64,000 bases of DNA from NCBI RefSeq assembly GCF_900102895.1, contig NZ_FNGD01000005.1, positions 186,001 through 250,000 of the forward strand. Direction: 5' to 3'. The notes beneath the pieces were generated by a model, which had not been told where the DNA came from, made no database searches, and saw nothing but the letters and a program-made list of their open reading frames with translations. Of the stretch, positions 1 through 64,000 are shown in pieces. The position numbers and the translations under genes are program-made. Each line of letters begins with the position of its first letter. Position 1 is the stretch's first letter. The DNA comes from Arthrobacter sp. ov407 (GTDB taxonomy: Bacteria; Actinomycetota; Actinomycetes; Actinomycetales; Micrococcaceae).

Positions 1-1157
1 CTCAGGGGCTTTCGACTGGATCCGGCGTAGTACTGAGCCTCATTCGGTCCGGCAAGGCAACCACGCGCAATGACCTGATCGAAGCGCTCGGGTGGTCCCG
101 CATCACGCTCGCCCGGCGACTCGATGAATTGCTTTCTTCATCCATCATCATCAGTGTGGGTCAGCTTGATTCCCGCGGTGGTCGGCCGCCCGAGACCTTT
201 GCCGTTAATCCGCATGCGGGCTTGCTCCTGGCGGTCGATATCGGCGGATCCCATACACGCCTTGCTATCACCGATCTCGTATCCACGATGGTGAGTGTTG
301 ATGAAGCGGATATCGGCTTGAGCGAAGGCCCTGCCGAAATTTTTGAGTGGGCCGGTCAGGTGTTCGACCACATGCTCCTGCGCCTTGGGAAGAGCCGACG
401 TGACGTCGTGGGCATCGGCGTGGGAGTTCCCGGGCCTGTCGACGTCTCCTCCGGCCAGCTTGCCGGTCCGCAAATCGATCGCCAATGGGAGGGCATCCGC
501 GTCCGCGAGTACTTCGCCGGACGCTACAATCATGCCGTCTTTGCCGTGGACCGTGACGTCAACATTATGGCTCTCGCCGAGGCGCGGCTGGGGTGGAGCG
601 AATACAGGAATCTTGTCGTGGTCAAAGCCGGCATTGGTCTCGGTCTCGCGTTCGTACTTGATGGCTGTGTCCATCGGGGTGCGCGCGGCGGCGCCGGCGA
701 CCTCAGCAGGCCGCGGCTGGACGGCGGGAGGCTGCAGCGTCTCGAGGCTGTCGCAAGCGGTGCCGTCATCCGGGACGAGCTGGTCGGTCGTGGCTACAAG
801 GTGCGAACGAGTGCCGACATCGTCGAGTATGCCCGCAAGGGGGATGCAGTCACCCTTGGCCTCCTGGAAAGAACCGGCTCCATCATCGGTCAGACCATGG
901 CCGACGTTGTCGGGCTCCTCAACCCAGAAGCGGTAATAGTCGGAGGGAACCTCGCGGAGGCCGGAGAGCCTTTTCTTTCGCCGATCCGGGAGGCCATCTT
1001 TAGCGGTGCGAGGAGTTTTGCAACCCAGGATCTCGTCGTGGAGCCGAGCCGTCTTGGCCATGCCGCAGGGGTGACGGGTGCATCGCTGATTGCCCAGGAT
1101 GCCCTCTTTGACCCAGACCGCATCAGCAGAATCACCCGGAGCGGCACTCAGGCCTGA
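1..1157 (+). CDS. ROK-family transcriptional regulator (5' end outside window)
   Basis: The frame is open from the first bases of the window, so the true start lies upstream. The first visible residues look like the end of a winged helix-turn-helix (ALGWSRITLARRLDEL). The ROK sugar-kinase-like domain follows, with the phosphate motif AVDIGGSHTRLAITD and the GIGVGVPGPVD motif. The usual ROK zinc signature (GEIGH followed by CxCGxxGC) is absent: the matching stretch reads GAGDLSRPRLDGGRLQRLEA and has no cysteines. It lies 141 bp upstream of a PTS operon on the same strand, so it probably regulates that operon (inference). ROK regulators normally bind a sugar or sugar phosphate. Loss of the zinc site suggests altered ligand sensing. 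Confidence 0.88.
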   Translation, partial: QGLSTGSGVVLSLIRSGKATTRNDLIEALGWSRITLARRLDELLSSSIIISVGQLDSRGGRPPETFAVNPHAGLLLAVDIGGSHTRLAITDLVSTMVSVDEADIGLSEGPAEIFEWAGQVFDHMLLRLGKSRRDVVGIGVGVPGPVDVSSGQLAGPQIDRQWEGIRVREYFAGRYNHAVFAVDRDVNIMALAEARLGWSEYRNLVVVKAGIGLGLAFVLDGCVHRGARGGAGDLSRPRLDGGRLQRLEAVASGAVIRDELVGRGYKVRTSADIVEYARKGDAVTLGLLERTGSIIGQTMADVVGLLNPEAVIVGGNLAEAGEPFLSPIREAIFSGARSFATQDLVVEPSRLGHAAGVTGASLIAQDALFDPDRISRITRSGTQA

Positions 1158-1243
1158 AGCAAAAGGCCTCAGGGGCAGGGCGAATCGGTCGGCTGCGGCA
1201 TGACTTTTGATCATTTGTAGACATAAGGTCCGCCGCGACTGTA

Positions 1244-1272
1244 GCGTGTGTCACGCACATCGACTTGTGCGT
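1244..1272. promoter_or_regulatory. overlapping palindromes, candidate operator upstream of PTS operon
   Basis: Two overlapping inverted repeats are visible. One is GCGTG-TGT-CACGC at 1244-1256. The other is ACGCACA-(6 nt)-TGTGCGT at 1253-1272. They lie 27-55 bp before the GTG start of the EIIA gene and downstream of the ROK gene, which fits an operator for that regulator. Binding is inference. Confidence 0.4.
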
Positions 1273-1298
1273 ACTCCCGTGACTGAAGGATTTCCACT

Positions 1299-1754
1299 GT
1301 GGCGTTGAACCTTGCCGAAGAACTGTCGTCCATCACCACCCGGGCGACGGCTGCTGACTGGAGAGCCGCCGTCCGTCTCGCCGGGGACGGTCTCGTGGCA
1401 GGCGGCGTAACCACCGACGCCTACACGGACGAAATGATTGCAGCGGTCGAAGCGCATGGACCTTACATTGTCATCGCTCCCGGCATTGCCCTCGCCCACG
1501 CCCGGCCCGCCGAATCGGTGCTCAAGGGTGGTCTGAGCTGGGTCAGCCTGGAAACGCCTGTTGAATTCGGGCACTCCTCGAATGACCCGGTGTCCCTTGT
1601 CATTGGACTGGCGGCAATTGACCACACGGCGCACATCGAAGTACTCAAGGCCGTCGCAGGGGTCCTTTCCGACAAGGAAGCCCGCGCAAAGCTCGAAGCA
1701 GCAACCTCCGACGATGAAGTCCGGGCCATCCTCAGCAGCCTGGCCGTCAAGTAG
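1299..1754 (+). CDS. PTS EIIA component (ascorbate/mannitol-fructose type)
   Basis: 151 aa, the usual length for a stand-alone EIIA of the PTS_EIIA_2 family. The active-site histidine is His67 in PGIALAHARP; it accepts phosphate from HPr and passes it to EIIB. The GTG start is chosen because GAAGGA lies 8 nt upstream. It is the first gene of a three-gene PTS operon, with EIIB starting 34 nt downstream. The UlaC-like call rests mainly on the neighbouring UlaA-type EIIC; the substrate is not known from sequence. Confidence 0.88.
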   Translation: MALNLAEELSSITTRATAADWRAAVRLAGDGLVAGGVTTDAYTDEMIAAVEAHGPYIVIAPGIALAHARPAESVLKGGLSWVSLETPVEFGHSSNDPVSLVIGLAAIDHTAHIEVLKAVAGVLSDKEARAKLEAATSDDEVRAILSSLAVK

Positions 1755-1788
1755 TTTTCGTCATCATCCCTGGATTGAAAGGCACCCC

Positions 1789-2061
1789 ATGAAGATTGTC
1801 GCCGTGTGCGGAATGGGCATTGGAACTTCAGTGCTCCTGAAAATGAATGCAGAAAAAGTTCTTACAGCCCTCGGCATCGATGCCGACGTCGAAGCTGCCG
1901 ATATCGGCGTGGCGCGCGGAGCGGCGCAAACGGCGGACATTGTCCTCACGTCCGACGAGCTCGCTCCTGAGATCGGCGCAGTGCCGGCCCGTGTGATCAT
2001 CATCGACAATTTCTTCGATCTTGATGAGATCACCAACAAGCTCACCGAAGCCATCCAGTAA
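1789..2061 (+). CDS. PTS EIIB component (ascorbate/galactitol type)
   Basis: 90 aa, a complete EIIB of the lactate-binding PTS_IIB (UlaB/SgaB-like) family. The N-terminus MKIVAVCGMGIGTS carries the P-loop-like phosphocysteine motif, with Cys7 as the predicted phosphorylation site. An upstream in-frame extension exists, but the ATG at 1789 directly precedes the conserved first beta strand and has GAAAGG about 7 nt upstream. It lies between EIIA and EIIC and should relay phosphate from His67 of EIIA to the incoming sugar. Confidence 0.9.
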   Translation: MKIVAVCGMGIGTSVLLKMNAEKVLTALGIDADVEAADIGVARGAAQTADIVLTSDELAPEIGAVPARVIIIDNFFDLDEITNKLTEAIQ

Positions 2062-2100
2062 CCCCTTACGCACCACACCTACAGAAAAGGAGCACACACG

Positions 2101-3621
2101 ATGGAGTGGCTCGTCGTCGTATTGAACTTTATTGGCCAGCACATACTCAACGTGCCGGCCTACTTGATCGGCATCATCACTGCTGTGGGGCTCGTAGCCC
2201 TGCGTCGAAACGCCGGCCAAGTTGTCGGCGGGGCGCTAAAGGCCGCTCTTGGATTCCTGATTCTCGGAGCCGGAGCTACGGTCGTCGTGGGCTCGCTCAC
2301 CCCGCTTGGCACTCTAATTCTTGCTGTGACTGGCGCGCAGGGCGTAATTCCCACCAATGAAGTCATCACGGCCATTGCACAAAAGGACTTCGGAGCCCAG
2401 AGCGCCTACGTGCTGACCCTTGGCTTCCTCGTCATGCTCGCCCTTGCCAGGTTCACACCGCTCAAGTACGTGTTCCTGACCGGGCACCACATGGTCTTCA
2501 TGGCCACCATGCTTACCGTTGTTCTATCCGTCGGGCTGGGCGAGAGCCTGAGCTGGCTTGTGGTGGTTATTGGTGCGGTCCTGCTCGGCGTCATCATGGT
2601 GGTCATGCCCGCTTTTGCGCATCCCTGGACCAAAAAAATCACCGGAAATGACACTATTGCCATCGGCCACTTCGGGACCCTCGGCTACATCGCCGCCGGC
2701 GCGGCCGGCCAGGCTGCTGGACGTCGGAGCAAGTCAACAGAGGAAATCAAGTTTCCGCAGGGGCTGAAGTTCCTGAGGGATTCCATGGTAGCCACCTCAC
2801 TGTCCATGGTCCTCATTTACATGGTCTTCGCTATCTGGGGTCTGATCGCACTTCCGCTCGACAAGGCGCTGGCCATCTTCGATGTTGCCGACGGTGCCGC
2901 ATTCATCATGGCCGGCTTCAGCCAGGCCTTGCAGTTCGGAGTGGGTGTGGCCATCATCCTCTACGGTGTCCGCACCGTCCTCGGTGAGCTGGTACCGGCA
3001 TTCCAGGGCATCGCCGAAAAGGTGGTCCCCGGAGCGAAGCCGGCGCTGGACATCCCGATCGTCTTCCCCTTCGGGGCAAACGCCGCCCTGATCGGCTTCC
3101 TCAGCTCCTTTGCTGGCGGACTCATAGCCCTGGGTCTCCTGGCCGTGTGGCTCAACCCGGCCTTCGGCCTGGCCCTGATCCTGCCCGGCATGGTGCCCCA
3201 CTTCTTCACCGGGGGAGGAGCAGGCGTTTACGGCAACGCCACCGGCGGCCGCCGTGGTGCAATGCTCGGCGGATTCGTGAACGGAGTTGTCATCACCCTT
3301 CTGCCCGCGATCCTGCTGCTGGTACTCGGTCAACTCGGTTTCTCCAACAGCACCTTCGGGGACGCGGACTTCGGCTGGTTCGGGACGCTCATCGGTGTCA
3401 GCCTTCGCACCGGGACCACTGCAGGTGTGGTTCTCACCATCCTTATCGCTGTAGTCCTTGTGTCAGCGGCGATCGTCTTCCAGCGCAAGGTAGTCGACAC
3501 AGGCTGGGTGCCCGGTTCCAATCGCGACGGGTGGCTTGCTGGTATCAAAGCGGTGGAGAAGGCCAGGCTGGACTCCGAGAAGGCACAGCAGGCAAGAGTC
3601 AAGGCAGACCTGGCGCGGTAG
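2101..3621 (+). CDS. ulaA: PTS EIIC, UlaA/SgaT-family membrane transporter
   Basis: 506 aa and very hydrophobic throughout, with about ten or more membrane segments, typical of the UlaA (PTS ascorbate-specific IIC) fold. Glycine-rich re-entrant-like stretches such as PHFFTGGGAGVYGNATGGRRGA fit the family. AAGGAG lies 9 nt before the ATG. It is the last gene of the operon. No lactonase, decarboxylase or epimerase of the L-ascorbate pathway follows, so the substrate may not be ascorbate. UlaA relatives in actinobacteria are often of unknown specificity. Confidence 0.9.
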   Translation: MEWLVVVLNFIGQHILNVPAYLIGIITAVGLVALRRNAGQVVGGALKAALGFLILGAGATVVVGSLTPLGTLILAVTGAQGVIPTNEVITAIAQKDFGAQSAYVLTLGFLVMLALARFTPLKYVFLTGHHMVFMATMLTVVLSVGLGESLSWLVVVIGAVLLGVIMVVMPAFAHPWTKKITGNDTIAIGHFGTLGYIAAGAAGQAAGRRSKSTEEIKFPQGLKFLRDSMVATSLSMVLIYMVFAIWGLIALPLDKALAIFDVADGAAFIMAGFSQALQFGVGVAIILYGVRTVLGELVPAFQGIAEKVVPGAKPALDIPIVFPFGANAALIGFLSSFAGGLIALGLLAVWLNPAFGLALILPGMVPHFFTGGGAGVYGNATGGRRGAMLGGFVNGVVITLLPAILLLVLGQLGFSNSTFGDADFGWFGTLIGVSLRTGTTAGVVLTILIAVVLVSAAIVFQRKVVDTGWVPGSNRDGWLAGIKAVEKARLDSEKAQQARVKADLAR

Positions 3622-4295
3622 TTTCGGCGACATCGAGACGGAGGAACGGCCGGGCTGGAACTTTTAGTCCCGCAAGCTGAGAGGTCACCGACCGTCAACC
3701 GGAGTTGGCCGCTGCGGCGGACCTGGAATTCCCGGCGGATTGCCGTCGTTGATGAGGCGGCGTAAAAGCCGCGTATCAACGTTCGGGGTCCACCACGAGT
3801 CTGGAGAGCCTGCGGCGCGCCTGCTCCGGGGCACGGCGCAGGCTCCGGCCAAGGAGGTTCTGTACCTGGCGGTGGCAGGTGGCCATCAAGCCAACGCGAA
3901 ATGACGATGGCGGCAGGGGTGGTGGAGCTCGGAGGATCTCAACTGCAACGCTAGTGGGAGACGAGCGAACCAAATAGCGGCGCCAAAACCAAGGCGAATA
4001 TCTCTCCTTGTCGGGCCGCCAACCTCAGGACCCTCTCCCGGTCGGCATGAGGCTGGTGCTCCGTTTAGGGGACCAGTTCCGGCTTAGGCACGCCGTCATC
4101 TTTGGTGTGTGTTGGCTGGTTTCGGCGGCCATTTCGTTGGGCGGCGGTACCAGCGTTCGTGGCCGGGAATTGGCCCTGGTGCCTACCCGGAGCAGAGATG
4201 GCCGGTTGGGCATTCACTGAACCACCGTCGACGATCGAGGGGCCTACAAATTCACCGGGCCAACCACAAACCGGTCGGTCTTATGGGATCTCCGG
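3622..4295. other. gene-poor stretch after the PTS operon
   Basis: About 670 bp separate the PTS operon from the convergent SDR gene. No open frame here has a convincing start, ribosome-binding site or recognisable protein. The only clear structure is the hairpin at 3748-3780. Short frames rich in Arg and Ser look like out-of-frame high-GC sequence or decayed remnants. A decayed gene cannot be excluded. Confidence 0.6.
3748..3780. terminator. hairpin, possible terminator
   Basis: GTTGAT (3748-3753) pairs with ATCAAC (3775-3780) and GCGGC (3757-3761) with GCCGC (3768-3772), around a GTAAAA loop with a 3/2-nt internal loop. It lies about 125 bp past the PTS operon. No U-tract follows, so termination is only a guess. 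Confidence 0.3.
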
Positions 4296-5249
4296 TCAAC
4301 TTCGGAGCGCGGCTGCAGAGTAATCCCAGAGGCGGTGGGCGATCTCTGGATTCACGGCGTGGTCGGCAACAGCCCCATCTATGTCTTCGCCAGCCAACGA
4401 TGCGTTCTGGTTGTCCTCGAAGTACCTCCCGGTGACTCCTTCGACCAGGGGCGATGCGGCGAGGAGCGCGCTGGTCGCCGCGCCCTGTGCTGTGGTCTTG
4501 AAGAAGGGTTGTTCGATCCTGTTTCCGTCCGCATCGGCGCCGCCCATCGCCTGGAGCGTTGGAAGGTCGACATGGCGTTGCAAGTTAGTGGTGATCCACC
4601 CGGGCATGAGCGAGTTTGCGACTATTCCGTCTTCGGCCCACCGTTGTGAGATGCCGACCGCGAGGAGGATGTCCGCGGTCTTTGACCGCCCGTAGGCGAC
4701 CCACGGGTCGTAGGCAGTGTGGGTGAACTGAGGATCGTCGAGGTCGAATGGGTGGTTCCGGTGCGCACCAGAACTCACCACCACTACCCGGCCGGCTCCT
4801 GCGTCCCGGAGCGCTGGCTGAAGCCCGAGCGCGAGAGCGAAATGGCCGAGGTAGTTCGTCGCGAGCTGCATCTCCCAACCTTGACGGCTCCGCTGCAGCG
4901 TCGGCAGGGCCATGATCCCGGCGTTGGCGACGAGAGTGTCTACGGGGCCGTCCCAGGCTTGCGTGAACGCGCGGACGGAATCCAGGTCGGCGAGGTCCAG
5001 CCGGGCGGCGCGCACGCTGCCCGGCCAGTTCTCCTCGACTGACGCCTGAATAAGTGACGACGCAGCGGTGGGGTCGCGCACCGCCGCGGTGACCTCGGCA
5101 CCAGCCCGCGCCAGGGCGCGCACCGTCTCTGCCCCGATGCCGGAGGCGCCTCCTGTGACGATCATCCGCGTGCCACGCAATCGGACACCGTTGAGGATCT
5201 CGTCAGCGGTTGCCCGGGGGCCGAATGGAGTCGTGAACCGATCAGACAT
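4296..5249 (-). CDS. short-chain dehydrogenase/reductase
   Basis: 317 aa, SDR fold. It has the NAD(P)-binding TGGASGIG motif near residue 33, NAGIM for the central sheet, a catalytic Ser in VVVSSGAH and YGRSK as the YxxxK catalytic pair. Length and the long C-terminus resemble the retinol-dehydrogenase/oxidoreductase-like SDR subgroup. It probably reduces or oxidises an alcohol/ketone with NADP; the substrate is unknown. Its start overlaps the end of the 60-aa gene at 5242-5424 by 8 nt, so the two are translationally coupled. A divergent AraC-family regulator is the likely controller. Confidence 0.9.
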   Translation of the reverse strand: MSDRFTTPFGPRATADEILNGVRLRGTRMIVTGGASGIGAETVRALARAGAEVTAAVRDPTAASSLIQASVEENWPGSVRAARLDLADLDSVRAFTQAWDGPVDTLVANAGIMALPTLQRSRQGWEMQLATNYLGHFALALGLQPALRDAGAGRVVVVSSGAHRNHPFDLDDPQFTHTAYDPWVAYGRSKTADILLAVGISQRWAEDGIVANSLMPGWITTNLQRHVDLPTLQAMGGADADGNRIEQPFFKTTAQGAATSALLAASPLVEGVTGRYFEDNQNASLAGEDIDGAVADHAVNPEIAHRLWDYSAAALRS

Positions 5250-5424
5250 TCGCGGCCTCCGTTTCGAGGTGAGCCATAATCTGGTGGAGTTCCGCTGGCA
5301 GGTCGCCCGGCTCCACGTCCTCGATCATGTCCGCGGTGAGGAGAGTGATGCGACCCCCGAATTCGCCGCCCGTCGGGACAGCAACCCGGTTGCCAGTGGG
5401 GCGTTTGATGATTGTGTCAGTCAT
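5242..5424 (-). CDS. small hypothetical protein coupled to the SDR
   Basis: 60 aa, acidic, with no membrane segment or cysteine. It is supported as a gene by an AAGGAAGGA ribosome-binding site 5-6 nt before the ATG and by an 8-nt overlap of its end with the SDR start. It is the first gene transcribed from the divergent promoter region. I do not recognise a family. It could be a small accessory or partner protein of the SDR, or a leader that couples translation of the SDR. Confidence 0.65.
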   Translation of the reverse strand: MTDTIIKRPTGNRVAVPTGGEFGGRITLLTADMIEDVEPGDLPAELHQIMAHLETEAANV

Positions 5425-5449
5425 ATGTGATTCCTTCCTTTTTCAGGTT

Positions 5450-5464
5450 CTAGCCATAGGCTAG
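5450..5464. promoter_or_regulatory. perfect palindrome, candidate operator
   Basis: CTAGCC-ATA-GGCTAG: 6-bp perfect arms with a 3-nt spacer, in the 67-bp divergent region between the small gene/SDR and the AraC regulator. A TATAAT hexamer at 5485-5490 lies on the regulator side. It is a likely control site for one or both promoters; the binding protein is not proven. Confidence 0.45.
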
Positions 5465-5491
5465 GCGCAGGAAGGTAGACTAACTATAATT

Positions 5492-6469
5492 ATGAATATA
5501 GAAAAATACATAAATCGTCCACATGGGATGGATGACCCACTAGGAGAGGTGCTTGCGCTCGTCAGTGCCCGCGGGGAGCTGACATCGACACTGATCGGGC
5601 ATGGCGACTGGGCGCTACGATTCTCGGCACCTGCCGGAGCTAAGTTCAACTCAGTGACCGTAGGGTCATGCATCGTGTACACGGAGGGGTTGGCGCAACC
5701 GGTCACGCTCCGCGTGGGCGACTCGTTCCTTCTCACAAGACCACAGGAATTCGTTCTCGCCACCTCGACTGAGGCGCGAGAACAACCGGCCTCTCCGTTC
5801 TTCCGCGCCGCGGAGGGGCGCACGGTCGAGTTCGGACCAACGGAGCAGCCAGTGAGCGCAGCGCTCATCGGAGGGAGTTTCACGTTTGATCGCCGGGCCC
5901 GCGAGCTACTACTCAACGCTCTGCCGCCGCTTATTTACCTTCCCGCGGACGCAAGCGGTGCCGCGACCGCTCAATACCTCCTTCGAAGGATCGACCAGGA
6001 GGGACGATACGGCCGGCTCGCTGCCGACGTCATCGTGCAACACCTCGCCGTCGTGCTCCTCGTCGACATGATCCGTTACCACGTCACGCAAAACTCGAAC
6101 GGCATCGGATGGCTGCACGGCCTCACCGACCCTGTCGTCGCGGCCGCACTGGCGGCTATCCATACCACCCCGGCCGCGCGGTGGACAGTGCAACTGCTTG
6201 CCGACGAAGCCCACGTATCCCGTTCGACCTTCGCGGCGCGATTCAAATCCGTCGTTGGGCAAGGCCCACTCGAATACCTCACTCGCTGGCGGCTTGAGGT
6301 CGGCGCACACCGCCTCGCGACCACAAGTCTGACGATAGCCACCATCGCAGGCGACGTCGGCTACGGCTCCGAAGCAGCATTCGCACTCGCATTTAAACGC
6401 GAACTCGGAATGGCCCCCGGACGTTATCGCCGATCACTGCAAACGTCAGGGACGAAGCTGGTTCTCTAG
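5492..6469 (+). CDS. AraC-family transcriptional regulator
   Basis: 325 aa. The N-terminal half (about residues 13-175) is a cupin-like ligand domain of the AraC_binding_2 type; the C-terminus (about 210-315) holds two helix-turn-helices (WTVQLLADEAHVSRSTFAARF and LTIATIAGDVGYGSEAAFALAFKRE) and ends with the typical GMAPGRYRR. A TATAAT at 5485-5490 sits so close to the ATG at 5492 that transcription may begin downstream of it. The real start could then be the ATG at 5528 (MDDPLGEVLALV), which also matches the usual N-terminus of this subgroup. It is divergent from the SDR pair, its probable target. Confidence 0.9.
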   Translation: MNIEKYINRPHGMDDPLGEVLALVSARGELTSTLIGHGDWALRFSAPAGAKFNSVTVGSCIVYTEGLAQPVTLRVGDSFLLTRPQEFVLATSTEAREQPASPFFRAAEGRTVEFGPTEQPVSAALIGGSFTFDRRARELLLNALPPLIYLPADASGAATAQYLLRRIDQEGRYGRLAADVIVQHLAVVLLVDMIRYHVTQNSNGIGWLHGLTDPVVAAALAAIHTTPAARWTVQLLADEAHVSRSTFAARFKSVVGQGPLEYLTRWRLEVGAHRLATTSLTIATIAGDVGYGSEAAFALAFKRELGMAPGRYRRSLQTSGTKLVL

Positions 6470-6814
6470 GCAGAGGGAACGTTGCTGGCCCTGCAGTGTT
6501 TTGTTGATGGCGAAATCCGCCGCAACGCGAACCCGACCCGTTCCCGCCAGAGCCCGGGCCCGCTGCCCGTCTCTCCGGATCCGATGTTTCCTGGCGCGCG
6601 CGGTGTGGCCGAACACAATGGTGCCGCGATGTATCCATCTTGCCGGAGGCCGATGGCTCAAAGACTTCTAACGGCGTAGAGGCGGGCTGGCTCCCAAAGG
6701 TGACAGGTGGGCGCGAACGTGCGAGACATGTCGCGTACTAGTGCTTTGAGTGAATGGAGGAAGCCGGAATCAACCCCGTACGGTCCTCGTGATTCCCCGG
6801 TGCGTTGTGGCCGC
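6470..6814. other. intergenic stretch without a supported gene
   Basis: 345 bp between the AraC gene and a small minus-strand gene. Overlapping minus-strand frames near 6393-6661 exist, but they run into the AraC gene, lack a ribosome-binding site and show no recognisable domain. I see no gene here. Confidence 0.5.
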
Positions 6815-7000
6815 TCAGCCCCGCGGCGGCTTCTTCGGGTTCCGTGTCTCGACGCTCTTCCAGGGACCGGGCGTCACTTTCGACGCTATGAAGTTCCCGA
6901 GGCCGTCATACTTGTCGAAGAGACCGCTCCGCTCGTTTTTCTGCTGATAACGGTCCTTCAGCTGACCAATCCGCTTGCCTTCGCCGGTGTTTTTTGCCAC
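6815..7000 (-). CDS. small hypothetical protein
   Basis: 61 aa from a GTG at 7000, chosen because GGGGGA lies 6 nt upstream; the longer frame upstream of it has no such signal. The protein is strongly basic and polar (KNTGEGKRIGQLKDRYQQKN, then FDKYDGLGNFIASKVTPGPWK). It resembles short actinobacterial hypothetical proteins that share GEGKRIG and TPGPWKGV-like motifs (from memory, not searched). No membrane segment is seen. It stands alone, and its function is unknown. Confidence 0.6.
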   Translation of the reverse strand: MAKNTGEGKRIGQLKDRYQQKNERSGLFDKYDGLGNFIASKVTPGPWKSVETRNPKKPPRG

Positions 7001-7509
7001 CAAGCATCCCCCAAATCGCGTCGCATTCTCGCGGGCAGTATATATGATCGGCGGGTGGCGCCAAATGCTTTTTGACGGAAACGACGGCGTGCAGGTTCTG
7101 TGTGGGTGGGGCAACGTATAGCCGCTTTGTTCCTCTAAAAGATCGATGAACGGCCGAGTACAGTTTTTATCCGCGCACTAGTTAACAAATGGCAGATCCG
7201 GACCGCCACCGAGTTCGAGGCGATCCCTACCCGCCGATGAGAGCCCGCTCGGCTGTGTTGATCTCGAACACGTGGTTATTGAAGGAACCCACGAACGTGG
7301 CAGTCGGTCGACTCACGGTCATCCCTGTTGCCTTTCAGATGAAAGCGGACAGTGCACGCGACCTTCGTCCAGCACGCGTGAGACTGCCGCCGAACCCCGC
7401 ATCTATCCCGCAGATTCGATGACAACCGACGAAAGCGGATGACAGCAGAAAACAGGCCTGACCTGCGACGATCGAAGATGCTGATAGCCCGCAGAAACCC
7501 CCGAACGAG

Positions 7510-7558
7510 CCGTACTCTTACTCGAAAGGTCACCGGATCGACGCCGGTCGGAGCCACA
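7510..7558 (+). other. degenerate tRNA-Lys(CUU)-like 3' half; possible integration scar
   Basis: The segments have exact tRNA lengths: 5 nt, loop CTCTTAC (7515-7521, anticodon CTT), 5 nt, AGGTC variable region, T-stem ACCGG/CCGGT around a 7-nt ATCGACG loop (7532-7548), then 7-nt CGGAGCC and ACA. The T-arm pairs fully. The anticodon stem (CCGTA/TCGAA) does not pair, and no matching 5' half (GGCTCCG) is found upstream. An intact tRNA is excluded. A tRNA fragment left by integration is possible; coincidence is too. Confidence 0.3.
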
Positions 7559-7631
7559 TGCACTGCGGTTCTTTGCCCGGCGCTTTGGATAACGCGGCTG
7601 CGTTGTAGCTGGCAACCCACAGCCCGGGTCA

Positions 7632-7675
7632 GGATCCCGTGCCAGCGCACCTGAGCTGTGTGTGGCGCGGGATCC
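7632..7675 (-). terminator. hairpin after the etf-cytochrome b operon
   Basis: 13-nt arms GGATCCCGTGCCA (7632-7644) and TGGCGCGGGATCC (7663-7675), one G-T mismatch, 18-nt loop. It begins 22 bp past the stop of the minus-strand operon. No U-tract follows, as is common for actinobacterial terminators. Confidence 0.5.
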
Positions 7676-7696
7676 CCCCTGTGCAGGCGGTGAAGC

Positions 7697-9382
7697 CTAG
7701 CGGCTGCTCACCTGACCGAACCGCTTCGCGATTGGCGCGAGCACCAGCGGGCGGGCGGCGTACCACCCGGCCGTCGTGATGGCGATGGCGGCCGCGAAGA
7801 GCCAGAACCCGACCCAGTTCACCTCGTCGGTGCCGCCGAACATGTGGTTCAGGTTGCGCAGCGCACCGGTCGCGAACACCAGGAACACGTGGATGAGGAT
7901 GAACAGCACAAAAAACAGCATCGTCGGGAAGTGGATCGCGCGCGCAGCCTCCACCGGATAGATCTTGTTCAGCGTCTTCGCGTCCTTCGGCCAGAACTCG
8001 CTCATGCGCACACCCGTGATCGCCGCGAGCGGGGCCGCGATGAACACCACGATGAAGTACATGATCTGCTGCAGACTGTTGTAATTCACCCAGCCGCTCT
8101 CAACGGGCCAGTCGAGGGTCATGTACTGCAGGAGCGCGGAGAGCGCGTTCGGGAACGCCTCCCAGCTGGTCGGGACGATCCGCACCCAGCGGCCCGAGGC
8201 AAACAGCAGCACCACAAAGATGAGTCCGTTGGCCAGCCACAAAATGTCGAGCGACTGGTGCAGCCACAGGTTGATGCTGATCTTCTTGCCACCGCGCTTC
8301 GGCGTCCAGAACGCGGGCGGCTTCTGCTCTGTGCGCACCTGATAGCCGGAGCGAATGATCAGCACCATCAGGAAGATGTTAAAGAAGTGCGCCCACTGCG
8401 CCCACCACGGGAAGCCGGGCTCGGCCGTATCGGGCAGGTCATACGCGCCGGGGTACCTCTCGAGGAACTCCGGCACGCCCGGCAGCGTCGTCACACCGCG
8501 CGCGGCTAGCACAAGAATCCCTGCGGCGGCCACCGCGCCGACCGCGAGGAGCACGACGAGCTTGATCCACTGGCCCAGGGTGCGCGATCCGTAGAGCCTT
8601 GCTTCGGCCTCTGGCCTCACGGGCTTTTCGGCGGCGACGGACGGTGCTACCGGTGCTGGGGCGGCGGTGACCGCGAGTGTGACCGCGGCGGTGACCGCGG
8701 GTGCACTCGCGGCCGCCGGTGGCTCCGCCTCGGCAACGGCCTCCGCGACACTGGTAGCAGGGGCAGGGGCAATGTGTTCCGGAGCTGCCTGCACCGCAGG
8801 GGCGGCAGCGGCCGCCGGAGCTAGTCCAGCCGGCGGCCACGATTCACCACCGGGGACACGGGGAAGCCCGCGACGAAGCGAGGTGGTTCCCATCGCCAGT
8901 GTGGCGGGTGCGGTGGCCGGAACAGCTGCGGGCGACGCCGCTGCCGGCACTGCTTTCTCAGCATTATCGGCAGCGGCATCTGCCGCCAGCGCGGGCGTGG
9001 CGGCTGCGGTGGGAGCCCCGGACAGAGCCGCCGCTGATACCGAAACCTCGCCCGCTGGCGGCCACGGCTCGCCGCCCGGCACGCGCGGCAGGCCCCGGCG
9101 AAGCTGCCGCGCCACCGCGGCGCCCGCGTTCCCTGCAGGGACCGGAGCGGACAATGCCGCACCCGATGCCGTTTCCTGGGCAACAACAACAGCAGCAATG
9201 GGGGCGGAGGGCGCGGCGGCCGCTGGCCCGGCGGTGACCGATCCCGCCCCGGAAACAGACGCCGACCGGGCTGCCGCTCCCGCCATGACAATGCGCGCGG
9301 GCGCCTCGCCTGCTGCAGGCCAGGGCTCACCGCCTTCGACGCGCGGCAGGCCCCGCCGAATAGACCCAGACTGAGTTGCCAT
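7697..9382 (-). CDS. membrane cytochrome b (b561/FdhI-like) with repeat-bearing cytoplasmic tail
   Basis: 561 aa. Residues 1-260 are a low-complexity Ala/Pro-rich tail carrying three copies of one motif (RRGLPRVxGGExWPxxG, about residues 9-25, 95-111 and 170-186). The C-terminal half has about five membrane segments with candidate haem-ligand histidines (WWAQWAHFFN, INLWLHQSLD, EAARAIHFP, LIHVF), resembling formate-dehydrogenase-type cytochrome b subunits. ATG 9382 is chosen over GTG 9385 because GGAAGAAG is then 5 nt away. It follows etfA directly and is the last gene of etfB-etfA-cytochrome b. By analogy with mycobacterial EtfD (Rv0338c), whose membrane part is cytochrome b-like, it may take electrons from ETF to the quinone pool (inference). 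Confidence 0.85.
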   Translation of the reverse strand: MATQSGSIRRGLPRVEGGEPWPAAGEAPARIVMAGAAARSASVSGAGSVTAGPAAAAPSAPIAAVVVAQETASGAALSAPVPAGNAGAAVARQLRRGLPRVPGGEPWPPAGEVSVSAAALSGAPTAAATPALAADAAADNAEKAVPAAASPAAVPATAPATLAMGTTSLRRGLPRVPGGESWPPAGLAPAAAAAPAVQAAPEHIAPAPATSVAEAVAEAEPPAAASAPAVTAAVTLAVTAAPAPVAPSVAAEKPVRPEAEARLYGSRTLGQWIKLVVLLAVGAVAAAGILVLAARGVTTLPGVPEFLERYPGAYDLPDTAEPGFPWWAQWAHFFNIFLMVLIIRSGYQVRTEQKPPAFWTPKRGGKKISINLWLHQSLDILWLANGLIFVVLLFASGRWVRIVPTSWEAFPNALSALLQYMTLDWPVESGWVNYNSLQQIMYFIVVFIAAPLAAITGVRMSEFWPKDAKTLNKIYPVEAARAIHFPTMLFFVLFILIHVFLVFATGALRNLNHMFGGTDEVNWVGFWLFAAAIAITTAGWYAARPLVLAPIAKRFGQVSSR

Positions 9383-9384
9383 CA

Positions 9385-10368
9385 CTACTTCTTCCGAGCC
9401 TCAAGTGCGCTAATCAGCTGGGGTACAACCTTGAAGACGTCGCCCACCACACCGAAGTCGGCGATCTCGAAGATCGGCGCGTCTGAATCCTTATTGACTG
9501 CGACGATCGTCTTCGCGGTCTGCATGCCAGCCCGGTGCTGAATCGCGCCGGAAATGCCCAGTGCGATGTACAACTGTGATGACACGGAAACCCCGGTCTG
9601 TCCGACCTGCTGCGACTGCGGGATGTAGCCTGCATCCACTGCGGCACGTGAAGCGCCAACGGCGGCACCAAGGGTATCGGCGAGCTGTCCAACGAGGGCG
9701 AACTGTTCCTCCGACCCGAGGCCGCGGCCACCCGCGACAACCTTCGCGGCACCACGCAGCTCCGGCCGCGAGGTGGCGGCAACTGCCTCCTCGAACGAGT
9801 CGATCCGCGCGGCCGGCTTCTCGGAGGGCGTCACTGCCAGGGTCTCCGACGCCGGCGGCTGGGCCGTGGCGCGCGCCTCGATGGAGCCCTGGCGAACCGT
9901 AATGACCGGCGCCCCAAACGTGGACGTTGACGTCACGTTGTAGGCACCGCCGTAGATGGAGTGGTGTGCCACGACGCCCTCGTCATCACGTGACACCCCG
10001 ATCGCATCGGCAGAAATCGCTGCACGCGAACGGGCAGCGTAGCGGCCAGCAACGTCGCGGCCATTCAGGGAATGCGAAATCAGGATTGCGTCTGGCTGCA
10101 CCTGCTCCGCGGCGGCGGCAAGCGCGTCAACGCTCGGCACGCCGAGCGCGGACGGATCCGAAGTCTCCGCGATCAGTACGCGCGCGGCACCTAGGGCCGC
10201 GGCTTCCTCGGCGGCGGCACTCCCGGTGCCGGGTGAGGCAAGCACCAACGCAATTGGCGTGCCGACTGCAGCGGCAGCGCCCAAGAGTCCGGGTGCAGCC
10301 TTCTCGAGTTCACCGGAAGGCCCGGTTTCCACGACGACGAGGATTGCGTCACGAGGGAATTCAGTCAT
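9385..10368 (-). CDS. etfA: electron transfer flavoprotein alpha subunit
   Basis: 327 aa, typical ETF-alpha/FixB length. The C-terminal FAD-binding signature is intact (VGASRAAVDAGYIP, QVGQTGVSVSSQLYIALGISGAIQH, AVNKDSDAPIFEIADFGVVGD). It forms a heterodimer with EtfB and collects electrons from acyl-CoA and other flavin dehydrogenases. Its ATG lies 11 nt after the etfB stop. The window holds several potential donors (acyl-CoA dehydrogenase at 34140). No ETF:quinone oxidoreductase gene is adjacent; a membrane cytochrome b follows instead. Confidence 0.96.
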   Translation of the reverse strand: MTEFPRDAILVVVETGPSGELEKAAPGLLGAAAAVGTPIALVLASPGTGSAAAEEAAALGAARVLIAETSDPSALGVPSVDALAAAAEQVQPDAILISHSLNGRDVAGRYAARSRAAISADAIGVSRDDEGVVAHHSIYGGAYNVTSTSTFGAPVITVRQGSIEARATAQPPASETLAVTPSEKPAARIDSFEEAVAATSRPELRGAAKVVAGGRGLGSEEQFALVGQLADTLGAAVGASRAAVDAGYIPQSQQVGQTGVSVSSQLYIALGISGAIQHRAGMQTAKTIVAVNKDSDAPIFEIADFGVVGDVFKVVPQLISALEARKK

Positions 10369-10379
10369 GTCGTTACTCC

Positions 10380-11156
10380 TTACGCCAGTCGGTTTTCAAT
10401 GAGGAAGGCAGCGAGCTTCTCGCCGGCATCACCCTCGTCGATGATCTTCACGCCCGCCGCACGCGGGGGCTTCTCTGCAACGGTCAGCATGATCGAACGC
10501 GCCGCGTCCGGGTTGTCGGCCGTGATCCCGAGGTCTGCGAGGGTGAGCATCTCAAGGGGCTTCTTCTTCGCGGCCATGATTCCTTTGAAGTTCGGAAAGC
10601 GCGGCCCGGGAAGCGCCTCCGTAATGGAAATTACCGCGGGCAGGTTCGCGGATACCTTCTGCACGCCGGATTCGACGGGCCTGGTGCCGGACACGGCGCC
10701 GTCGCTGATCTCTACGGAGCTGAGGCCGGTAGCGAGCGGCACGTCAAGCAATTCGGCAAGCATCGCGGGAATCATGCCGCCGGATCCATCGGTGGAGACG
10801 TTGCCAGTGATCACAAGGTCAAACTCAACGCGACGGAGCGCCGCTGCGAGGGTTTCAGCGGTCAGTCCAAGATCCGCACCCCGGAGCGCCTCGTCACAGA
10901 CGTGGGTGGCGCTTCCCGCACCCATCGCCAGCCCCTTGCGTATCGTTGCAGTGGCACCCTCAGGAGCGAGGGACAAGATTGCGACCTCAGTGCCCGCGTT
11001 CGCGTCGGCGTATGTCAGTGCCAGCTCCAAGGCCCGCTCACCGATCTCATCAATGACTATCTCGCTGGCTTCTCGATCGGCGAGGCCTGTTTCAAGGTTC
11101 AGTTTTCGGTCCCCGTACGTGTCGGGGACCTCCTTTACTAGGACGATAATCTTCAT
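10380..11156 (-). CDS. etfB: electron transfer flavoprotein beta subunit
   Basis: 258 aa from the ATG at 11156 (MKIIVLVKEVPDTYGDRKLN), the standard ETF-beta N-terminus, with AGGAAGAG 6 nt upstream. A longer frame to 11198 lacks this signal. It shows the AMP-binding region pattern (DLVITGNVSTDGSGGMIPAMLAELL) and the LEML-like recognition segment near the C-terminus (KKKPLEMLTLADLGI). This is the docking loop that ETF uses to contact dehydrogenases. It is the first gene of the etfB-etfA-cytochrome b operon. Confidence 0.96.
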   Translation of the reverse strand: MKIIVLVKEVPDTYGDRKLNLETGLADREASEIVIDEIGERALELALTYADANAGTEVAILSLAPEGATATIRKGLAMGAGSATHVCDEALRGADLGLTAETLAAALRRVEFDLVITGNVSTDGSGGMIPAMLAELLDVPLATGLSSVEISDGAVSGTRPVESGVQKVSANLPAVISITEALPGPRFPNFKGIMAAKKKPLEMLTLADLGITADNPDAARSIMLTVAEKPPRAAGVKIIDEGDAGEKLAAFLIENRLA

Positions 11157-11310
11157 CGATGGCTCTTCCTGTGGCGGGCTTGTCTCTAGAGGAGACACGT
11201 CGGATCTCCATTGAGTCTACAAAGTGGGGCCCTTCCTGGCGGACAGGGCCCGTGTCGTGAATTGCAGTGCCTATTAGCGTCGGGCCGTTTTCCGCGTTAG
11301 CGTCCCTGAG

Positions 11311-12297
11311 ATGACGGTCACTTATCCTCGGAAACTCGTTCGCGGTGATTTGATCCGTGTTCTCGCGCCCGCCCGGAGCCGGGCCATGGTCACTGAACAC
11401 GACCACAGCGCCCTGATCGAGGAACGGTTCGCCCGGATGGGGCTGCGCCTTTCGTATGGGGACCACGTCGACGAACGTGACAACCTTGACTCCTCGTCCA
11501 TCTCCTCGCGGGTCGCGGACCTCCATGCGGCTTTCGCGGACCCGGAGGTGGCAGGCATCCTCACCGTCATTGGCGGATTCAACAGCAACGAACTCCTTCC
11601 CTATCTTGACTGGGACCTGATTGCGGCAAATCCCAAGATTCTGTGCGGCTATTCGGATATCACCGCCCTGCAGAACGCCATCCTTGCCCGCACGGGGCTG
11701 GTGACGTACTCCGGGCCGCACTGGTCCAGCTTCGGAATGAGGGACCACTTCGAACAAACCCGGAAGTGGTTCATCGAAGCCCTCTTCGATGACCGGCCCA
11801 TCGATTTGAATCCCTCCGAATCGTGGACCGACGACGACTGGTTCCTGGATCAGGACGCCCGGAACCCTCTGGCCGGGGAGGATTGGTGGGCGCTGCAGCC
11901 GGGCACGGCGTCCGGCCGCGTCGTCGGCGGCAACCTCTGCACGCTCAATCTGCTTCAGGGAACGCCATACATGCCGGCCCTGAACGGTGCGCTGCTGTTC
12001 CTGGAAGATGACTTTGAAAGCCATCCGGCAACGTTCGCCCGCGACCTGACGTCCCTCTTGCATCTGCCGGACGCCAAGGGTATCCGGGGACTGGTCATAG
12101 GCCGATTCCAGAAGGCAAGCCGGATGTCCAGGGACGTTCTGCAGCACATCGTCTCGACCCAGTCGGGACTCACCGGGCTGCCTGTCCTGGCCAACACGGA
12201 CTTCGGCCACACGCAGCCGCAAAGCACACTGCCCATCGGCGGCCGGGCCGAGCTGACCGTCGGGCCCATGAGCGCACTACGCATCATCGAGCACTAA
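11311..12297 (+). CDS. S66-family peptidase (LD-carboxypeptidase / MccF-like)
   Basis: 328 aa. The S66 serine nucleophile lies in GYSDITALQNAI, and the distal Glu and His of the triad fit LEDDFESH and NTDFGHTQPQ. The DWxL insert and overall shape resemble MccF (the microcin C self-immunity peptidase) more than the murein LD-carboxypeptidase LdcA. It has no signal peptide, so it is cytoplasmic. MccF cleaves acyl-sulfamoyl or aminoacyl-nucleotide amides; a role in detoxification or murein recycling is inferred. It is divergent from the etf operon. Confidence 0.88.
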   Translation: MTVTYPRKLVRGDLIRVLAPARSRAMVTEHDHSALIEERFARMGLRLSYGDHVDERDNLDSSSISSRVADLHAAFADPEVAGILTVIGGFNSNELLPYLDWDLIAANPKILCGYSDITALQNAILARTGLVTYSGPHWSSFGMRDHFEQTRKWFIEALFDDRPIDLNPSESWTDDDWFLDQDARNPLAGEDWWALQPGTASGRVVGGNLCTLNLLQGTPYMPALNGALLFLEDDFESHPATFARDLTSLLHLPDAKGIRGLVIGRFQKASRMSRDVLQHIVSTQSGLTGLPVLANTDFGHTQPQSTLPIGGRAELTVGPMSALRIIEH

Positions 12298-12449
12298 CCA
12301 ACTCCATGAGCAGCATGTCGATGACCAGATCGGTTCGGGGACGGACTGCTGGCCGGGCTAGACTCGCACGCTGGGGAAAGAACACCAAGGCCGCCGGCAG
12401 CCCTGTTCGGGCAGGCGGCGCAATCTCAACCGAAAAGTGATTCTGCAAC

Positions 12450-12908
12450 GTGACTTCGAAGAATATTGCCCGTCCTCTCGCCGCCGCCACCCTCCTCACC
12501 GGCCTCGCCCTCGCTGGTTGCTCGGCCCCCCAGGCCGGCAGCGCGCCGTCGTCCGCCGCGGGCACGTCCGCTGCTTCGGCCTCCAGCACGCCGAGCCCCA
12601 GCGAGACCTCTGGACCGTTCGGTGATTTCGCCAGCGCCGGCGAGGCCTGCACCACGATCAAGGAGCAGGCCGCCGGCGCCACGCTCCTTCCGCTGTCGGC
12701 CGCCCAAGGCAAGACCGCGGAGCTGGAACAGTTCAAAGCGGATCTGGCCGAGACGGCCGGGCGCGTCCCGGACAGCCTCAAGGCCGATTTCGCCAACCTC
12801 AAGGAAGTGGCCGTCGCGGGCGTCACCGACCAGACTGTCTTCTCCAGCGGCAAACTCCAAGCCGCCATGGCACCCGTAACAACCTGGATCACCAGCAACT
12901 GCAAATAG
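12450..12908 (+). CDS. secreted lipoprotein, unknown function
   Basis: 152 aa from a GTG. The N-terminal signal sequence ends in the lipobox LALAGC, giving lipidation on about Cys24. A Ser/Ala/Pro-rich linker (residues about 25-55) leads to a small helical domain with two cysteines (ACTTIKEQ and C-terminal SNCK) that could form a disulfide. No known enzyme domain is seen. No strong ribosome-binding site is visible before the GTG. It stands alone between the S66 gene and the Asp23 operon. Confidence 0.75.
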   Translation: MTSKNIARPLAAATLLTGLALAGCSAPQAGSAPSSAAGTSAASASSTPSPSETSGPFGDFASAGEACTTIKEQAAGATLLPLSAAQGKTAELEQFKADLAETAGRVPDSLKADFANLKEVAVAGVTDQTVFSSGKLQAAMAPVTTWITSNCK

Positions 12909-13111
12909 GGAGTTAGGGCGGGCCATCGCCGGCATCGGCTCCCGGCTGACATCGCGAAGCTGACAACCGTACGCCAGTCCTGCTCCCCGATGCACTTCGC
13001 TGGTTCCCACGGCCCCCACCTGCGCCGGCCGTGGGAACGGGCCCTGCAAGATTCCCCCGCGCGGCCCAAGTCAGGGACTAGGGTGGTGTCAAAGAGAAGG
13101 GGGAGTGCGTT

Positions 13112-13624
13112 ATGGAATACCAGAATTCTCAACCCGTTGCCGGTCCTGCCGCCGGCCTGCCCGTTGCCGGCCAGCACGTTGCCGATCCCGCGACCGGGCT
13201 GCCCGTGGACGGTCTGCCCGTGCCGGCGGGCACCGGCCGCACGGTCATATCGGAAGCCGCCATCGCCAAGGTCGCCGGCATCGCCGCCCGATCGGTGCCC
13301 GGCGTCTACTCGTTGGGATCAGGCCCGTCACGCGCCCTGGGGGCCATCCGCGACGCCGTCGGCAGCGCCGATCACGCGGCGGGCGTCCGCGTGGAAGTCG
13401 GCGAATCTCAGGTCGCCGTGGACATCGACCTCGTCGCGGTGTACGGCACTCCTCTGCATGCCCTTGCGGACCAGATCCGCGCCGCCGTCTACTCCGCCGT
13501 CGAGGAACTGGTGGGGCTCGAGGTGATCGAGGTAAATGTCGAAATCAATGACGTCTATGTGCCCGGCCCGGCCAAACCGGCCACGTCCGCCGAGGCCCGC
13601 CCGGTCAGGGAGGCAATCCAATGA
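13112..13624 (+). CDS. Asp23/Gls24-family envelope stress protein
   Basis: 170 aa. A Pro/Gly/Val-rich N-terminus (about residues 1-42, with repeated GLPV segments) precedes an Asp23/Gls24 domain (TVISEAAIAKVAGIAARSVPGV ... VAVDIDLVAVYGTPLHALADQIRAAV ... VIEVNVEINDVYV). The ATG is preceded by GAAGGGGGAG. Asp23 proteins form membrane-associated assemblies tethered by AmaP in Firmicutes. It is the first gene of a five-gene operon whose every junction overlaps by 3-4 nt. Confidence 0.88.
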   Translation: MEYQNSQPVAGPAAGLPVAGQHVADPATGLPVDGLPVPAGTGRTVISEAAIAKVAGIAARSVPGVYSLGSGPSRALGAIRDAVGSADHAAGVRVEVGESQVAVDIDLVAVYGTPLHALADQIRAAVYSAVEELVGLEVIEVNVEINDVYVPGPAKPATSAEARPVREAIQ

Positions 13625-13812
13625 GTCTGACGGTAGTGGGAATCGCGATGGGGGCCTTCGTGGCTTTCATGTCCTTCCAGTTCGGTGTCTGGGGCTTCCT
13701 CGGTGCCCTGATCTTCATGGGCGTCGGCGCTCTCCTGGGCCGGGCCGCGGAGGGGAAGCTGGACCTGCGCAGCGTGTTTGACGCCCTCACGGGCCGGCGT
13801 TCCTCCTCATGA
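13621..13812 (+). CDS. small DUF2273-like membrane protein
   Basis: 63 aa with one or two membrane segments (VVGIAMGAFVAFMSF, VWGFLGALIFMGVGALLG) and a short basic tail (LTGRRSSS). Size and position between Asp23 genes fit the DUF2273 small membrane proteins of Asp23 operons. Its ATG overlaps the previous stop by 4 nt and its stop overlaps the next ATG by 4 nt. Confidence 0.8.
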   Translation: MSLTVVGIAMGAFVAFMSFQFGVWGFLGALIFMGVGALLGRAAEGKLDLRSVFDALTGRRSSS

Positions 13813-14192
13813 ACGTGACGGCTGAAACGCCGATCCGCGGCGTCGCGATGGCCGGGCACAACCGCATCAGCACCCAGGCTCTGACGTCCGTGGCGCGGGC
13901 GGCCGCGGGTGAGGCCCTCGGTGTGTCGGCGCACGACGTGCGCGCCGACTGGTCGGACGATGACGGGCTGCTCGCGCTCTCGCTCGTCATGCCCGTCGCG
14001 GTCCCGAACCTCAAGGTGGTTGTCCAGGATCCCGGCCGAGTCGCTGGCTTCGGCGGTTCCATCTGGGAGCGTGCCGTCGCGGCCAAGGCCCAGATCCTGC
14101 GCCGCGTGACCGGGCTGACCGGAGCGAAGCTGAGCCGGGTGGACATCCGCATCAGCGGGGCCACCGTGCGCGGGGGAGGTCGGGTGCGTTGA
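13809..14192 (+). CDS. second Asp23/Gls24-like protein
   Basis: 127 aa. It has an Asp23-like core with RISTQALTSVARAAAGEALGV at the start and KLSRVDIRISGATV at the end, but more diverged than the first copy. No signal peptide or membrane segment is seen. It probably forms a mixed membrane-associated complex with the other operon products (inference). Starts and stops overlap the neighbours. Confidence 0.75.
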   Translation: MNVTAETPIRGVAMAGHNRISTQALTSVARAAAGEALGVSAHDVRADWSDDDGLLALSLVMPVAVPNLKVVVQDPGRVAGFGGSIWERAVAAKAQILRRVTGLTGAKLSRVDIRISGATVRGGGRVR

Positions 14193-14848
14193 GCCAGGAC
14201 ACGCAGAACCCCGGTATCGGCTCCGTCCCGTACGACGCCGATGCGGTGCGGGGGAGCGCACCGCTAGGTTCCGGCGCAGCGGGCATGGACCGTATTTTGA
14301 AAAGGGAGACGCACACATCGCGGGCTGTCGTCTCCGTGATGGCGGCCGCCCTGGTGATGGCGGTGTGCGGTTATGCGCTGCTTGAGACTGCGGTCCGGGC
14401 GATCGGGCAGCCGCCGTGGCTCGTGGATCCGCAGACCGCGGCCGAGCGGGTGGTCGCGCTCCCGGCCGGAATCGGGCCGCTCCTACTCGTCGCCATCGGC
14501 GCCGTGACCGCCATGGCCGGATTGTTTTTCTTCCTCAACGCCGTGCTGCCCGGACGGCGGGCGCGCCACCTGCTCCCGGACCGCCGGGCCGCCGTCGTGG
14601 TGGACGATGAGGTGATCGCCGCGGCCCTGGCGCGCCGGGCCCGGCTGGCCGCCAACGTGACTCAGGGGCAGGTGATGGTGGTCGTGTCGCGGAACCGGGT
14701 CATGGTCAGCGTCCGGCCGACCTCCGGTGTGCCGCTAAGCCCGGACGCCGTCCTGGAAGCCGTGCGGCATGAGCTGCAGGAAATGGGCCCGTGGCCAATG
14801 CCGGAAGTGCGGATCCAGGTAGCCACGGCCGGGGTGGTGGGGGCATGA
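14189..14848 (+). CDS. DUF6286-like two-pass membrane protein of the Asp23 operon
   Basis: 219 aa from a TTG that shares bases with the previous TGA (TTGA); GGGGGAGG about 10 nt upstream supports it. Two membrane helices (about residues 46-70 and 95-118) are followed by a cytoplasmic domain of about 90 aa (RRARLAANVTQGQVMVVVSRNRVMVSVRPTSG) that resembles an Asp23-type alpha/beta fold. The family is uncharacterised; the DUF name is from memory. Confidence 0.75.
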   Translation: MSQDTQNPGIGSVPYDADAVRGSAPLGSGAAGMDRILKRETHTSRAVVSVMAAALVMAVCGYALLETAVRAIGQPPWLVDPQTAAERVVALPAGIGPLLLVAIGAVTAMAGLFFFLNAVLPGRRARHLLPDRRAAVVVDDEVIAAALARRARLAANVTQGQVMVVVSRNRVMVSVRPTSGVPLSPDAVLEAVRHELQEMGPWPMPEVRIQVATAGVVGA

Positions 14849-15456
14849 ACAACACTCCCCGGGTCCTGAACCGCATCCTGATCGGCATCCTTGGCATTAT
14901 GCTCCTCGCCATTGGCGTCCTCCTGGTGCTGCTGGCGAGCGTCCCGGCCGTCGGCGTGTGGTGGCATGAATGGGCGGGCGGTGTCCTGAACTTCTGGCTT
15001 GATTTGTTCGAACGGACGCAGTTCCCCCGCCGCCAGGGGAGCTGGCTGTGGCTTGTCATCTGCTTTGTGCTGGTGGTGGTGCTTGGCCTGATGGTCGCCT
15101 GGATTGCCCAGCAGGGCAGGGGCCGGACCAGCCTGCTCGTGGCCGAGGAAGACCCGGGCGACGTGCCGGGGAACGTCGGAATCGGCGGCGGCGTGGCGGA
15201 GCAGACGATCCGAGCAGCCCTCGCGGATCGGCCCGACCTTGCCGGAGTCACGGTAGTCGCCTACGAAATCAAGGGTGAGCCGGCCCTCAAGATCCGGGTG
15301 GAGCCCCGCCAGGGTGTCGCCCCGCACGCGCTCGCCGCCGAAGTCTCTTCCCTGGTAGAGGCGCTCGACGCGGTGATCGGCAAGCGCACCCCCGTCCTGA
15401 TCCACATCGGATCCGGGACACGGTCGCGGTTTGGCCGGGCCGAGCGGGTCCGCTGA
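14845..15456 (+). CDS. amaP: AmaP-like alkaline-shock membrane anchor
   Basis: 203 aa from the ATG overlapping the previous stop (ATGA). Two N-terminal membrane helices (RILIGILGIMLLAIGVLLVLL and LWLVICFVLVVVLGLMVAW) are separated by an extracytoplasmic loop, followed by a cytoplasmic Asp23-like domain. This matches AmaP, which anchors Asp23 at the membrane in Staphylococcus. It is the last gene of the operon. The longer frame starting at 14791 lies inside the previous gene and is rejected as a start. Confidence 0.82.
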   Translation: MNNTPRVLNRILIGILGIMLLAIGVLLVLLASVPAVGVWWHEWAGGVLNFWLDLFERTQFPRRQGSWLWLVICFVLVVVLGLMVAWIAQQGRGRTSLLVAEEDPGDVPGNVGIGGGVAEQTIRAALADRPDLAGVTVVAYEIKGEPALKIRVEPRQGVAPHALAAEVSSLVEALDAVIGKRTPVLIHIGSGTRSRFGRAERVR

Positions 15457-15503
15457 GGCGGCTCCCCGACGGGGCCCGGCATCTCCTTTGCACAAAGGTT
15501 TCA

Positions 15504-15517
15504 TGTAAACGCTTGCA
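15504..15517. promoter_or_regulatory. LacI-family operator before the sugar ABC operon
   Basis: TGTAAACGCTTGCA is contained at 15504-15517, an imperfect palindrome around a central CG, typical of LacI/GalR-family sites. It overlaps a TTGCAT (-35-like, 15513-15518), with TACTGT at 15537-15542 as a candidate -10. The LacI-family gene at 19179 is the likely binder. Confidence 0.65.
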
Positions 15518-15604
15518 TTACGCACTGCCTGTTGATTACTGTGATGGTCGGCACACCACCGGTTCGGCCGTTTTTCACCGGTACTCAGCGAGGAGCACTA
15601 CAGA

Positions 15605-16888
15605 ATGAAAACCCGCAATCTCCTACTTCCCATCGCCACGGCAGGCGTTTTGGCCATGACGCTCTCGGCCTGTGGCGGCGGTGGTGGCGGCACTACCGGC
15701 GGCAACGACGCCGCCTCGCAGGGCCTGGACGGCCGCGGGCCCATCACCTACGTCCAGGGCAAGGACAACAGCAACGTGGTCCGTCCGCTGATCGACAAGT
15801 GGAATGCCGCCCACCCGAACGAGAAGGTCACGTTCAAGGAGCAGACCGACCAGGCCGACCAGCAGCACGACGACCTCGTCCAGCACTTCCAGGCCAAGGA
15901 CCCCGGGTACGACGTTGCAAGCGTCGACGTCGTCTGGACCGCTGAATTTGCCGCCAAGGGCTGGCTGCAGCCGCTCAAGGACAAGATGGCGCTGGATACC
16001 TCGGCTATGATCAAGCCGACCGTCGATGCCGCCTCCTACAAGGGCACGTTGTACGCGGCGCCGGAATCATCCGACGGCGGCATCCTTTACTACCGCAAGG
16101 ACCTCGTCCCCACGCCCCCGAAGACCTGGGACGAGATGATGAGCATGTGTTCCGTCGCCAAGTCCCACAACATGGGTTGCTACTCCGGCCAGTTCAAGAA
16201 ATATGAGGGACTGACCGTCAACGCCTCCGAGGCGATCAACTCCGCCGGCGGAGCCGTGCTGGACGAGAACGGCAAGCCCAACCTGCTCACTGCGGAGGCG
16301 AAGGCCGGCATGGCGAACCTGGTCAAGGCCTACGCGGACGGGGAAATCCCGAAGGAAGCCATCACCTTCCAGGAAGAGGAAAGCCGCCAGGCCTTCCAGG
16401 ACGGCAAGCTGTTGTTCCTGCGCAACTGGCCCTACGTCTACAACCTGGCCACCACCGAAGGTTCCTCGAAGGTCAAGGACGTCCTGGGCATGACCGCCCT
16501 TCCGGGTAAGGCCGGCCCGGGCGCCTCATCCCTCGGCGGCCACAGCGCTGCGGTCAGCGTCTACTCGAAGAACAAGGCCACGGCACTGGACTTCCTGAAG
16601 TTCCTCACCACGGAGGAGACCCAGAAGTTCTTCGCCACGAAGGGTTCGCTCGCCCCGGTCCTCGGCTCGCTTTACGACGACAAGGAGCTCGTCGCCAAGC
16701 TGCCGTACCTGCCGGTCCTGAAGACCTCGATCGAGAACGCAAAGCCGCGCCCGGTCACCCCGTTCTACCCGGCTGTCACCAAGGCCATCCAGGAAAACGC
16801 GTACTCCGCCATCAAGGGCGAGAAGACCGTAGACGCGGCCCTGTCCGACATGCAGAAGTCCATCGAGTCCGCTAGCGCGGGACAGTAG
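15605..16888 (+). CDS. sugar ABC transporter substrate-binding lipoprotein
   Basis: 427 aa, family 1 extracellular solute-binding protein. The signal peptide ends in a lipobox (MTLSAC, lipidated on about Cys23) followed by a Gly-rich linker. The body has the family pattern (ITYVQGKDNSNVVRPLIDKWNAAHP ... YAAPESSDGGILYYRKDLVPTPPKTWDEM). It most resembles trehalose/maltose binding proteins of actinobacteria; the sugar is inferred. It is the first gene of the operon, downstream of a LacI-type operator. Confidence 0.92.
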   Translation: MKTRNLLLPIATAGVLAMTLSACGGGGGGTTGGNDAASQGLDGRGPITYVQGKDNSNVVRPLIDKWNAAHPNEKVTFKEQTDQADQQHDDLVQHFQAKDPGYDVASVDVVWTAEFAAKGWLQPLKDKMALDTSAMIKPTVDAASYKGTLYAAPESSDGGILYYRKDLVPTPPKTWDEMMSMCSVAKSHNMGCYSGQFKKYEGLTVNASEAINSAGGAVLDENGKPNLLTAEAKAGMANLVKAYADGEIPKEAITFQEEESRQAFQDGKLLFLRNWPYVYNLATTEGSSKVKDVLGMTALPGKAGPGASSLGGHSAAVSVYSKNKATALDFLKFLTTEETQKFFATKGSLAPVLGSLYDDKELVAKLPYLPVLKTSIENAKPRPVTPFYPAVTKAIQENAYSAIKGEKTVDAALSDMQKSIESASAGQ

Positions 16889-16895
16889 GTCCATC

Positions 16896-17930
16896 ATGGC
16901 AACTGAAGTAGGCCCGACGTCGGTCAAGGCACCGGCGTCGGGCGGGGCACCGATCCATCACGCACCCAAGGGTGTTGGAGAGGACAACCGCATCGCGACG
17001 CAGGGGCGCTGGGCAGCCTGGCTCCTGGCGCCGACCATCATCGCATTGTCAGTAGTGATCGTGTACCCGATCATCACCGCCATTGTGATGTCGTTCCAAA
17101 AGGATGCTGGTCTGGACCCCGCCACGGGTCTCTTCACCGAAGGTGGCCCGGCCGGCTTCTCGAACTACACCAACTGGATTTTCCAGCAGTGCCCGGCTCC
17201 CGGCGGCGGAACCGTCGACTGCCCTCCGGGAACACTCGGTGCGCAGTTCTGGTCCGCCACCGGCACCACCTTCTTCTTCGCCGCCGTCACGGTGGCACTG
17301 GAGACGGTGCTCGGCTTCTGGATGGCCGTCATCATGGCCCGTGCCTTCAGGGGCCGCAGCCTGGTCCGGGCAGCTGTCCTGGTGCCGTGGGCCATCCCCA
17401 CCGCAGTTACGGCCAAGTTGTGGCTGTTCATCTTCGCCTTCGAAGGCATCGGCAACAAACTCTTCAACACCGCAGTCCTGTGGACCGGCAGCGAATGGCC
17501 GGCCAGGTGGGCAGTGATCATCGCAGACGTCTGGAAGACCACTCCCTTCATGGCGCTGCTGATTCTCGCCGGCCTGCAGATGATTCCCGCGGAAGTGTAC
17601 GAGGCAGCCAAGGTCGACGGCGCCTCAGCATGGCAGCGGTTCCGGATGATCACCCTGCCGCTGGTGAAGCCTGCGCTCATGGTGGCCATCTTGTTCCGCA
17701 CCCTGGACGCACTGCGCATGTTCGACCTCCCGTACATCCTGACGGGCGGGGCCAACAACACCACCACGCTGTCCATCCTGGTGATCAACCAGATCAGGCA
17801 GGGCTTCAACGCGGCGGCGGCCTTGTCCACCATCACGTTCTTCATCATCTTTATAGTGGCCTTCATCTTCGTACGCTTCCTCGGAGCGAATGTGGTGGAG
17901 CAAACCGGCGCAGGTAAGGGGAAGAAATGA
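16896..17930 (+). CDS. sugar ABC transporter permease (MalF-type)
   Basis: 344 aa with about six membrane helices and the EAA loop EVYEAAKVDGASAWQRFRMITLP, which contacts the ATPase. A long extracytoplasmic segment between the first helices contains two cysteines (QQCPAPGGGTVDCPPG). It starts 7 nt after the binding-protein stop and overlaps the next gene by 4 nt. It pairs with the MalG-type permease to form the channel. Confidence 0.93.
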   Translation: MATEVGPTSVKAPASGGAPIHHAPKGVGEDNRIATQGRWAAWLLAPTIIALSVVIVYPIITAIVMSFQKDAGLDPATGLFTEGGPAGFSNYTNWIFQQCPAPGGGTVDCPPGTLGAQFWSATGTTFFFAAVTVALETVLGFWMAVIMARAFRGRSLVRAAVLVPWAIPTAVTAKLWLFIFAFEGIGNKLFNTAVLWTGSEWPARWAVIIADVWKTTPFMALLILAGLQMIPAEVYEAAKVDGASAWQRFRMITLPLVKPALMVAILFRTLDALRMFDLPYILTGGANNTTTLSILVINQIRQGFNAAAALSTITFFIIFIVAFIFVRFLGANVVEQTGAGKGKK

Positions 17931-18814
17931 CCGCCGCGACCGAACTACGCGCAGAGCAGGACCGGGGACGGAAGGCCGCGCAGAACCGCGAGAAGTGGGC
18001 CCACGGACGCACCTACATCAGCGCGGCCGTGATCCTCTTCTGGTGCCTGGCGCCCGCGTACTGGATGGTGGTGACGGCGTTCCGTGACGTCGGCTACACC
18101 TACGACACGTCGCTCTTGCCGACCCACGTGACGCTGGACAACTTCAAGACGGCATTCGACACGTCCTTCGGCAACCACTTCGGCCAGGCCCTGCTGAACA
18201 GCTTGTTCATCGGCACCGTCGTCACCCTGGTGTCGCTGGTGATCGGCGTGTTTGCCGCCTATGCGCTGGCCCGCTTGAACTTCAAGGGCAAGTATCTCGT
18301 GCTGGGCTTCATCCTGGGAGCCTCCATGTTCCCCGGCGTCGCCCTCATCACGCCGCTGTTCCAGCTCTTCACGAACATCGGGTGGATGGGGACGTACCAG
18401 GCCCTGATCATTCCGAACATCTCGTTCGTGCTGCCGCTGACCGTCTACACCATGACGTCCTTCTTCCGGGAGATGCCGTGGGAGCTGGAGGAATCGGCGC
18501 GGGTGGACGGCTGCACGCAGGGACAGGCCTTCCGGCGAGTCATCATGCCGCTGGCAGCCCCGGCCATCTTCACGACGGCGATCCTGGCCTTCATCTCCTC
18601 GTGGAATGAATTCCTGATCGCCAGCCAGCTCTCGTCCGACGCAACGCAGCCGGTCACGGTGGCCATTGCCAGCTTCGCCGGTGCGCAGCCCAACCAGATC
18701 CCATACACCGCGATCATGGCTGCGGGAACCATCGTGACCATTCCCTTGGTCATCCTGGTGCTGGTGTTCCAGCGAAAGATCGTCGCGGGCCTCACCGCCG
18801 GCGCGGTTAAGTGA
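17927..18814 (+). CDS. sugar ABC transporter permease (MalG-type)
   Basis: 295 aa, six predicted membrane helices, EAA loop ELEESARVDGCTQGQAFRRVIMPL. It starts with an ATGA overlap on the previous permease. No ATPase gene follows. Such actinobacterial importers usually share the general ATPase MsiK encoded elsewhere (established for the group, inferred here). Confidence 0.93.
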   Translation: MTAATELRAEQDRGRKAAQNREKWAHGRTYISAAVILFWCLAPAYWMVVTAFRDVGYTYDTSLLPTHVTLDNFKTAFDTSFGNHFGQALLNSLFIGTVVTLVSLVIGVFAAYALARLNFKGKYLVLGFILGASMFPGVALITPLFQLFTNIGWMGTYQALIIPNISFVLPLTVYTMTSFFREMPWELEESARVDGCTQGQAFRRVIMPLAAPAIFTTAILAFISSWNEFLIASQLSSDATQPVTVAIASFAGAQPNQIPYTAIMAAGTIVTIPLVILVLVFQRKIVAGLTAGAVK

Positions 18815-18824
18815 GTGCGGCGTC

Positions 18825-19076
18825 ATGACTGACGAGAACCTGGGCCACGTGCCGGCGACGCGTCGAAAGGTGCGCTCCGGCGAGGACTTCGACATCATCA
18901 TCGGGTTCCTCGGCTTCTGGACCGTGGTTTTGCTGGCGGTCACCGTCTGGATGGAGGTGACCGCCCAGCCGGCCCTCTTCTGGGCCCTGGGACTGCTGGC
19001 CATGCTGGGTGCCCTCTACGGGATGATCCGGCTGCGCCGGCGTTTGCCGGACCGGACGGCCAGCCGGCGCGGCTAG
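18825..19076 (+). CDS. small two-pass membrane protein in the sugar operon
   Basis: 83 aa. Two hydrophobic helices (IIIGFLGFWTVVLLAVTVW and LFWALGLLAMLGALYGMI) are flanked by basic ends, with the C-terminus RLRRRLPDRTASRRG. It begins 10 nt after the permease stop, so it is probably cotranscribed. Function unknown; it could be an accessory of the importer. Confidence 0.7.
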   Translation: MTDENLGHVPATRRKVRSGEDFDIIIGFLGFWTVVLLAVTVWMEVTAQPALFWALGLLAMLGALYGMIRLRRRLPDRTASRRG

Positions 19077-19178
19077 GCAGCCAGGTGCCAGGACTATTCA
19101 TCTGCCGCGGGGGAGGCGGGCACAGCACGTCTGCGGGCAGCCGACAGGTTTCCGCGGACCGTCAACAAGGGGACAAAG

Positions 19179-20255
19179 GTGGCACGGACAGAAAGGGCGC
19201 AGCGCGGCGGCCACTCCGGCGTCAGCATTGAGGATGTAGCCGCCGCTGCCGGCGTATCCACGGCCACCGTATCCCGGGCCGTCCGCGGACTGCCCCGCGT
19301 TTCCCCGGCGACGCGGGAGAAGATCCTCGGGATCGCCGAATCCTTGGGCTACGTCGCCTCCTCCTCGGCTTCCGGCCTGGCCACGGGCCGGACCAAAACC
19401 ATCGGCGTTCTGGCCCCGTTCGTCAGCCGCTGGTTCTTCTCCAAAGCCATCGAGGGCGCAGACCGGGAACTGCACTCCCGTCAGTACAACCTTTCGCTCT
19501 TCAACCTCGGCGGCCATGGCAGCAACCGTGAGCGGCTTTTCAGCAAGACCATGGTCTATAAGCAGATTGATGCCCTGTTGGTCCTCTGTATGGCGCTCAC
19601 CCACGAGGAAATCGAGCATCTCCAGAAGATCGATATCCCGCTGGTGGTGGTGGGCGGCCATGTCGAGGAGTGCCCCTATATCGGCATTGACGACTACGCC
19701 GCGGCCGCGACCGCGGTCCGCCACCTGATCGGACTAGGCCACACCGACATCGCGCTCCTGCACGGCGATGACGAAACCGACCTCAACTTCGACGTCCCCA
19801 GGGTCCGGATCCAGGCCTTCCACGACATCATGCGCGAGGCTCGGCTGCCCGCCCGGGCCGAGTGGGACGTGTGGGGGGACTTCACCGTTCGCAGCGGCCA
19901 GGAGGCGTTCCGGCGGCTCTGGGCCGCCGACGGGCCCAAGCCCACAGCAATCTTCTGCGCCTCGGATGAGATGGCCATGGGCGTCATCTTCGAGGCCAGC
20001 AAGGCCGGTGTGCGCGTCCCGGAGGATTTGTCGGTCATCGGCATCGACGACCACGACTTCGCCGAAGCGATGGGTCTCACCACGGTCGGACAGCGGCCGG
20101 ACCTGCAAGCCGAACTCGGCACCAAGATGCTGCTGGACGAGCTCGACGGAATTGCCGGGGCCGTGCAGTCCGCCGTGGCGCCGCACCGGCTGATTGTGCG
20201 GACGACGACGGCGCCGCCGCTACGGAAGTCCGCGCGGCTCTCCGGCCTGGTCTAG
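19179..20255 (+). CDS. LacI/GalR-family transcriptional regulator
   Basis: 358 aa from a GTG. The N-terminal HTH is clear (SIEDVAAAAGVSTATVSRAVRGLPRVSPATREKI), followed by the hinge helix and a periplasmic-binding-protein-like sensor (TKTIGVLAPFVSRWFFSKAIEGADREL ... PTAIFCASDEMAMGVIFEASKAGVRVPEDLSVIGIDDH). It is likely the sugar-responsive regulator of the ABC operon, acting at 15504-15517. Its stop codon shares the CTAG at 20252-20255 with the stop of the convergent gene. Confidence 0.94.
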   Translation: MARTERAQRGGHSGVSIEDVAAAAGVSTATVSRAVRGLPRVSPATREKILGIAESLGYVASSSASGLATGRTKTIGVLAPFVSRWFFSKAIEGADRELHSRQYNLSLFNLGGHGSNRERLFSKTMVYKQIDALLVLCMALTHEEIEHLQKIDIPLVVVGGHVEECPYIGIDDYAAAATAVRHLIGLGHTDIALLHGDDETDLNFDVPRVRIQAFHDIMREARLPARAEWDVWGDFTVRSGQEAFRRLWAADGPKPTAIFCASDEMAMGVIFEASKAGVRVPEDLSVIGIDDHDFAEAMGLTTVGQRPDLQAELGTKMLLDELDGIAGAVQSAVAPHRLIVRTTTAPPLRKSARLSGLV

Positions 20256-21169
20256 GAAGCGCGGGCCAGCTGGCGGATGGGCACCCAGCGCGAGGCCAGC
20301 CGTCGGTAGGCCGCGGCGGCGCCGGTCATGTCGCCCTCCGCCAGGCACTCAATACCGAGGCGCACGTCCAGCGGCGAATCGTCCGGATAGACCTTGTCTG
20401 CCACGCCGCCGTAATCGAGTTCCACTGCCGAATCCGGGTGGAAGAGTTCAAGCCATTCCGTGAGCTGGGTCAGGTCCTCGAGCATGTCGAGATCGGGCGC
20501 GGCGAGGGCCAGGTGCGCCACCGCGTAGCTCACGCGCTCCAGTGCCTTGCCGATGCCCGCACGGATGCGGACCGTCACGATGTGGCCCTCGGCTTCGACG
20601 ACGTCGGTGGGATCCGATTCCTGGAAGAGGCAGAACCAGCTGAAGGGGATGCCCCATGTGGACGCCCGGGTGTGGACCCGGCTCAGGCCATCGTGGGCCC
20701 GCACCTCATCAATGCGTTCCTGGTGCTTGTCCCGCTGTTCTTCCGGGATCAGGAGCTGGGCCAGGGGCCCGTGGATGCCTTCCATCAGGGCATTGGCGGC
20801 CAGCCCGGCGCGGAGGACCATCTGGCTGGGGCAGTACAGCAGCCGGCCGGCCTGCGGTGCGGCGGCAGTCCCGGGGCCGGGCTCGGCGCCGTCGTGCGCT
20901 GCGGCAGAGGGCGCCCGCCGTGCCGGGGCCGGGACAACGCGTACGAGGTCGGTCCGGCCGGTGGGAAATGGGTCCCCGTCGGACCGGGTGATGCGGCCCA
21001 GGGACGCCAGGAGCTCGGCGTTCTCCACGGCAGCCCGGGACGCCAGACCGGCGCCGGCGGCTCGCAGGGTTTCCTGCTGCTTCTCGGGGAACGCCTCGAG
21101 GGGCTCGTAGATCCGGAGCGCGGAAGAGAACGGCAGCCCGGACTGTCCGTGGTAAATGTTCCCCGTCAT
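20252..21169 (-). CDS. uncharacterised actinobacterial protein (DUF8083-like)
   Basis: 305 aa from the ATG at 21169 (MTGNIYHGQSGLPFSSALRIYEPLEAFP). The longer frame to 21220 overlaps xthA, and AGGGAAG precedes the chosen ATG. Soluble, with no signal peptide. YxxxLRxYEPLxAFPE-like N-termini occur in uncharacterised actinobacterial proteins (from memory). The central part contains GRLLYCPSQMVLRAGLAANALMEG and a WGIPFSWFCLF segment. No catalytic motif is recognised. It lies downstream of xthA on the same strand, so it may be cotranscribed. Confidence 0.75.
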   Translation of the reverse strand: MTGNIYHGQSGLPFSSALRIYEPLEAFPEKQQETLRAAGAGLASRAAVENAELLASLGRITRSDGDPFPTGRTDLVRVVPAPARRAPSAAAHDGAEPGPGTAAAPQAGRLLYCPSQMVLRAGLAANALMEGIHGPLAQLLIPEEQRDKHQERIDEVRAHDGLSRVHTRASTWGIPFSWFCLFQESDPTDVVEAEGHIVTVRIRAGIGKALERVSYAVAHLALAAPDLDMLEDLTQLTEWLELFHPDSAVELDYGGVADKVYPDDSPLDVRLGIECLAEGDMTGAAAAYRRLASRWVPIRQLARAS

Positions 21170-21200
21170 TGGATCACGACGCTTCCCTGGGCGGCAGCCA

Positions 21201-22007
21201 TTAGTCCGCCAGTTCCGCAATCACCGGAGCGTGGTCTGAGGCGCCCTTGCCCTTGCGCTCCTCGCGGTCGATCATCGCACCGGTGACCCGTGCCGCCAGG
21301 GCCGGGGATCCGAGAATGAAGTCGATCCGCATTCCTTCTTTTTTCGGGAAGCGCAGTTGCGTGTAATCCCAATAGGTATAGACGCCAGGTCCCGGGGTGT
21401 GCGGGCGGACCACATCCTGGAAGCCAGCCTCCTCAAAGGCGTGGAAGGCGGCCCGCTCGGGTTCACTGACGTGGGTGAGGCCTTCGGAGCGGAAGTAGTC
21501 GATGTCCCAGACGTCGTCGTCCAGGGGCGCGATGTTGAAGTCCCCCATCAGCGCGATCTGCGCCTGGGGGTCCTCCTTGACCCAGGTGCCGGCGTGGGTT
21601 TTCAGGATGTCCAGCCAGTTGAGCTTGTAGGGCATGTGTTCGTCGTCGAGGGCGCGGCCGTTGGGGACGTAGAGGCTCCAGACCCGGATGCCGCCGCACG
21701 TGGCCCCGATGGCGCGGGCCTCCTGCACAGCGTCCTTGCCGTTCTTGCCGAACACGGGCTGGTCCAGGAAGGTGCGTTCGACGTTGTCGAGTCCCACGCG
21801 GGAGGCGATCGCGACGCCGTTCCACTGGCTCAGGCCGAAGTGCGCCACCTCGTAGCCCATGCTCTCGAAGAGATCCCAGGGGAAGTTCTCGTCCTTGCAT
21901 TTGGTTTCCTGGATGGCCAGGACGTCACAGTCCGTGCGCTGAAGCCAGGCCTCCACACGGTCGGCGCGGGCGCGGAGCGAGTTCACATTCCAGGTAGCTA
22001 TCTTCAC
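21201..22007 (-). CDS. xthA: exodeoxyribonuclease III (AP endonuclease)
   Basis: 268 aa, normal for ExoIII. Motifs are MKIATWNVNSLRAR (Asn, metal), IQETKCKDENFP (catalytic Glu), MGDFNIAP (Asp/Asn) and KGKGASDHAPVIAEL (Asp-His at the C-terminus). It acts in base-excision repair at abasic sites in the cytoplasm. The minus-strand gene upstream of the DUF8083-like gene ends 31 nt before that gene's start. Confidence 0.96.
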   Translation of the reverse strand: MKIATWNVNSLRARADRVEAWLQRTDCDVLAIQETKCKDENFPWDLFESMGYEVAHFGLSQWNGVAIASRVGLDNVERTFLDQPVFGKNGKDAVQEARAIGATCGGIRVWSLYVPNGRALDDEHMPYKLNWLDILKTHAGTWVKEDPQAQIALMGDFNIAPLDDDVWDIDYFRSEGLTHVSEPERAAFHAFEEAGFQDVVRPHTPGPGVYTYWDYTQLRFPKKEGMRIDFILGSPALAARVTGAMIDREERKGKGASDHAPVIAELAD

Positions 22008-22138
22008 AGTCCCTAACTTACCGAACTTGGCCCCCGGACGAAGCAGCCAGCAGGTTCCGGCCTCTGGAAATTAGTAGGAAGTCCGAGTATATTCGGCTGC
22101 AGAGATGATCTAGGTCACATGCAAAGGAGCATTCGGTC

Positions 22139-23638
22139 ATGGTTCGAGAACTATCCCATTACATTGACGGGCAGCGCGTGGACGGCACCTCAGGCCGGTT
22201 CAGCGATGTCTATGATCCCTGCACCGGCGAGGTCCAGTCCCGGCTGCCGCTGGCCAGCGCAGAGGAAGTGCGCAATGTGATTGCCAGCGCGGAAAAGGGG
22301 CAGGTGGAATGGGCCGCGATGAATCCGCAGCGCCGCGGCCGGGTCCTGCTCAAGTTCGTGGACCTGGTCAACGAGCACATGGACGAGCTCGCCACCCTGC
22401 TGTCCTCCGAGCACGGCAAGACCTTCCCCGATGCCAAGGGTGACATCCAGCGCGGCATCGAAGTTGTGGAATTTGCCGCCGGTGCCCCGCATCTGCTCAA
22501 GGGCGAGTTCTCGGACAACGCCGGCACCGGCGTCGACGTGCACTCGATGCGGCAGCCCCTCGGCGTCGTTGCCGGCATCACGCCATTCAACTTCCCGGCC
22601 ATGATCCCGCTCTGGAAGTCCGGGCCGGCGCTCGCCGCCGGCAATGCCTTCATCCTCAAGCCCTCCGAGCGGGACCCCTCCGTGCCGCTGCGCCTGGCCG
22701 AGCTCTTCACCGAGGCGGGCCTCCCCGACGGCGTCTTCAACGTAGTCAACGGGGACAAGGAGGCTGTGGATGCGCTGCTGGAGGATCCCCGGGTCCAGGC
22801 CATCGGGTTCGTCGGTTCCACGCCCATTGCCCAGTACATCTATGCCACCGCCGCAGCGAACGGCAAGCGCGCCCAGTGCTTCGGCGGCGCCAAGAACCAC
22901 ATGGTGATCATGCCCGACGCAGACCTGGACATGGCTGCGGACGCCCTCATCGGGGCAGGCTTCGGCTCCGCGGGCGAGCGCTGCATGGCGATTTCGGTGG
23001 CCGTTCCGGTCGGCCGGAAGACCGCGGATGCACTCGTGGAGAAGCTGCAGGCGCGGATCGCCGGCCTCAAGGTCGGCCACAGCCTTGCCAAGGATTCCGA
23101 CTTCGGCCCGGTCGTGGCGGCCTCCGCGAAGGAGCGGATCGAAGGCTACATCGCCTCCGGCGTCGAAGAAGGCGCCAGCCTCGTGACCGACGGCCGCGGC
23201 CTGAAGGTGGAAGGCTATGACGGCGGCTTCTGGGTCGGTCCCACGCTGTTCGACAACGTCACGAAGGACATGAAGATCTACAAAGAGGAGATCTTCGGCC
23301 CGGTCCTGAGCGTGCTCCGCGCCGAAGACTACGACGAGGCCCTCCGGCTCTGCAGCGAACACGAGTTCGGCAATGGCGTGGCCATCTTCACCCGCGACGG
23401 CGACTCCGCCCGCGACTTCGCCAGCCGCGTCCAGGTAGGCATGGTGGGCATCAACGTTCCTATCCCCGTGCCGATCGCGTACTACACCTTCGGCGGCTGG
23501 AAGGCCTCCGGCTTCGGCGACCTCAACCAGCACGGGGCCGACGCCTTCCGCTTCTACACGAAGACCAAGACGGTCACGAGCCGCTGGCCTTCCGGCATCC
23601 GCCAGGGCGCCAGCTTCGTCATGCCGGAAGGCAGCTGA
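22139..23638 (+). CDS. mmsA: methylmalonate-semialdehyde dehydrogenase (CoA-acylating)
   Basis: 499 aa, MmsA length. Aldehyde dehydrogenase fold with Cys282 as the nucleophile in GSAGERCMAISVAV and FNFPAMIPLWKSGPALAAGNAFILKPSE for NAD binding. MmsA-type enzymes form propionyl- or acetyl-CoA from the semialdehydes of valine and inositol breakdown. GCAAAGGAG lies 7-8 nt before the ATG. It is the first gene of the mmsA-HIBCH-mmsB-enoyl-CoA hydratase operon, which covers the end of valine catabolism. Confidence 0.95.
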   Translation: MVRELSHYIDGQRVDGTSGRFSDVYDPCTGEVQSRLPLASAEEVRNVIASAEKGQVEWAAMNPQRRGRVLLKFVDLVNEHMDELATLLSSEHGKTFPDAKGDIQRGIEVVEFAAGAPHLLKGEFSDNAGTGVDVHSMRQPLGVVAGITPFNFPAMIPLWKSGPALAAGNAFILKPSERDPSVPLRLAELFTEAGLPDGVFNVVNGDKEAVDALLEDPRVQAIGFVGSTPIAQYIYATAAANGKRAQCFGGAKNHMVIMPDADLDMAADALIGAGFGSAGERCMAISVAVPVGRKTADALVEKLQARIAGLKVGHSLAKDSDFGPVVAASAKERIEGYIASGVEEGASLVTDGRGLKVEGYDGGFWVGPTLFDNVTKDMKIYKEEIFGPVLSVLRAEDYDEALRLCSEHEFGNGVAIFTRDGDSARDFASRVQVGMVGINVPIPVPIAYYTFGGWKASGFGDLNQHGADAFRFYTKTKTVTSRWPSGIRQGASFVMPEGS

Positions 23639-24762
23639 TGGGGGCGGACGTTGCGCGGGTAGCGGACAGTGGAGCAGCGGCCGGCGAATGCTTGCCCGGG
23701 GAAGCAGAGGAAGTCCTGTTTGAACGGCGCAGCCGGCTCGGCGTCGTGACCCTCAACCGGCCCGCGGCCGTCAACGCCCTGACGGCCGGGATGGCCTCCG
23801 CCATGCTCGAACAGCTGACGCTCTGGGCCGACGACGACGCCATCGCCGCGGTGCTGGTCCGCGGCGCCGGCGACCGGGGCCTCTGCGCCGGCGGCGACAT
23901 CGTCGCCATCTACCGGGACATGCTCGACGGCGGGGACGCCACCGCGGACTTCTGGGCAGACGAGTACCGGCTGAACCTGCTCATCTCTGAATACCCCAAA
24001 CCGTACGTGGCGTTCATGGACGGGCTGGTCCTGGGCGGCGGCGTGGGGATCTCGGCGCACGGCTCTGTGCGGATCGTCACCGAACGCACCCGCACGGGCA
24101 TGCCCGAAACGACGATCGGGTTCGTGCCCGACGTCGGCGGTACCCTCCTGCTCTCCGGCTCGCCGGGGGAGACCGGCACGCACGCGGCCCTGACGGGCGC
24201 CCATCTGAGCGGCGCGGACGCGCTGTTCCTGGGCCTCGCCGACCGCTTCGTGCCCTCCGCCAGCCTGGCTGAACTGGCGGTGGCGCTCGAGACCGAGGCG
24301 GTGGAATCCGCCGTCGCCCGTTTCGCCGAAACGGCTCCACAGTCAGTCCTCGCCGCACAGCAGGAATGGATTGACGCCTGCTACTCCAGCGACGACGCCG
24401 AGGAGATCCTGCGCCGGCTGCGCACGGCGGGCGGGGAGGCCGCCAGCGCCGCGGACACCATCGAGGCCAAGTCGCCGACGGCGGTGAAGGTGGCCCTGGA
24501 GTCCCTGCGCCGCGTCCGCGGACTGAGCCTGGCGCAGGCGCTCGAGCAGGAATACCGCGTGGGCCTGCGCTTCCTCGCCGGACCGGACTTCCGCGAAGGA
24601 ATCCGCGCCCAGGTGGTGGACAAGGACCGCAACCCCCGCTGGAAGCCAGCCACCCTCGCAGAGGTCACCCGAGCGGACGTCGCGGCTTACTTCGCCCCGC
24701 TGGGCGGGCGCGAACTGAAGCTCTCTCCAAAGGAGAAGAACAAGGAGAAGAACAATGTCTGA
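23638..24762 (+). CDS. 3-hydroxyisobutyryl-CoA hydrolase / enoyl-CoA hydratase family
   Basis: 374 aa, crotonase fold with the long C-terminal extension typical of HIBCH. Markers are VVTLNRPAAVNALT, GLCAGGDIVAIYRD and PETTIGFVPDVGGTLLLS. In valine breakdown it frees 3-hydroxyisobutyrate for MmsB. Its ATG shares one base with the mmsA stop (TGATG). It ends in a lysine-rich [10 protein letters not shown] tail that overlaps the mmsB start by 8 nt. Confidence 0.92.
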   Translation: MGADVARVADSGAAAGECLPGEAEEVLFERRSRLGVVTLNRPAAVNALTAGMASAMLEQLTLWADDDAIAAVLVRGAGDRGLCAGGDIVAIYRDMLDGGDATADFWADEYRLNLLISEYPKPYVAFMDGLVLGGGVGISAHGSVRIVTERTRTGMPETTIGFVPDVGGTLLLSGSPGETGTHAALTGAHLSGADALFLGLADRFVPSASLAELAVALETEAVESAVARFAETAPQSVLAAQQEWIDACYSSDDAEEILRRLRTAGGEAASAADTIEAKSPTAVKVALESLRRVRGLSLAQALEQEYRVGLRFLAGPDFREGIRAQVVDKDRNPRWKPATLAEVTRADVAAYFAPLGGRELKLSPKEKNKEKNNV

Positions 24763-25714
24763 AGCAGGAGCCTCTCTTACCGGGACCATCGCCTTCCTGG
24801 GCCTGGGGCACATGGGCGGCCCGATGGCCGTCAACCTGGTCAAGGCCGGCTACCGGGTGACCGGCTTCGACGTCGTGCCGGCGGCCCTGGACGCCGCCCG
24901 GGAGCACGGCATTCCAACCGCAGGGACGGCAGCAGAGACGGCGGCGGGAGCCGCCGTCGTGCTGACCATGCTGCCCAGCGGCAAACACCTCCTCGACGCC
25001 TACCGCGGCACCGGCGGCCGGCCCGGCCTGCTTGAACTGGCCGCCCCGGGCACCATGTTCCTGGACTGTTCCACGATCAACGTGGACGAGGCCCGCGAGG
25101 CCGCGGAACTCGCGGTCGCGGCCGGTCACCGGGCCGTCGACGCCCCCGTGTCCGGAGGAGTGGTGGGGGCCGAGGCCGGCACGCTCACCTTCATGGTCGG
25201 TGCCCTCCCGGAGGACTTCGAGGCCGTCAAGCCGCTGCTGGAAGTCATGGGCAAGCGCGTGGTCCACTGCGGCGCGCACGGTGCCGGCCAGGCGGCCAAG
25301 ATCTGCAACAACATGATCCTGGGGATTTCGATGATCGCCGTCAGTGAGGCGTTTGTGCTGGGCGAGAAGCTCGGACTGACCCACCAGGCACTGTTCGATG
25401 TCGCCTCCGCCGCCTCGGGACAGTGCTGGGCGCTGACCACCAATTGCCCCGTGCCCGGGCCGGTCCCGACGAGCCCAGCCAACCGGGACTACCAGCCCGG
25501 CTTCGCCGGAGCGCTCATGGCCAAGGATCTCAACCTGGCCCTCAACGCGCTCCAGAGCACCGGCGTCGCGGCCCGGCTGGGCCCGCTCGCCGCCGAAATT
25601 TACGATAGCTTTGCCGCGGAAGGCGGTGCCGGCCGGGACTTCTCCGGCATCATTACCGACATCCGTGAAAAGTCGGAAGCAGGCAAATCAGAAGCCGGCG
25701 CGGCCGGGCACTAG
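24755..25714 (+). CDS. mmsB: 3-hydroxyisobutyrate dehydrogenase
   Basis: 319 aa. It has the Rossmann motif [20 protein letters not shown], the substrate loop [21 protein letters not shown] and the catalytic region [15 protein letters not shown]. It oxidises 3-hydroxyisobutyrate to methylmalonate semialdehyde, the substrate of MmsA. Its start overlaps the previous gene by 8 nt. The C-terminus ends in a low-complexity [15 protein letters not shown] stretch. Confidence 0.95.
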
Positions 25715-25740
25715 TCCCGGACCGAAGCTGCACGCACAAC

Positions 25741-25770
25741 CAGAACCAGAACCAGAAGCAGAACCAGACG
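25741..25770 (+). repeat. hexanucleotide tandem repeat (CAGAAC-like, five units)
   Basis: Five consecutive hexamers: CAGAAC, CAGAAC, CAGAAG, CAGAAC, CAGACG. They lie in the 79-nt gap between mmsB and the enoyl-CoA hydratase gene, just upstream of its AAGGGGA ribosome-binding site. Confidence 0.7.
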
Positions 25771-25793
25771 AGAACCACCTAAGGGGACCACAC

Positions 25794-26573
25794 ATGACGG
25801 AACAGTATGCGAACATCCTGGTGGAGCGCCGCGGCCGCGTGGGCATCGTGACGCTCAATCGGCCCGAAGCCCTGAATGCCTTGAACAAGGCCACGATGGA
25901 CGAGCTGGTGCGGGCCGTCACCGGGATGGACGCGGACCCGGAGGTCGGTGCCGTGGTGGTGACCGGTTCCGCGAAGGCCTTCGCCGCTGGCGCGGATATC
26001 AAGGAAATGCAGTCCAAGGGCTACATGGACATGTACGCGGCGGACTGGTTCCGCGGCTGGGAGGACTTCACCCGGCTCCGCATCCCCGTCGTGGCAGCCG
26101 TGTCCGGCTTCGCGCTGGGCGGCGGCTGCGAGCTGGCGATGATGTGCGATTTCATCATCGCCGGGGACAACGCCAAGTTCGGCCAGCCGGAGATCAACCT
26201 CGGCGTGCTCCCCGGCATGGGCGGCTCGCAGCGACTGACCCGCGCGGTGGGCAAGTCCAAGGCGATGGACATGATCCTGACCGGCCGTTTCATGGACGCC
26301 GAGGAGGCCGAACGCGCGGGCCTGGTGTCCCGTGTGGTCCCGGCCGCGGACGTCGTCGAAGAGGCGCTGAAGGCTGCCGAGGTGATCGCCTCCAAATCCA
26401 AGCCGGTGGCGATGGTGGCCAAGGAGGCGGTGAACGCGGCGTTCGAGACCGGGCTTGCCCAGGGCGTGCTGTTTGAACGGCGCGTGTTCCACTCGCTGTT
26501 CGCCACCGAGGACCAGAAGGAAGGCATGGCCGCGTTCACCGAGAAGCGGCAGCCGGAGTTCAACCACCGCTAG
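25794..26573 (+). CDS. enoyl-CoA hydratase
   Basis: 259 aa from the ATG at 25794 ([30 protein letters not shown]); an in-frame extension upstream runs through a tandem repeat and lacks a start signal. AAGGGGA lies 8 nt upstream. The two catalytic glutamates fit [15 protein letters not shown] and [39 protein letters not shown] forms the oxyanion hole. It hydrates short-chain enoyl-CoA, consistent with methacrylyl-CoA in valine catabolism. Confidence 0.94.
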
Positions 26574-26619
26574 GCGAAACCGGCCGGGGCGCGGCGGCGT
26601 CAATCGCCGGTCCGTGGCA

Positions 26620-29600
26620 TTACGTGAAGATGTCGGCCACGTACCTGCCGTGGGTGCGTTCTACTTCATCCATCCACGCCTCGGCCTCCGCCTTGGAGGC
26701 GTGCGTCGCCTCCTGGTAGATGAGGACGCACGTGTCCCGGACCTGCGGCGCCATGTGCTTGCCGTCGCCGCAGACGTAGACCGTGGCGCCCTGCTGGACC
26801 AGCTCGACGACGTCGGCCCGGTCTGCCCAAAGCCGATCCTGGACATACTTCAGGCCGTCTTCGGGGGCGGTGGAAAAGGCCGGCCGCAGATCGAGGTTGG
26901 CCTGGTCCGCCCACGATGCAAGTTCCGCGCGGTAGAGGAAATCGGTGTCCGGGGCCCGGCAGCCGAAGAACAGCAGGGCAGGCGCCGGCGTCGTATCCTC
27001 GGCCTCGGCCCGCAGCGCCCGGTCCTGGACGAATCCGCGGAAGGGTGCCAGCCCGGTCCCTGCACAGACCATGATGAGCGGGACGTCCAGGGACGGAGGC
27101 GGGTGGAAAGCCGCGTTCGAGGGACGGACAGTAACCGCGACCCTTGACCCGGGCCTGGCCTGGGCGAGGTAGGTGGAAGAGGCGCCTTCGAAGACGCCGC
27201 GGCCCGACCACGCCGGAGCCTGGATGACGGCGAAGGTCAGGGTCGCGTGGTCGGGGCTCCAGAGCGGGGACGAGGAGATGGAGTACCGCCGCGGGGTCAG
27301 CTGTGTCAACAGTTGCAGGAACGAAGTGAACGACAGCTGGCATGACGGATACGTCTCCAGCAGATCCAGGAGGGAGACCCGCTTGTCGAGGATCTCGGCC
27401 GAGTGGCGCCCGCGGTCCTCCGCCAGCGCCTCAAGTTCCCGGCGATGTTCAGGATCCGCCGCGACATCAGCCAGGTCCTCGAGTTGGGTACGGGTGGCGG
27501 GGACCGCGAGTTCCACGTAACTGCTCAGCAGTTCGCCCACGGCTACGGGCGCACCCGTGGGCAGGAAGGTGTCTCCCCGCTCCATACTCAGCTGGACGTG
27601 CGAGTCGTAGTCGAGGTTGAAACGGACCAGGGCCCGCTGCACGAGTTCGCTGGGATTCAGCGGCAGCACGGCCAGATAGTCCCCTGTCCGGTAGCTCATC
27701 CCCTCGGGTAGGGCGATCTCGACATGCCGCTTGGACCGGGCGCCGGGCTTGGCCAGATCGACCAGTTCCCGGTTCGCGACGACGGTGCCGAGTGCCAGCC
27801 CGTTCTGGCGCAGCAGCGGGTCCCGGACGTTGCCGACGAACTGGAGTTCAAGCTGGGGCTGCGCGGTCGGCGGGCTGGTCCTCTGCCCGAGGGCGGCGTC
27901 CACCGCGGGCCAGAATCCCGCGTACCACTCGTCAAAATCGCCGAAGAAGTCGCCGCGGGCGTTGGCTTCGCCCCGGGCGTAGATCCGCGTGGCGCCGGCA
28001 ACCTCGAGCCGGGCGTCGATGGCCTTCGGCACCTCCTGGTACGTTCGCGCCCAGTCCTTGTTGCCGTTGCCGAAGACCGTGTACCGCATTCCGGCGAGGC
28101 TGCCCGGCGGCAGGCCCTCGGTCCAGGCCACGAATTTCCGGGCGTTGTCCGGCGGCTGCCCCTCGTAGGAGGACGTGACGATTGTGACGAGCCCCTCCGT
28201 CGGCAGCCCGCCGGCCGCTTCGTCGAGCGGGCCGATGGTGGGGCTGTAGCCGCGCCGACCGGCGTCGTTGGCGATGCGCTGGGCGAAGTCCTTGGACGTG
28301 CCTGCATTGGAACCGTAGAGCACACGGATCGGGACGCCGTTGGGTGCGGCGGCCGCCGCTGCCGCTTCGGCCTGCCAGGCATGTTCGACGGGGGCCTGCG
28401 GGCCGGCCGCGATCGCGACGTCCCGCCTGCGCACGTGGATGAACAGCCCCTCTGGCTTCATCGTCAGCGTGTGCTTGATCTGCAGTTCATAGCCCGGGTC
28501 CGCCGCCGTGACCTCGAAGCGCTGCAGGAGCTTGGCCAGGAAGAGCATGGCCTCCTGCAGGGCAAATCCCCGGCCGATGCAGGAGCGCTGCCCGTTGCCG
28601 AAGGGCTTCCAGGCATTGGCAGGGATTTCCGCGGCCCGAACAGGTGAGAACCGGTCCGGATCGAAGGTCCCGGCGTCCTCGCCCCAGGCCGCCTTGTCCC
28701 GGTGCAGCTGCGGGATCAGGACCATGATGGGCTGGCCTGCCGGGACCTCGTATTGGCCGCCAAGCGTCGTGTCCTCGTGCGGGGCGACGTTGAACGCCGG
28801 GGCGGTGGGCCACAGCCGGAGCGTCTCCTTGAGGATCTGGTCCAGGTACCCCAGCCGGGGCAGGTGCTCGAACCGGGCGCTCTCGGTGCCGAGGACCTCG
28901 TCCACTTGGGCGCGAGCCTTGGCCAGGACAGCCGGATGGCGCAGCAGTTCGTAGAGCGCAAAGGACAGCAGGCCGCTGGTGGTCTCATGCCCGGCCACCA
29001 GAAACGTGACCATCTGGTATCGGACGTTTTCCTCGCTCAACCGCTCGCCGGTCACCGGGTCCGCGGCGTTGAGCATGGTGTCCAGGATGTCCTCGCTGCC
29101 AGCCGGGCTGGGTTTGCGCCGACGGTCGCTGATCATCTGGTCGGCGACCTCGAACATCAGGGCATGGTCTTCCTCGAGCTGGTGGCGCTTGCGCAGCATG
29201 ATCTTGTTCTGGACCGGGAGCCTGCGCGCCCGGTCCCCGGACTCGACCAGACCACGGACCATGGCCCCGACGAAGGGATGCATCTCCTCCCGGTAGAGGC
29301 TGTTGAAACGGTAGCTGAACGAGCACAGGGCAATGGTGTCCAGGGTCAGCCTGGTGGTGTTGTCCGGGACGTCGATCCGGGCCGTCGGGCCGAGCCGTTC
29401 CCATTTCAGGAGCAACTGCTCGGCGATGTCGTCCATGCCGCTGAACATCCGCGTCAGCGCCGCTGGCCCGAACGCCGGCATCAGGATCCGGTGCGCCTTC
29501 TGCCAGTTAAGTTCTTCTGTTCTTGCAGTGAACAATCCGTCGCCGATGAATTCCCGCACCTGCCGAAGGGAAACGCCCAGCACCTTGCCGAAACGGGACT

Positions 29601-29799
29601 CGTCGCAGACTTCGTTGACGAGCTGCTGGGAAGAGATGGCGATGATGCTGCGGTTGAAGAACTGGATGCGGACAATGGGGCCGTACCGCTCTGCCACCTC
29701 GACTATTCCCAGGATTCCCTTGCTGGAGTCGATGTCGGGCAAGTTGCCGACCACCGGCTTCGGGGGAGGCTGCGGTATGGGGACGCTGGGCGAAGTCAT
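26620..29799 (-). CDS. cyp102: self-sufficient P450 / NADPH reductase fusion (CYP102, P450-BM3 type)
   Basis: 1059 aa from the ATG at 29799 with AGGAGG 4-5 nt upstream; the frame to 29994 is too long. The N-terminal P450 domain (1-460) has AGHETTSG (I-helix, 269-276), KETLRLW (ExxR, about 324) and FGNGQRSCIGRGFAL with haem-thiolate Cys407. An Ala-rich linker (about 467-488) leads to a flavodoxin-like FMN domain (IRVLYGSNAGTSKDFAQ), then a ferredoxin-reductase-like FAD/NADPH region (PRRYSISSSP, MVCAGTGLAPFRGFVQDR, VYVCGDGKHMAPQV, DIFT end). CYP102 enzymes hydroxylate fatty acids subterminally. Confidence 0.96.
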   Translation of the reverse strand: MTSPSVPIPQPPPKPVVGNLPDIDSSKGILGIVEVAERYGPIVRIQFFNRSIIAISSQQLVNEVCDESRFGKVLGVSLRQVREFIGDGLFTARTEELNWQKAHRILMPAFGPAALTRMFSGMDDIAEQLLLKWERLGPTARIDVPDNTTRLTLDTIALCSFSYRFNSLYREEMHPFVGAMVRGLVESGDRARRLPVQNKIMLRKRHQLEEDHALMFEVADQMISDRRRKPSPAGSEDILDTMLNAADPVTGERLSEENVRYQMVTFLVAGHETTSGLLSFALYELLRHPAVLAKARAQVDEVLGTESARFEHLPRLGYLDQILKETLRLWPTAPAFNVAPHEDTTLGGQYEVPAGQPIMVLIPQLHRDKAAWGEDAGTFDPDRFSPVRAAEIPANAWKPFGNGQRSCIGRGFALQEAMLFLAKLLQRFEVTAADPGYELQIKHTLTMKPEGLFIHVRRRDVAIAAGPQAPVEHAWQAEAAAAAAAPNGVPIRVLYGSNAGTSKDFAQRIANDAGRRGYSPTIGPLDEAAGGLPTEGLVTIVTSSYEGQPPDNARKFVAWTEGLPPGSLAGMRYTVFGNGNKDWARTYQEVPKAIDARLEVAGATRIYARGEANARGDFFGDFDEWYAGFWPAVDAALGQRTSPPTAQPQLELQFVGNVRDPLLRQNGLALGTVVANRELVDLAKPGARSKRHVEIALPEGMSYRTGDYLAVLPLNPSELVQRALVRFNLDYDSHVQLSMERGDTFLPTGAPVAVGELLSSYVELAVPATRTQLEDLADVAADPEHRRELEALAEDRGRHSAEILDKRVSLLDLLETYPSCQLSFTSFLQLLTQLTPRRYSISSSPLWSPDHATLTFAVIQAPAWSGRGVFEGASSTYLAQARPGSRVAVTVRPSNAAFHPPPSLDVPLIMVCAGTGLAPFRGFVQDRALRAEAEDTTPAPALLFFGCRAPDTDFLYRAELASWADQANLDLRPAFSTAPEDGLKYVQDRLWADRADVVELVQQGATVYVCGDGKHMAPQVRDTCVLIYQEATHASKAEAEAWMDEVERTHGRYVADIFT

Positions 29800-29853
29800 G
29801 GCCCCTCCTAGGCGATCGCCAATTGACGCTCTGTGAGCACTAATTGCTGCCTG

Positions 29854-29873
29854 GCCGGACGGCAATGTCCGGC
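29854..29873. promoter_or_regulatory. perfect palindrome, candidate operator of P450/GT divergent region
   Basis: GCCGGAC-(GGCAAT)-GTCCGGC: 7-bp perfect arms, 6-nt spacer, in the 187-bp divergent region, about 55 bp upstream of the P450 start. No regulator gene is adjacent. Operator function is inferred. Confidence 0.45.
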
Positions 29874-29986
29874 TCCGAACCACGATACTCCGGTCAGATT
29901 CCGGGCAAAATAGCCGCCCATCAGGGCGGGACGGGTGATTCTCATGTGACAAGAGGTGCCAATGGTTCGCTGGTAGCATCTGACCG

Positions 29987-31426
29987 GTGGGCAAAGGGCA
30001 ACTTCACCGGACAGTAGGGCTGGTTATCGCAGCGATCGCCGGCACCGCGGCGGCGATCTTGTGGGCCGCCGTCGCCTCGGACGGCCCCGCACAAGCTGAC
30101 GGGCCGCCGCACGGCTTCATCCTGGGAGTGTGGAACGTGCTCTACAGTACGAACGCTCCGGGTGCCCGGATCCTGGGCGCGGCGGTCGCGCTCGCCGTGC
30201 TGCTGGCCGCCGGCGTCGCCCTGCTGGAGCGCCGGATCACCACCCGGTCGCGGCGGTCTGCGAACGTGCGGATCGCTCCGCTGGCACCGAAGATCGTGAT
30301 GGCAGCGACGCGCGGAGTCTATGCCGGGCCCGTCACCGTCACCGTGCTCATCCCGGCCCACAACGAGGAAGTCTCGCTGCCCTCTACGATCGCCTCGCTG
30401 CGGGCGCAGTCCCACAGCCCCGATCGAATCATCGTAGTGGCGGACAATTGCACCGACAGCACCGTGGACCTCGCCCGCGACGCCGGCGTCGAGGTCTATG
30501 AGTCGGTCGACAACACGAAAAAGAAGGCTGGCGCCCTCAACCAGGTGCTCAAGCGAGTCCTCCCCACGCTCGGTGCCAACGACATAGTGATGGTCATGGA
30601 CGCCGACACCCAGCTCGATGACGGCTTCCTCGATGCGGCCGTGAACCGCTTCGTGGACGACCGCGCCCTGATGGCGGTGGGCGGCCTGTTCTACGGGGAG
30701 GAAGGCCACGGTGTCCTCGGCCAGTTCCAGCGCAACGAGTACCTCCGTTACGGCCGGGAAATCAAGCGCCGGCGGGGGAGGGTTTTCGTGCTGACCGGCA
30801 CCGCGTCGCTCTTCCGTCCCGTCGCCCTGCGCACCATCGCGGAGCAGCGGGGCAAGTCGATTCCCGGCACGCGGGGCGACGTCTATGACACCGCGGCGCT
30901 GACCGAGGACAACGAACTCACCATCGCACTCAAGTCGCTTGGCGCCCTCATGATTTCCCCGACGGCGTGCACCGTGGTCACCGAACTCATGCCCACCTGG
31001 TCCACGCTGTGGGCGCAGCGGTTGCGGTGGCAGCGGGGAGCGCTGGAGAACATTGGCGCGTACGGGGTCACGTCCCAGACGACGCGCTACTGGGTGCAGC
31101 AGCTCGGAATCGGCTACGGCGTGATTGCCCTCAGCGCCTACCTGCTGTTGATCTTCCTCATGGTGTTCTCACTGGACGTGTGGATCTGGTTCCCGTTCTG
31201 GCTCGGACTTGGCGGGGTGTTCATGATCGAGCGCGTCAGCACAGTCTGGAAGGGCGGCTGGCGGGCCAGGATCCTGGCCCTCACCCTCTTCCCCGAACTC
31301 TTCTTCGACATGTTCCTGAACATCGTCTACATCAAGGGCATCATCGACATTTCGCTGGGCCGGACCGCGAACTGGAAACACGTCACCCACACCAACGCCG
31401 CCCAGGCCGTCAAGGAGTCCGCATGA
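29987..31426 (+). CDS. membrane glycosyltransferase family 2 (processive type)
   Basis: 479 aa from a GTG. Two N-terminal helices lead to a GT2 catalytic domain with all motifs: VTVLIPAHNEEVSL, VVADNCTD (D1), MDADTQLDDGFL (DxD), TEDNELTIAL (TED) and QRLRWQRGALEN (QxxRW). C-terminal helices follow. The QxxRW motif points to a processive polysaccharide synthase (cellulose, hyaluronan or poly-GlcNAc type); the sugar is unknown. It overlaps a 74-aa membrane gene by 4 nt. Confidence 0.92.
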   Translation: MGKGQLHRTVGLVIAAIAGTAAAILWAAVASDGPAQADGPPHGFILGVWNVLYSTNAPGARILGAAVALAVLLAAGVALLERRITTRSRRSANVRIAPLAPKIVMAATRGVYAGPVTVTVLIPAHNEEVSLPSTIASLRAQSHSPDRIIVVADNCTDSTVDLARDAGVEVYESVDNTKKKAGALNQVLKRVLPTLGANDIVMVMDADTQLDDGFLDAAVNRFVDDRALMAVGGLFYGEEGHGVLGQFQRNEYLRYGREIKRRRGRVFVLTGTASLFRPVALRTIAEQRGKSIPGTRGDVYDTAALTEDNELTIALKSLGALMISPTACTVVTELMPTWSTLWAQRLRWQRGALENIGAYGVTSQTTRYWVQQLGIGYGVIALSAYLLLIFLMVFSLDVWIWFPFWLGLGGVFMIERVSTVWKGGWRARILALTLFPELFFDMFLNIVYIKGIIDISLGRTANWKHVTHTNAAQAVKESA

Positions 31427-31647
31427 GTCTCACCGGCGTGCCCGTCCCCACGGGCATTCTCTTCCCGCAGCAAGTCCTGGACTCGGAGTGGTTCGCCATC
31501 CTCGCGACGTTTGTTGCCATCAATACCGTCATGTACGCTGCCCTGGCGGTCGCGAAGGTGCTGCCAAAGGTCCACCGCCCCGGCTGGCTCCGGCCCCCGC
31601 ATGAACGCGGCGAAACCCGGAGCATCCACCCCGACGCGCCCCGCTGA
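31423..31647 (+). CDS. small membrane protein coupled to the glycosyltransferase
   Basis: 74 aa from an ATG that overlaps the GT2 stop (ATGA). One clear membrane helix (WFAILATFVAINTVMYAALAVAKVL) is followed by a basic, Pro-rich C-terminal tail. This is reminiscent of small subunits that accompany processive GT2 synthases (as PgaD does PgaC), but no sequence identity is claimed. A long hairpin follows 10 bp downstream. Confidence 0.7.
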   Translation: MSLTGVPVPTGILFPQQVLDSEWFAILATFVAINTVMYAALAVAKVLPKVHRPGWLRPPHERGETRSIHPDAPR

Positions 31648-31657
31648 GGATCACTTC

Positions 31658-31723
31658 CCCAACTGACTCGCAGTTGTGGCCGTTTTCAGCGCCCATAACG
31701 GCCCCAAGTGCGAGTCAGTTGGG
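31658..31723. terminator. 66-nt hairpin between convergent genes; possible dispersed repeat
   Basis: 15-bp perfect outer arms CCCAACTGACTCGCA (31658-31672) and its complement (31709-31723). Inner 12-nt arms (31673-31684 / 31697-31708) pair at 10 of 12, around a 12-nt loop. It starts 10 bp after one stop and ends 1 bp before the stop of the convergent MarR gene. It should terminate both transcripts. Confidence 0.75.
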
Positions 31724-31724
31724 C

Positions 31725-32228
31725 TTAGCTGAAATCTCCGGCGTTCTGGCGGAACGTGCCCAGGATCCGGATCAGCTGGTCCACGTCCTGGTCCCCGAAG
31801 CCCGACTGGCCGAAGACCTCGGAGTTCAGTACGGCCGTGGCCCGTTTGGCCAGGGCCCGCCCGTCGGGGGTGAGCTCGATCAAGGTGGTGCGGCCGTCCG
31901 TGGGGTGCGGCGAGCGGATCACCAGCCCGGCGTCCTGGAGCCGGTCCACGGCGTTGGTGACCGAGGTGGGGTGGACCTGCAGCAGCGCGCTCGCCTTATT
32001 CATAGGCAGCGCCCCGCTGCGGGCGAAGCTGAGCAACGCCAGCAGCTCGTACCGGGCAAACGTGAGTCCGAACGGCCTAAGGACGGCCTCGATCCGGCCC
32101 AGCAGAATCTGCTGGGTCCGCATGATGGCGGTGATCGCAGCCATCGGGGCGGCGACGTCGGACCAGCCGTGGCGCTCCCAGTTCAGCCGGGCGTCGGCGA
32201 TCGGATCTCGCGGCAGCGGTGTTCCCAC
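31725..32228 (-). CDS. MarR-family transcriptional regulator
   Basis: 167 aa from a GTG. Winged HTH: YELLALLSFARSGALPMNKASALLQVHPTSVTNAVDRLQDAGLVIRSPHPTDGRTTLIELTPDGRAL, including the DGR wing. It starts 2 nt after the stop of the acyl-CoA synthetase gene, so the two form one operon. It probably represses that operon and responds to an acyl-CoA or aromatic ligand (inference). Confidence 0.93.
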   Translation of the reverse strand: MGTPLPRDPIADARLNWERHGWSDVAAPMAAITAIMRTQQILLGRIEAVLRPFGLTFARYELLALLSFARSGALPMNKASALLQVHPTSVTNAVDRLQDAGLVIRSPHPTDGRTTLIELTPDGRALAKRATAVLNSEVFGQSGFGDQDVDQLIRILGTFRQNAGDFS

Positions 32229-32230
32229 GT

Positions 32231-33967
32231 TCAGCCCTGACCCTTGAGCCCGGGGAAATCGGAGTCGGAGTACTCGACGCCGAAGCCGTCGGGAACGGGT
32301 CCGCCGCCGTGGCGCAGTTCCTCGCTCTGCCGCAGCTCCACCCGCCGGATCTTGCCGGAGATCGTTTTGGGGAGCTCGGCAAACTCCAGCCGTCGGATCC
32401 GCTTGAACGGGGCCAGGTGCTCCCGGCAGTACCGCAGGATGTCCTCGGCCAGCTCCGGGCCCGGCTGGTGGCCGGCCGCAAGAACCACAAAGGCCTTCGG
32501 CACCGACAGCTTGAGCGGGTCGGGGGAGGGGACGACGGCCGCCTCCGCCACCGCCGGGTGCTCAATCAGCACGCTCTCCAGTTCGAACGGGGACAGCCGG
32601 TAGTCGGAGGACTTGAAGACGTCGTCGCCGCGGCCCACATACGTGATGATGCCGCGCTCGTCCCGGCTCGCCATGTCCCCCGTGTGGTAGTAACCGTCGC
32701 GGAAAGCCTCCGCCGTCTTATCCGGGTCGCCGTAGTACGCCTTCATGAGCCCCGCGGGGCGGGGGTCGAGGCGCAGGCAGAGCTCGCCGTCGTCGGCCTC
32801 CTCACCAGTAGCGGGGTCCACGAGCACGACGTCGTAGCCAGGCAGCGGCTTGCCCATGGCGCCGATCTTGATCGGCTGGCCCGGGGTGTTCGCGATCTGA
32901 ACGGTCGATTCGGTCTGGCCGAAGCCGTCCCGGATGGTCTGGCCCCAGGCGCGGTGGACCTGGTCGATCACCTCGGCGTTGAGCGGCTCGCCGGCGGACA
33001 CCACTTTCGTGGGCGGGTTCTTCAACAGGGTGAGGTCGGCCTGGATCAGCATCCGCCAGACCGTGGGCGGGGCGCAGAAGCTGGTCACGGATTCGCGGTC
33101 CATCTGTTCCATGAGGGCCCTGGCGTCGAAGCGTTCGTAGTTGTAGATGAACACGCACGCCTCGGCGATCCAAGGTGTGAACACATTGGACCAGGCGTGC
33201 TTGGCCCAGCCCGGCGAGGCCACGTTGAGGTGCACGTCGCCCGGTTCCATCCCGATCCAGAACATCGTGGACAGGTGACCCACCGGGTAGGAGGTGTGCG
33301 TGTGCTCCACGAGTTTGGCCTTGGACGTGGTGCCGGAGGTGAAGTAGAGCAGGAGGGTCTCGTCGGCCAGGGTGGGGGCGTCCGGGGTGAAGTCCACGCC
33401 GGCTGCTGAAGCGTTTGCGTACTGCCGGGCAGTTTCCAGGGCCGCGGGATTGGCGGGACCCCCACCGATTTCGATCAGCGTGTAGTCACCGGCGACGTCG
33501 GCGAACTTGGCGATGTTGGCACTTCCGACGGCGGCCCATGACGCGCCGCCGCGCTCCACCCGGTCCTGGAGGTCGGCGGGCCCCATGAGGGTGGTGGTGG
33601 GGATCATGACGATGCCCAGCTTGATGCCGGCCAACATGAGTTCCCAGAGCTCCACCTGATTGCCGAGCATGATGATCATCCGGTCCCCGCGCCGCACGCC
33701 CTGCCCGCGCAGCCAGTTGGCCACCTGGGACGAGCGCCGGGAAAGGTCCGCGAAGCTGCGCCGAGTCGCGGACCCGTCCTGTTCGACGATCACCAGCGCC
33801 GGCTTGTCCGCCTTGGCCGGGTCTGCCGCGAGCTGGTCGAACCAGTCCAGTGCGAAGTTGAATTCCTCGAAGCGCGGCCATTGGAATTCGCTGCGGGCGC
33901 CTTCGTAGTCCCCGCGCAGGGCCAGCAGCCGGTCCCGTGCGGCCCGGAATTCCTCAGTCACGGTCAT
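32231..33967 (-). CDS. AMP-dependent acyl-CoA synthetase (medium-chain/aryl type)
   Basis: 578 aa, adenylate-forming family. Motifs: P-loop YFTSGTTSKAKLVEHTH, DGFGQTESTVQ, YYHTGDMASRDERGIITYVGRGDDVFKSSDYRLSPFE and catalytic Lys in LPKTISGKIRRVELR. It makes acyl-CoA from a carboxylic acid, ATP and CoA. The MACS-like motif arrangement fits medium-chain or phenyl-substituted acids; the substrate is not determined. It is divergent from an acyl-CoA dehydrogenase and cotranscribed with a MarR regulator. Confidence 0.93.
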   Translation of the reverse strand: MTVTEEFRAARDRLLALRGDYEGARSEFQWPRFEEFNFALDWFDQLAADPAKADKPALVIVEQDGSATRRSFADLSRRSSQVANWLRGQGVRRGDRMIIMLGNQVELWELMLAGIKLGIVMIPTTTLMGPADLQDRVERGGASWAAVGSANIAKFADVAGDYTLIEIGGGPANPAALETARQYANASAAGVDFTPDAPTLADETLLLYFTSGTTSKAKLVEHTHTSYPVGHLSTMFWIGMEPGDVHLNVASPGWAKHAWSNVFTPWIAEACVFIYNYERFDARALMEQMDRESVTSFCAPPTVWRMLIQADLTLLKNPPTKVVSAGEPLNAEVIDQVHRAWGQTIRDGFGQTESTVQIANTPGQPIKIGAMGKPLPGYDVVLVDPATGEEADDGELCLRLDPRPAGLMKAYYGDPDKTAEAFRDGYYHTGDMASRDERGIITYVGRGDDVFKSSDYRLSPFELESVLIEHPAVAEAAVVPSPDPLKLSVPKAFVVLAAGHQPGPELAEDILRYCREHLAPFKRIRRLEFAELPKTISGKIRRVELRQSEELRHGGGPVPDGFGVEYSDSDFPGLKGQG

Positions 33968-34064
33968 GGTGCACCTTTCGAAGTACTCTGGCGCTGCCGT
34001 TCCAGGCGGTCCGTGGCACAGCGCCGTTGCCTGGGATCCCCCCGGCCCGGCGCGGTGCCTGCCT

Positions 34065-34092
34065 AGTGATCCCCGTCACTGTGCAATATACT
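34065..34092 (+). promoter_or_regulatory. short inverted repeat and -10-like box before the acyl-CoA dehydrogenase
   Basis: AGTGA-(6 nt)-TCACT at 34065-34080 is followed by TATACT at 34087-34092, a good -10 box. It lies in the divergent region controlled probably by the MarR regulator. The arms are only 5 bp, so confidence is low. Confidence 0.3.
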
Positions 34093-34139
34093 AGGACATC
34101 CAAGGGTTTGGAAGAGCGGCGCTGCTCTGCAGGTGGCGC

Positions 34140-35405
34140 ATGACGAAGGGATACGTGCCCGTGCAGCCACAAGGACGTGCCAGCGGACAGCCGGCGCCAG
34201 CCGTAAACACAAGGGAATCAAACACAGCCGTTGCTGCGGCGCCGTCGCCGCCGTTTCCCGACGCCGACCTCATGTACATCGTGGACCTGCTGCCGCCGGA
34301 CGAACAGCTCCGCTACCAGGAGGTCCGGGAATTCCTGCAGTCCCGGATCAGGGCCGCCTCAATCGACTACTGGAACCGCGAGGAGTTTCCCTTCGACCTG
34401 CTCGCGGAACTCGGCAAATACGGTCTGGGCGGGTTGCAAACCGACGGCACATCCAAGCTCTTCAAGGGGCTCATGTACGTCGAGGTGGCCCGCGCCGATG
34501 TCTCCCTCTCGGCGCTCGTAGGCATCCACAACGAGCTGATCGTCGGCATGATCGATGAGCTTGGCTCGGAGGAGCAGAAGGCACGCTGGCTCCCTGGCCT
34601 CACCGCGTTCACCCAGCTCGGAGCGTTCGCCCTGACCGAGCCGGACCACGGCTCGGACATCGCCGGTGGCCTGGAAACCACCGCGCGGCTGGACGGCGAC
34701 GAGTGGGTCCTCAATGGCGCCAAGCGATGGATCGGCGCCGGCACCATCGCGGACTTCGCCCTCGTTTGGGCCCGGGACGTAGCCGACCAGCACATTAAGG
34801 GCTTCATCGTGGAGACGGACCGTGCCGGCTACACCGCCACGAAGATCGCCAACAAGATCGGCCTGCGCATCATGCAGAACGCCGACATTGTCCTCGACGA
34901 GGTCCGTATCCCGGCGGCCAACCTGCTGCCCGGCGCCACCGACTTTTCCAAGGCCAATGAGCTGCTGCGGGACTCACGGGCCTGGGTGGGCTGGCAGGGC
35001 GCCGGCATCCAGCTGGCCGCGTTCGACGTCGCACGGGCCTATTCGCTGCAGCGTCGCCAGTTCGGCAAGGAACTGGCCCGCTTTCAGCTCATCCAGCAGC
35101 AGCTCGCCGAGATCCTGGGCAACGCGACCGCCTCCCTGGCCCTGATGGCCCAGCTGGCGCGAATCCAGGAAGACGGCAAGCTCGAGATGGTCCAGGCCGC
35201 CATGGCCAAAGCGACCACCACGCGGCTGGCGCGTGCCTCGGTGGCGATGGGCCGGTCCCTCATGGGCGGCAACGGCATCAGCAGCGACTATGAGATGGGC
35301 AAGCTCTTTGGCGACGCCGAAATCCTCTATACCTATGAGGGCAGCTACGAAATTAACTCGCTGATCGTGGCCCGGGCCGTGACGGGGAAGTCCGCCTTCG
35401 TCTAG
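34140..35405 (+). CDS. acyl-CoA dehydrogenase (glutaryl-CoA dehydrogenase-like)
   Basis: 421 aa. A Pro/Ala-rich N-terminal extension (about 40 aa) precedes the ACAD fold: GAFALTEPDHGSDIAGGLETTARLDGDEWVLNGAKRWIGAG, then RRQFGKELARFQLIQQQLAEILG. The catalytic glutamate fits TYEGSYEINSLIVARAVTG, where it sits in GCDH and isovaleryl-type enzymes. It would feed electrons to the ETF encoded at 9385-11156. A later start (for example near the LMYIVDLLPPDEQ segment) is possible. Confidence 0.93.
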   Translation: MTKGYVPVQPQGRASGQPAPAVNTRESNTAVAAAPSPPFPDADLMYIVDLLPPDEQLRYQEVREFLQSRIRAASIDYWNREEFPFDLLAELGKYGLGGLQTDGTSKLFKGLMYVEVARADVSLSALVGIHNELIVGMIDELGSEEQKARWLPGLTAFTQLGAFALTEPDHGSDIAGGLETTARLDGDEWVLNGAKRWIGAGTIADFALVWARDVADQHIKGFIVETDRAGYTATKIANKIGLRIMQNADIVLDEVRIPAANLLPGATDFSKANELLRDSRAWVGWQGAGIQLAAFDVARAYSLQRRQFGKELARFQLIQQQLAEILGNATASLALMAQLARIQEDGKLEMVQAAMAKATTTRLARASVAMGRSLMGGNGISSDYEMGKLFGDAEILYTYEGSYEINSLIVARAVTGKSAFV

Positions 35406-35435
35406 GCTCCGCGCGTGATCTAGGCTCCGCGCGTG
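35401..35435. repeat. 18-bp tandem duplication over two stop codons
   Basis: TCTAGGCTCCGCGCGTG occurs at 35401-35417 and again at 35419-35435 (period 18). The first copy holds the stop of the acyl-CoA dehydrogenase. The second holds the stop of the convergent diguanylate cyclase gene. Confidence 0.85.
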
Positions 35436-37282
35436 TCCGAGCCGGCCCGCGCCTGGCCGTTCCGTGCCTGGCCGGCCGAGGCGGACTGGCCGGCCGGGCT
35501 CGCGTGGCCGTACCGGGACGTGCGGTTGCGGCCGCCGTTCTTGGCCTCGTACAGGGCCCGGTCCGCGCAGTCCAGGAGGGAACCGGCCGCGGCGTCGCCC
35601 TGCTCGCAGACTCCGGCGGAGACCGTCAGGAATCCGACTTCCCCGAACGGTTCGGACGCGATGGCCTCGCGGGCACGTTCGGCCGCGCGCAGGGCCTCGG
35701 CGCCGTCGGTCTCCGGGAGCAGCCACACGAACTCCTCGCCGCCGAACCGGGCCACGATCTCCTTGGCGCGGGCAACCGTCCGGAGCCTCGCTGCGACCTC
35801 CGCCAGGACGACGTCGCCCATCAAGTGACCATGGGTGTCGTTGACCCTCTTGAAGTGATCGATATCCAGGACGACGGCACTCAGGCTCGTCCCGCGGCTC
35901 CTGGCCAGCGCGACCTGTTCGGCGAGGTGCCGTTCCAGGGCCCGCCGGTTGGGCAAGCCGCTCAGGGCATCGGTCGTGGCCTGCTGCTCCAGATCGGTCC
36001 ATGCCTCCGTGTTGCCGATGGCGATCTCGACGAGCTCCGCGAACTGGGCCAGCCGCTCCATCATCGCTTCCGTGACCCCTGTGCGCGATTTCGAGGTCAG
36101 GCTCACCGCACCCCACAGGCTGCCGCGGACCCGGATCGGCGCCGCTGCCGCGGACTGGAAGCCGCCGGCGCGCATCTCCTCTGCGGCCTGTCCACCCTCC
36201 GGCCGATAGACCACGAGGGCCGGCTTGCCGGTCACTGCCACCCGGATGGTGGCGGACTCGTCAGTCGGGGCGAAGATCTGCCGCCGGCTCAGCGTCGGCG
36301 GGAGCGTCGGGGCCATGGCGACGATTTCCGCCGAGGACGCGCCCGTGAAACGGACGACGGCGGCGGAATCCACGTTGAACAGATCGCGGACAATCGCGGC
36401 GACCCGCTCTGAAATGTCTGCGGGGGCCGCGTTGCGCGCGACTTCGGTCGCTATTTCGTGCAGGGCCTGCCAAACCTTTTGTTGATGCAGGCGCTCGGTG
36501 ATGTCAACCGCCACCACCATGCCGGCCGCGCTCTCATCGTCGGAATGAACCGGCCCGGCATTCAGCCGGTAGGTGCGGTCCCCGATCTGCCGGCTCCAGG
36601 AGACCTCGCGGCCAGCCAGGGCCGCACGGTAGCGCGGCTCGAGCTCGCTGGCGAGATTTCCCTTGAGCACGTCCTGGATGCGCTGGCCCTCGAGCTCTTC
36701 CCTGCGGTAGCCGAAGGTCTCCAGCTCCTGGCCTTCGGCGATCAGGTAGCGCAGTTCGGCGTCGAAGAGGAGCACAAAGACTCCGGGGACGCTACGCGCC
36801 AGGGCACGGTACCGGTCCATGTCCCGTTGCCGGCGCCGGTCGGCCAGCACCCGCTCGGTGATGTCCGTGGCCACGACGAAGAAGCCCTGCACCGCACCGT
36901 CCCGTTTATCGGGAGTGTAGGTGACGTCGGTGAAGCGAGACTGGCCCGCGGTATCAACCAGGGTGCGGTCAAACTGTTGCAGCTCTCCGGCGAGCGCCCC
37001 CTCGATGTGCGGCCGGTTGGCCTCGAAGACGGCATCGCCGAGCACATCCCGGGCATGCATGCCGTGAAGCTGCTGGGGCCCGAACCCGAACCATTCGCAG
37101 TAGGCGTCATTGGCCAAGCGGTTGCGCAGTCCCGTGTCCCAATAGCCCACAAGGGCCGGGATCCCGTTGAGGACGGCCCGCAGTTGCGCTGGGATCTCAG
37201 GCAGCGGGGACGGGTCGGCATCGTCCCTGTTGAGCGGGCTGCGATTAGTCATTGCCCCAGTATCCATGTCCGGCCGCGGCAT
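35420..37282 (-). CDS. diguanylate cyclase with PAS-PAS-GAF sensor domains
   Basis: 620 aa. Two PAS domains (about residues 30-145 and 155-270), a GAF domain (about 275-425) and a C-terminal GGDEF domain (about 430-590) with the active-site RFGGEEFVWLLP. The product inhibition site (RxxD five residues before GGEEF) reads RAKE, so it may be weakened. It makes c-di-GMP from GTP; no membrane helices, so it is a soluble sensor. It lies downstream of kdpE on the same strand (about 22 nt), probably in the same operon. ATGs at 37267 and 37252 are alternative starts; none has a strong ribosome-binding site. Confidence 0.9.
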   Translation of the reverse strand: MPRPDMDTGAMTNRSPLNRDDADPSPLPEIPAQLRAVLNGIPALVGYWDTGLRNRLANDAYCEWFGFGPQQLHGMHARDVLGDAVFEANRPHIEGALAGELQQFDRTLVDTAGQSRFTDVTYTPDKRDGAVQGFFVVATDITERVLADRRRQRDMDRYRALARSVPGVFVLLFDAELRYLIAEGQELETFGYRREELEGQRIQDVLKGNLASELEPRYRAALAGREVSWSRQIGDRTYRLNAGPVHSDDESAAGMVVAVDITERLHQQKVWQALHEIATEVARNAAPADISERVAAIVRDLFNVDSAAVVRFTGASSAEIVAMAPTLPPTLSRRQIFAPTDESATIRVAVTGKPALVVYRPEGGQAAEEMRAGGFQSAAAAPIRVRGSLWGAVSLTSKSRTGVTEAMMERLAQFAELVEIAIGNTEAWTDLEQQATTDALSGLPNRRALERHLAEQVALARSRGTSLSAVVLDIDHFKRVNDTHGHLMGDVVLAEVAARLRTVARAKEIVARFGGEEFVWLLPETDGAEALRAAERAREAIASEPFGEVGFLTVSAGVCEQGDAAAGSLLDCADRALYEAKNGGRNRTSRYGHASPAGQSASAGQARNGQARAGSDTRGA

Positions 37283-37304
37283 CGGAAACCGTCGAGAAAA
37301 ACCA

Positions 37305-37979
37305 TCAGGGCATGAACCGGTAGCCGATGCCGGCCTCGGTGAGCAGGTGGCGGGGGTTGGCGGTGTCCGGCTCCAGTTTGCGCCGCAGCTGGGCCATGTA
37401 GACCCGGAGGTAGTTGGTCTCCTTGGCGTAGGCCGGACCCCAGACCTCAGAGAGCAACTGCTGCTGCGTGATGAGCTTTTCCGGATTCCGGACCAGCACC
37501 TGAAGCATGTTCCACTCGGTGGGGGTCAGCCGGACATCCTGTCCATCCCGGATGACCCTGCGCTTGCCCAGGTCCACAGTGAAGTTCTCCGTGCGGACTA
37601 CCGCTTCGTGGTCCGGTTCGATGCTGCGGCGCAGCAGGGCGCGGAGCCGGGCCAGGAGCTCGTCCAGGCCGAACGGTTTGGTGATGTAGTCGTCCGCGCC
37701 GGCGTCGAGCGCCTGGACTTTGTCCTCGGAGCCGTGGCGGGCGGACAGCACCAGGACCGGGACGCTGCTCCAGCCGCGCAGTTCGCGGATCACCTCCGTG
37801 CCGTCCAGATCCGGCAGCCCGAGATCCAGGATCACCACCGACGGCGGCTCCTGCCTGGCCCTCAGCAGCGCCGACCGGCCGTCCGCGGCTGTGGAGACCT
37901 CGTAGCCGTGGGCCTGCAGGGTGATGCGCAGTGCCCGCAGCAGGTGCGGATCGTCGTCGACTACCAAGACGGCGGTCAT
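37305..37979 (-). CDS. kdpE: KdpE response regulator (OmpR/PhoB family)
   Basis: 224 aa. Receiver domain with phosphoacceptor Asp52 (VVILDLGLPDLDG), Lys in YITKPFGLDELLAR and a C-terminal winged helix (LTPTEWNMLQVLVRNPEKLITQQQLLSEVWG ... LRRKLEPD). The sequence follows KdpE orthologues closely. Its start overlaps the kdpD stop by 4 nt. The usual target kdpFABC is not in the window; a divergent APC-type transporter is. Confidence 0.94.
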   Translation of the reverse strand: MTAVLVVDDDPHLLRALRITLQAHGYEVSTAADGRSALLRARQEPPSVVILDLGLPDLDGTEVIRELRGWSSVPVLVLSARHGSEDKVQALDAGADDYITKPFGLDELLARLRALLRRSIEPDHEAVVRTENFTVDLGKRRVIRDGQDVRLTPTEWNMLQVLVRNPEKLITQQQLLSEVWGPAYAKETNYLRVYMAQLRRKLEPDTANPRHLLTEAGIGYRFMP

Positions 37980-40687
37980 GGCGTGTCCTGCCTGGAATTC
38001 GACGGCGACGGCCCGGGCAGGTGGCGGCGGCCGGTCAGCGCCGATTGCGGCTCCGGCGGGGCTCCGCCCGGGCGGGCTTCGAAGGGCTCTCCGGTGGAGA
38101 GCGGGAGCGTGATCACCATGGTCAGGCCGCCGCCCGGCGTCGGCTCCGCCGCGAGCCGTCCGCCCATCGCCTCGGTGAATCCCTTCGCCACGGCCAAGCC
38201 CAGCCCGATGCCGGTTGTGTGGGTGGCGTCGTCGAGGCGCTGGAACGGGCGGAACATGTCAAGGACCCGCTCTGCCGGGATGCCCCGGCCATGGTCGATG
38301 ATGCGCAGCTCGCCCGCGGGCCGCCCTGCGAGCGCGGCCGGACTGAGCCCGCCAGCGGCGCCCGCCACCACAATGTCTGAATCCGGGGCGTACTTGACCG
38401 CGTTCTCGACGATGTTCGCGACGACGCGCTCCAGCATGCCCTGGTCGGCATCGATCTCGGGCATGTTGGCCGGAAGCTCCACCCGCACCCGGCCCGGCGG
38501 GACGCCGTGAAGTGCGCCGGGGATGACCTCGTACCAACGGAGGGGATGGAGCCGGGGGCTGACCGAGTCGGAGGTGAGGCGGGACATGTCCAGCAGGTTG
38601 CCGACCAGCACGTCGAGCCGGTCGGAGCATTCCTCGATCGTGGCCAGCAGCTCCTGCTCTTCCTGGGGGGTGTAGGGGACACCGGTCTGCCGGAGGCCGC
38701 CGACGGCGAGCTTGATCCCGGCCAGCGGCGTCCGGAGATCGTGCGAGACCGCGCGGAGGATGGAGGTGCGCATGGTGTTGCTCTCGGCAAGGCGCATCAT
38801 TTCGCGCCGGCTGGCCGCGAGCTGCTGGCGCTCCAGCTGGGCGGCCAGATGCACGCCGAATGCCGCGAGGAGCCGCCGGTCACTGGCCGGCAGGATCCGT
38901 CCGTAGAGGACCAGCCGGGTGGTGGAGTCGATCTCCTCGATGTTCTCGCCCTCGGTGCCTTCGCCGGTTGTCGTGCCCTGCGGGACCGTGCCCTTCGGGA
39001 CGGTGCCCTGGTGGCCAGGGCCGGCTGGGACCTCGCCGGCGGACGCCAGGAGCTGCCAGGTTCCGTCGTCGAAGAGATCCGCCTCGCGGATTTGGCTGAG
39101 GAGGGCCGCCCCGCGGACCTGGAAGACCGTCCTGGCCTGCTCGAGCAGCGACTGGACGGTGTCCTCGGAGCCGGCCGCCCCGCGGGTGAGATCACTGAGG
39201 GTGGTGGCCTCGGCCCTGGCCCGGGCGGCCTCCTTCGAACGGCGGGCGGACAGGTCCACCACCACGGCTACCGCCGACGACACCCCCAGGAATACGAAGA
39301 GCGCCAGGAAGTTCTGCGGATCGCTGATGATCAGGTTGCCGGTCGGCGGCGTGGAGAAGTAGTTCACCAGCAGGCTGCTCCACAGGGCCGCCAGGACCGC
39401 GGGCCACAGCCCGCCCACCAGGGCGACCGCCACGGAGCCGCTGAGCTGGACGAGCATGGCCGTGGCAACGCTGTGCTCCGGATTCACGAAGACGAGCAGC
39501 AGTTGCAGGAGCGCAGGCAAGAGCGCCGCCAGGATCAGGCCCACCGCAACCCGGGCCCGGCCAAGGTCGCCGGGACGGGGCCGCCCCGCGCCCCGGCCGC
39601 CGAGCGGGTGCGAGACCATGTGGACATCGATGTCCCCGGAGTCACGGACCACCCGGGTGCCGACGCCGCCTCCCAGGAGACCGCCCAGCAGGCCCGCGAG
39701 GTTCTTGTGCCGCGAGATGCCGACCACGATTTGGGTGGCGTTGACACTGCGGGCAAAGTCCAGCAGGGCGGCCGCCGGGTCTTCTCCTGCCACGATGTGG
39801 TAGCTGCCGCCCAGGTCCTGAGTCAGTCGCCGCTGATATTCGAGCGCCTGCGGTGATTCCGAGGCGACCCGATCGGCGGCGCGCACATGGACGGCCAGGA
39901 GATCTCCGCCGCTGACGCGGGTCAGGATGCGTGCCCCACGCCGGATGAGCGCCTCGCCCTCGGGCCCCCCGGTTAGGCCCACTACGATGCGCTCGCGGGC
40001 AGGCCAGCTGTCCTGGATCCCGTTCTCGGCCCGGTATTTCGCCAGCCCTTCGTCCACCCGGTCGGCCAGCCACAGCAGGGTGAGCTCGCGGAGCGCGCCA
40101 AGGTTGCCCAGCCGGAAATAGTTCGACAGGGCAGCATCGATCCTGTCCGCGGCATAGATCTTGCCCTCGCTCAACCGCTGCCGCAACAGATCAGGCGGAA
40201 TATCGACCAGGTCGATCTGGTCGGCACGGCGCACGATGTCATCGGGTACGGTCTCTGCCTGCCGGACGTCGGTGACGGCGCTGACGACGTCGCCGAGGGA
40301 CGCCAGATCCTGGATGTTGACCGTGGACAGGACATTGATCCCGGCGCTGAGGAGTTCGTCGACGTCCTGCCAGCGCTTCTGGTTGCGGCTGTCCGGGACG
40401 TTGGAGTGGGCGTATTCGTCCACCACCGCAGTCGCGGGGGCCCGGGCCAGGACCGCGTCCAGGTCCATTTCCTCGTACTCGGCACCCCCGTACCTCAGGC
40501 GGCGGGGCGGGATGACCTCCAGGCCCTCCACGAGAGCACGTGTTCCGGCGCGGCCGTGGTCCGTCGCGAGCGCCACGGCAACGTCCTCGCCGCCCTGACC
40601 GAGGCGGTGGGCTTCCTCCAGCATTTCGTAGGTCTTGCCCACTCCGGGCGCGGCCCCCAGGAAGATCCGCAGCGTTCCACGTGCCAT
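37976..40687 (-). CDS. kdpD: KdpD sensor histidine kinase
   Basis: 903 aa, full length. N-terminal KdpD domain with Walker A GAAPGVGKTY and Walker-B-like AVVDEYAHSN, then a universal-stress-protein domain (about 230-360), four short membrane helices (about 385-490), a GAF region with a Gly/Thr repeat insert (GTVPKGTVPQGT, about residues 570-583), the H-box AVSHDLRTPLAGIK and an ATPase domain (NIVENAVKYAPDS, DHGRGIPAERV, TGIGLGLAV). It senses K+ or ionic stress and phosphorylates KdpE. Confidence 0.95.
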   Translation of the reverse strand: MARGTLRIFLGAAPGVGKTYEMLEEAHRLGQGGEDVAVALATDHGRAGTRALVEGLEVIPPRRLRYGGAEYEEMDLDAVLARAPATAVVDEYAHSNVPDSRNQKRWQDVDELLSAGINVLSTVNIQDLASLGDVVSAVTDVRQAETVPDDIVRRADQIDLVDIPPDLLRQRLSEGKIYAADRIDAALSNYFRLGNLGALRELTLLWLADRVDEGLAKYRAENGIQDSWPARERIVVGLTGGPEGEALIRRGARILTRVSGGDLLAVHVRAADRVASESPQALEYQRRLTQDLGGSYHIVAGEDPAAALLDFARSVNATQIVVGISRHKNLAGLLGGLLGGGVGTRVVRDSGDIDVHMVSHPLGGRGAGRPRPGDLGRARVAVGLILAALLPALLQLLLVFVNPEHSVATAMLVQLSGSVAVALVGGLWPAVLAALWSSLLVNYFSTPPTGNLIISDPQNFLALFVFLGVSSAVAVVVDLSARRSKEAARARAEATTLSDLTRGAAGSEDTVQSLLEQARTVFQVRGAALLSQIREADLFDDGTWQLLASAGEVPAGPGHQGTVPKGTVPQGTTTGEGTEGENIEEIDSTTRLVLYGRILPASDRRLLAAFGVHLAAQLERQQLAASRREMMRLAESNTMRTSILRAVSHDLRTPLAGIKLAVGGLRQTGVPYTPQEEQELLATIEECSDRLDVLVGNLLDMSRLTSDSVSPRLHPLRWYEVIPGALHGVPPGRVRVELPANMPEIDADQGMLERVVANIVENAVKYAPDSDIVVAGAAGGLSPAALAGRPAGELRIIDHGRGIPAERVLDMFRPFQRLDDATHTTGIGLGLAVAKGFTEAMGGRLAAEPTPGGGLTMVITLPLSTGEPFEARPGGAPPEPQSALTGRRHLPGPSPSNSRQDTP

Positions 40688-40759
40688 GTCGTCATTCTGT
40701 CACCTGGAGGCGATGGCGGCGACGCGACGGCAACTTGGACGGGCGCCCCAAGAGCCGAG

Positions 40760-40789
40760 TTAAGAGGCCGCGTTAAGGAACCATCAGGA
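40760..40789. promoter_or_regulatory. direct repeats between kdpD and the transporter, candidate KdpE sites
   Basis: Three related hexamers in one direction: TTAAGA (40760), TTAAGG (40773) and TCAGGA (40784), with 13- and 11-bp spacing, as expected for an OmpR-family regulator. They lie mid-way in the 186-bp divergent region. Confidence 0.4.
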
Positions 40790-40873
40790 TTGTTCGCCGA
40801 ACGGTTGCAGCGGCTGCGGGGGCTGGTACCGTCTCGGACGGAAGCGGCGCGGTGCGTCGTGTGAAAGGACATA

Positions 40874-42850
40874 ATGACCACGCTCAGCCGGCCCCCGGCA
40901 GACCCCTCCGCGCCGCGGCCCGGCGCCGGGGAGAACTTCAGGAACTGGCTGCTGTTCGGCCTCCAAGACGCCAAGGGAATCCACCAGGGGCCCGGGGCCG
41001 TGAGCGACAGCCACCTGAAAAAGCACACGTGGTGGCAAGTGATGTGCCTGACCGGCGTGGACTACTTCTCCACGCTGGGCTACCAGCCCGCCATTGCCGC
41101 GCTCGCCGCCGGCGTGATTTCGCCGCTGGCCACCCTGGTCCTGGTTGCCGTGACCTTGCTCGGCGCACTGCCGGTGTACCGCCGTGTGGCCGGCGAAAGC
41201 CCGCGCGGTGAAGGATCCATCGCCATGCTTGAGCGGCTGCTCCCACGCTGGGGCGGGAAACTTCTGGTCCTGGTGCTGCTGGGGTTCGCGGCCACCGACT
41301 TCATGATCACCATGACGCTCTCCGCCGCCGACGCAACAGCCCACGCCCTCGAGAACCCCTTCGCCCCCGCCTGGATGCAGGGCCAGAACGTCGCGGTGAC
41401 GCTGGTCCTGCTGGCCATGCTCTCCGCAGTGTTTCTGCGCGGCTTCAAGGAGGCGATCGGCGTCGCGGTGGTCCTCGTGGGCATTTACCTCGGACTGAAC
41501 GTCATCGTGGTCATCACAACGATCATCGAGGTCCTGCAGCACCCTGTGGCGGTCGACAACTGGTGGCTGGCCCTGACCACCCAGCACGGGAGCCCGCTGA
41601 TGGTGGTGGGCATCGCGCTGCTCGTCTTCCCGAAGCTGGCCCTGGGCCTGTCGGGCTTCGAGACGGGCGTCGCCGTCATGCCGCAGATCCGCGGTCACGC
41701 CACGGACACCGAGGAGAACCCTGAGGGCCGGATCAAGGGTGCGCGCCGCCTACTGACGACGGCGGCCCTCATCATGAGTGCCTTCCTCGTCACCACGAGC
41801 TTCACCACGGTGGTGCTGATCCCGGCACAGGAGTTCCAGCCGGGCGGCCAGGCGAACGGGCGTGCCTTGGCTTACCTCGCGCACGAATACCTGGGAAATG
41901 GTTTCGGTACTGTCTACGACCTGAGCACCATTGCCATCCTGTGGTTTGCCGGCGCCTCCGCCATGGCCGGGCTCCTGAACCTCGTGCCCCGTTATCTGCC
42001 CCGCTACGGCATGGCTCCCGAGTGGGCACGAGCGGTCAGGCCGCTGGTGCTCGTGTTCACGCTCGTGGGGTTCCTGATCACCTGGCTCTTCGACGCCGAC
42101 GTCGACGCCCAGGGTGGCGCCTACGCCACCGGCGTCTTGGTCCTGATGACGTCGGCGGCGATTGCCGTGACGTTTTCCGCGCGTGTCCGGCAGCAGCGCA
42201 AGCGCACCATCGGGTTCGGCATCATCGCCGTCGTGTTCATTTACACCACGGTGGCCAACATCTTCGAGCGGCCTGAAGGCATCCGGATCGCCGCGTTCTT
42301 TATCCTCGGGATCATCGTCATTTCCCTGCTCTCACGGGTCCGGCGCTCCTTCGAGCTGCATGCCACGCATGTGCGCATGGACACCCCGGCCCTGGAATTC
42401 CTGGCCGCCAATGAATCCGGGCCGATCGCGATCATCGCCCACGAACCGATGCGGCTAACTGCCCAGGCGTACCGGGACAAACTCACGTCCGCGATCGAAG
42501 TCAGCCACCTGCCCTTGGACTACCAGGCACTGTTCCTCGAAGTCGTGGTGGACGACTCCTCGGACTTCGAGACCGCGCTCGAGGTCCGCGGGGTGGTCCG
42601 GCACGGGTACCAGATCCTGGAGGTCCACGGGCCCGTTATTCCGAACACGATCGCCTCTGTGCTGCTGCACATCCGCGACGTCACGGGTCTGATGCCGCAC
42701 ATCTACTTCCGCTGGACGGAGGGAAACCCGTTCACCAACCTCATGCGGTTCCTGGCTTTCGGCGAAGGCGAGATCGCCCCGGTCACACGCGAAGTGTTGC
42801 GCGAGGCCGAACCGGACGTCACGCGGCGTCCGTGGGTCCACGTCGGCTGA
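40874..42850 (+). CDS. APC-superfamily transporter, probable K+ uptake (KUP/KimA-like architecture)
   Basis: 658 aa. About 12 membrane helices (residues about 55-500) begin with [21 protein letters not shown]; a cytoplasmic C-terminal domain of about 160 aa follows (residues about 500-658). This arrangement resembles KimA/KUP-type potassium transporters, but the core also fits amino-acid permeases. Potassium is inferred mainly from the divergent kdpDE. GAAAGGA lies 5 nt before the ATG. No c-di-AMP riboswitch is seen upstream. Confidence 0.8.
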
Positions 42851-42904
42851 CACCAAGGGCCCGGCAGCAGGCCCGGCCCCCGGCAACAGGGGGCAGCGAA
42901 CACA

Positions 42905-42939
42905 AACGCCCCTCCGGAGGAATCCTCCGGAGGGGCGTT
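42905..42939. terminator. strong bidirectional terminator hairpin
   Basis: 16-bp perfect arms AACGCCCCTCCGGAGG (42905-42920) and its complement (42924-42939), 3-nt loop AAT. It lies between the convergent transporter and cspA genes. On the minus strand it is followed by TTTGTGTT, so it can terminate cspA. Confidence 0.85.
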
Positions 42940-42991
42940 GTGGTCTTCGGGGAAGTGTCCCGGCCAGGCGGCCGGGGCCTTTCCGGAGTAC

Positions 42992-43195
42992 TTAGAGCGG
43001 GCGGATGTTCTCAGCCTGCGGGCCCTTCGGGCCCTGCGTGACGTCGAATTCAACCTTCTGGTTCTCGTCCAGCGAGCGGTAGCCGCTGGTGGCGATTGCC
43101 GAGTAGTGGGCGAAAACGTCGGCCGACCCGTCATCCGGGGCAATGAAGCCAAAACCCTTTTCGGCGTTGAACCATTTAACTGTGCCTGTAGCCAT
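42992..43195 (-). CDS. cspA: cold-shock protein
   Basis: 67 aa from the ATG at 43195, with AGAAGGA 7 nt upstream; the upstream frame extension is rejected. OB-fold with both RNA-binding motifs, KGFGFIAP (RNP1) and VFAHYSAI (RNP2). It binds single-stranded RNA/DNA as a chaperone. A 148-nt gap to the upstream hydrolase gene leaves room for its own promoter and a long 5' leader, as usual for csp genes. Confidence 0.97.
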
Positions 43196-43343
43196 GCCAT
43201 TATCCTTCTGAAATGCTGCTGATCTCCGGCGGCCATAAGGCCAACGGCTGCGGAGACATTCGTCCGCTGTCCCCAACGTACGGTGCGACGGGCCGCGGTG
43301 CAAGGGTTTATTGGGGTCTCTTCGTCTCGCCCGGTTGCTTCCG

Positions 43344-44297
43344 TCATGCCGAGACGGTGGCGTCGAAGAGCGCAATCAGGTCCCGGCTGATCTGGTAGGG
43401 CGAGGTCTCGCTGGGGCTGTGGCCGCCGCGGTAGACCGCAATCCGTGCCCCGATCGACTGCGCGAAGTCGCGGTGCAACGCCAGCGGCCAGAGGTCGTGT
43501 TCGCCGACCGCGACAAGCTTCGGCAGCGTCGAGGCGGCCAGGACCCGCCGCAGATCCGGTGTGCGTTTCATGAGGCTGATGATGTCAATGACCGAGGCGC
43601 GGCGCGTGAACGCGAACCGGCTCTTCACGAACCGCAACCGTTTGGGCGCCACACGGGCAACATTCCTGCGGATCCCCCAAATCATCAATGCGGTGCCGAC
43701 CCTGCTGTTGACCCAGCGACTGAACCAGCCGGCCAGGCGCAGGCCGCGGAAACTCTGCCCAGGCTCGGGCGGGCAACTGATCAAGGTCAGGCTGCGGAAC
43801 TTCTCTGGCCGTTGGGCGAAGGCCAGTTGGACGACGATCGCAGCGAAGGAGTACCCCACGACGTGCACCGCGCCTTCTTCGGCGTCCAGCATGGCGAGGA
43901 GGTCGTCGCGGAAGAGCTCGTAATCGTAGCGGCGCCGGGGCGGAACGAGGTTCTCGGGCCCGGCCCGGGCGGATTCATACTGCCCGGCGATGTCGCAGCT
44001 GAGGACGAAATAGCCGGCCGCCGCGAGCTCGGGCAGCATGAGGATGAAGTCTTCCTTGGAGCCGGTTGCGCCCGGGATGAGCACGACGCGCGGTTTCCCG
44101 GGATCTCCGGCGGAGATGGTCGCCAGGGTGCCGCTGGGCACCGCGAACTCACCGCTCACCACGCCTTCCGGAAGGACGGCCCAGTCGAAGTCGGGCAGCG
44201 CGGCGTCCCGGCGGGCGGCATCGTCCACCAGCCCCGAACCGAAGCCCTCAGGCTCGGGGAACGGGGTGCCTTGTGCGTTGCGGCCGACAGACACCAT
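43344..44297 (-). CDS. alpha/beta hydrolase
   Basis: 317 aa from the ATG at 44297; the far longer frame runs back into the upstream gene and is not used. Alpha/beta-hydrolase motifs: [14 protein letters not shown] (oxyanion region), [16 protein letters not shown] (nucleophile elbow GYSFA), GEHDLWPL (acid) and [12 protein letters not shown] (catalytic His). The substrate is unknown. It begins 26 nt after the RPH-like gene and is likely cotranscribed with it. Confidence 0.88.
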
Positions 44298-44323
44298 GAA
44301 CTTAACATAGCCCCTTGATCTGC

Positions 44324-47065
44324 TCAGCCGGCCAGGCTGCCGGCGGCCGTCGCGGGGGAGAGCGGGGCATCCACTTGCCGCACCGTTCCGGCGGATCCGT
44401 CTACGGTCACCCTCTGGCCGGTCCGCAGCCGGGTGGTCGCGTCCGGCACGCCCACCACGGCCGGAATCCCGTATTCGCGGGCCACGACTGCCCCGTGCGA
44501 GATCACCCCGCCCATCTCCATGACCAGGGCGCCGGCGGTCATGAACAGCGGCGTCCAGCCGGGGTCGGTGGAGGGTGCCACGAGGATCTCCCCGGGCTCG
44601 AGGTGGGCGCCCACTGGGTCCAGGATGACCCGGACCGTTCCGGTGGCGGTACCCGCCGACGCCGGAGTCCCGGTCAGGGCATCGGAAGCGGGGGACTTGG
44701 CCATTACCGCGGCCTCCACATCCGTGCCGTCGGAGAGCAGGAGCCGCGGGATCCGGCGCCGGCGCAATTCGACGTCGTAGAGCCGGCGGCGGTCCGCCAC
44801 GAGGCCTTTGAGGTCCGCACCCCGCAGACCCACACGCACCTCGTCGAATTCCAGGAAATACACGTCCTCGGCGACGGCGATCGAACCGGACCGGGCCAGT
44901 TCGGCACCGACCTCTTTGAGCTGGCGGCGCATCTCCGCGAGCGCGAGGATGATGTAGAACTTCGGCAGTTCGCGCAGCCCGGACAATTGCCGGGTCCGGC
45001 GCAGGCAGAACTCCACCTGCCGGGCCCGGAGCCGGCTGCGGGCCCCGGTCCGTTCCACCAGGCTGCGGATCCTGGCCTCGGCGTGTTCTTCCGCGCGGGC
45101 GAATTGCCGGTCCGGGGCCTGCTCGGGGTCCTCCACGTGGAGGTAGTTCGAGATCATGCCGAAGATATGGTCCGGCTTTTCCGACCACCGCGGCATGCCA
45201 AGGTCTATCTCCGCCACGGCGCGGTGGCCGTAGCGGTTCAGGAAGCCGTGCAGGCCGGTCTGCGCGACCGCGGGAAGCGCGCCGGCCGCGTATGTGGCGG
45301 CCAGTTCCCGCGGTCCGTGGGCCTCGAACACCTCGCGGGACGCGGCATTCGCGCCGATGGTGACGGCCAGTTGCCAGAGCTCAAGGTCCATCTCGGTGGT
45401 GACGTTGTTGGGCAGTCCCCGCAACACGGCCTCGAGTTCCCGGGGCTCCGCGATGCCGCGCAGCAGCCTCCGGGCACCGGCCAGCATGAGGTAGCCAACG
45501 GACGGTCCGGGCAGCGTCGCCTGGATCAGCCCGTCCACGGTGTTCTCCAGGATGCGTTGGGCGTGATCGAGCCTGCCAAAGGTGGTTGCCGGCTCCGGCA
45601 GGACGAGTTCGGCTTCGAGGCGATTTCCGTAGTCGAAGGCGCGGCGCAGTTCGGCGCCCGGCCGTACCGCGGCCCGCAGCATTGGCGGGATCAGCCGGAC
45701 CATCAAAGCCAGGTTGGCCATGCTATCCGCAGTGCGCGCGGCAGAGCCTCCGGTCCCCGGCGTCCGCGGGGCCGGCGCTCCCGGCTCGGCTGGACGGGCT
45801 CTCCGGGGCGGCCGTTCGCGCACGCCAAACCTCGGATCATCCAGGAGCGCCGGAATGACCGCGCCTGTCCTTCCGTCCGCCAGCGGGAGCATCCGCAGCA
45901 GGTAGCGGCGGCCGTACTTATTCCGGATCAGGGACGTCAGGTCCACATACATGCGCAGGCCCGGGTTTACGTACAGCCACGGTCCTTTTCGGTTCCTCAT
46001 GGAGCCGAGCACTGAGAGCCCCATCGGGGTGAGCGGCCGGGTCAGGCCCTGGAGCAGGGAGCCGCACAGGTACACCCGGGTTTCAGCCGAGGGCCCCGAC
46101 TCCGTGCCAAGGGGTTCGGCGGCGGCAGGGTCCGGCAACGGATACAACGTGGTGATGGGCCTCGACTGGGTGACCCAGATCTTGCCCGCGGCGTCGACCA
46201 CCCATTCCATATCCTGGGGTGCGCCGAAAAGCTGCTGGACGGTATCGCCCAGCGCCGTGAGTTCGCGGATCCGGGCGTCCGTCAGGCTCCGGTGCCGCCC
46301 TGCTGTGGCGGCCCCCGGAGAGCGCATCAGGATGCGTCCCGTGGCGGTCTCCACGACGAAGTGGTCCGGGTTTACACTGCCGGAGGCCACCAGGTGGCCC
46401 GGTCCGGCGCTCGCATTGATGACCGTTTCAGTGCGGGTGCCAGTAACGGGGTTGGCGGTGAACAGCACGCCGGCGCTGGTGGCGGTGATGAGGTCCTGGA
46501 CGACGACGGCGAGCCCCGCCTCGCGGTGGTTGATCCCGTTGGCGGCGCGGTAGGCCACGGCACGTTCCGTCCAGAGGGAGGCCCAGCAGCGGCGGACCGA
46601 CTCGACCACGGCATCGGCTCCGGAGATGTTGAGGAAGGAATCCTGCTGCCCGGCGAAGCTCGCGAACGGCAGGTCCTCGGCGGTGGCGGAGGACCTGACG
46701 GCCACCATGTCCCTGCTGCCGAGCGCCGCATACGCGGTGCGGACGGCGGCATCGACGTCGGCGGGAATCGGAGCGGTCACGATCATTTCCCGCGCCTGCC
46801 GCGCCAGTTCGCCCAAATCGAGGTCGGCGGAGCCCCCTTCTGATTCTGCGACGTCCAGGCCGGACGCCAAGGCGTCCAGTGCCGCAGGGGCAGCCTTTCG
46901 GTAGGCGACGGTGGTGAGGCAGAATCCGCGGGGTACGGGGAAACCGGCCGCCGTGAGCTTGCCGAGGTTCAGGGCCTTTCCGCCCACAAGCGGCACGGGA
47001 GCGGAACCCAGTTCGCCGAGATCCACGACGAGACTGTCTGGTGCCCTGCCATCTGCAGAACCCAT
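44324..47065 (-). CDS. rifampicin-phosphotransferase-like / PEP-synthase-family protein
   Basis: 913 aa. N-terminal ATP-binding domain (about 1-315: LVGGKALNLGKL, AVRSSATAEDLPFASFAGQQDSFLN, WVTQSRPITTLYP), a middle domain (about 330-770) and a C-terminal swivelling phosphohistidine domain with PSTDPGWTPLFMTAGALVMEMGGVISHGAVVAREYGIPAVVGV; His857 is the phosphocarrier. This order (ATP domain, substrate domain, His domain) and the TDPGWTPLF motif match rifampicin phosphotransferase (RPH) rather than canonical PpsA. Whether it modifies rifamycins is not known from sequence. GGGAGCAGGGA precedes the ATG. Confidence 0.85.
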   Translation of the reverse strand: MGSADGRAPDSLVVDLGELGSAPVPLVGGKALNLGKLTAAGFPVPRGFCLTTVAYRKAAPAALDALASGLDVAESEGGSADLDLGELARQAREMIVTAPIPADVDAAVRTAYAALGSRDMVAVRSSATAEDLPFASFAGQQDSFLNISGADAVVESVRRCWASLWTERAVAYRAANGINHREAGLAVVVQDLITATSAGVLFTANPVTGTRTETVINASAGPGHLVASGSVNPDHFVVETATGRILMRSPGAATAGRHRSLTDARIRELTALGDTVQQLFGAPQDMEWVVDAAGKIWVTQSRPITTLYPLPDPAAAEPLGTESGPSAETRVYLCGSLLQGLTRPLTPMGLSVLGSMRNRKGPWLYVNPGLRMYVDLTSLIRNKYGRRYLLRMLPLADGRTGAVIPALLDDPRFGVRERPPRRARPAEPGAPAPRTPGTGGSAARTADSMANLALMVRLIPPMLRAAVRPGAELRRAFDYGNRLEAELVLPEPATTFGRLDHAQRILENTVDGLIQATLPGPSVGYLMLAGARRLLRGIAEPRELEAVLRGLPNNVTTEMDLELWQLAVTIGANAASREVFEAHGPRELAATYAAGALPAVAQTGLHGFLNRYGHRAVAEIDLGMPRWSEKPDHIFGMISNYLHVEDPEQAPDRQFARAEEHAEARIRSLVERTGARSRLRARQVEFCLRRTRQLSGLRELPKFYIILALAEMRRQLKEVGAELARSGSIAVAEDVYFLEFDEVRVGLRGADLKGLVADRRRLYDVELRRRRIPRLLLSDGTDVEAAVMAKSPASDALTGTPASAGTATGTVRVILDPVGAHLEPGEILVAPSTDPGWTPLFMTAGALVMEMGGVISHGAVVAREYGIPAVVGVPDATTRLRTGQRVTVDGSAGTVRQVDAPLSPATAAGSLAG

Positions 47066-47161
47066 TCCCTGCTCCCACGTCCTGTCCGCGTCTTCAAGCC
47101 ACGGCCGGTCGCCGGCGCTGAGTCCGGCGGAGCGGCCGTCCGGCCGAGCGAGGCTGCAGAC

Positions 47162-47473
47162 CTACTGGTCGGCCTCGCCGGTGTCTTCCCACATGACATC
47201 CAGGTTGCGGAAGACCGGCGGGCCGTCGCACAGGGCGGCCATCTTCGCGGCGAATTCGGAGGTCTCGGGCCGGTTGGAGTTCTCCATGGCCGACTCGTAG
47301 GAGTCGAATTCCACGATCGTGAGGTAGGTGCCGGGCCGGTCGCGGTCTCCGGTGGCCATGATGCGGCGGAAAGTCGGGGCAGTGGTTCCCTCCGTCCTCG
47401 AGGGCCGGCCGAGTTCTTCAATTTCCTCGATGCGGGACGTCTGAAATTCGATGATCTGCACAAACCTGGCCAT
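47162..47473 (-). CDS. ABM/EthD-like small protein
   Basis: 103 aa from the ATG at 47473 (GAGGAG 5 nt upstream). Ferredoxin-like dimeric alpha-beta barrel pattern (RFVQIIEFQTSRIEEIEELG ... GTYLTIVEFDSYESAMENSNRPETSEFAAKM). Such proteins bind small hydrophobic or polyketide-like molecules, haem or aldehydes. It lies between the RPH-like gene and the fused monooxygenase, 97 nt and 143 nt away, so it may be its own unit. Function unknown. Confidence 0.75.
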   Translation of the reverse strand: MARFVQIIEFQTSRIEEIEELGRPSRTEGTTAPTFRRIMATGDRDRPGTYLTIVEFDSYESAMENSNRPETSEFAAKMAALCDGPPVFRNLDVMWEDTGEADQ

Positions 47474-47616
47474 GACGGCTCCTCGACGGCGGCGGATGCT
47501 GATGCGCTTCACGCTAGACCCTCGTCCTTGCCCGTGCAAGGGCGGGCGCGAGGGGCGTGCGGCGGCGGCCACGCGAACCAGCGCGGTCGCCGCCGAAACG
47601 CCCCCGGACGGTACGT

Positions 47617-50010
47617 CTAGGGGGCCAGGATGCGGGCTTCCGGGGCAGCGGACGGTGTCCAGCGCAAGTGCACGGGCGCGCCGTCGATCTCCGGTTCCTT
47701 GAGCAGGGACAGGCGCGGGCGAACGGCGTCGGTCCGGGCGCTCGGCGGTTTCCGGCTGCCGGCCCGGAACGGCAACGCCCACGCGGCGGAGTCGCCCACG
47801 AAGCCCTGTTCGGCGGCGGCGTGCAGCGTCCAGTGGGGGTCGTACAGGTGCGAACGGCCCACAGCGCACAGGTCCGCGCGGCCTGCCAGCAGGATCGAGT
47901 TGACGTCGTCGTAGGAGGAGATGGCGCCAACGGCTATCACAGCCACCCCGGCGGGGGCGGCCACCTCCTGGCGGATCCTGTCCGCGAACGGGGTCTGGTA
48001 GCTGCGCCCGTAGGCAGGCTTCTCCTCCTTGGCGACCTGGCCGCTGGAAACGTCAATGCCCGCGGCGCCGTGATTCACGAAGGCGCGGGCGATCTCCACG
48101 GCGTCATCCACCGTGTTGCCGCCGTCGCACCAGTCCGTGGCGGAGATGCGCACTGTCAGCGGCTTGTGGGCGGGCCAGACGGCGCGGACGGCGTCGAACA
48201 CCTCCAGCGGATACCGCAGCCGGTTCTCCAGGCTGCCGCCGTATTCGTCGGCGCGCTTGTTGGCCAGCGGCGAAAGGAACGCGGAGAGCAGGTAGCCGTG
48301 GGCGGCGTGCACTTCAAGGAGGTCGAAGCCGGCCGCGTCGGCGCGGCGGGCGGCCGCGACGAAGTGTTCGCAGACGTCGTCCATTTCGGCCCGGGTGATT
48401 TCCCGCGGGACCTGATTGCGGTGGCCGTACGGGACGGCGGACGGGCTGGTGACGTCCCAGTTGCCTTCGGCCAGAGGTTCGTCGATGCCCTCCCACATGA
48501 GCTTGGTGGAGCCCTTGCGCCCGGAGTGGCCAATCTGGGCGCCGATCTTCGCGGTGGACTGGGTGTGGACGAAGTCCACGATTTCCGTCCAGCTTTCACG
48601 CTGGGCGTCGGTGTACAAACCGCTGCAGCCGGGGGTGATGCGGCCCTCGGCGGAGACGCACACCATTTCCGTCATGACCAGCCCGGCCCCGCCCATGGCC
48701 TTGCTGCCTAGGTGGACGAGGTGGAAGTTCCCTGGGACGCCGTCGACCGCCGAATACATGTCCATCGGTGAGACGACAATCCTGTTTTTCAGCTCCAGCG
48801 CGCCGATCCGGTACGGCTGGAACATGGCCGGAGCCACCTGGGCCAGGCCCTGGGAGGCGGCGAAGTTCGCGTCCACGTGCCCGGCAAATCCGGGGTCGCG
48901 CAGCTTGAGGTTGTCATAGGTGATGCGACGGCTGCGGGTGAGCAGATTAAAGCAGAACTGAACCGGGTCCTGGTCGTTGTAGTGGCCGATGTTCTCAAAC
49001 CATTCCAGCGAGGCCTGGGCGGCGCGTTGGGTGGATTCGACCACCGGACGCCGCTCGGCCTCGTACGCTGCCAGCGCCTGAACCACACTGGCGTGCTCAT
49101 GCAGGGCGGCGGCCAGCGCCAAGGCGTCCTCCATTGCCAGCTTGGTACCTGAACCGATTGAGAAGTGGGCCGTGTGGGCCGCGTCGCCGAGCAGTACGAC
49201 GTTGCCGGCGCGCCAGTTTTCGTTGCGCACGGTTGTGAAGTTCAGCCACTTTGAATTGTTGGTCAGCACCTGGTGGCCGCCGAGCTCATCCGCAAAGATG
49301 GCGCTGATTTTCGACACCGCCTTTTCATCGGACACACCGGGAGCGAAGACTTCGTTGGCGGTCTCGTCGAAGCCGGCCGCGCGCCAGACGTCCTCAGACA
49401 TTTCGGCGATGAACGTGGAGCCTTCGTCGGAGTACGGGTAGCCGTGGATCTGCATGACGCCCCACTCGGTCTCCTTGACGAAGAACTTGAACGCCTCAAA
49501 CACCTTGTCGGTGCCCAGCCACATGTACTTGTTGCCGCGCACGTCCAAGGTCGGCTTGAACGTGTCGGCGTAGTTGGCGCGGATCTGGGAGTTGACGCCG
49601 TCTGCGGCCAGCACAAGATCGTAGTTGGCTTCCAGCACCTCCACGCGCGGTGCCATGGTGCTGAAGCGGACGTCCACGCCCAGTTCCAGGGTGCGGCGCT
49701 GCAGCAGTTCCAGCAGTTCCTTGCGTCCCATTGCGGCGAAGCCCTGCCCGCCGATCGTGTTCATCTGGTCCTTGAAGTGGATGTCGATGTCGCTCCAGCG
49801 CGCGAAGCGTTGGCTCATGTAGTCGGCCACAACGGGGTCGGCATTGCCGATGCCGCCAAGGGTCTCGTCGGAGAAGACGACACCGAAGCCGAACGTGTCG
49901 CTGGCGGCGTTGCGCTCCCACAGCGTGATTTGGTGGGAGGGGTCCAGCTGCTTCATCAATGCGGCGAAGTACAAGCCGCCGGGGCCGCCGCCAACAATTG
50001 CGATCTTCAT
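47617..50010 (-). CDS. fused FAD monooxygenase / Old Yellow Enzyme (2-aminobenzoyl-CoA monooxygenase/reductase or salicylyl-CoA 5-hydroxylase type)
   Basis: 797 aa with two enzymes. Residues 1-395 form an aromatic-ring flavin hydroxylase: [15 protein letters not shown] (FAD), [11 protein letters not shown] (DG motif) and [25 protein letters not shown] (GD motif). From about 397, an NADH:flavin oxidoreductase barrel begins at [19 protein letters not shown] and has [48 protein letters not shown] and [10 protein letters not shown]. The architecture matches Azoarcus ACMR, which hydroxylates and then reduces 2-aminobenzoyl-CoA; relatives hydroxylate salicylyl-CoA. It is the last gene of the minus-strand operon, 11 nt after the CoA ligase. 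Confidence 0.93.
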
Positions 50011-50021
50011 GGTTTTTGGTC

Positions 50022-51713
50022 CTATCGGGAGTTCGTGGTGGCGTTGATGCGGGCGGGCATCGCATCATCCGCCGCGGGGGCGCCGCAGGCATGCTCGCGG
50101 GCGATGGCTTCGCGGAGCCGGTAATGCTGGAGTTTGCCGCTGGGATTGCGCGGAAGATCGGTCACGAACCGCACGTCGCGGGGGTACTTGTGGGGCGCAA
50201 TTCTCGCCTTGACGAAGTCCTGGATTTCCTTGCGCTTGGCCGCGTCGCCGGCGACGCCGTCAGTCAGGACGACGAACGCGCAGACCACTGAACCGCGTTC
50301 CTCATCCGGGCGGGCTACGACGGCGTTCTCCACCACATCGGGGTGTTCGTTGATGGCGGCTTCCACTTCCGGGGCGCCAATGTTGTAGCCGGAGGACACG
50401 ATCATGTTGTCGGAGCGTGCCTGGTAGACGAAGTAGCCCTCGTCGTCCCGCAGGAACGTGTCGCCGGTGACGTTCCAGCCGTCGTGGACGTAGTTGGCCT
50501 GGCGCGGGTCGTCGAGGTAGCGGCAGCCGGTCGGGCCGATTACGGCCAGCCTGCCGGCTTCGTTGGGCGCCGCTTCGGCGCCGTCGGCATCCAGGATGAT
50601 GGCACGGTAGCCGGGCACCGCCACGCCGGTAGCGCCGGGGCGGATGTCGTCGCCCGCCGCCGAAATGAACACGTGCAGCATTTCTGTGGCGCCGATGCCG
50701 TTGACTAGTTTGATCCCGGTTTCGTCGTAAATGTGCTGCCAGGTCTCCTTCGGCAGGTGTTCCCCCGCGGAGACCGCGATGCGCAGCCGGCTGAGCAGGT
50801 CGCCGCGCCCCGCCTTCAGGATCACCCGGTAGGCGGTGGGTGCGGTGAACAGGATGGAGGCGTTCGCGGCGGCGGCTGCCTCTGCGAGCTCCAGCGGCGT
50901 GCCCCGTTCCGTGAGCAGCGCGGAGGCGCCAAACCGCAGCGGGAACACGACCAGACCGCCGAGCCCGAACGTGAACGCCAGCGGCGGTGAGCCGGCAAAG
51001 ACATCGTCCGGGGTGGGCTTCAGGAGGTGCCGGGCGAAGGTGTCAGCGTTGGCCAGGATGTCTCGGTGGAAGTGCATGGTCACTTTGGGCGTGCCGGTGG
51101 TACCGGACGTCGGTCCCAAAAGGGCGACGTCGTCGGCGGCCGTCGCAACGTTGGCGAAGGATCCGCTTTTGGCGGCACAGCGTGCGGTAAGGTCCGCGCC
51201 GTCGTCCGCGCCGTATGTCATGACCGGCAGCGTTTCTCCGGCGGCGGTGCGCATGTCCTCGACAAAACGGTGGTCCGAGATGGCGACGGTCGGCTTGGTG
51301 AGGCCGATCAGCGTGGAGATCTCGGCGGGGCGCAGCATCGGCATGGTGGTGACGACGACGGCGCCGGCCTTCAGCACGCCCAGCCAGGCCGCGACAATCC
51401 AGGGGTTGTTGGGGCCGCGGAGCAGAACCCGGTTCCCGGGAACCACGCCGAAGTCATCGGTCAACACCTGGGCCACCTGGTTGGCGTGCCGGAGCAGGTC
51501 ACCGTACGTCCAGATGTCCCCATCGGGCGTGTGCAGGGCGGGCCGGCCGGCACCGAACTGGGCGACGGCGTCGTCGATCAACACGGTGGCAGCGTTCAAC
51601 CGGTCTGGGTACTGCAGTTCCGGCAGGGTGAATTCGATTGTGGGCCAGGACTCGGCCGGCGGAAGATGGTCGCGGGTAAAGGTGTCCGCATGGGCCGATG
51701 TCGTCAATGTCAT
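50022..51713 (-). CDS. aryl-CoA ligase (benzoate/2-aminobenzoate-CoA ligase type)
   Basis: 563 aa from the ATG at 51713 with AAAGGAA 5 nt upstream; the 623-aa frame is too long. Adenylate-forming motifs: [19 protein letters not shown] (P-loop), [50 protein letters not shown] and [16 protein letters not shown] (catalytic Lys). The GATEML stretch fits the benzoate-CoA ligase branch. It activates the acid for the fused monooxygenase. Confidence 0.92.
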
Positions 51714-51766
51714 GGCCGTTCCTTTCGGTTGCGATGCGATTGGACAGGGAAAACTGGTGCGCCGGT

Positions 51767-52657
51767 TCAGGCGCGGACCATGCCTTCCTGGGCGACGGTG
51801 GCCAACAGCAGTCCATCGCGGGAGAAGAACCTGCCCATGGCCAGGCCGCGGTTGTGCTGGCCGGAAATTGCTTCTTGTGCGTAGAGCATCCACTCGTCGG
51901 CGCGGACATCGCGGTGGAACCAGATCGAGTGATCCAGGCTGGCCGTGGAGAGTCCGGGTGAGGACCAGCTAAGCCCGTTCACACGCAGCAGCGGTTCCAG
52001 AATCGTGTAGTCGCATACGTACGCCAGGGCCGTTCGGTGCACGTCCGCGTCCTCGGGCAGGCGGTCGAAGTCCTTGACCCAGATCGCCTGCGCCGGGGCG
52101 GCCTCACCTTCCACATGAAGGTAGAGAGGACTCGGGATGTGGCGCATGTCGAAGCTGCGTCCGTGCGACCAGTACTCGGCGGCCGGGCCGGGGACGCCGT
52201 CGAGCACCTGCGCGGCGCTGCGCAGCGACTCGGGGTCCACGGTGGCCGGCATGGCCGACTGGAAGTCGGGCCCGGTTTCCGGCACGTGGAAGGAGCCCAT
52301 CGCGGCAAAAACTGTCTTGCCGTTCTGGTGGCCGCGGACGCTGCGGGTGGAGTAGCCGCGCCCGTCGCGCAGGATCTCCACTTCGTAGCGCACGGCGGCG
52401 CCGATATCTACTGGCCGCATGAAGTAGCTGTGCATGGAATGCAGCGTTCGGTCCGAGTCCACCGAACGCATCATGGCGGCCGCGGACTGGGCCACCATGT
52501 CGCCGCCGTAGGACTTGGGCCACGGGACGTATCCAGTCACTGCCTCGAAGGCCAGGTCATGGACCTGCGCTTCCACGGGAGTCAGCTCGATGGCTTTAAG
52601 GAACGTCTCCGATGTGCCGGCTTCGAAGATGGCGGATTCCCTGTTCATGGAACTCAT
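51767..52657 (-). CDS. acyl-CoA thioesterase II (TesB-type double hotdog)
   Basis: 296 aa. Double-hotdog TesB fold with FEAVTGYVPWPKSYGGDMVAQSAAAMMRSV, LHSMHSYFMRPVDIGAAVRYEVEILRDGRGYSTRSVRGHQNGKTVFAAMGSF and SLDHSIWFHRDVRADEWMLYAQEAIS, in which Asp and Gln are catalytic candidates. It could release a free acid from an aryl- or acyl-CoA intermediate and recycle CoA. The start ATG overlaps the cupin stop by 4 nt. Confidence 0.93.
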   Translation of the reverse strand: MSSMNRESAIFEAGTSETFLKAIELTPVEAQVHDLAFEAVTGYVPWPKSYGGDMVAQSAAAMMRSVDSDRTLHSMHSYFMRPVDIGAAVRYEVEILRDGRGYSTRSVRGHQNGKTVFAAMGSFHVPETGPDFQSAMPATVDPESLRSAAQVLDGVPGPAAEYWSHGRSFDMRHIPSPLYLHVEGEAAPAQAIWVKDFDRLPEDADVHRTALAYVCDYTILEPLLRVNGLSWSSPGLSTASLDHSIWFHRDVRADEWMLYAQEAISGQHNRGLAMGRFFSRDGLLLATVAQEGMVRA

Positions 52658-53133
52658 GCGCGCCGGTAGTCTGCGAGGATTTCGTCCTTGACGTCAGGGA
52701 GGTTGATCACCAGGTTTTCCGGAGTGCGGGCCGTCAGCCACACCAGGTCCTCGGTGACGGACATGTTTGCCTCGACGTGGGGCATGTACGGCGGCACGAA
52801 CACCCAGTCGCCGGTCTTCATGTCCAGGAATTCGGAGTAGTTCTCGCCAAAGTAGATGCGGCCGTGGCCGCGGAGCACATAGCCGCCGGTCTCCGCCTCG
52901 CCGTGATGGTGCGGCAGTGAGCGGTAGCCGGGCGTGTTGGACACTTGGCCGAACCAGATCTTCGTTGCGGGCGTGTGCTGGATGGACACACCGGAGACGC
53001 GGATGCAGTCACCCGACTGGGCGGTGTTCGTGTCCTCTTCACCAGCGCGGGTAACGACGGGCACAACAGCGCCGGCGGCGTTCGCGTAGATGGAGTTCCC
53101 GGCCTCGGCGAGGTTGGTGGTGGTTTCGCTCAT
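52654..53133 (-). CDS. single-domain cupin of the aromatic operon
   Basis: 159 aa from the ATG at 53133 with AGGAG 8 nt upstream. One cupin barrel with metal-site motif PHHHGEAETGGYVLRGHGRIYFGE (candidate His-His-Glu ligands) and a distal His in PPYMPHVEAN. It is far shorter than the bicupin gentisate dioxygenases (about 350 aa), so a known ring-cleaving role is not supported. It could be a small dioxygenase, an isomerase or a ligand-binding helper. It is coupled to the thioesterase by an ATGA overlap. Confidence 0.85.
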   Translation of the reverse strand: MSETTTNLAEAGNSIYANAAGAVVPVVTRAGEEDTNTAQSGDCIRVSGVSIQHTPATKIWFGQVSNTPGYRSLPHHHGEAETGGYVLRGHGRIYFGENYSEFLDMKTGDWVFVPPYMPHVEANMSVTEDLVWLTARTPENLVINLPDVKDEILADYRRA

Positions 53134-53183
53134 GATGCTCACTCCTGGCTGTTTCGTGGTGCTTGCGGGTGCTTGCGGCGTGC

Positions 53184-54044
53184 TTAGTGGCTGGCGGTGG
53201 CGCCCGGGCGGATCCGGACCAGGTTTTCCAGCTGGCCGATCCCGTCAATTTCGGTGCGGAGGACGTCTCCGTCCTTGAGGAAGCGCGGCGGTTCCATGCC
53301 CATTCCGACGCCCCCGGGCGTGCCGGTCAGGACCACGTCACCGGGCCGCAGGGTGGTGAATTGGGAGATATAGGACAGCAGCCGCGCCGGGCCAAACACG
53401 AGCGTGCTGGAGTTTCCGTGCTGGACGAGCTCGCCGTTGACGTGGCCACGCACATCGAAGCCGTGCCCGGCCGGGAATTCGTCCGCCGTGACCAGGACCG
53501 GGCCCAGCGGTGTGGTGGCGTCGAACGCCTTGCCCTGGAACCACTGAAGCGTGCGGCTTTGCCAGTCGCGCATCGAGACGTCGTTGGCCACGGTGTAGCC
53601 GGCAATGGCCGCTGCCGCCTCCTCTTCACCGGCCCGGGTCAGCGTTGCTCCGACAACGACGGCGAGCTCGGCTTCCCAGTCGACGCGCTCGCTGCCGTAC
53701 ACCTCAATGGCGTCTGCGGCGCCAATCAAGGTGTCCGCGTATTTGGCGAAGAGCGTGGGGTAGTCGGGCCGTTCCCGGCCCAACTCCTGGATGTGGTCGG
53801 CGTAGTTCAGGCCGCAGCAGATGACCTTCCCGGCCGTGGGCAGCAGCGCCGCCAGTTCCGCTTCATTGGCAGGGACGACGGCGGACTTCTCACCCTTGGC
53901 CACGGCTGCGACCAGCGCCTGCCAGTCCGGGAGGGCCAACAGCTCCCCAACATCGCGGGCCGGCAGTGGAAGGTAACCGTCCGCGCCGAGCGCTAGGGCC
54001 GCCGTCGTGCCGGTTTCACCGGTGCGCAGGGTGGCAAGTTTCAT
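53184..54044 (-). CDS. fumarylacetoacetate-hydrolase-family protein (fumarylpyruvate hydrolase-like)
   Basis: 286 aa from the ATG at 54044 with AAGGGAA 8 nt upstream. FAH C-terminal domain: ICCGLNYADHIQELG, VDWEAELAVVVG (metal-binding acidic cluster), YTVANDVSMRDWQ, KAFDATTPLGPVLV, VLTGTPGGVGMG. The family includes fumarylpyruvate hydrolase (gentisate pathway) and homoprotocatechuate decarboxylase/isomerase. It is the first gene of the five-gene operon running to the fused monooxygenase and is divergent from ridA. Confidence 0.93.
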   Translation of the reverse strand: MKLATLRTGETGTTAALALGADGYLPLPARDVGELLALPDWQALVAAVAKGEKSAVVPANEAELAALLPTAGKVICCGLNYADHIQELGRERPDYPTLFAKYADTLIGAADAIEVYGSERVDWEAELAVVVGATLTRAGEEEAAAAIAGYTVANDVSMRDWQSRTLQWFQGKAFDATTPLGPVLVTADEFPAGHGFDVRGHVNGELVQHGNSSTLVFGPARLLSYISQFTTLRPGDVVLTGTPGGVGMGMEPPRFLKDGDVLRTEIDGIGQLENLVRIRPGATASH

Positions 54045-54069
54045 GGGTGCTGTTCCCTTCGAGTGTGTG

Positions 54070-54098
54070 TCGACTTTTTTACGACCGTCACATATGCT
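54070..54098 (+). promoter_or_regulatory. candidate ridA promoter
   Basis: TCGACT (54070-54075) and TATGCT (54093-54098) are separated by 17 nt, 4 of 6 matches each to sigma-A consensus, about 75 bp before the ridA start. The -10 lies inside the nested inverted repeat. Confidence 0.4.
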
Positions 54099-54136
54099 CA
54101 ACGTAGCATGAAGGTGACTCCTGTCACAGCATTTTC
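54089..54136. promoter_or_regulatory. nested inverted repeats, candidate operator (PaaX?)
   Basis: ATGCT-(6 nt)-AGCAT at 54094-54109 is flanked by GTCAC (54088-54092) and GTGAC (54113-54117); GTGAC then forms a second repeat with GTCAC at 54122-54126. They lie in the ridA/FAH divergent region. PaaX is encoded next door, so it is the first candidate. Confidence 0.4.
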
Positions 54137-54171
54137 GACAAATTCTTGCCACATACCCTGAAGGAAACTCG

Positions 54172-54564
54172 ATGCCCCACAAGACGATCAACCCGGCGTC
54201 CCTGCCCAAGCCGTCCGGCTACGCCCACGGGATCCTGGCGGGAAACACCGTCTATCTCGGCGGTCAAACGGCGCTGGATCAGGACATGCAAATTGTCCCC
54301 GGCGGCATTGTGGCGCAGTTCAAGCAGGCGTTCAGCAATGTACTGGCCACGCTTGCCGAAGCCGGCGGCGCGCCGGAAGATCTGGTCAGCGTCACGATCT
54401 ACCTCACCGACGTGGACGACTACATGGCGAACGGGCGCGAAATTGGCCGGCTCTGGCGGGAAATGGCCGGCTCTGAATACCCGGCGATGGCAGGAATCGG
54501 CGTCAGTCGGCTATGGCAGAAGGAGGCCTTGATCGAAATTCAGGGCGTTGCGGTGATCCAATAA
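54172..54564 (+). CDS. ridA: RidA-family enamine/imine deaminase
   Basis: 130 aa, RidA/YjgF/UK114 fold. The conserved motif reads AGNTVYLGGQTALDQDMQ, with the mid-protein LATLAEAGGAPEDLVSVTIYLTDVDDYMA and the end IEIQGVAVI. The archetypal catalytic arginine (in CRVAR-like context of E. coli RidA) is not obvious, so it may be a subgroup with another role. RidA proteins hydrolyse reactive imines. In this neighbourhood it could deaminate an amino-aromatic ring-opening intermediate (inference). It is divergent from the FAH operon. Confidence 0.9.
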   Translation: MPHKTINPASLPKPSGYAHGILAGNTVYLGGQTALDQDMQIVPGGIVAQFKQAFSNVLATLAEAGGAPEDLVSVTIYLTDVDDYMANGREIGRLWREMAGSEYPAMAGIGVSRLWQKEALIEIQGVAVIQ

Positions 54565-54594
54565 CGGCCGCGAAGGACAATCGGCAGCGCCCGG

Positions 54595-55455
54595 CTAGGA
54601 CGTCAAGTGACGGGCGTGGGCTGCTGCCATCGGCGCAATAAGCCGGTGTACTTCCAGAAAAGCGTCCCGGGCGGCCATGCCCTTCCAGTCATCGGGCAAG
54701 TATTCCGGCGGAAGGTTGGGGTCCTTGTAGGGGAACCGCCGCCAGATGGTGAGCATGGGAATGTAGTAGCGGAACGCAGCATGCCGCATCTCCGGCGTTG
54801 ATTCGGCGAGTGCTCGTTCCGGGTCATCGCCGAGCAGGGATGTCCATTGTTCGACCCCATCGCCGTACAGGCCGAGAAACTCGCCAAATTGCTCATCGAG
54901 GTCGGCCAGGTCCCACCATTGGGCGACCTTGGCTCGGATGGTGTGGTCGGCAACGTAGTCGCCTTGAAAAAAGTCCACGAACTGGCTCAGTCCCAGCACG
55001 TCGAGCCGTTTCTTCGTTCGCTCCAGTGCCGACAACGGCGCGATCCACACACCTGATGCCATGAAACCAAAACCGAAACCCGCGAGCACTGTGCGCAGCT
55101 GATGGCGGCGGCTGCGCATCGACTCGGGGACAGAGAAGATGGCCAGTATCCAGCCGTCATCGTCTTTGGCGGACGTCGGCGCGAAGATCCGCTCGTCTCC
55201 TTCGCGAAACACCTCTGCCACATTCTCTGCAAGCTCATACTTGGCCACATTCCCGGCCTTGACGCTCTTCAGCACTCCCTTGGCTTTTAGCCTGGACACC
55301 GAGGACCGCACGCCTGGTGCGTCGTAGCCAAGATCGCCGAGCATTTCGATCAACGCGGAGACCGCCAGGGCATCCCCGGATTCCCGGCTATAGAGACCGT
55401 AGAGGGTAATGATCAGTTGCTGGTGCCGAACATGGGGTTCCGGAATAGGAATCAT
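54595..55455 (-). CDS. paaX: PaaX-family transcriptional regulator
   Basis: 286 aa from the ATG at 55455. N-terminal PaaX winged helix (HQQLIITLYGLYSRESGDALAVSALIEMLGDLGYDAPGVRSSVSRLKAKGVL), central domain (GWILAIFSVPESMRSRRHQLRTVLAGFGFGFMASGVWIAPL) and the C-terminal helical domain (HAAFRYYIPMLTIWRRFPYKDPNLPPEYLPDDWKG). PaaX classically senses phenylacetyl-CoA; no paa genes are present, so here an aryl-CoA of the local pathway is the likely ligand (inference). Its ATG overlaps the thioesterase stop by 4 nt. Confidence 0.93.
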   Translation of the reverse strand: MIPIPEPHVRHQQLIITLYGLYSRESGDALAVSALIEMLGDLGYDAPGVRSSVSRLKAKGVLKSVKAGNVAKYELAENVAEVFREGDERIFAPTSAKDDDGWILAIFSVPESMRSRRHQLRTVLAGFGFGFMASGVWIAPLSALERTKKRLDVLGLSQFVDFFQGDYVADHTIRAKVAQWWDLADLDEQFGEFLGLYGDGVEQWTSLLGDDPERALAESTPEMRHAAFRYYIPMLTIWRRFPYKDPNLPPEYLPDDWKGMAARDAFLEVHRLIAPMAAAHARHLTS

Positions 55456-55904
55456 GCCGCGGCCTTGATGGCCGCGCGGAAGCGCTCCGGCCAGGGTGCC
55501 GAAGCGTCCGCGCCGACGGGGACGTAGGCGGTGACAAACGTGCCATCGGCGGCGAGGCCGCCGTCGTGCTCCCCCATGGGGTGGGCGACGACCTCGAAGC
55601 CGAACGTCATGGACTTGCCACCCATTGCCTGAACCCAGAGCGTAGTTGTGACGCGCTGGCCGAACCACAGCTTGGCCCGGAAATTGATCGCCTGGTGCAC
55701 GCGGGGAGCCGATGGAAAGTACTCGGGCAGGTCCAGTTGGCGGAACAGTTCGGCCTCGGCGGATTCGGCCCAGCGCATGATGGCCGAGTTGTGTTGGTGG
55801 CCCGCTGCGTCGGTGTCCACCCATTCGACAGTGCGCTCAATGCTCGCGCTCGAAACACCCGCCTGCGGCGGCCGAGTGCTGGTTTGCGCATCGAGTTCAC
55901 TCAT
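55452..55904 (-). CDS. 4-hydroxybenzoyl-CoA-thioesterase-like (4HBT) protein
   Basis: 150 aa. Single hotdog with the 4HBT signature VEWVDTDAAGHQHNSAIMRWAESAEAELFRQLDLPEYF; Asp in VDTDAAGH is the catalytic candidate. It would release an aryl or acyl carboxylate from CoA. It is coupled to paaX (4-nt overlap), suggesting it removes or regenerates the PaaX ligand. The downstream operon has a second thioesterase. Confidence 0.9.
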   Translation of the reverse strand: MSELDAQTSTRPPQAGVSSASIERTVEWVDTDAAGHQHNSAIMRWAESAEAELFRQLDLPEYFPSAPRVHQAINFRAKLWFGQRVTTTLWVQAMGGKSMTFGFEVVAHPMGEHDGGLAADGTFVTAYVPVGADASAPWPERFRAAIKAAA

Positions 55905-55989
55905 GCGTTTATTCTATGGCGATCCCCTGACGAACGTTCACAACACGTCATCTCAAGGGAGGCTCCAGCCGCTGCACCCGGCCAACTCC

Positions 55990-57045
55990 CTACGGGGTCA
56001 GGAGAACCTTGATGGCGCGCCTTTCGTCCATGGCGCGGTAGGCCTCGGGTGCCTCCTCAAGCGGCATGACCGAGTCGAACACCCGGCCCGGATTGATGGT
56101 GCCGTCCAGCACGTCGGCCAGCAGTTCCGGGATGTAGGTCCGGGCCGGGGCCATGCCGCCGCCGATCGTGATGTTGGTGTCGAACAGGAAGCGCAGCGGG
56201 GCCTCGGCCCCGCCGGTGGGGACGCCCACAAAGCCGAGTGCGCCGCCTGGGCGGACGCTGTGCAGCGCCTGCTCCATGGATTCCTTGGTTCCCACGCATT
56301 CCAGCACGGAGTCGGCCAGCACTCCGCCGAGCAGTTCGCGGACCTTGGCGACGCCTTCGTCCCCGCGTTCGGCGACGATGTCCGTGGCTCCGAACTCACG
56401 GGCGATCGCCTGGCGGTCGGCGTGCCGGGACATGGCGATGATCCGCTCCGCGCCGAGGCGCTTGGCGGCCAGCACTCCGCAGAGGCCGACGGCGCCGTCG
56501 CCTACCACGACGACCGTCCGGCCGGGGCCGGCCTTGGCGGCGAGGGCCGCGTGGTGGCCGGTGGCCATGACGTCGGAGAGCGTGAGCAGGCTGGCGCGGA
56601 GGGCGTCGTCGGGCTCGGTGACACCCGGAACCTTGACCAGCGTGGACTCGGCGAGCGGCACGCGGACAGCCTGGCCCTGGCCGCCGTCGATCCCGTGACC
56701 GGTGTCATCCTTGCCACCCCAGCCGGCGAGGTGGTCGCAGGCGACCGTGACGCCGTTGAGGCACTGGGGGCACTCGCCGCAGCTGACCAGGAAGGGCGCG
56801 ATCACAAAGTCGCCCACGGCAAGGTCCTTGACGTCCTCGCCGATGCTTTCCACCGTCCCGATGAACTCGTGTCCGATTGCGGACGGCTTGTGGGTGGGCT
56901 TGACGCCGCGGTAGGGCCACAGATCCGAGCCGCAGACGCAGGAGGCGGTGACCTTCACGACGACGTCGGTGGGCAGCTGGAGTGTGGGGTAGTCGCGGTC
57001 TTCGACTCGGATGTCGCCGGGACCGTGGATGATGGTGGCGCGCAT
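55990..57045 (-). CDS. zinc-dependent alcohol dehydrogenase (MDR family)
   Basis: 351 aa from the ATG at 57045 with GAGGAG 5 nt upstream. Catalytic-zinc ligands CVCGSDLWPYRG and GHEFIGTVESIG; structural-zinc cysteines in SCGECPQCLNGVTVACDHLAG; NAD(P) motif VVVVGDGAVGLCGVLAAKRLG. It oxidises an alcohol or reduces an aldehyde; the substrate is unknown. It lies between the paaX and thiolase units, separated from the thiolase by a strong hairpin. Confidence 0.92.
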   Translation of the reverse strand: MRATIIHGPGDIRVEDRDYPTLQLPTDVVVKVTASCVCGSDLWPYRGVKPTHKPSAIGHEFIGTVESIGEDVKDLAVGDFVIAPFLVSCGECPQCLNGVTVACDHLAGWGGKDDTGHGIDGGQGQAVRVPLAESTLVKVPGVTEPDDALRASLLTLSDVMATGHHAALAAKAGPGRTVVVVGDGAVGLCGVLAAKRLGAERIIAMSRHADRQAIAREFGATDIVAERGDEGVAKVRELLGGVLADSVLECVGTKESMEQALHSVRPGGALGFVGVPTGGAEAPLRFLFDTNITIGGGMAPARTYIPELLADVLDGTINPGRVFDSVMPLEEAPEAYRAMDERRAIKVLLTP

Positions 57046-57124
57046 GGGGGCTCCTCGCATTTGTGGTGGATGGGCTGGGAACGAGTTTAGTCGCGCAGAA
57101 CGCCGGCCACGTAGACGAGGACAA

Positions 57125-57188
57125 GCAACGCGGGGTCAGATACGGCCCATTTGCCGCCCGGCATGGGCTGTATCCGACCCCGCGTTGC
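57125..57188. terminator. 64-nt hairpin between thiolase and alcohol dehydrogenase genes; possible dispersed repeat
   Basis: 25-bp arms (57125-57149 and 57164-57188) pair at 23 of 25 positions, beginning GCAACGCGGGGTC, with TGCC/GGCA pairing inside the loop. It starts 3 bp from the thiolase stop, so it is a likely terminator of the sco-thiolase operon. Confidence 0.75.
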
Positions 57189-57191
57189 CTT

Positions 57192-58388
57192 CTAGACGGC
57201 TTCGAGCACGCTGACGTAGTTGGCGATGCCCACGCCGCCCATGTTCTGCACCGCGGCCCGGCGCGGGCTGGCCAGCTGCATGGCTCCGGCCGTCCCGGTA
57301 AGCTGCATGGCGGCGATGACGTGCTGGGAGACGCCGGTGGCGCCGACGGGGTGGCCCTTGGCCTTGAGTCCGCCGGAGACGTTGACCGGCAGCTTGCCGT
57401 CCTTGAAGACCCAGCCTTCCTCGAGCGCCCGGGCCCCCTGGCCGCGTTCGGTCAGTCCCATGGCTTCGTACATGAGCAGTTCGGCGATGGTGAAGCAGTC
57501 GTGGACTTCCGCGAAGTCGAGCTCCTCCAACCCGACGCCGGCCATCCCCAGGGCGCGCTGCCAGGAGGCCCGGGTGGCGGCGAATTCGGTCGGGTCCCGG
57601 CGCTCGGCCGGGAAGAAGTCGTTCGCCTGGCCGAAGCCGGCGAGCCGCACCGGTGCGGTGGCGCCGCCGGTGGGGGCGACGCTGAGGACGACGGCGGCGG
57701 CGCCGTCGGACACGGGGGAGCAGTCGGTGCGGCGCAGCGGATCTGCCACCATCGGGTTCTTGTCCGAGACGGTGCGGCAGAACTCCTCGCCGAGATCCTT
57801 GCGGAGCTGGGCGTAGGGGTTGTCGACGCCGTTGCGGTGGTTCTTCGCCGCGATGGTGCCCAGGACGTCGCCGAGGTTTCCGTTGCCGTCCCCGTAGCGC
57901 TTCCCGTAGTGCTTCGCGACCTCGGCAAAGAGCCCGGTGAACCCCGTGGTGGAGGCCTTGCCGGCCATGTCGTAGTCCGCACCGAGCAGGGCCGCACCCA
58001 CGACGTCGGCCCCGGCCTGCGTCATCTTCTCGGCCCCGATCACCAGGACGGTCTTCGCGGTACCGGCCAAAAGGGACTTGGTGCCCTGCTGGAACGCGGC
58101 CGAGCCGGAGGCGCAGGCGTTCTCGACCCGCGTGGACGGCACGTTGGCCAGCTGGTCCGAGACCTGGAGCGCGAGGGAGGACGGGAAGGCTAGCGGCATC
58201 ATGCCGGAGTTGAACTGGCCGAGGTAGATTTCGTCGATCTGGCCGGGCTCGATCCCGGCGTTGCCGATCGCCTCGGTGGCGACCTGCACGATCAGGGACT
58301 CCAGCGTGTCGTCCGTCAGCTTGCCGAAGCGGCTGTGGCCCCAGCCGGTGAGCAGGACGTCCTTGCCGAACTGTTCCTTCAGGCTCAT
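57192..58388 (-). CDS. thiolase (SCPx-type acetyl-CoA acyltransferase)
   Basis: 398 aa. Thiolase fold with nucleophile Cys92 in [12 protein letters not shown], His in [22 protein letters not shown] and the second region [24 protein letters not shown] in place of the classical NEAFA marks the SCPx/lipid-transfer-type thiolase branch. It cleaves a 3-ketoacyl-CoA or condenses acetyl-CoA. It starts 4 nt inside the CoA-transferase B gene and is the last gene of the operon. Confidence 0.92.
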
Positions 58389-59095
58389 GCCCCTGCCACC
58401 TCCACGGTGTCTTCGATCGCAAGGGTTCCTTCGAGCTCAGGGGCGACGTCGAACTCTGCCTCGGTCTTGTCGCGGATCTCCTCCACGGTGACGCCGGGCG
58501 CCAGCCGGGTCAGCGTCAGCTGCCGGCCTGCGCCTGTTTCTTGTTCATGCTTCACCAGGTCGAAGACCGCGAGGTCGCTGATGATGCGGTCCACGCAGCT
58601 GAGCCCGGTGAGCGGCAGCGTGCATTCCTTGACGATCTTGGCGGTGCCGTCCTTGGCGTTGTGCTCCGTCAGGACCACGACGCGCGGCGTGCCCGCCACG
58701 AGGTCCATGGCGCCTCCCATGCCCTTGACCATCTTGCCGGGGATGGTCCAGTTGGCGAGGTCGCCGGCGCCGGAGACCTGCATGGCGCCGAGGATCGCGA
58801 CCTTCACGTGGCCGCCGCGGATCATGCCGAAGGAGGTCGCGGAGTCGAAGATGCTGCCGCCGGGCAGGACCGTGACGGTCTGCTTGCCGGCGTTGATGAG
58901 GTCGGCGTCTTCCTCGCCCTCGTAGGGGAAAGGGCCCATGCCGAGCAGGCCGTTCTCGCTCTGGAGGACAACGCGGACGCCGTCGGGCAGGTTGTTGGCC
59001 ACCAGCGTGGGGATGCCGATGCCAAGGTTGACGTAGTCGCCGTCGTTCAGTTCTTCGGCCGCGATTGCGGCCATTTCATCTCGGGTCCAAGCCAT
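58385..59095 (-). CDS. scoB: 3-oxoacid CoA-transferase subunit B
   Basis: 236 aa. Family I CoA-transferase beta subunit, with the catalytic glutamate in [29 protein letters not shown] and [44 protein letters not shown]. With ScoA it moves CoA between succinyl-CoA and a 3-oxoacid. Its stop overlaps the thiolase start. Confidence 0.95.
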
Positions 59096-59140
59096 GGTGA
59101 TTCTCCTGAAAACGTGTGGGTGGGCGGCGCGCAGGCCGGA

Positions 59141-59878
59141 TTAGACGGTTGCGGTGTGCGCCGCTTCTGCTTCCACTTCGAGCCGGGGGCGGACGGTGCG
59201 CTGTTCGATGTCCTTCACGCGGCCGCTGGCCTGGACCAGGCGCTGGACGAACACGCCGGGGGTGATGATGTGGTTCGGGTCCAGCTGGCCGGGCTCGACG
59301 ATCACCTCGGCTTCGGCGACCGTCACAGCTCCGGCCGTAGCCACCACCGGATTGAAGTTCTGCGCGGTGTACCGGTAGATCAGGTTGCCGTCGGTGTCGG
59401 CGGTGTGCGCGTGGACCAGTGCGACGTCGGCCTTGATGGCGCGTTCCAGGACGAAAGTCTCGCCGTCGAACTCCGCGAGCGGTTTGCCTTCGGCGACGAG
59501 GGTGCCCACGCCGGTCTTCGTGTAGAAGGCCGGGATTCCGGCGCCGCCGGCGCGCAGCCGCTCGGCAAGGGTGCCCTGCGGGGTGAACTCCACCTCCAGC
59601 TGGCCGGCGAGGTACTGCTCGGCGAAGAGCTTGTTTTCCCCGACGTAGGACGCGATGACTTTGCGGACCTGGCCGCCTTCGATCAGTATGCCGAGGCCCT
59701 TGCCGTCCACGCCCATGTTGTTGGACACGACCGTCAGGTTCTTCACCCCGGAGTCCCGCACTGCCTCGATCAGGTCAGCGGGGATTCCGCTGAGACCGAA
59801 CCCGCCGACGGCGAGCGTCATGCCGTCCCGCAGTACGTCCTGCAGGGCCGCCGCTGCCCCGGATTTCACCTTTGACAT
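59141..59878 (-). CDS. scoA: 3-oxoacid CoA-transferase subunit A
   Basis: 245 aa. Family I CoA-transferase alpha subunit: MTLAVGGFGLSGIPADLIEAVRDSGVKNLTVVSNNMGVDG, then KADVALVHAHTADTDGNLIYRYTAQNFNPVVATAG. PcaI (3-oxoadipate) and ScoA/AtoD (acetoacetate) share these motifs, so the 3-oxoacid is uncertain. The order A-B-thiolase resembles the end of the beta-ketoadipate pathway or ketone-body use. It is divergent from iclR and controlled through the twin operator. Confidence 0.94.
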   Translation of the reverse strand: MSKVKSGAAAALQDVLRDGMTLAVGGFGLSGIPADLIEAVRDSGVKNLTVVSNNMGVDGKGLGILIEGGQVRKVIASYVGENKLFAEQYLAGQLEVEFTPQGTLAERLRAGGAGIPAFYTKTGVGTLVAEGKPLAEFDGETFVLERAIKADVALVHAHTADTDGNLIYRYTAQNFNPVVATAGAVTVAEAEVIVEPGQLDPNHIITPGVFVQRLVQASGRVKDIEQRTVRPRLEVEAEAAHTATV

Positions 59879-59938
59879 TGCATCTCCTCATTGAGCCGTT
59901 GAGTCACCGGCCGCCGGGCCGCGAAGCCCGCGCCGTGA

Positions 59939-59951
59939 TCCACGTTGTGGA
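59939..59951. promoter_or_regulatory. IclR operator 1
   Basis: TCCAC-GTT-GTGGA, perfect 5-bp arms, followed by CTATTC and TGAGGAA. It lies 61 bp upstream of the scoA start. A near-identical site with the same flanking ATTC/TGAGGAA lies at 60059. Confidence 0.65.
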
Positions 59952-60007
59952 CTATTCGCCTGAGGAAGGAGCCTATGGTGTGGCGTGGAGCACTGTCAAC
60001 GCCGAAT

Positions 60008-60036
60008 TTGCGCCAAGGCCAGTGCATTTTTACAGT
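60008..60036 (+). promoter_or_regulatory. candidate iclR promoter
   Basis: TTGCGC (60008-60013) and TACAGT (60031-60036) are separated by 17 nt. Operator 2 then lies just downstream of the predicted transcription start, consistent with autorepression. Confidence 0.35.
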
Positions 60037-60058
60037 GTGGACGGTAGGCTGATCGGTG

Positions 60059-60071
60059 TCCACAATGTGGA
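60059..60071. promoter_or_regulatory. IclR operator 2
   Basis: TCCAC-AAT-GTGGA, perfect 5-bp arms, followed by TCATTC and TGAGGAA as in operator 1. It is 120 bp from the first site and 24 bp before the iclR start. Twin sites suggest looping or coordinated control of both promoters. Confidence 0.65.
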
Positions 60072-60095
60072 TCATTCTGAGGAATCGCGAGGAAA

Positions 60096-60869
60096 ATGAT
60101 GAACTCCGTCCCCGTGCAGGGCGCCCAGGTGGTGAGCCGGGCCGCGGCCCTGCTCAGGATCGTGGGCCAGAAGCCGGAAGGCTCCCCGCTGGTGGAGCTG
60201 GTGCGCGAATCGGGACTGACGCGCCCCACGGTGCACCGGCTGCTCAGCTCTCTGGCGGCCGAGGGCCTGCTGGACCAGGATCCGGGCACCGGCAACTGGG
60301 TGCTGGGCCCGGAGATCCTGCTGCTGGGGTCCGTGGCCTCGGCGCGTTTCCCACTGGAGGACATCGCGAGGCCGAGCCTCCGGCGCCTCGCCGAAGAGAC
60401 CGGCGAGAGCGCGTTCTTCTCCATCCGCCGCGGCAACGAAACGGTGTGCCTGCTCCGCGAGGAAGGCAGCTTCCCGGTCCGTTCCTTCGTGCTGCACGAG
60501 GGCGTGCGGTTTCCGCTCGGTGTCGCCTCAGCCGGCACCGCAATCATGGCCTTCCTGCCGGCAGAAGAACAGGAAGAGCTGCTCGCAAACTGGGCAGCGC
60601 ACGCCGGCAGCTTTGCGGCCGCGCACACTGAAGCGCGTGTCAGGGAAAACCTCGAAGCGACGCGGCAGGCCGGTTATTCGGTCAACCCGGGGCTGGTCCT
60701 GGAAGGCAGCTGGGGGATGGGCGCGGCGGTCTTCGACCAGCGGGGCCGCCCCGCCTGGGCGCTGTCCCTGACCGGCATCGAGCCGCGCTTCCGGGAAGAC
60801 CGGCGTCCGCAGCTGGGGCGGCTGCTCATGGATGAGGCCCACCGCATCTCGACGCTGCTGCAGGGCTAG
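60096..60869 (+). CDS. IclR-family transcriptional regulator
   Basis: 257 aa; starts with two adjacent ATGs (60096 or 60099) after GCGAGGAAA. N-terminal HTH (SPLVELVRESGLTRPTVHRLLSSLAAEGLLDQDPGTGNWVLG) and a GAF-like IclR ligand domain (FPLGVASAGTAIMAFLP ... GYSVNPGLVLEGSWGMGAAVFD ... WALSLTGIEPRF). It is divergent from scoA-scoB-thiolase and flanked by two matching palindromes, so it is the regulator of that operon and of itself. Confidence 0.95.
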   Translation: MMNSVPVQGAQVVSRAAALLRIVGQKPEGSPLVELVRESGLTRPTVHRLLSSLAAEGLLDQDPGTGNWVLGPEILLLGSVASARFPLEDIARPSLRRLAEETGESAFFSIRRGNETVCLLREEGSFPVRSFVLHEGVRFPLGVASAGTAIMAFLPAEEQEELLANWAAHAGSFAAAHTEARVRENLEATRQAGYSVNPGLVLEGSWGMGAAVFDQRGRPAWALSLTGIEPRFREDRRPQLGRLLMDEAHRISTLLQG

Positions 60870-60963
60870 AGGTAGTAGTCGCGAGGCTCTTGCGCAGGCG
60901 CCGCTTGCGTCAGAAGCTGGCAGCAAAGGCCGCAATCGCGTCGAGCCGAAGGAGCGCAGCCTC

Positions 60964-61869
60964 ATGAAAAACATCAAGATCTCTTTCGATCACTATGGCA
61001 GCCCGGACCTCGTCACTGTTGGCGATGAGGAACTGCCGGTTCCGGGGGAGAACGAGGTCCAGGTGGGAATCCGCGCCATCGCCGTCAACCCGATGGACTG
61101 GAAAGTCGTTGCCGGCTACCTGGAGCGGCACCTTCCGCTGGACTTCCCTGCAGTTCCCGGCTGTGAGGCGGCAGGAATGGTGACCGCCGTCGGCCCCGGC
61201 GTGACCGGGTACGAGGTGGGCGACGAGGTCATCTGGAATGGCATTACCGGAGGCTACCGCGCCGTCGCCAATTTTCCGCCCAGCCAGCTGACGCCAAAGC
61301 CCGCGGGCATCGATTTTGAGCAGGCGGCGTGCGTCGCGATAGCTGGCGGCACAGCGTATTCGGCGCTGGTCCAGCTTGGCATTGGCATGGGGGACACGGT
61401 CCTCATCCACGGCGCAGCGGGCGGGGTCGGCTCGGCGGTGGTCCAGATCGCGCGGCACCTCGGCGCCCAGGTCATCGGCACCGCTTCAGAGCAGAATCAT
61501 GACTATTTGCGCGGCCTCGGCGCCGAGCCTGTGGCCTATGGCGAAGGGCTCGTGGAACGCGTCCGCTCGCTGGGCACCATCACCGCCGTCGTGGACACCT
61601 TTGGCGGGGAGGAGACGACGACGGCGACGGTCCATTTGCTCGGCGGCCACGGCGCCGCGGTGACCACTATGCCTGGAAAAGAGGCCAACGCCGCCGGAAT
61701 TGCACCGGTCAGGCTGCTGGACGGACGGGTAGCGGAGGCGGCCCGGCTGTCGGCCGATGGAAAGCTCCGCTTCAGCATCCAGGAGCGGATTCCCCTTACC
61801 GATGCGGCCCGGGCGCTGGGCATCAGCCGCGCAGGCCATGTCCGGGGCAAGCTCGTGCTGATCCCGTAA
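60964..61869 (+). CDS. NADP-dependent quinone-oxidoreductase-type MDR
   Basis: 301 aa from the ATG at 60964 with GAAGGAG 10 nt upstream; the frame from 60832 overlaps iclR and is rejected. Zinc-free MDR: AVNPMDWKVVAGYL, PGCEAAGMVTAVG, VLIHGAAGGVGSAVVQIARHLGAQVIGTAS (AxxGxxG). It reduces quinones or enones with NADPH; the substrate is unknown. It stands alone after iclR (94-nt gap) and ends at a large hairpin. Confidence 0.92.
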   Translation: MKNIKISFDHYGSPDLVTVGDEELPVPGENEVQVGIRAIAVNPMDWKVVAGYLERHLPLDFPAVPGCEAAGMVTAVGPGVTGYEVGDEVIWNGITGGYRAVANFPPSQLTPKPAGIDFEQAACVAIAGGTAYSALVQLGIGMGDTVLIHGAAGGVGSAVVQIARHLGAQVIGTASEQNHDYLRGLGAEPVAYGEGLVERVRSLGTITAVVDTFGGEETTTATVHLLGGHGAAVTTMPGKEANAAGIAPVRLLDGRVAEAARLSADGKLRFSIQERIPLTDAARALGISRAGHVRGKLVLIP

Positions 61870-61882
61870 AAAGTACTGTCGT

Positions 61883-61950
61883 GGGGCACTTTGACACGGA
61901 CGCGCCGACCGTTGAGGTCAAAAAGGCCCAGCCACGGTTCAAAGTGCCCC
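61883..61950. terminator. 68-nt hairpin between convergent genes; possible dispersed repeat
   Basis: 12-bp perfect arms GGGGCACTTTGA (61883-61894) and its complement (61939-61950), with an inner GACC-GTTGA-GGTC hairpin (61907-61919). It lies between the convergent MDR and nadE genes and should terminate both. Confidence 0.65.
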
Positions 61951-61990
61951 GTTTCGGCCTGCAGCCCGGCCCCGGGATCCTCGGCTCAGG

Positions 61991-62812
61991 CTATTTCCAC
62001 CACGTATCGAAAATCGTCACCGGGACCGTGCGCTTGTGCCGGGTCCGCAGGTACATCGACTCGATCCGCTCGGCCGCGGCATCCGGGACGTCGCGGCCCT
62101 CGAGGTAGTCATCGATCACGTCGTAGCCCAGGCCGAGCTCGTCCTCGTCGGTGCGGCCGGGCTTGCCGTCCAGGAGATCCGCCGTCGGGATCTTTTCCCA
62201 GATCCGGGCCGGGGCGCCGAGTTCGGCCAGCAGCGCGCGGTTCTGGCGCTTGTTGAGGCCGAACAGCGGCAGGATGTCCGCGCCGCCGTCGCCGAACTTG
62301 GTGAAGAAGCCGGTGACGGATTCGGCACCGTGGTCCGTGCCGATCACCAAGTAGTTGTGCTCGCCGGCCAGAGCATATTGGGCGATCATCCGGGTCCGGG
62401 CCTTGGTGTTGCCCTTATGGAAATCGGAGATCTCCGTGCCGACCGTCTTCTCGAACTCGTCCTCGAAGCCGTCCACCGCCGCTGAGATATTGAACGTCCA
62501 CTCGGTCTTTGCACGCACGAAGTCCAGCGCCGCCTGGGCGTCGTCCTCGTCATGCTGGACGCCGTAGGGGAGCCGGACGGCCACGAAGTTTGCCTCGGTG
62601 CCCTCGGCCTCGAGCTCCTCGACCGCCAGTTGGGCCAGCCGCCCGGCCAGGGACGAGTCCAGGCCGCCCGAGATGCCCAGCACGAAGCCCTTGGTGTGGG
62701 TGGCCGTCAGGTACTCCTTGAGGAACGTCACGCGTTTGCGCACCTCCCCCGCGGGGTCGATCCGGGGCTGCACGCCCATTTCCTCGATGATCTTCGCCTG
62801 GAGTTCACGCAT
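61991..62812 (-). CDS. nadE: ammonia-dependent NAD+ synthetase
   Basis: 273 aa, the E. coli-type length without a glutaminase domain. PP-loop SGGLDSS (about residues 49-55), [33 protein letters not shown] for NaAD/ATP binding and [13 protein letters not shown] at the end. It makes NAD+ from nicotinate adenine dinucleotide, ATP and ammonia. It is a stand-alone housekeeping gene, divergent from the partial FAD monooxygenase at 62927. Confidence 0.96.
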
Positions 62813-62926
62813 GCCTCACAGCCTAGCCAGCGCTGTCAACAACGCTCAACTGCTGCAGCCGGGCTGGTCCGAAACGCGCGCGAATACCCCCTCCCGCGGC
62901 GCCGCGCGCAGGCGTAGCGTGGGGCC

Positions 62927-64000
62927 ATGGAGAAGACCGGATGCGCGGTGGTGGGCGGTGGACCTGCGGGGATGATGCTGGGCTTGCTCCTGGCACGGGC
63001 CGGGGTGCGGGTGACGGTGTTGGAGAAGCACGCGGACTTCCTGCGCGACTTCCGCGGCGACACAGTGCACCCGTCCACCATCCGGCTCATTGACGAACTC
63101 GGACTCGGCCAGGAATTCCGAAGGCTGCCGCAGAGCCGCCTGAAGAATGTCGTTTTCCCGGTCCCGGGCGGGCCGCCGGTGACTATGGGCGACTTTGACG
63201 CCCTGCCGCCGCCGTACAACTACATCGCCATGATGCCGCAATGGGATTTCCTGAGCTTCCTCGCCGACGCCGCAGCACAGGAACCGGGATTCACGCTGCT
63301 CATGAGCCACACCGCCACCAGTTTGGTCCGCAACGGGGGCCGCGTCCGTGGAGTCCGCTTCCGGACCCCCGACGGCACGCAGGACGAACTCCTGGCGGAC
63401 CTGGTGGTTGCCACCGACGGCCGCCATTCCGCGCTGCGCGCCGCGGCCGGGCTGGCGCCAAAGGAGTTCCCGGTGCCCTTCGACACCTGGTGGTTCCGGC
63501 TGCCCCGTTATCCGTCCGAAACGGGTGAGGTGGCCGGGCTCGTGCCGGCGTTCGGCCCCGGCGAGGCGCTTATTGCCCTGTTCCGCAACGACTACTACCA
63601 AATGGGCTACCTCGCCGCCAAGGGCGCCGGCGCCCGGATCCGTGCGGAAGGCGTGGAGGGCTTCCGACGGCGGGTCGCGGCGCTCCGCCCGGACCTTGCG
63701 GACCGCGTTGACGCCATCGCGTCCCTCGATGACCTCCATTGGCTGGACGTGCGCCTGAACAGGCTGCGCTCGTGGCATATCAACGGGCTGCTGTGCATCG
63801 GGGACGCCGCGCATGCGATGTCCCCGGCCGGCGGCGTGGGAATCAACCTCGCCATCCAGGACGCGGCGGCCGCCGCCGAGTACCTGGCCCCCGCCCTGCT
63901 CCGGGGCCGTGTGACCACGGCAGACCTGGAGAAAGTAGAACGACGGCGGCGGCTGCCCACCGTCATTGTGCAGACCGTCCAACGGATCATGCAACGCGCG
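62927..64000 (+). CDS. FAD-dependent monooxygenase (3' end outside window)
   Basis: At least 358 aa; the frame is open to the window end, so it is truncated here. The N-terminus starts MEKTGCAVVGGGPAGMMLGLLLARAG (Rossmann GxGxxG, FAD). DLVVATDGRHSALRAAAG is the DG motif and LLCIGDAAHAMSPAGGVGINLAIQDAAAAAEYLAPALL the GD motif, both typical of class A aromatic hydroxylases (PHBH-like/UbiH). The substrate is unknown. The motif positions (FAD, DG about residue 160, GD about 290) are normal, so most of the protein is present. Confidence 0.92.
   Translation, partial: MEKTGCAVVGGGPAGMMLGLLLARAGVRVTVLEKHADFLRDFRGDTVHPSTIRLIDELGLGQEFRRLPQSRLKNVVFPVPGGPPVTMGDFDALPPPYNYIAMMPQWDFLSFLADAAAQEPGFTLLMSHTATSLVRNGGRVRGVRFRTPDGTQDELLADLVVATDGRHSALRAAAGLAPKEFPVPFDTWWFRLPRYPSETGEVAGLVPAFGPGEALIALFRNDYYQMGYLAAKGAGARIRAEGVEGFRRRVAALRPDLADRVDAIASLDDLHWLDVRLNRLRSWHINGLLCIGDAAHAMSPAGGVGINLAIQDAAAAAEYLAPALLRGRVTTADLEKVERRRRLPTVIVQTVQRIMQRA

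What the first reader, a model, noticed from the sequence alone, without database searches (positions are those of the whole stretch)
47617..55904. Possible complete aerobic CoA-dependent aromatic route in an actinobacterium
An aryl-CoA ligase, a fused hydroxylase/Old Yellow Enzyme, two thioesterases, a cupin, an FAH-type hydrolase, RidA and PaaX are packed into three short units. The fused enzyme is of the 2-aminobenzoyl-CoA monooxygenase/reductase type known from Azoarcus. RidA would fit removal of an imine from an amino-substituted intermediate. No canonical ring-cleaving dioxygenase, paa genes or box genes are present. Ring opening by a hydrolase or the small cupin would then be needed, which has not been described to my knowledge for this order of genes.
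Basis: partly seen in the sequence, partly recalled or inferred. Interest (0 to 1): 0.7.

Follow-up and report, generated by a model that had tools for sequence, protein, structure and literature searches.

The report
Alternative ring-opening module for anthranilate
A compact gene set in a soil-type actinobacterium probably breaks down anthranilate (an aromatic amine from tryptophan and indoles) as a CoA ester, and appears to open the ring with a small uncharacterised cupin enzyme plus an acylpyruvate hydrolase, instead of the beta-oxidation-type genes found elsewhere.

Summary
[quoted passage not shown] Anthranilate is the likely substrate. New here is the lower half. Of 88 loci with the fused hydroxylase/Old Yellow Enzyme, 31 carry the small cupin: 31 of these also carry TesB, 28 FAH, and none enoyl-CoA hydratase or acyl-CoA dehydrogenase. 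48 others carry one or both of those two genes and no cupin, TesB or FAH. RidA, ligase and PaaX occur with both sets. The lower sets have replaced each other several times, also in Alphaproteobacteria. Four cupin loci without the fused enzyme all have an FAH nearby. I propose: RidA deaminates the ACMR product to 2,5-dioxocyclohexane-carboxyl-CoA; TesB removes CoA; the cupin cleaves C1-C2 with O2, as Dke1 cleaves beta-diketones; FAH splits the succinylpyruvate into succinate and pyruvate. The cupin step is inference: its model failed and no close solved relative was found. An aromatic (gentisate-type) version is the main rival.

The parts
47617..50010 (-). fused FAD hydroxylase / Old Yellow Enzyme (2-aminobenzoyl-CoA monooxygenase/reductase type, NCBIfam NF006101)
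   Evidence: 1224 bits vs cut-off 1078; 78% identical to the contig-17 copy and 79% to the pAL1 gene; of 13 FAD and OYE residues checked, 12 are invariant in 31 of 31 cupin-type loci and T447 is kept in 28 of 31
50022..51713 (-). aryl-CoA (anthranilate-CoA) ligase; ORF opens at 51893, likely ATG at 51713
   Evidence: benzoate-CoA ligase family model 315 bits, below cut-off 375; 78% identical to the pAL1 ligase, which has measured anthranilate-CoA ligase activity (PMC3534580)
51767..52657 (-). TesB-type acyl-CoA thioesterase
   Evidence: Pfam Acyl_CoA_thio; present in 31 of 31 cupin-type loci and 1 of 57 others; overlaps the cupin gene by 4 nt
52654..53133 (-). small single-domain cupin, 159 aa; proposed ring-opening dioxygenase
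   Evidence: Cupin_2; H75, H77, E81, H119 and N123 invariant in 30 of 30 aligned cupins; an FAH lies nearby in the four inspected cupin loci without the fused enzyme
53184..54044 (-). FAH-superfamily hydrolase, proposed acylpyruvate (succinylpyruvate) hydrolase
   Evidence: AlphaFold2 model pLDDT 89.5; best match 6j57, C. glutamicum fumarylpyruvate hydrolase, Z 37.1, rmsd 1.9, 271 aligned, 40% identity; 49% identical to the FAH beside this genome's gentisate-dioxygenase-like gene
54068..54090 (-). conserved promoter/operator-like element; palindromic core TGACGGTCGTAA at 54079-54090
   Evidence: one window hit for the 23-base form, none in 100 shuffles, but the pattern was derived partly from this site; the 12-base core with one mismatch is no rarer than chance in the window; same core in the RidA-FAH intergenic region of 10 of 31 cupin-type loci
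54172..54564 (+). RidA-family protein, proposed enamine hydrolase
   Evidence: Ribonuc_L-PSP; detected in 30 of 31 cupin-type and 38 of 48 ECH/ACAD-type loci; classical RidA arginine is Met
54595..55455 (-). PaaX-family regulator (ORF opens at 55824)
   Evidence: three PaaX Pfam domains; TIGR02277 137 bits, below cut-off 264
55452..55904 (-). 4HBT_2 hotdog thioesterase, coupled to PaaX by a 4-nt overlap
   Evidence: Pfam 4HBT_2; overlap read from the sequence; a relative was detected in 19 of 31 cupin-type loci

Best explanation
The module degrades anthranilate aerobically as its CoA ester and ends in a ring-opening branch that differs from the beta-oxidation branch of the known pathway. Steps: (1) the ligase makes 2-aminobenzoyl-CoA [activity shown for the 78% identical pAL1 ligase]; (2) the fused enzyme hydroxylates C5 and reduces the ring to 2-amino-5-oxocyclohex-1-ene-carbonyl-CoA [known for the Azoarcus enzyme; inferred here]; (3) RidA hydrolyses the enamine to 2,5-dioxocyclohexane-carbonyl-CoA + NH3 [inferred; a CoA ester of the right acid formula, C7H8O4, was seen only in anthranilate-grown Rue61a]; (4) TesB removes CoA [inferred]; (5) the cupin, as a metal-dependent beta-dicarbonyl dioxygenase, cleaves between the carboxyl-bearing C1 and the enol C2, giving 2,4-dioxopimelate (succinylpyruvate) [inferred]; (6) the FAH hydrolase splits it into succinate and pyruvate [inferred]. 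All seven carbons would reach central metabolism without further beta-oxidation. TesB might act after the cupin instead. PaaX probably controls the divergent RidA/FAH promoters [inferred].
For: Substrate: pAL1 has the same core genes in the same order and its ligase was assayed (PMC3534580, passages); CoA esters of C7H7NO3 and C7H8O4 appeared only on anthranilate. Of 31 cupin-type loci, 10 have kynureninase, tryptophan dioxygenase or an isatin-hydrolase-like gene at over 120 bits nearby (0 of 48 ECH/ACAD-type and 3 of 9 others do); one more lies by aqdC1, and pAL1 is the quinaldine plasmid. Replacement: 31 cupin-type loci have TesB 31, FAH 28, ECH/ACAD 0; 48 ECH/ACAD-type loci have cupin, TesB and FAH 0. 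The cupin label needs 4 changes on a 40-row tree (bootstrap 4-5). Coupling: in 396 genomes of the phylum the fused enzyme is in 44 and the cupin in 4; the 5 cupin genes lie 2.6-2.7 kb from a fused gene (2 of the 5 are this genome's). Cupin to FAH: the four inspected cupin loci without the fused enzyme have an FAH, and module FAHs fall into three groups on the FAH tree. FAH resembles fumarylpyruvate hydrolase and keeps His84, Glu87, Glu124, Glu126, Asp155 and Lys172 in 23 of 23 rows. RidA: none of 71 rows has the classical Arg (68 Met, 2 Leu, 1 Thr); that Arg binds substrate carboxylate (PMC4433059, passages), which a thioester lacks. The 4 loci with a degenerate OYE site lack RidA. Dke1, a 153-aa cupin, cleaves beta-diketones with O2 (PMC4019311, passages).
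Against: No direct evidence for the cupin reaction. Its model failed (pLDDT 41) and the profile finds only weak PDB matches, best oxalate decarboxylase at E 8.6e-5; no comparison with the Dke1 sequence was possible. Classical RidA imine hydrolysis needs the missing arginine, and AmnE, the Rid-family precedent, lists an Arg117 among its conserved cleft residues. L032 (Nocardioides SLBN-35) has FAH, TesB and RidA but no cupin found in its genome. Three cupin-type loci (L023, L024, L040) lack a detectable FAH nearby. Alphaproteobacterial cupin-type loci carry extra SDRs that the scheme does not use and no TesB was detected there. 13 loci with an intact OYE site lack a detected RidA, several on short contigs; one of them, L015, does have an annotated RidA that my query assignment missed. 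The FAH of L107 is distant (33%). Nocardia opaca was reported to degrade anthranilate partly via gentisate (Cain 1968, as cited in PMC4539516), which favours the aromatic rival.
Confidence: 0.45

Rival explanations
1. Aromatic (gentisate-type) version: the intermediate stays or becomes aromatic (5-hydroxyanthranilate or gentisate, possibly as CoA ester); a thioesterase frees it, the cupin acts as a one-domain gentisate- or 5-hydroxyanthranilate 1,2-dioxygenase, and FAH hydrolyses maleylpyruvate.
For: N. opaca was reported to use 5-hydroxyanthranilate and gentisate (Cain 1968, cited in PMC4539516), and the enzyme of that route is called unreported in PMC6221969. A C7H7NO3-CoA (presumably hydroxyanthraniloyl-CoA) was detected in Rue61a, which also converts 5-hydroxyanthranilate cometabolically. 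FAH resembles fumaryl- and maleylpyruvate hydrolases. The extra SDRs of alphaproteobacterial loci could re-aromatise a ring (inference).
Against: H568, H571, Y573 and R498 of the OYE domain are intact in 31 of 31 cupin-type enzymes, although an aromatic route would not need ring reduction. Rue61a, with the pAL1 set and chromosomal paralogues of ligase and fused enzyme, does not grow on gentisate or 5-hydroxyanthranilate; lack of uptake or induction could also explain that. The cupin does not match the gentisate-dioxygenase family (hhalign probability 3%, E 0.013). Two of the four cupin loci without the fused enzyme have a separate alkene reductase.
Confidence: 0.2
2. Hydrolytic opening: FAH (or another hydrolase) opens the cyclic beta-keto acid without O2, and the cupin is an isomerase, hydrolase or accessory protein.
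For: FAH enzymes hydrolyse C-C bonds next to carbonyls (general knowledge). The known pathway continues by enzymes of beta-oxidation (Schuehle 2001, cited in PMC4539516). Cupins are functionally diverse, and the best weak PDB match is oxalate decarboxylase. L032 manages without a detected cupin.
Against: 4-oxopimelate-type products would need further beta-oxidation genes, not found in any of 31 cupin-type loci. The top solved match of the FAH is an acylpyruvate hydrolase.
Confidence: 0.17
3. Salicylate (or benzoate) is the real substrate, as the NCBI family name 'salicylyl-CoA 5-hydroxylase' implies.
For: NF006101 name and score. Streptomyces WA46 is recalled to use salicylyl-CoA (from memory, not from a call).
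Against: The close pAL1 ligase is an anthranilate-CoA ligase; Rue61a grows on anthranilate but not on salicylate or benzoate. RidA is in 30 of 31 cupin-type loci. Neighbouring genes make anthranilate in about a third of these loci.
Confidence: 0.06

Closest known systems
Anthranilate-CoA genes of Arthrobacter sp. Rue61a plasmid pAL1 (ARUE_113p00160-00240)
   Same: RidA, FAH, cupin, TesB, ligase and fused enzyme in the same order and orientation, with a PaaX gene next to RidA; ligase 78%, fused 79%, cupin 82% identical. The match of the record's genes to the old tags is by gene order.
   Different: pAL1 has a second PaaX and its hotdog gene beyond the fused gene; the PaaX beside RidA points the other way relative to the operon. 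The passages read from PMC3534580 discuss only the ligase, the fused enzyme and the regulators; 'cupin' occurs 0 times in its main text.
2-Aminobenzoyl-CoA pathway of Azoarcus evansii
   Same: Ligase and fused monooxygenase/reductase (PMC4539516, passages)
   Different: Further degradation there is ascribed to beta-oxidation enzymes. The cupin, TesB and FAH set stands in their place here. The full Azoarcus gene list was not seen in a call.
Gentisate pathway (gentisate 1,2-dioxygenase + fumaryl/maleylpyruvate hydrolase)
   Same: Cupin oxygenase followed by an FAH acylpyruvate hydrolase; FAH 49% identical to that of this genome's gentisate-type cluster
   Different: One-domain 159-aa cupin instead of a bicupin; proposed substrate is a reduced, non-aromatic ring; no maleylpyruvate isomerase needed
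Dke1 diketone dioxygenase (Acinetobacter johnsonii)
   Same: Small one-domain cupin with cupin His residues; C-C cleavage of a beta-dicarbonyl enolate (PMC4019311, passages) is the proposed chemistry
   Different: Proposed substrate is cyclic and carries a carboxylate or thioester; sequence relation not tested

Membership tests
2-aminobenzoyl-CoA (ACMR) pathway | Full-length fused FAD hydroxylase/OYE enzyme with intact active sites | tested here: met
   NF006101 1224 bits over cut-off; checked FAD and OYE residues present in the window enzyme
2-aminobenzoyl-CoA (ACMR) pathway | Adjacent anthranilate-CoA ligase | tested here: met
   Ligase gene present, 78% identical to the assayed pAL1 ligase; its own activity not tested
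2-aminobenzoyl-CoA (ACMR) pathway | Beta-oxidation-type lower genes (enoyl-CoA hydratase PRK08258 type, acyl-CoA dehydrogenase) nearby | tested here: not met
   No hit in the window from 40 kb on (the part searched) or in any of 31 cupin-type loci; one or both present in 48 others. An acyl-CoA dehydrogenase gene lies farther off at 34140-35405
Gentisate 1,2-dioxygenase (cupin as member) | Bicupin matching TIGR02272 | tested here: not met
   159 aa, single domain; only TIGR03404 at 18.5 bits; hhalign to this genome's own candidate 3% probability
Metal-dependent cupin dioxygenase of Dke1 type | Cupin metal ligands (HxH...E, H) | tested here: met
   H75, H77, E81, H119 invariant in 30 of 30 aligned rows (31 cupins known; partial L011 left out)
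Metal-dependent cupin dioxygenase of Dke1 type | Sequence or fold relation to Dke1; beta-dicarbonyl dioxygenase activity | not testable with these tools
   Dke1 not among the PDB hits, which does not exclude kinship; cupin model unusable; no assay
FAH-superfamily acylpyruvate hydrolase | His-Glu dyad and E/E/D metal ligands (positions recalled from FAHD1) | tested here: met
   N80 Y81 H84 E87 E124 E126 D155 K172 in the window protein; all kept in 23 of 23 rows except Tyr81, which is Phe in two
FAH-superfamily acylpyruvate hydrolase | Closest solved relative is an acylpyruvate hydrolase | tested here: met
   6j57 fumarylpyruvate hydrolase is first by sequence and by structure, Z 37.1; YisK, not an acylpyruvate hydrolase by title, follows at 35.5, 6jvv maleylpyruvate hydrolase at 30.6
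Classical RidA imine deaminase | Arg105/107 essential for imine hydrolysis | tested here: not met
   Met106 in the window; 0 of 71 RidA rows have Arg there (68 Met, 2 Leu, 1 Thr), while the conserved Glu is kept in 71 of 71; requirement from PMC4433059 (passages)
paa or box pathway | PaaABCE or BoxAB genes | not tested
   Not seen among the genes annotated next to the cluster; no model search was run for them

The most novel reading that the evidence does not exclude
A further kind of aerobic ring opening for CoA-dependent aromatic degradation: the ring is first hydroxylated and reduced as a CoA ester, deaminated by a RidA lacking the carboxylate-binding arginine, and then opened by a new family of one-domain cupin dioxygenases that cleave cyclic beta-keto acids to acylpyruvates. 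The cupin+FAH pair would be a portable module that has replaced the beta-oxidation branch several times and also serves other, possibly alicyclic, substrates (loci L096, L106, L107, L112).
Probability: 0.38. Interest if true: 0.78.

Novelty: new variant of a known kind. Interest (0 to 1): 0.6.

Why it matters
The steps after the unusual hydroxylase/reductase of the anthranilate-CoA pathway are vague in the reviews seen: PMC4539516 (2015) says only 'enzymes of beta-oxidation', and PMC6221969 (2018) calls the enzyme of the gentisate-type anthranilate route unreported. The module gives four candidate enzymes that would take the product to succinate and pyruvate, each testable with one substrate. 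It would also give a function to an uncharacterised cupin family and to a RidA subgroup without the catalytic arginine. Anthranilate is a hub in the breakdown of tryptophan, indole and quinaldine and of auxin.

Tried and rejected
Salicylate as the substrate was rejected as above. Locus L062, a possible gentisate variant because RidA, TesB and cupin were not found there, turned out to carry a nitrilase where I expected a gentisate dioxygenase. The thiolase, 3-oxoacid CoA-transferase and Zn-alcohol dehydrogenase genes at 55990-59878 were considered as lower-pathway genes and rejected: at over 150 bits the CoA-transferase queries hit 2 of 105 loci and the other two queries none. The cupin-domain protein inside the Ruegeria ECH/ACAD operon could have broken the dichotomy; it is unrelated (19 bits). 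Structure of the cupin: model unusable, so no fold search was run with it. PHROGs gave nothing for the cupin. A search for 'succinylpyruvate' found 0 papers; a search joining anthranilate, cupin, FAH and salicylyl-CoA terms found one unrelated Campylobacter paper. The early papers on pAL1 and Azoarcus did not appear in the searches, so notes on these genes there cannot be excluded. Supplementary files could not be read.

Limits of the counts: 'cupin-type' is defined by the cupin and 'ECH/ACAD-type' by those genes (over 100 and 150 bits), so only the partner genes are independent. Queries were single proteins, mostly from the window, so distant versions may be missed. Several loci end at contig ends. 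The 50 genomes were chosen by me from the 80. Plasmid loci were picked by me from the hit lists: of 18 plasmid records with a cupin at 60% or more, 13 were inspected and 3 of these lack the fused enzyme in the fetched stretch; the fourth such locus, L096, came. The proteobacterial loci are likewise my picks. Alignment A3 used 22 of 33 FAHs found; fragments and divergent ones were left out.


Full report
WHAT IS THERE. The window lies on contig 11 of a 4.26 Mb genome in 27 contigs. The named genes are present: fused hydroxylase/OYE 47617-50010, ligase 50022-51713, TesB 51767-52657, cupin 52654-53133 and FAH 53184-54044 on the minus strand; RidA 54172-54564 on plus; PaaX 54595-55455 and a 4HBT thioesterase 55452-55904 on minus. 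Cupin and TesB overlap by 4 nt, as do the 4HBT gene and PaaX. A second copy of the module is on contig 17 (L007: PaaX 7851, RidA 8777, FAH 9436, cupin 10379, TesB, ligase 11759, fused 13473, 4HBT 15882), with 78% identity for the fused enzyme and 79% for the cupin.

SUBSTRATE. Plasmid pAL1 of Arthrobacter Rue61a holds PaaX, a small hypothetical gene, RidA, FAH, cupin, TesB, ligase, fused enzyme and PaaX. These nine genes match by order the tags ARUE_113p00160 to 00240 of PMC3534580. The passages read there report anthranilate-CoA ligase activity for 00220 and for a chromosomal paralogue. They report growth on anthranilate but not on salicylate, benzoate or gentisate, and only cometabolic conversion of 5-hydroxyanthranilate. 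CoA esters of C7H7NO3 and C7H8O4 were found only in anthranilate-grown cells. The window ligase is 78% identical to 00220. Of 31 cupin-type loci, 10 have kynureninase, tryptophan dioxygenase or an isatin-hydrolase-like gene above 120 bits, against 0 of 48 ECH/ACAD-type and 3 of 9 other loci; proteobacterial ECH/ACAD loci do have such genes (L116, L118, L120, L121). Rhodococcus erythropolis BG43 has the module beside aqdC1, annotated as a 2-heptyl-3-hydroxy-4-quinolone dioxygenase. The window itself shows no such neighbour among the genes I annotated. Anthranilate is therefore the likely substrate, not salicylate as the family name suggests.

TWO LOWER MODULES. I compared 88 loci with the fused enzyme: 80 named loci from one scan, the window, its contig-17 copy and 6 plasmid loci. 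By tblastn (recounted) 31 carry the cupin, 48 carry enoyl-CoA hydratase (42) and/or acyl-CoA dehydrogenase (41), and 9 carry neither set clearly. TesB is in 31 of 31 cupin loci and 1 of 57 others. FAH is in 28 of 31 and in 5 of 57 others (0 of the 48). ECH/ACAD is in 0 of 31. RidA is in 30 of 31 and 38 of 48, ligase in 29 and 39, PaaX in 28 and 41. In 50 whole genomes chosen from these a cupin match of 278 bits or more was found in 12 of 12 cupin-type genomes and in 0 of 38 others (best there 77 bits). In 396 genomes drawn over the phylum the fused enzyme is in 44 (E 1e-150) and the cupin in 4 (E 1e-30). The 5 cupin genes lie 2.6-2.7 kb from a fused gene; no cupin at that threshold was found in the 352 genomes without the fused enzyme, nor in 40 of the 44 with it (the handles indicate the same draw). 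Two of the five are this genome's.

REPLACEMENT HAPPENED MORE THAN ONCE. On the 87-row tree the cupin label needs 3 changes. L040 and L042 carry the cupin set while their fused enzyme sits among ECH/ACAD-type ones. On a 40-row tree with proteobacterial plasmid loci it needs 4 (4-5 in bootstrap trees). Two alphaproteobacterial pairs (L109/L111 and L108/L110) carry cupin and FAH with no ECH/ACAD hit, each next to an ECH/ACAD-type sister (L120, L122). Eight proteobacterial ECH/ACAD loci (L015, L116-L122) have no hit to the window cupin or FAH, though L015 has an annotated FAH-family gene in a neighbouring run of genes. A fused enzyme found with either lower set suggests a common intermediate.

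CUPIN AND FAH GO TOGETHER. Four inspected cupin loci lack the fused enzyme in the fetched stretch: L096 (51% cupin), L106 (79%), L107 (79%) and L112 (64%). All four have an FAH within about 4 kb, two with SDRs and two with an alkene reductase; the L107 FAH is distant (33%). More distant cupins (37-40%, L097-L101) show none. FAHs that accompany the cupin fall into three groups on a 23-row tree: a Streptomyces/Lentzea group (100/96), an alphaproteobacterial group (98/100) and the rest (93/90, also holding the gentisate-cluster FAH). This looks like repeated recruitment, with the deeper branching weakly supported. The window FAH models well (pLDDT 89.5). Its best structural match is C. glutamicum fumarylpyruvate hydrolase (Z 37.1, rmsd 1.9, 271 residues, 40% identity), then YisK (35.5), diketo-deoxyrhamnonate hydrolase (33.8) and others, with maleylpyruvate hydrolase at 30.6. 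It is 49% identical to the FAH beside this genome's gentisate-dioxygenase-like gene.

RIDA AND THE REDUCED RING. None of 71 RidA rows has the classical arginine: 68 Met, 2 Leu, 1 Thr; the conserved Glu is kept in 71. PMC4433059 (passages) says this arginine contacts substrate carboxylate and is essential for imine hydrolysis. A CoA thioester has no such carboxylate, so its loss fits a thioester substrate, but this is inference. A Rid-family enzyme, AmnE, deaminates 2-aminomuconate in an aromatic pathway (PMC6742747, passages), although it lists an Arg117 among conserved cleft residues. The OYE residues H568, H571, Y573 and R498 are intact in 31 of 31 cupin-type and 48 of 48 ECH/ACAD-type enzymes. 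Four loci of the third group have lost one or more of them, and none of these four has a detected RidA; 13 loci with intact residues also lack one. This weakly links RidA to the reduced product.

MECHANISM. The simplest chain uses every conserved gene: ligase; hydroxylation and reduction; RidA to 2,5-dioxocyclohexane-carbonyl-CoA (acid C7H8O4, the formula seen in Rue61a); TesB; cupin cleavage of C1-C2 to 2,4-dioxopimelate; FAH to succinate and pyruvate. Dke1 is a precedent for a 153-aa cupin cleaving beta-diketone enolates with O2 (PMC4019311, passages). The window cupin keeps H75, H77, E81, H119 and N123 in 30 of 30 aligned rows. TesB before cupin is favoured because related cupins (64-79%) occur in loci with no CoA ligase annotated nearby, but this is not shown. 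The cupin reaction itself has no direct support: the model failed and PDB matches are weak.

REGULATION. The RidA-FAH intergenic region holds a conserved stretch with the core TGACGRYCGTMA at 54079-54090. The core is in that intergenic region in 10 of 31 cupin-type loci. It occurs 5 times in this genome, two of them in the two module promoters (counted). It also occurs in 6 of 48 ECH/ACAD-type loci. With one mismatch allowed the core is no rarer than chance in the window. A PaaX operator is a guess.

WHAT SPEAKS AGAINST. Nocardioides SLBN-35 (L032) has the set without a detected cupin. Three cupin loci lack a detected FAH. Alphaproteobacterial versions have no detected TesB and carry extra SDRs, the best family match of two of them being trans-4-hydroxycyclohexanecarboxylate dehydrogenase, below cut-off. 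An old report of gentisate in N. opaca (cited in PMC4539516) favours the aromatic rival. The general claim that the cupin/TesB/FAH set is an alternative lower branch is well supported; the exact chemistry is not.

VERDICT. The cluster is a further copy of a known type of module, and its upper half is known chemistry. I saw no description of the replacement of the lower branch in the listings or in the passages read; most listed papers were not opened. It makes an old gap in anthranilate degradation testable.

Noticed in passing
window 55990-59878: Zn-alcohol dehydrogenase, thiolase-domain protein and 3-oxoacid CoA-transferase subunits B and A directly beside the module; hardly seen with it in relatives.
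   Followed up: partly
window 44324-47065: PEP-synthase-like protein with partial similarity to rifamycin-inactivating phosphotransferases (558 bits, cut-off 999).
   Followed up: no
L114 (own genome contig 22, 68226-69245 and neighbours): Separate gentisate-type cluster: bicupin dioxygenase, FAH hydrolase and a regulator that looks IclR-like by eye.
   Followed up: partly
L106, L107, L112, L096: Cupin plus FAH in loci without the fused enzyme, with SDRs or alkene reductases, TRAP or MFS transporters, and in R. ruber MaoC-type dehydratases and a CoA ester lyase: unknown catabolic pathways that may use the same ring-opening pair.
   Followed up: partly
L062, L068, L075, L083: Fused enzymes with degenerate Old Yellow Enzyme active sites and no detected RidA; L062 and L075 have a nitrilase, L075 and L083 an isatin-hydrolase-like gene: possibly a hydroxylase-only variant.
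   Followed up: partly
L032 (Nocardioides sp. SLBN-35): Module with FAH, TesB and RidA but no cupin detected in the genome; a flavin reductase and an AndR-like AraC-type regulator lie nearby.
   Followed up: partly
   Followed up: no
window 54079-54090 and L010:13663-13674: TGACGRYCGTMA palindrome, a candidate PaaX-family operator in several fused-enzyme loci.
   Followed up: partly
L118:13538-13990 and L122:17713-18165: Cupin-domain proteins unrelated to the window cupin, in Ruegeria inside the ECH/ACAD-type operon.
   Followed up: partly
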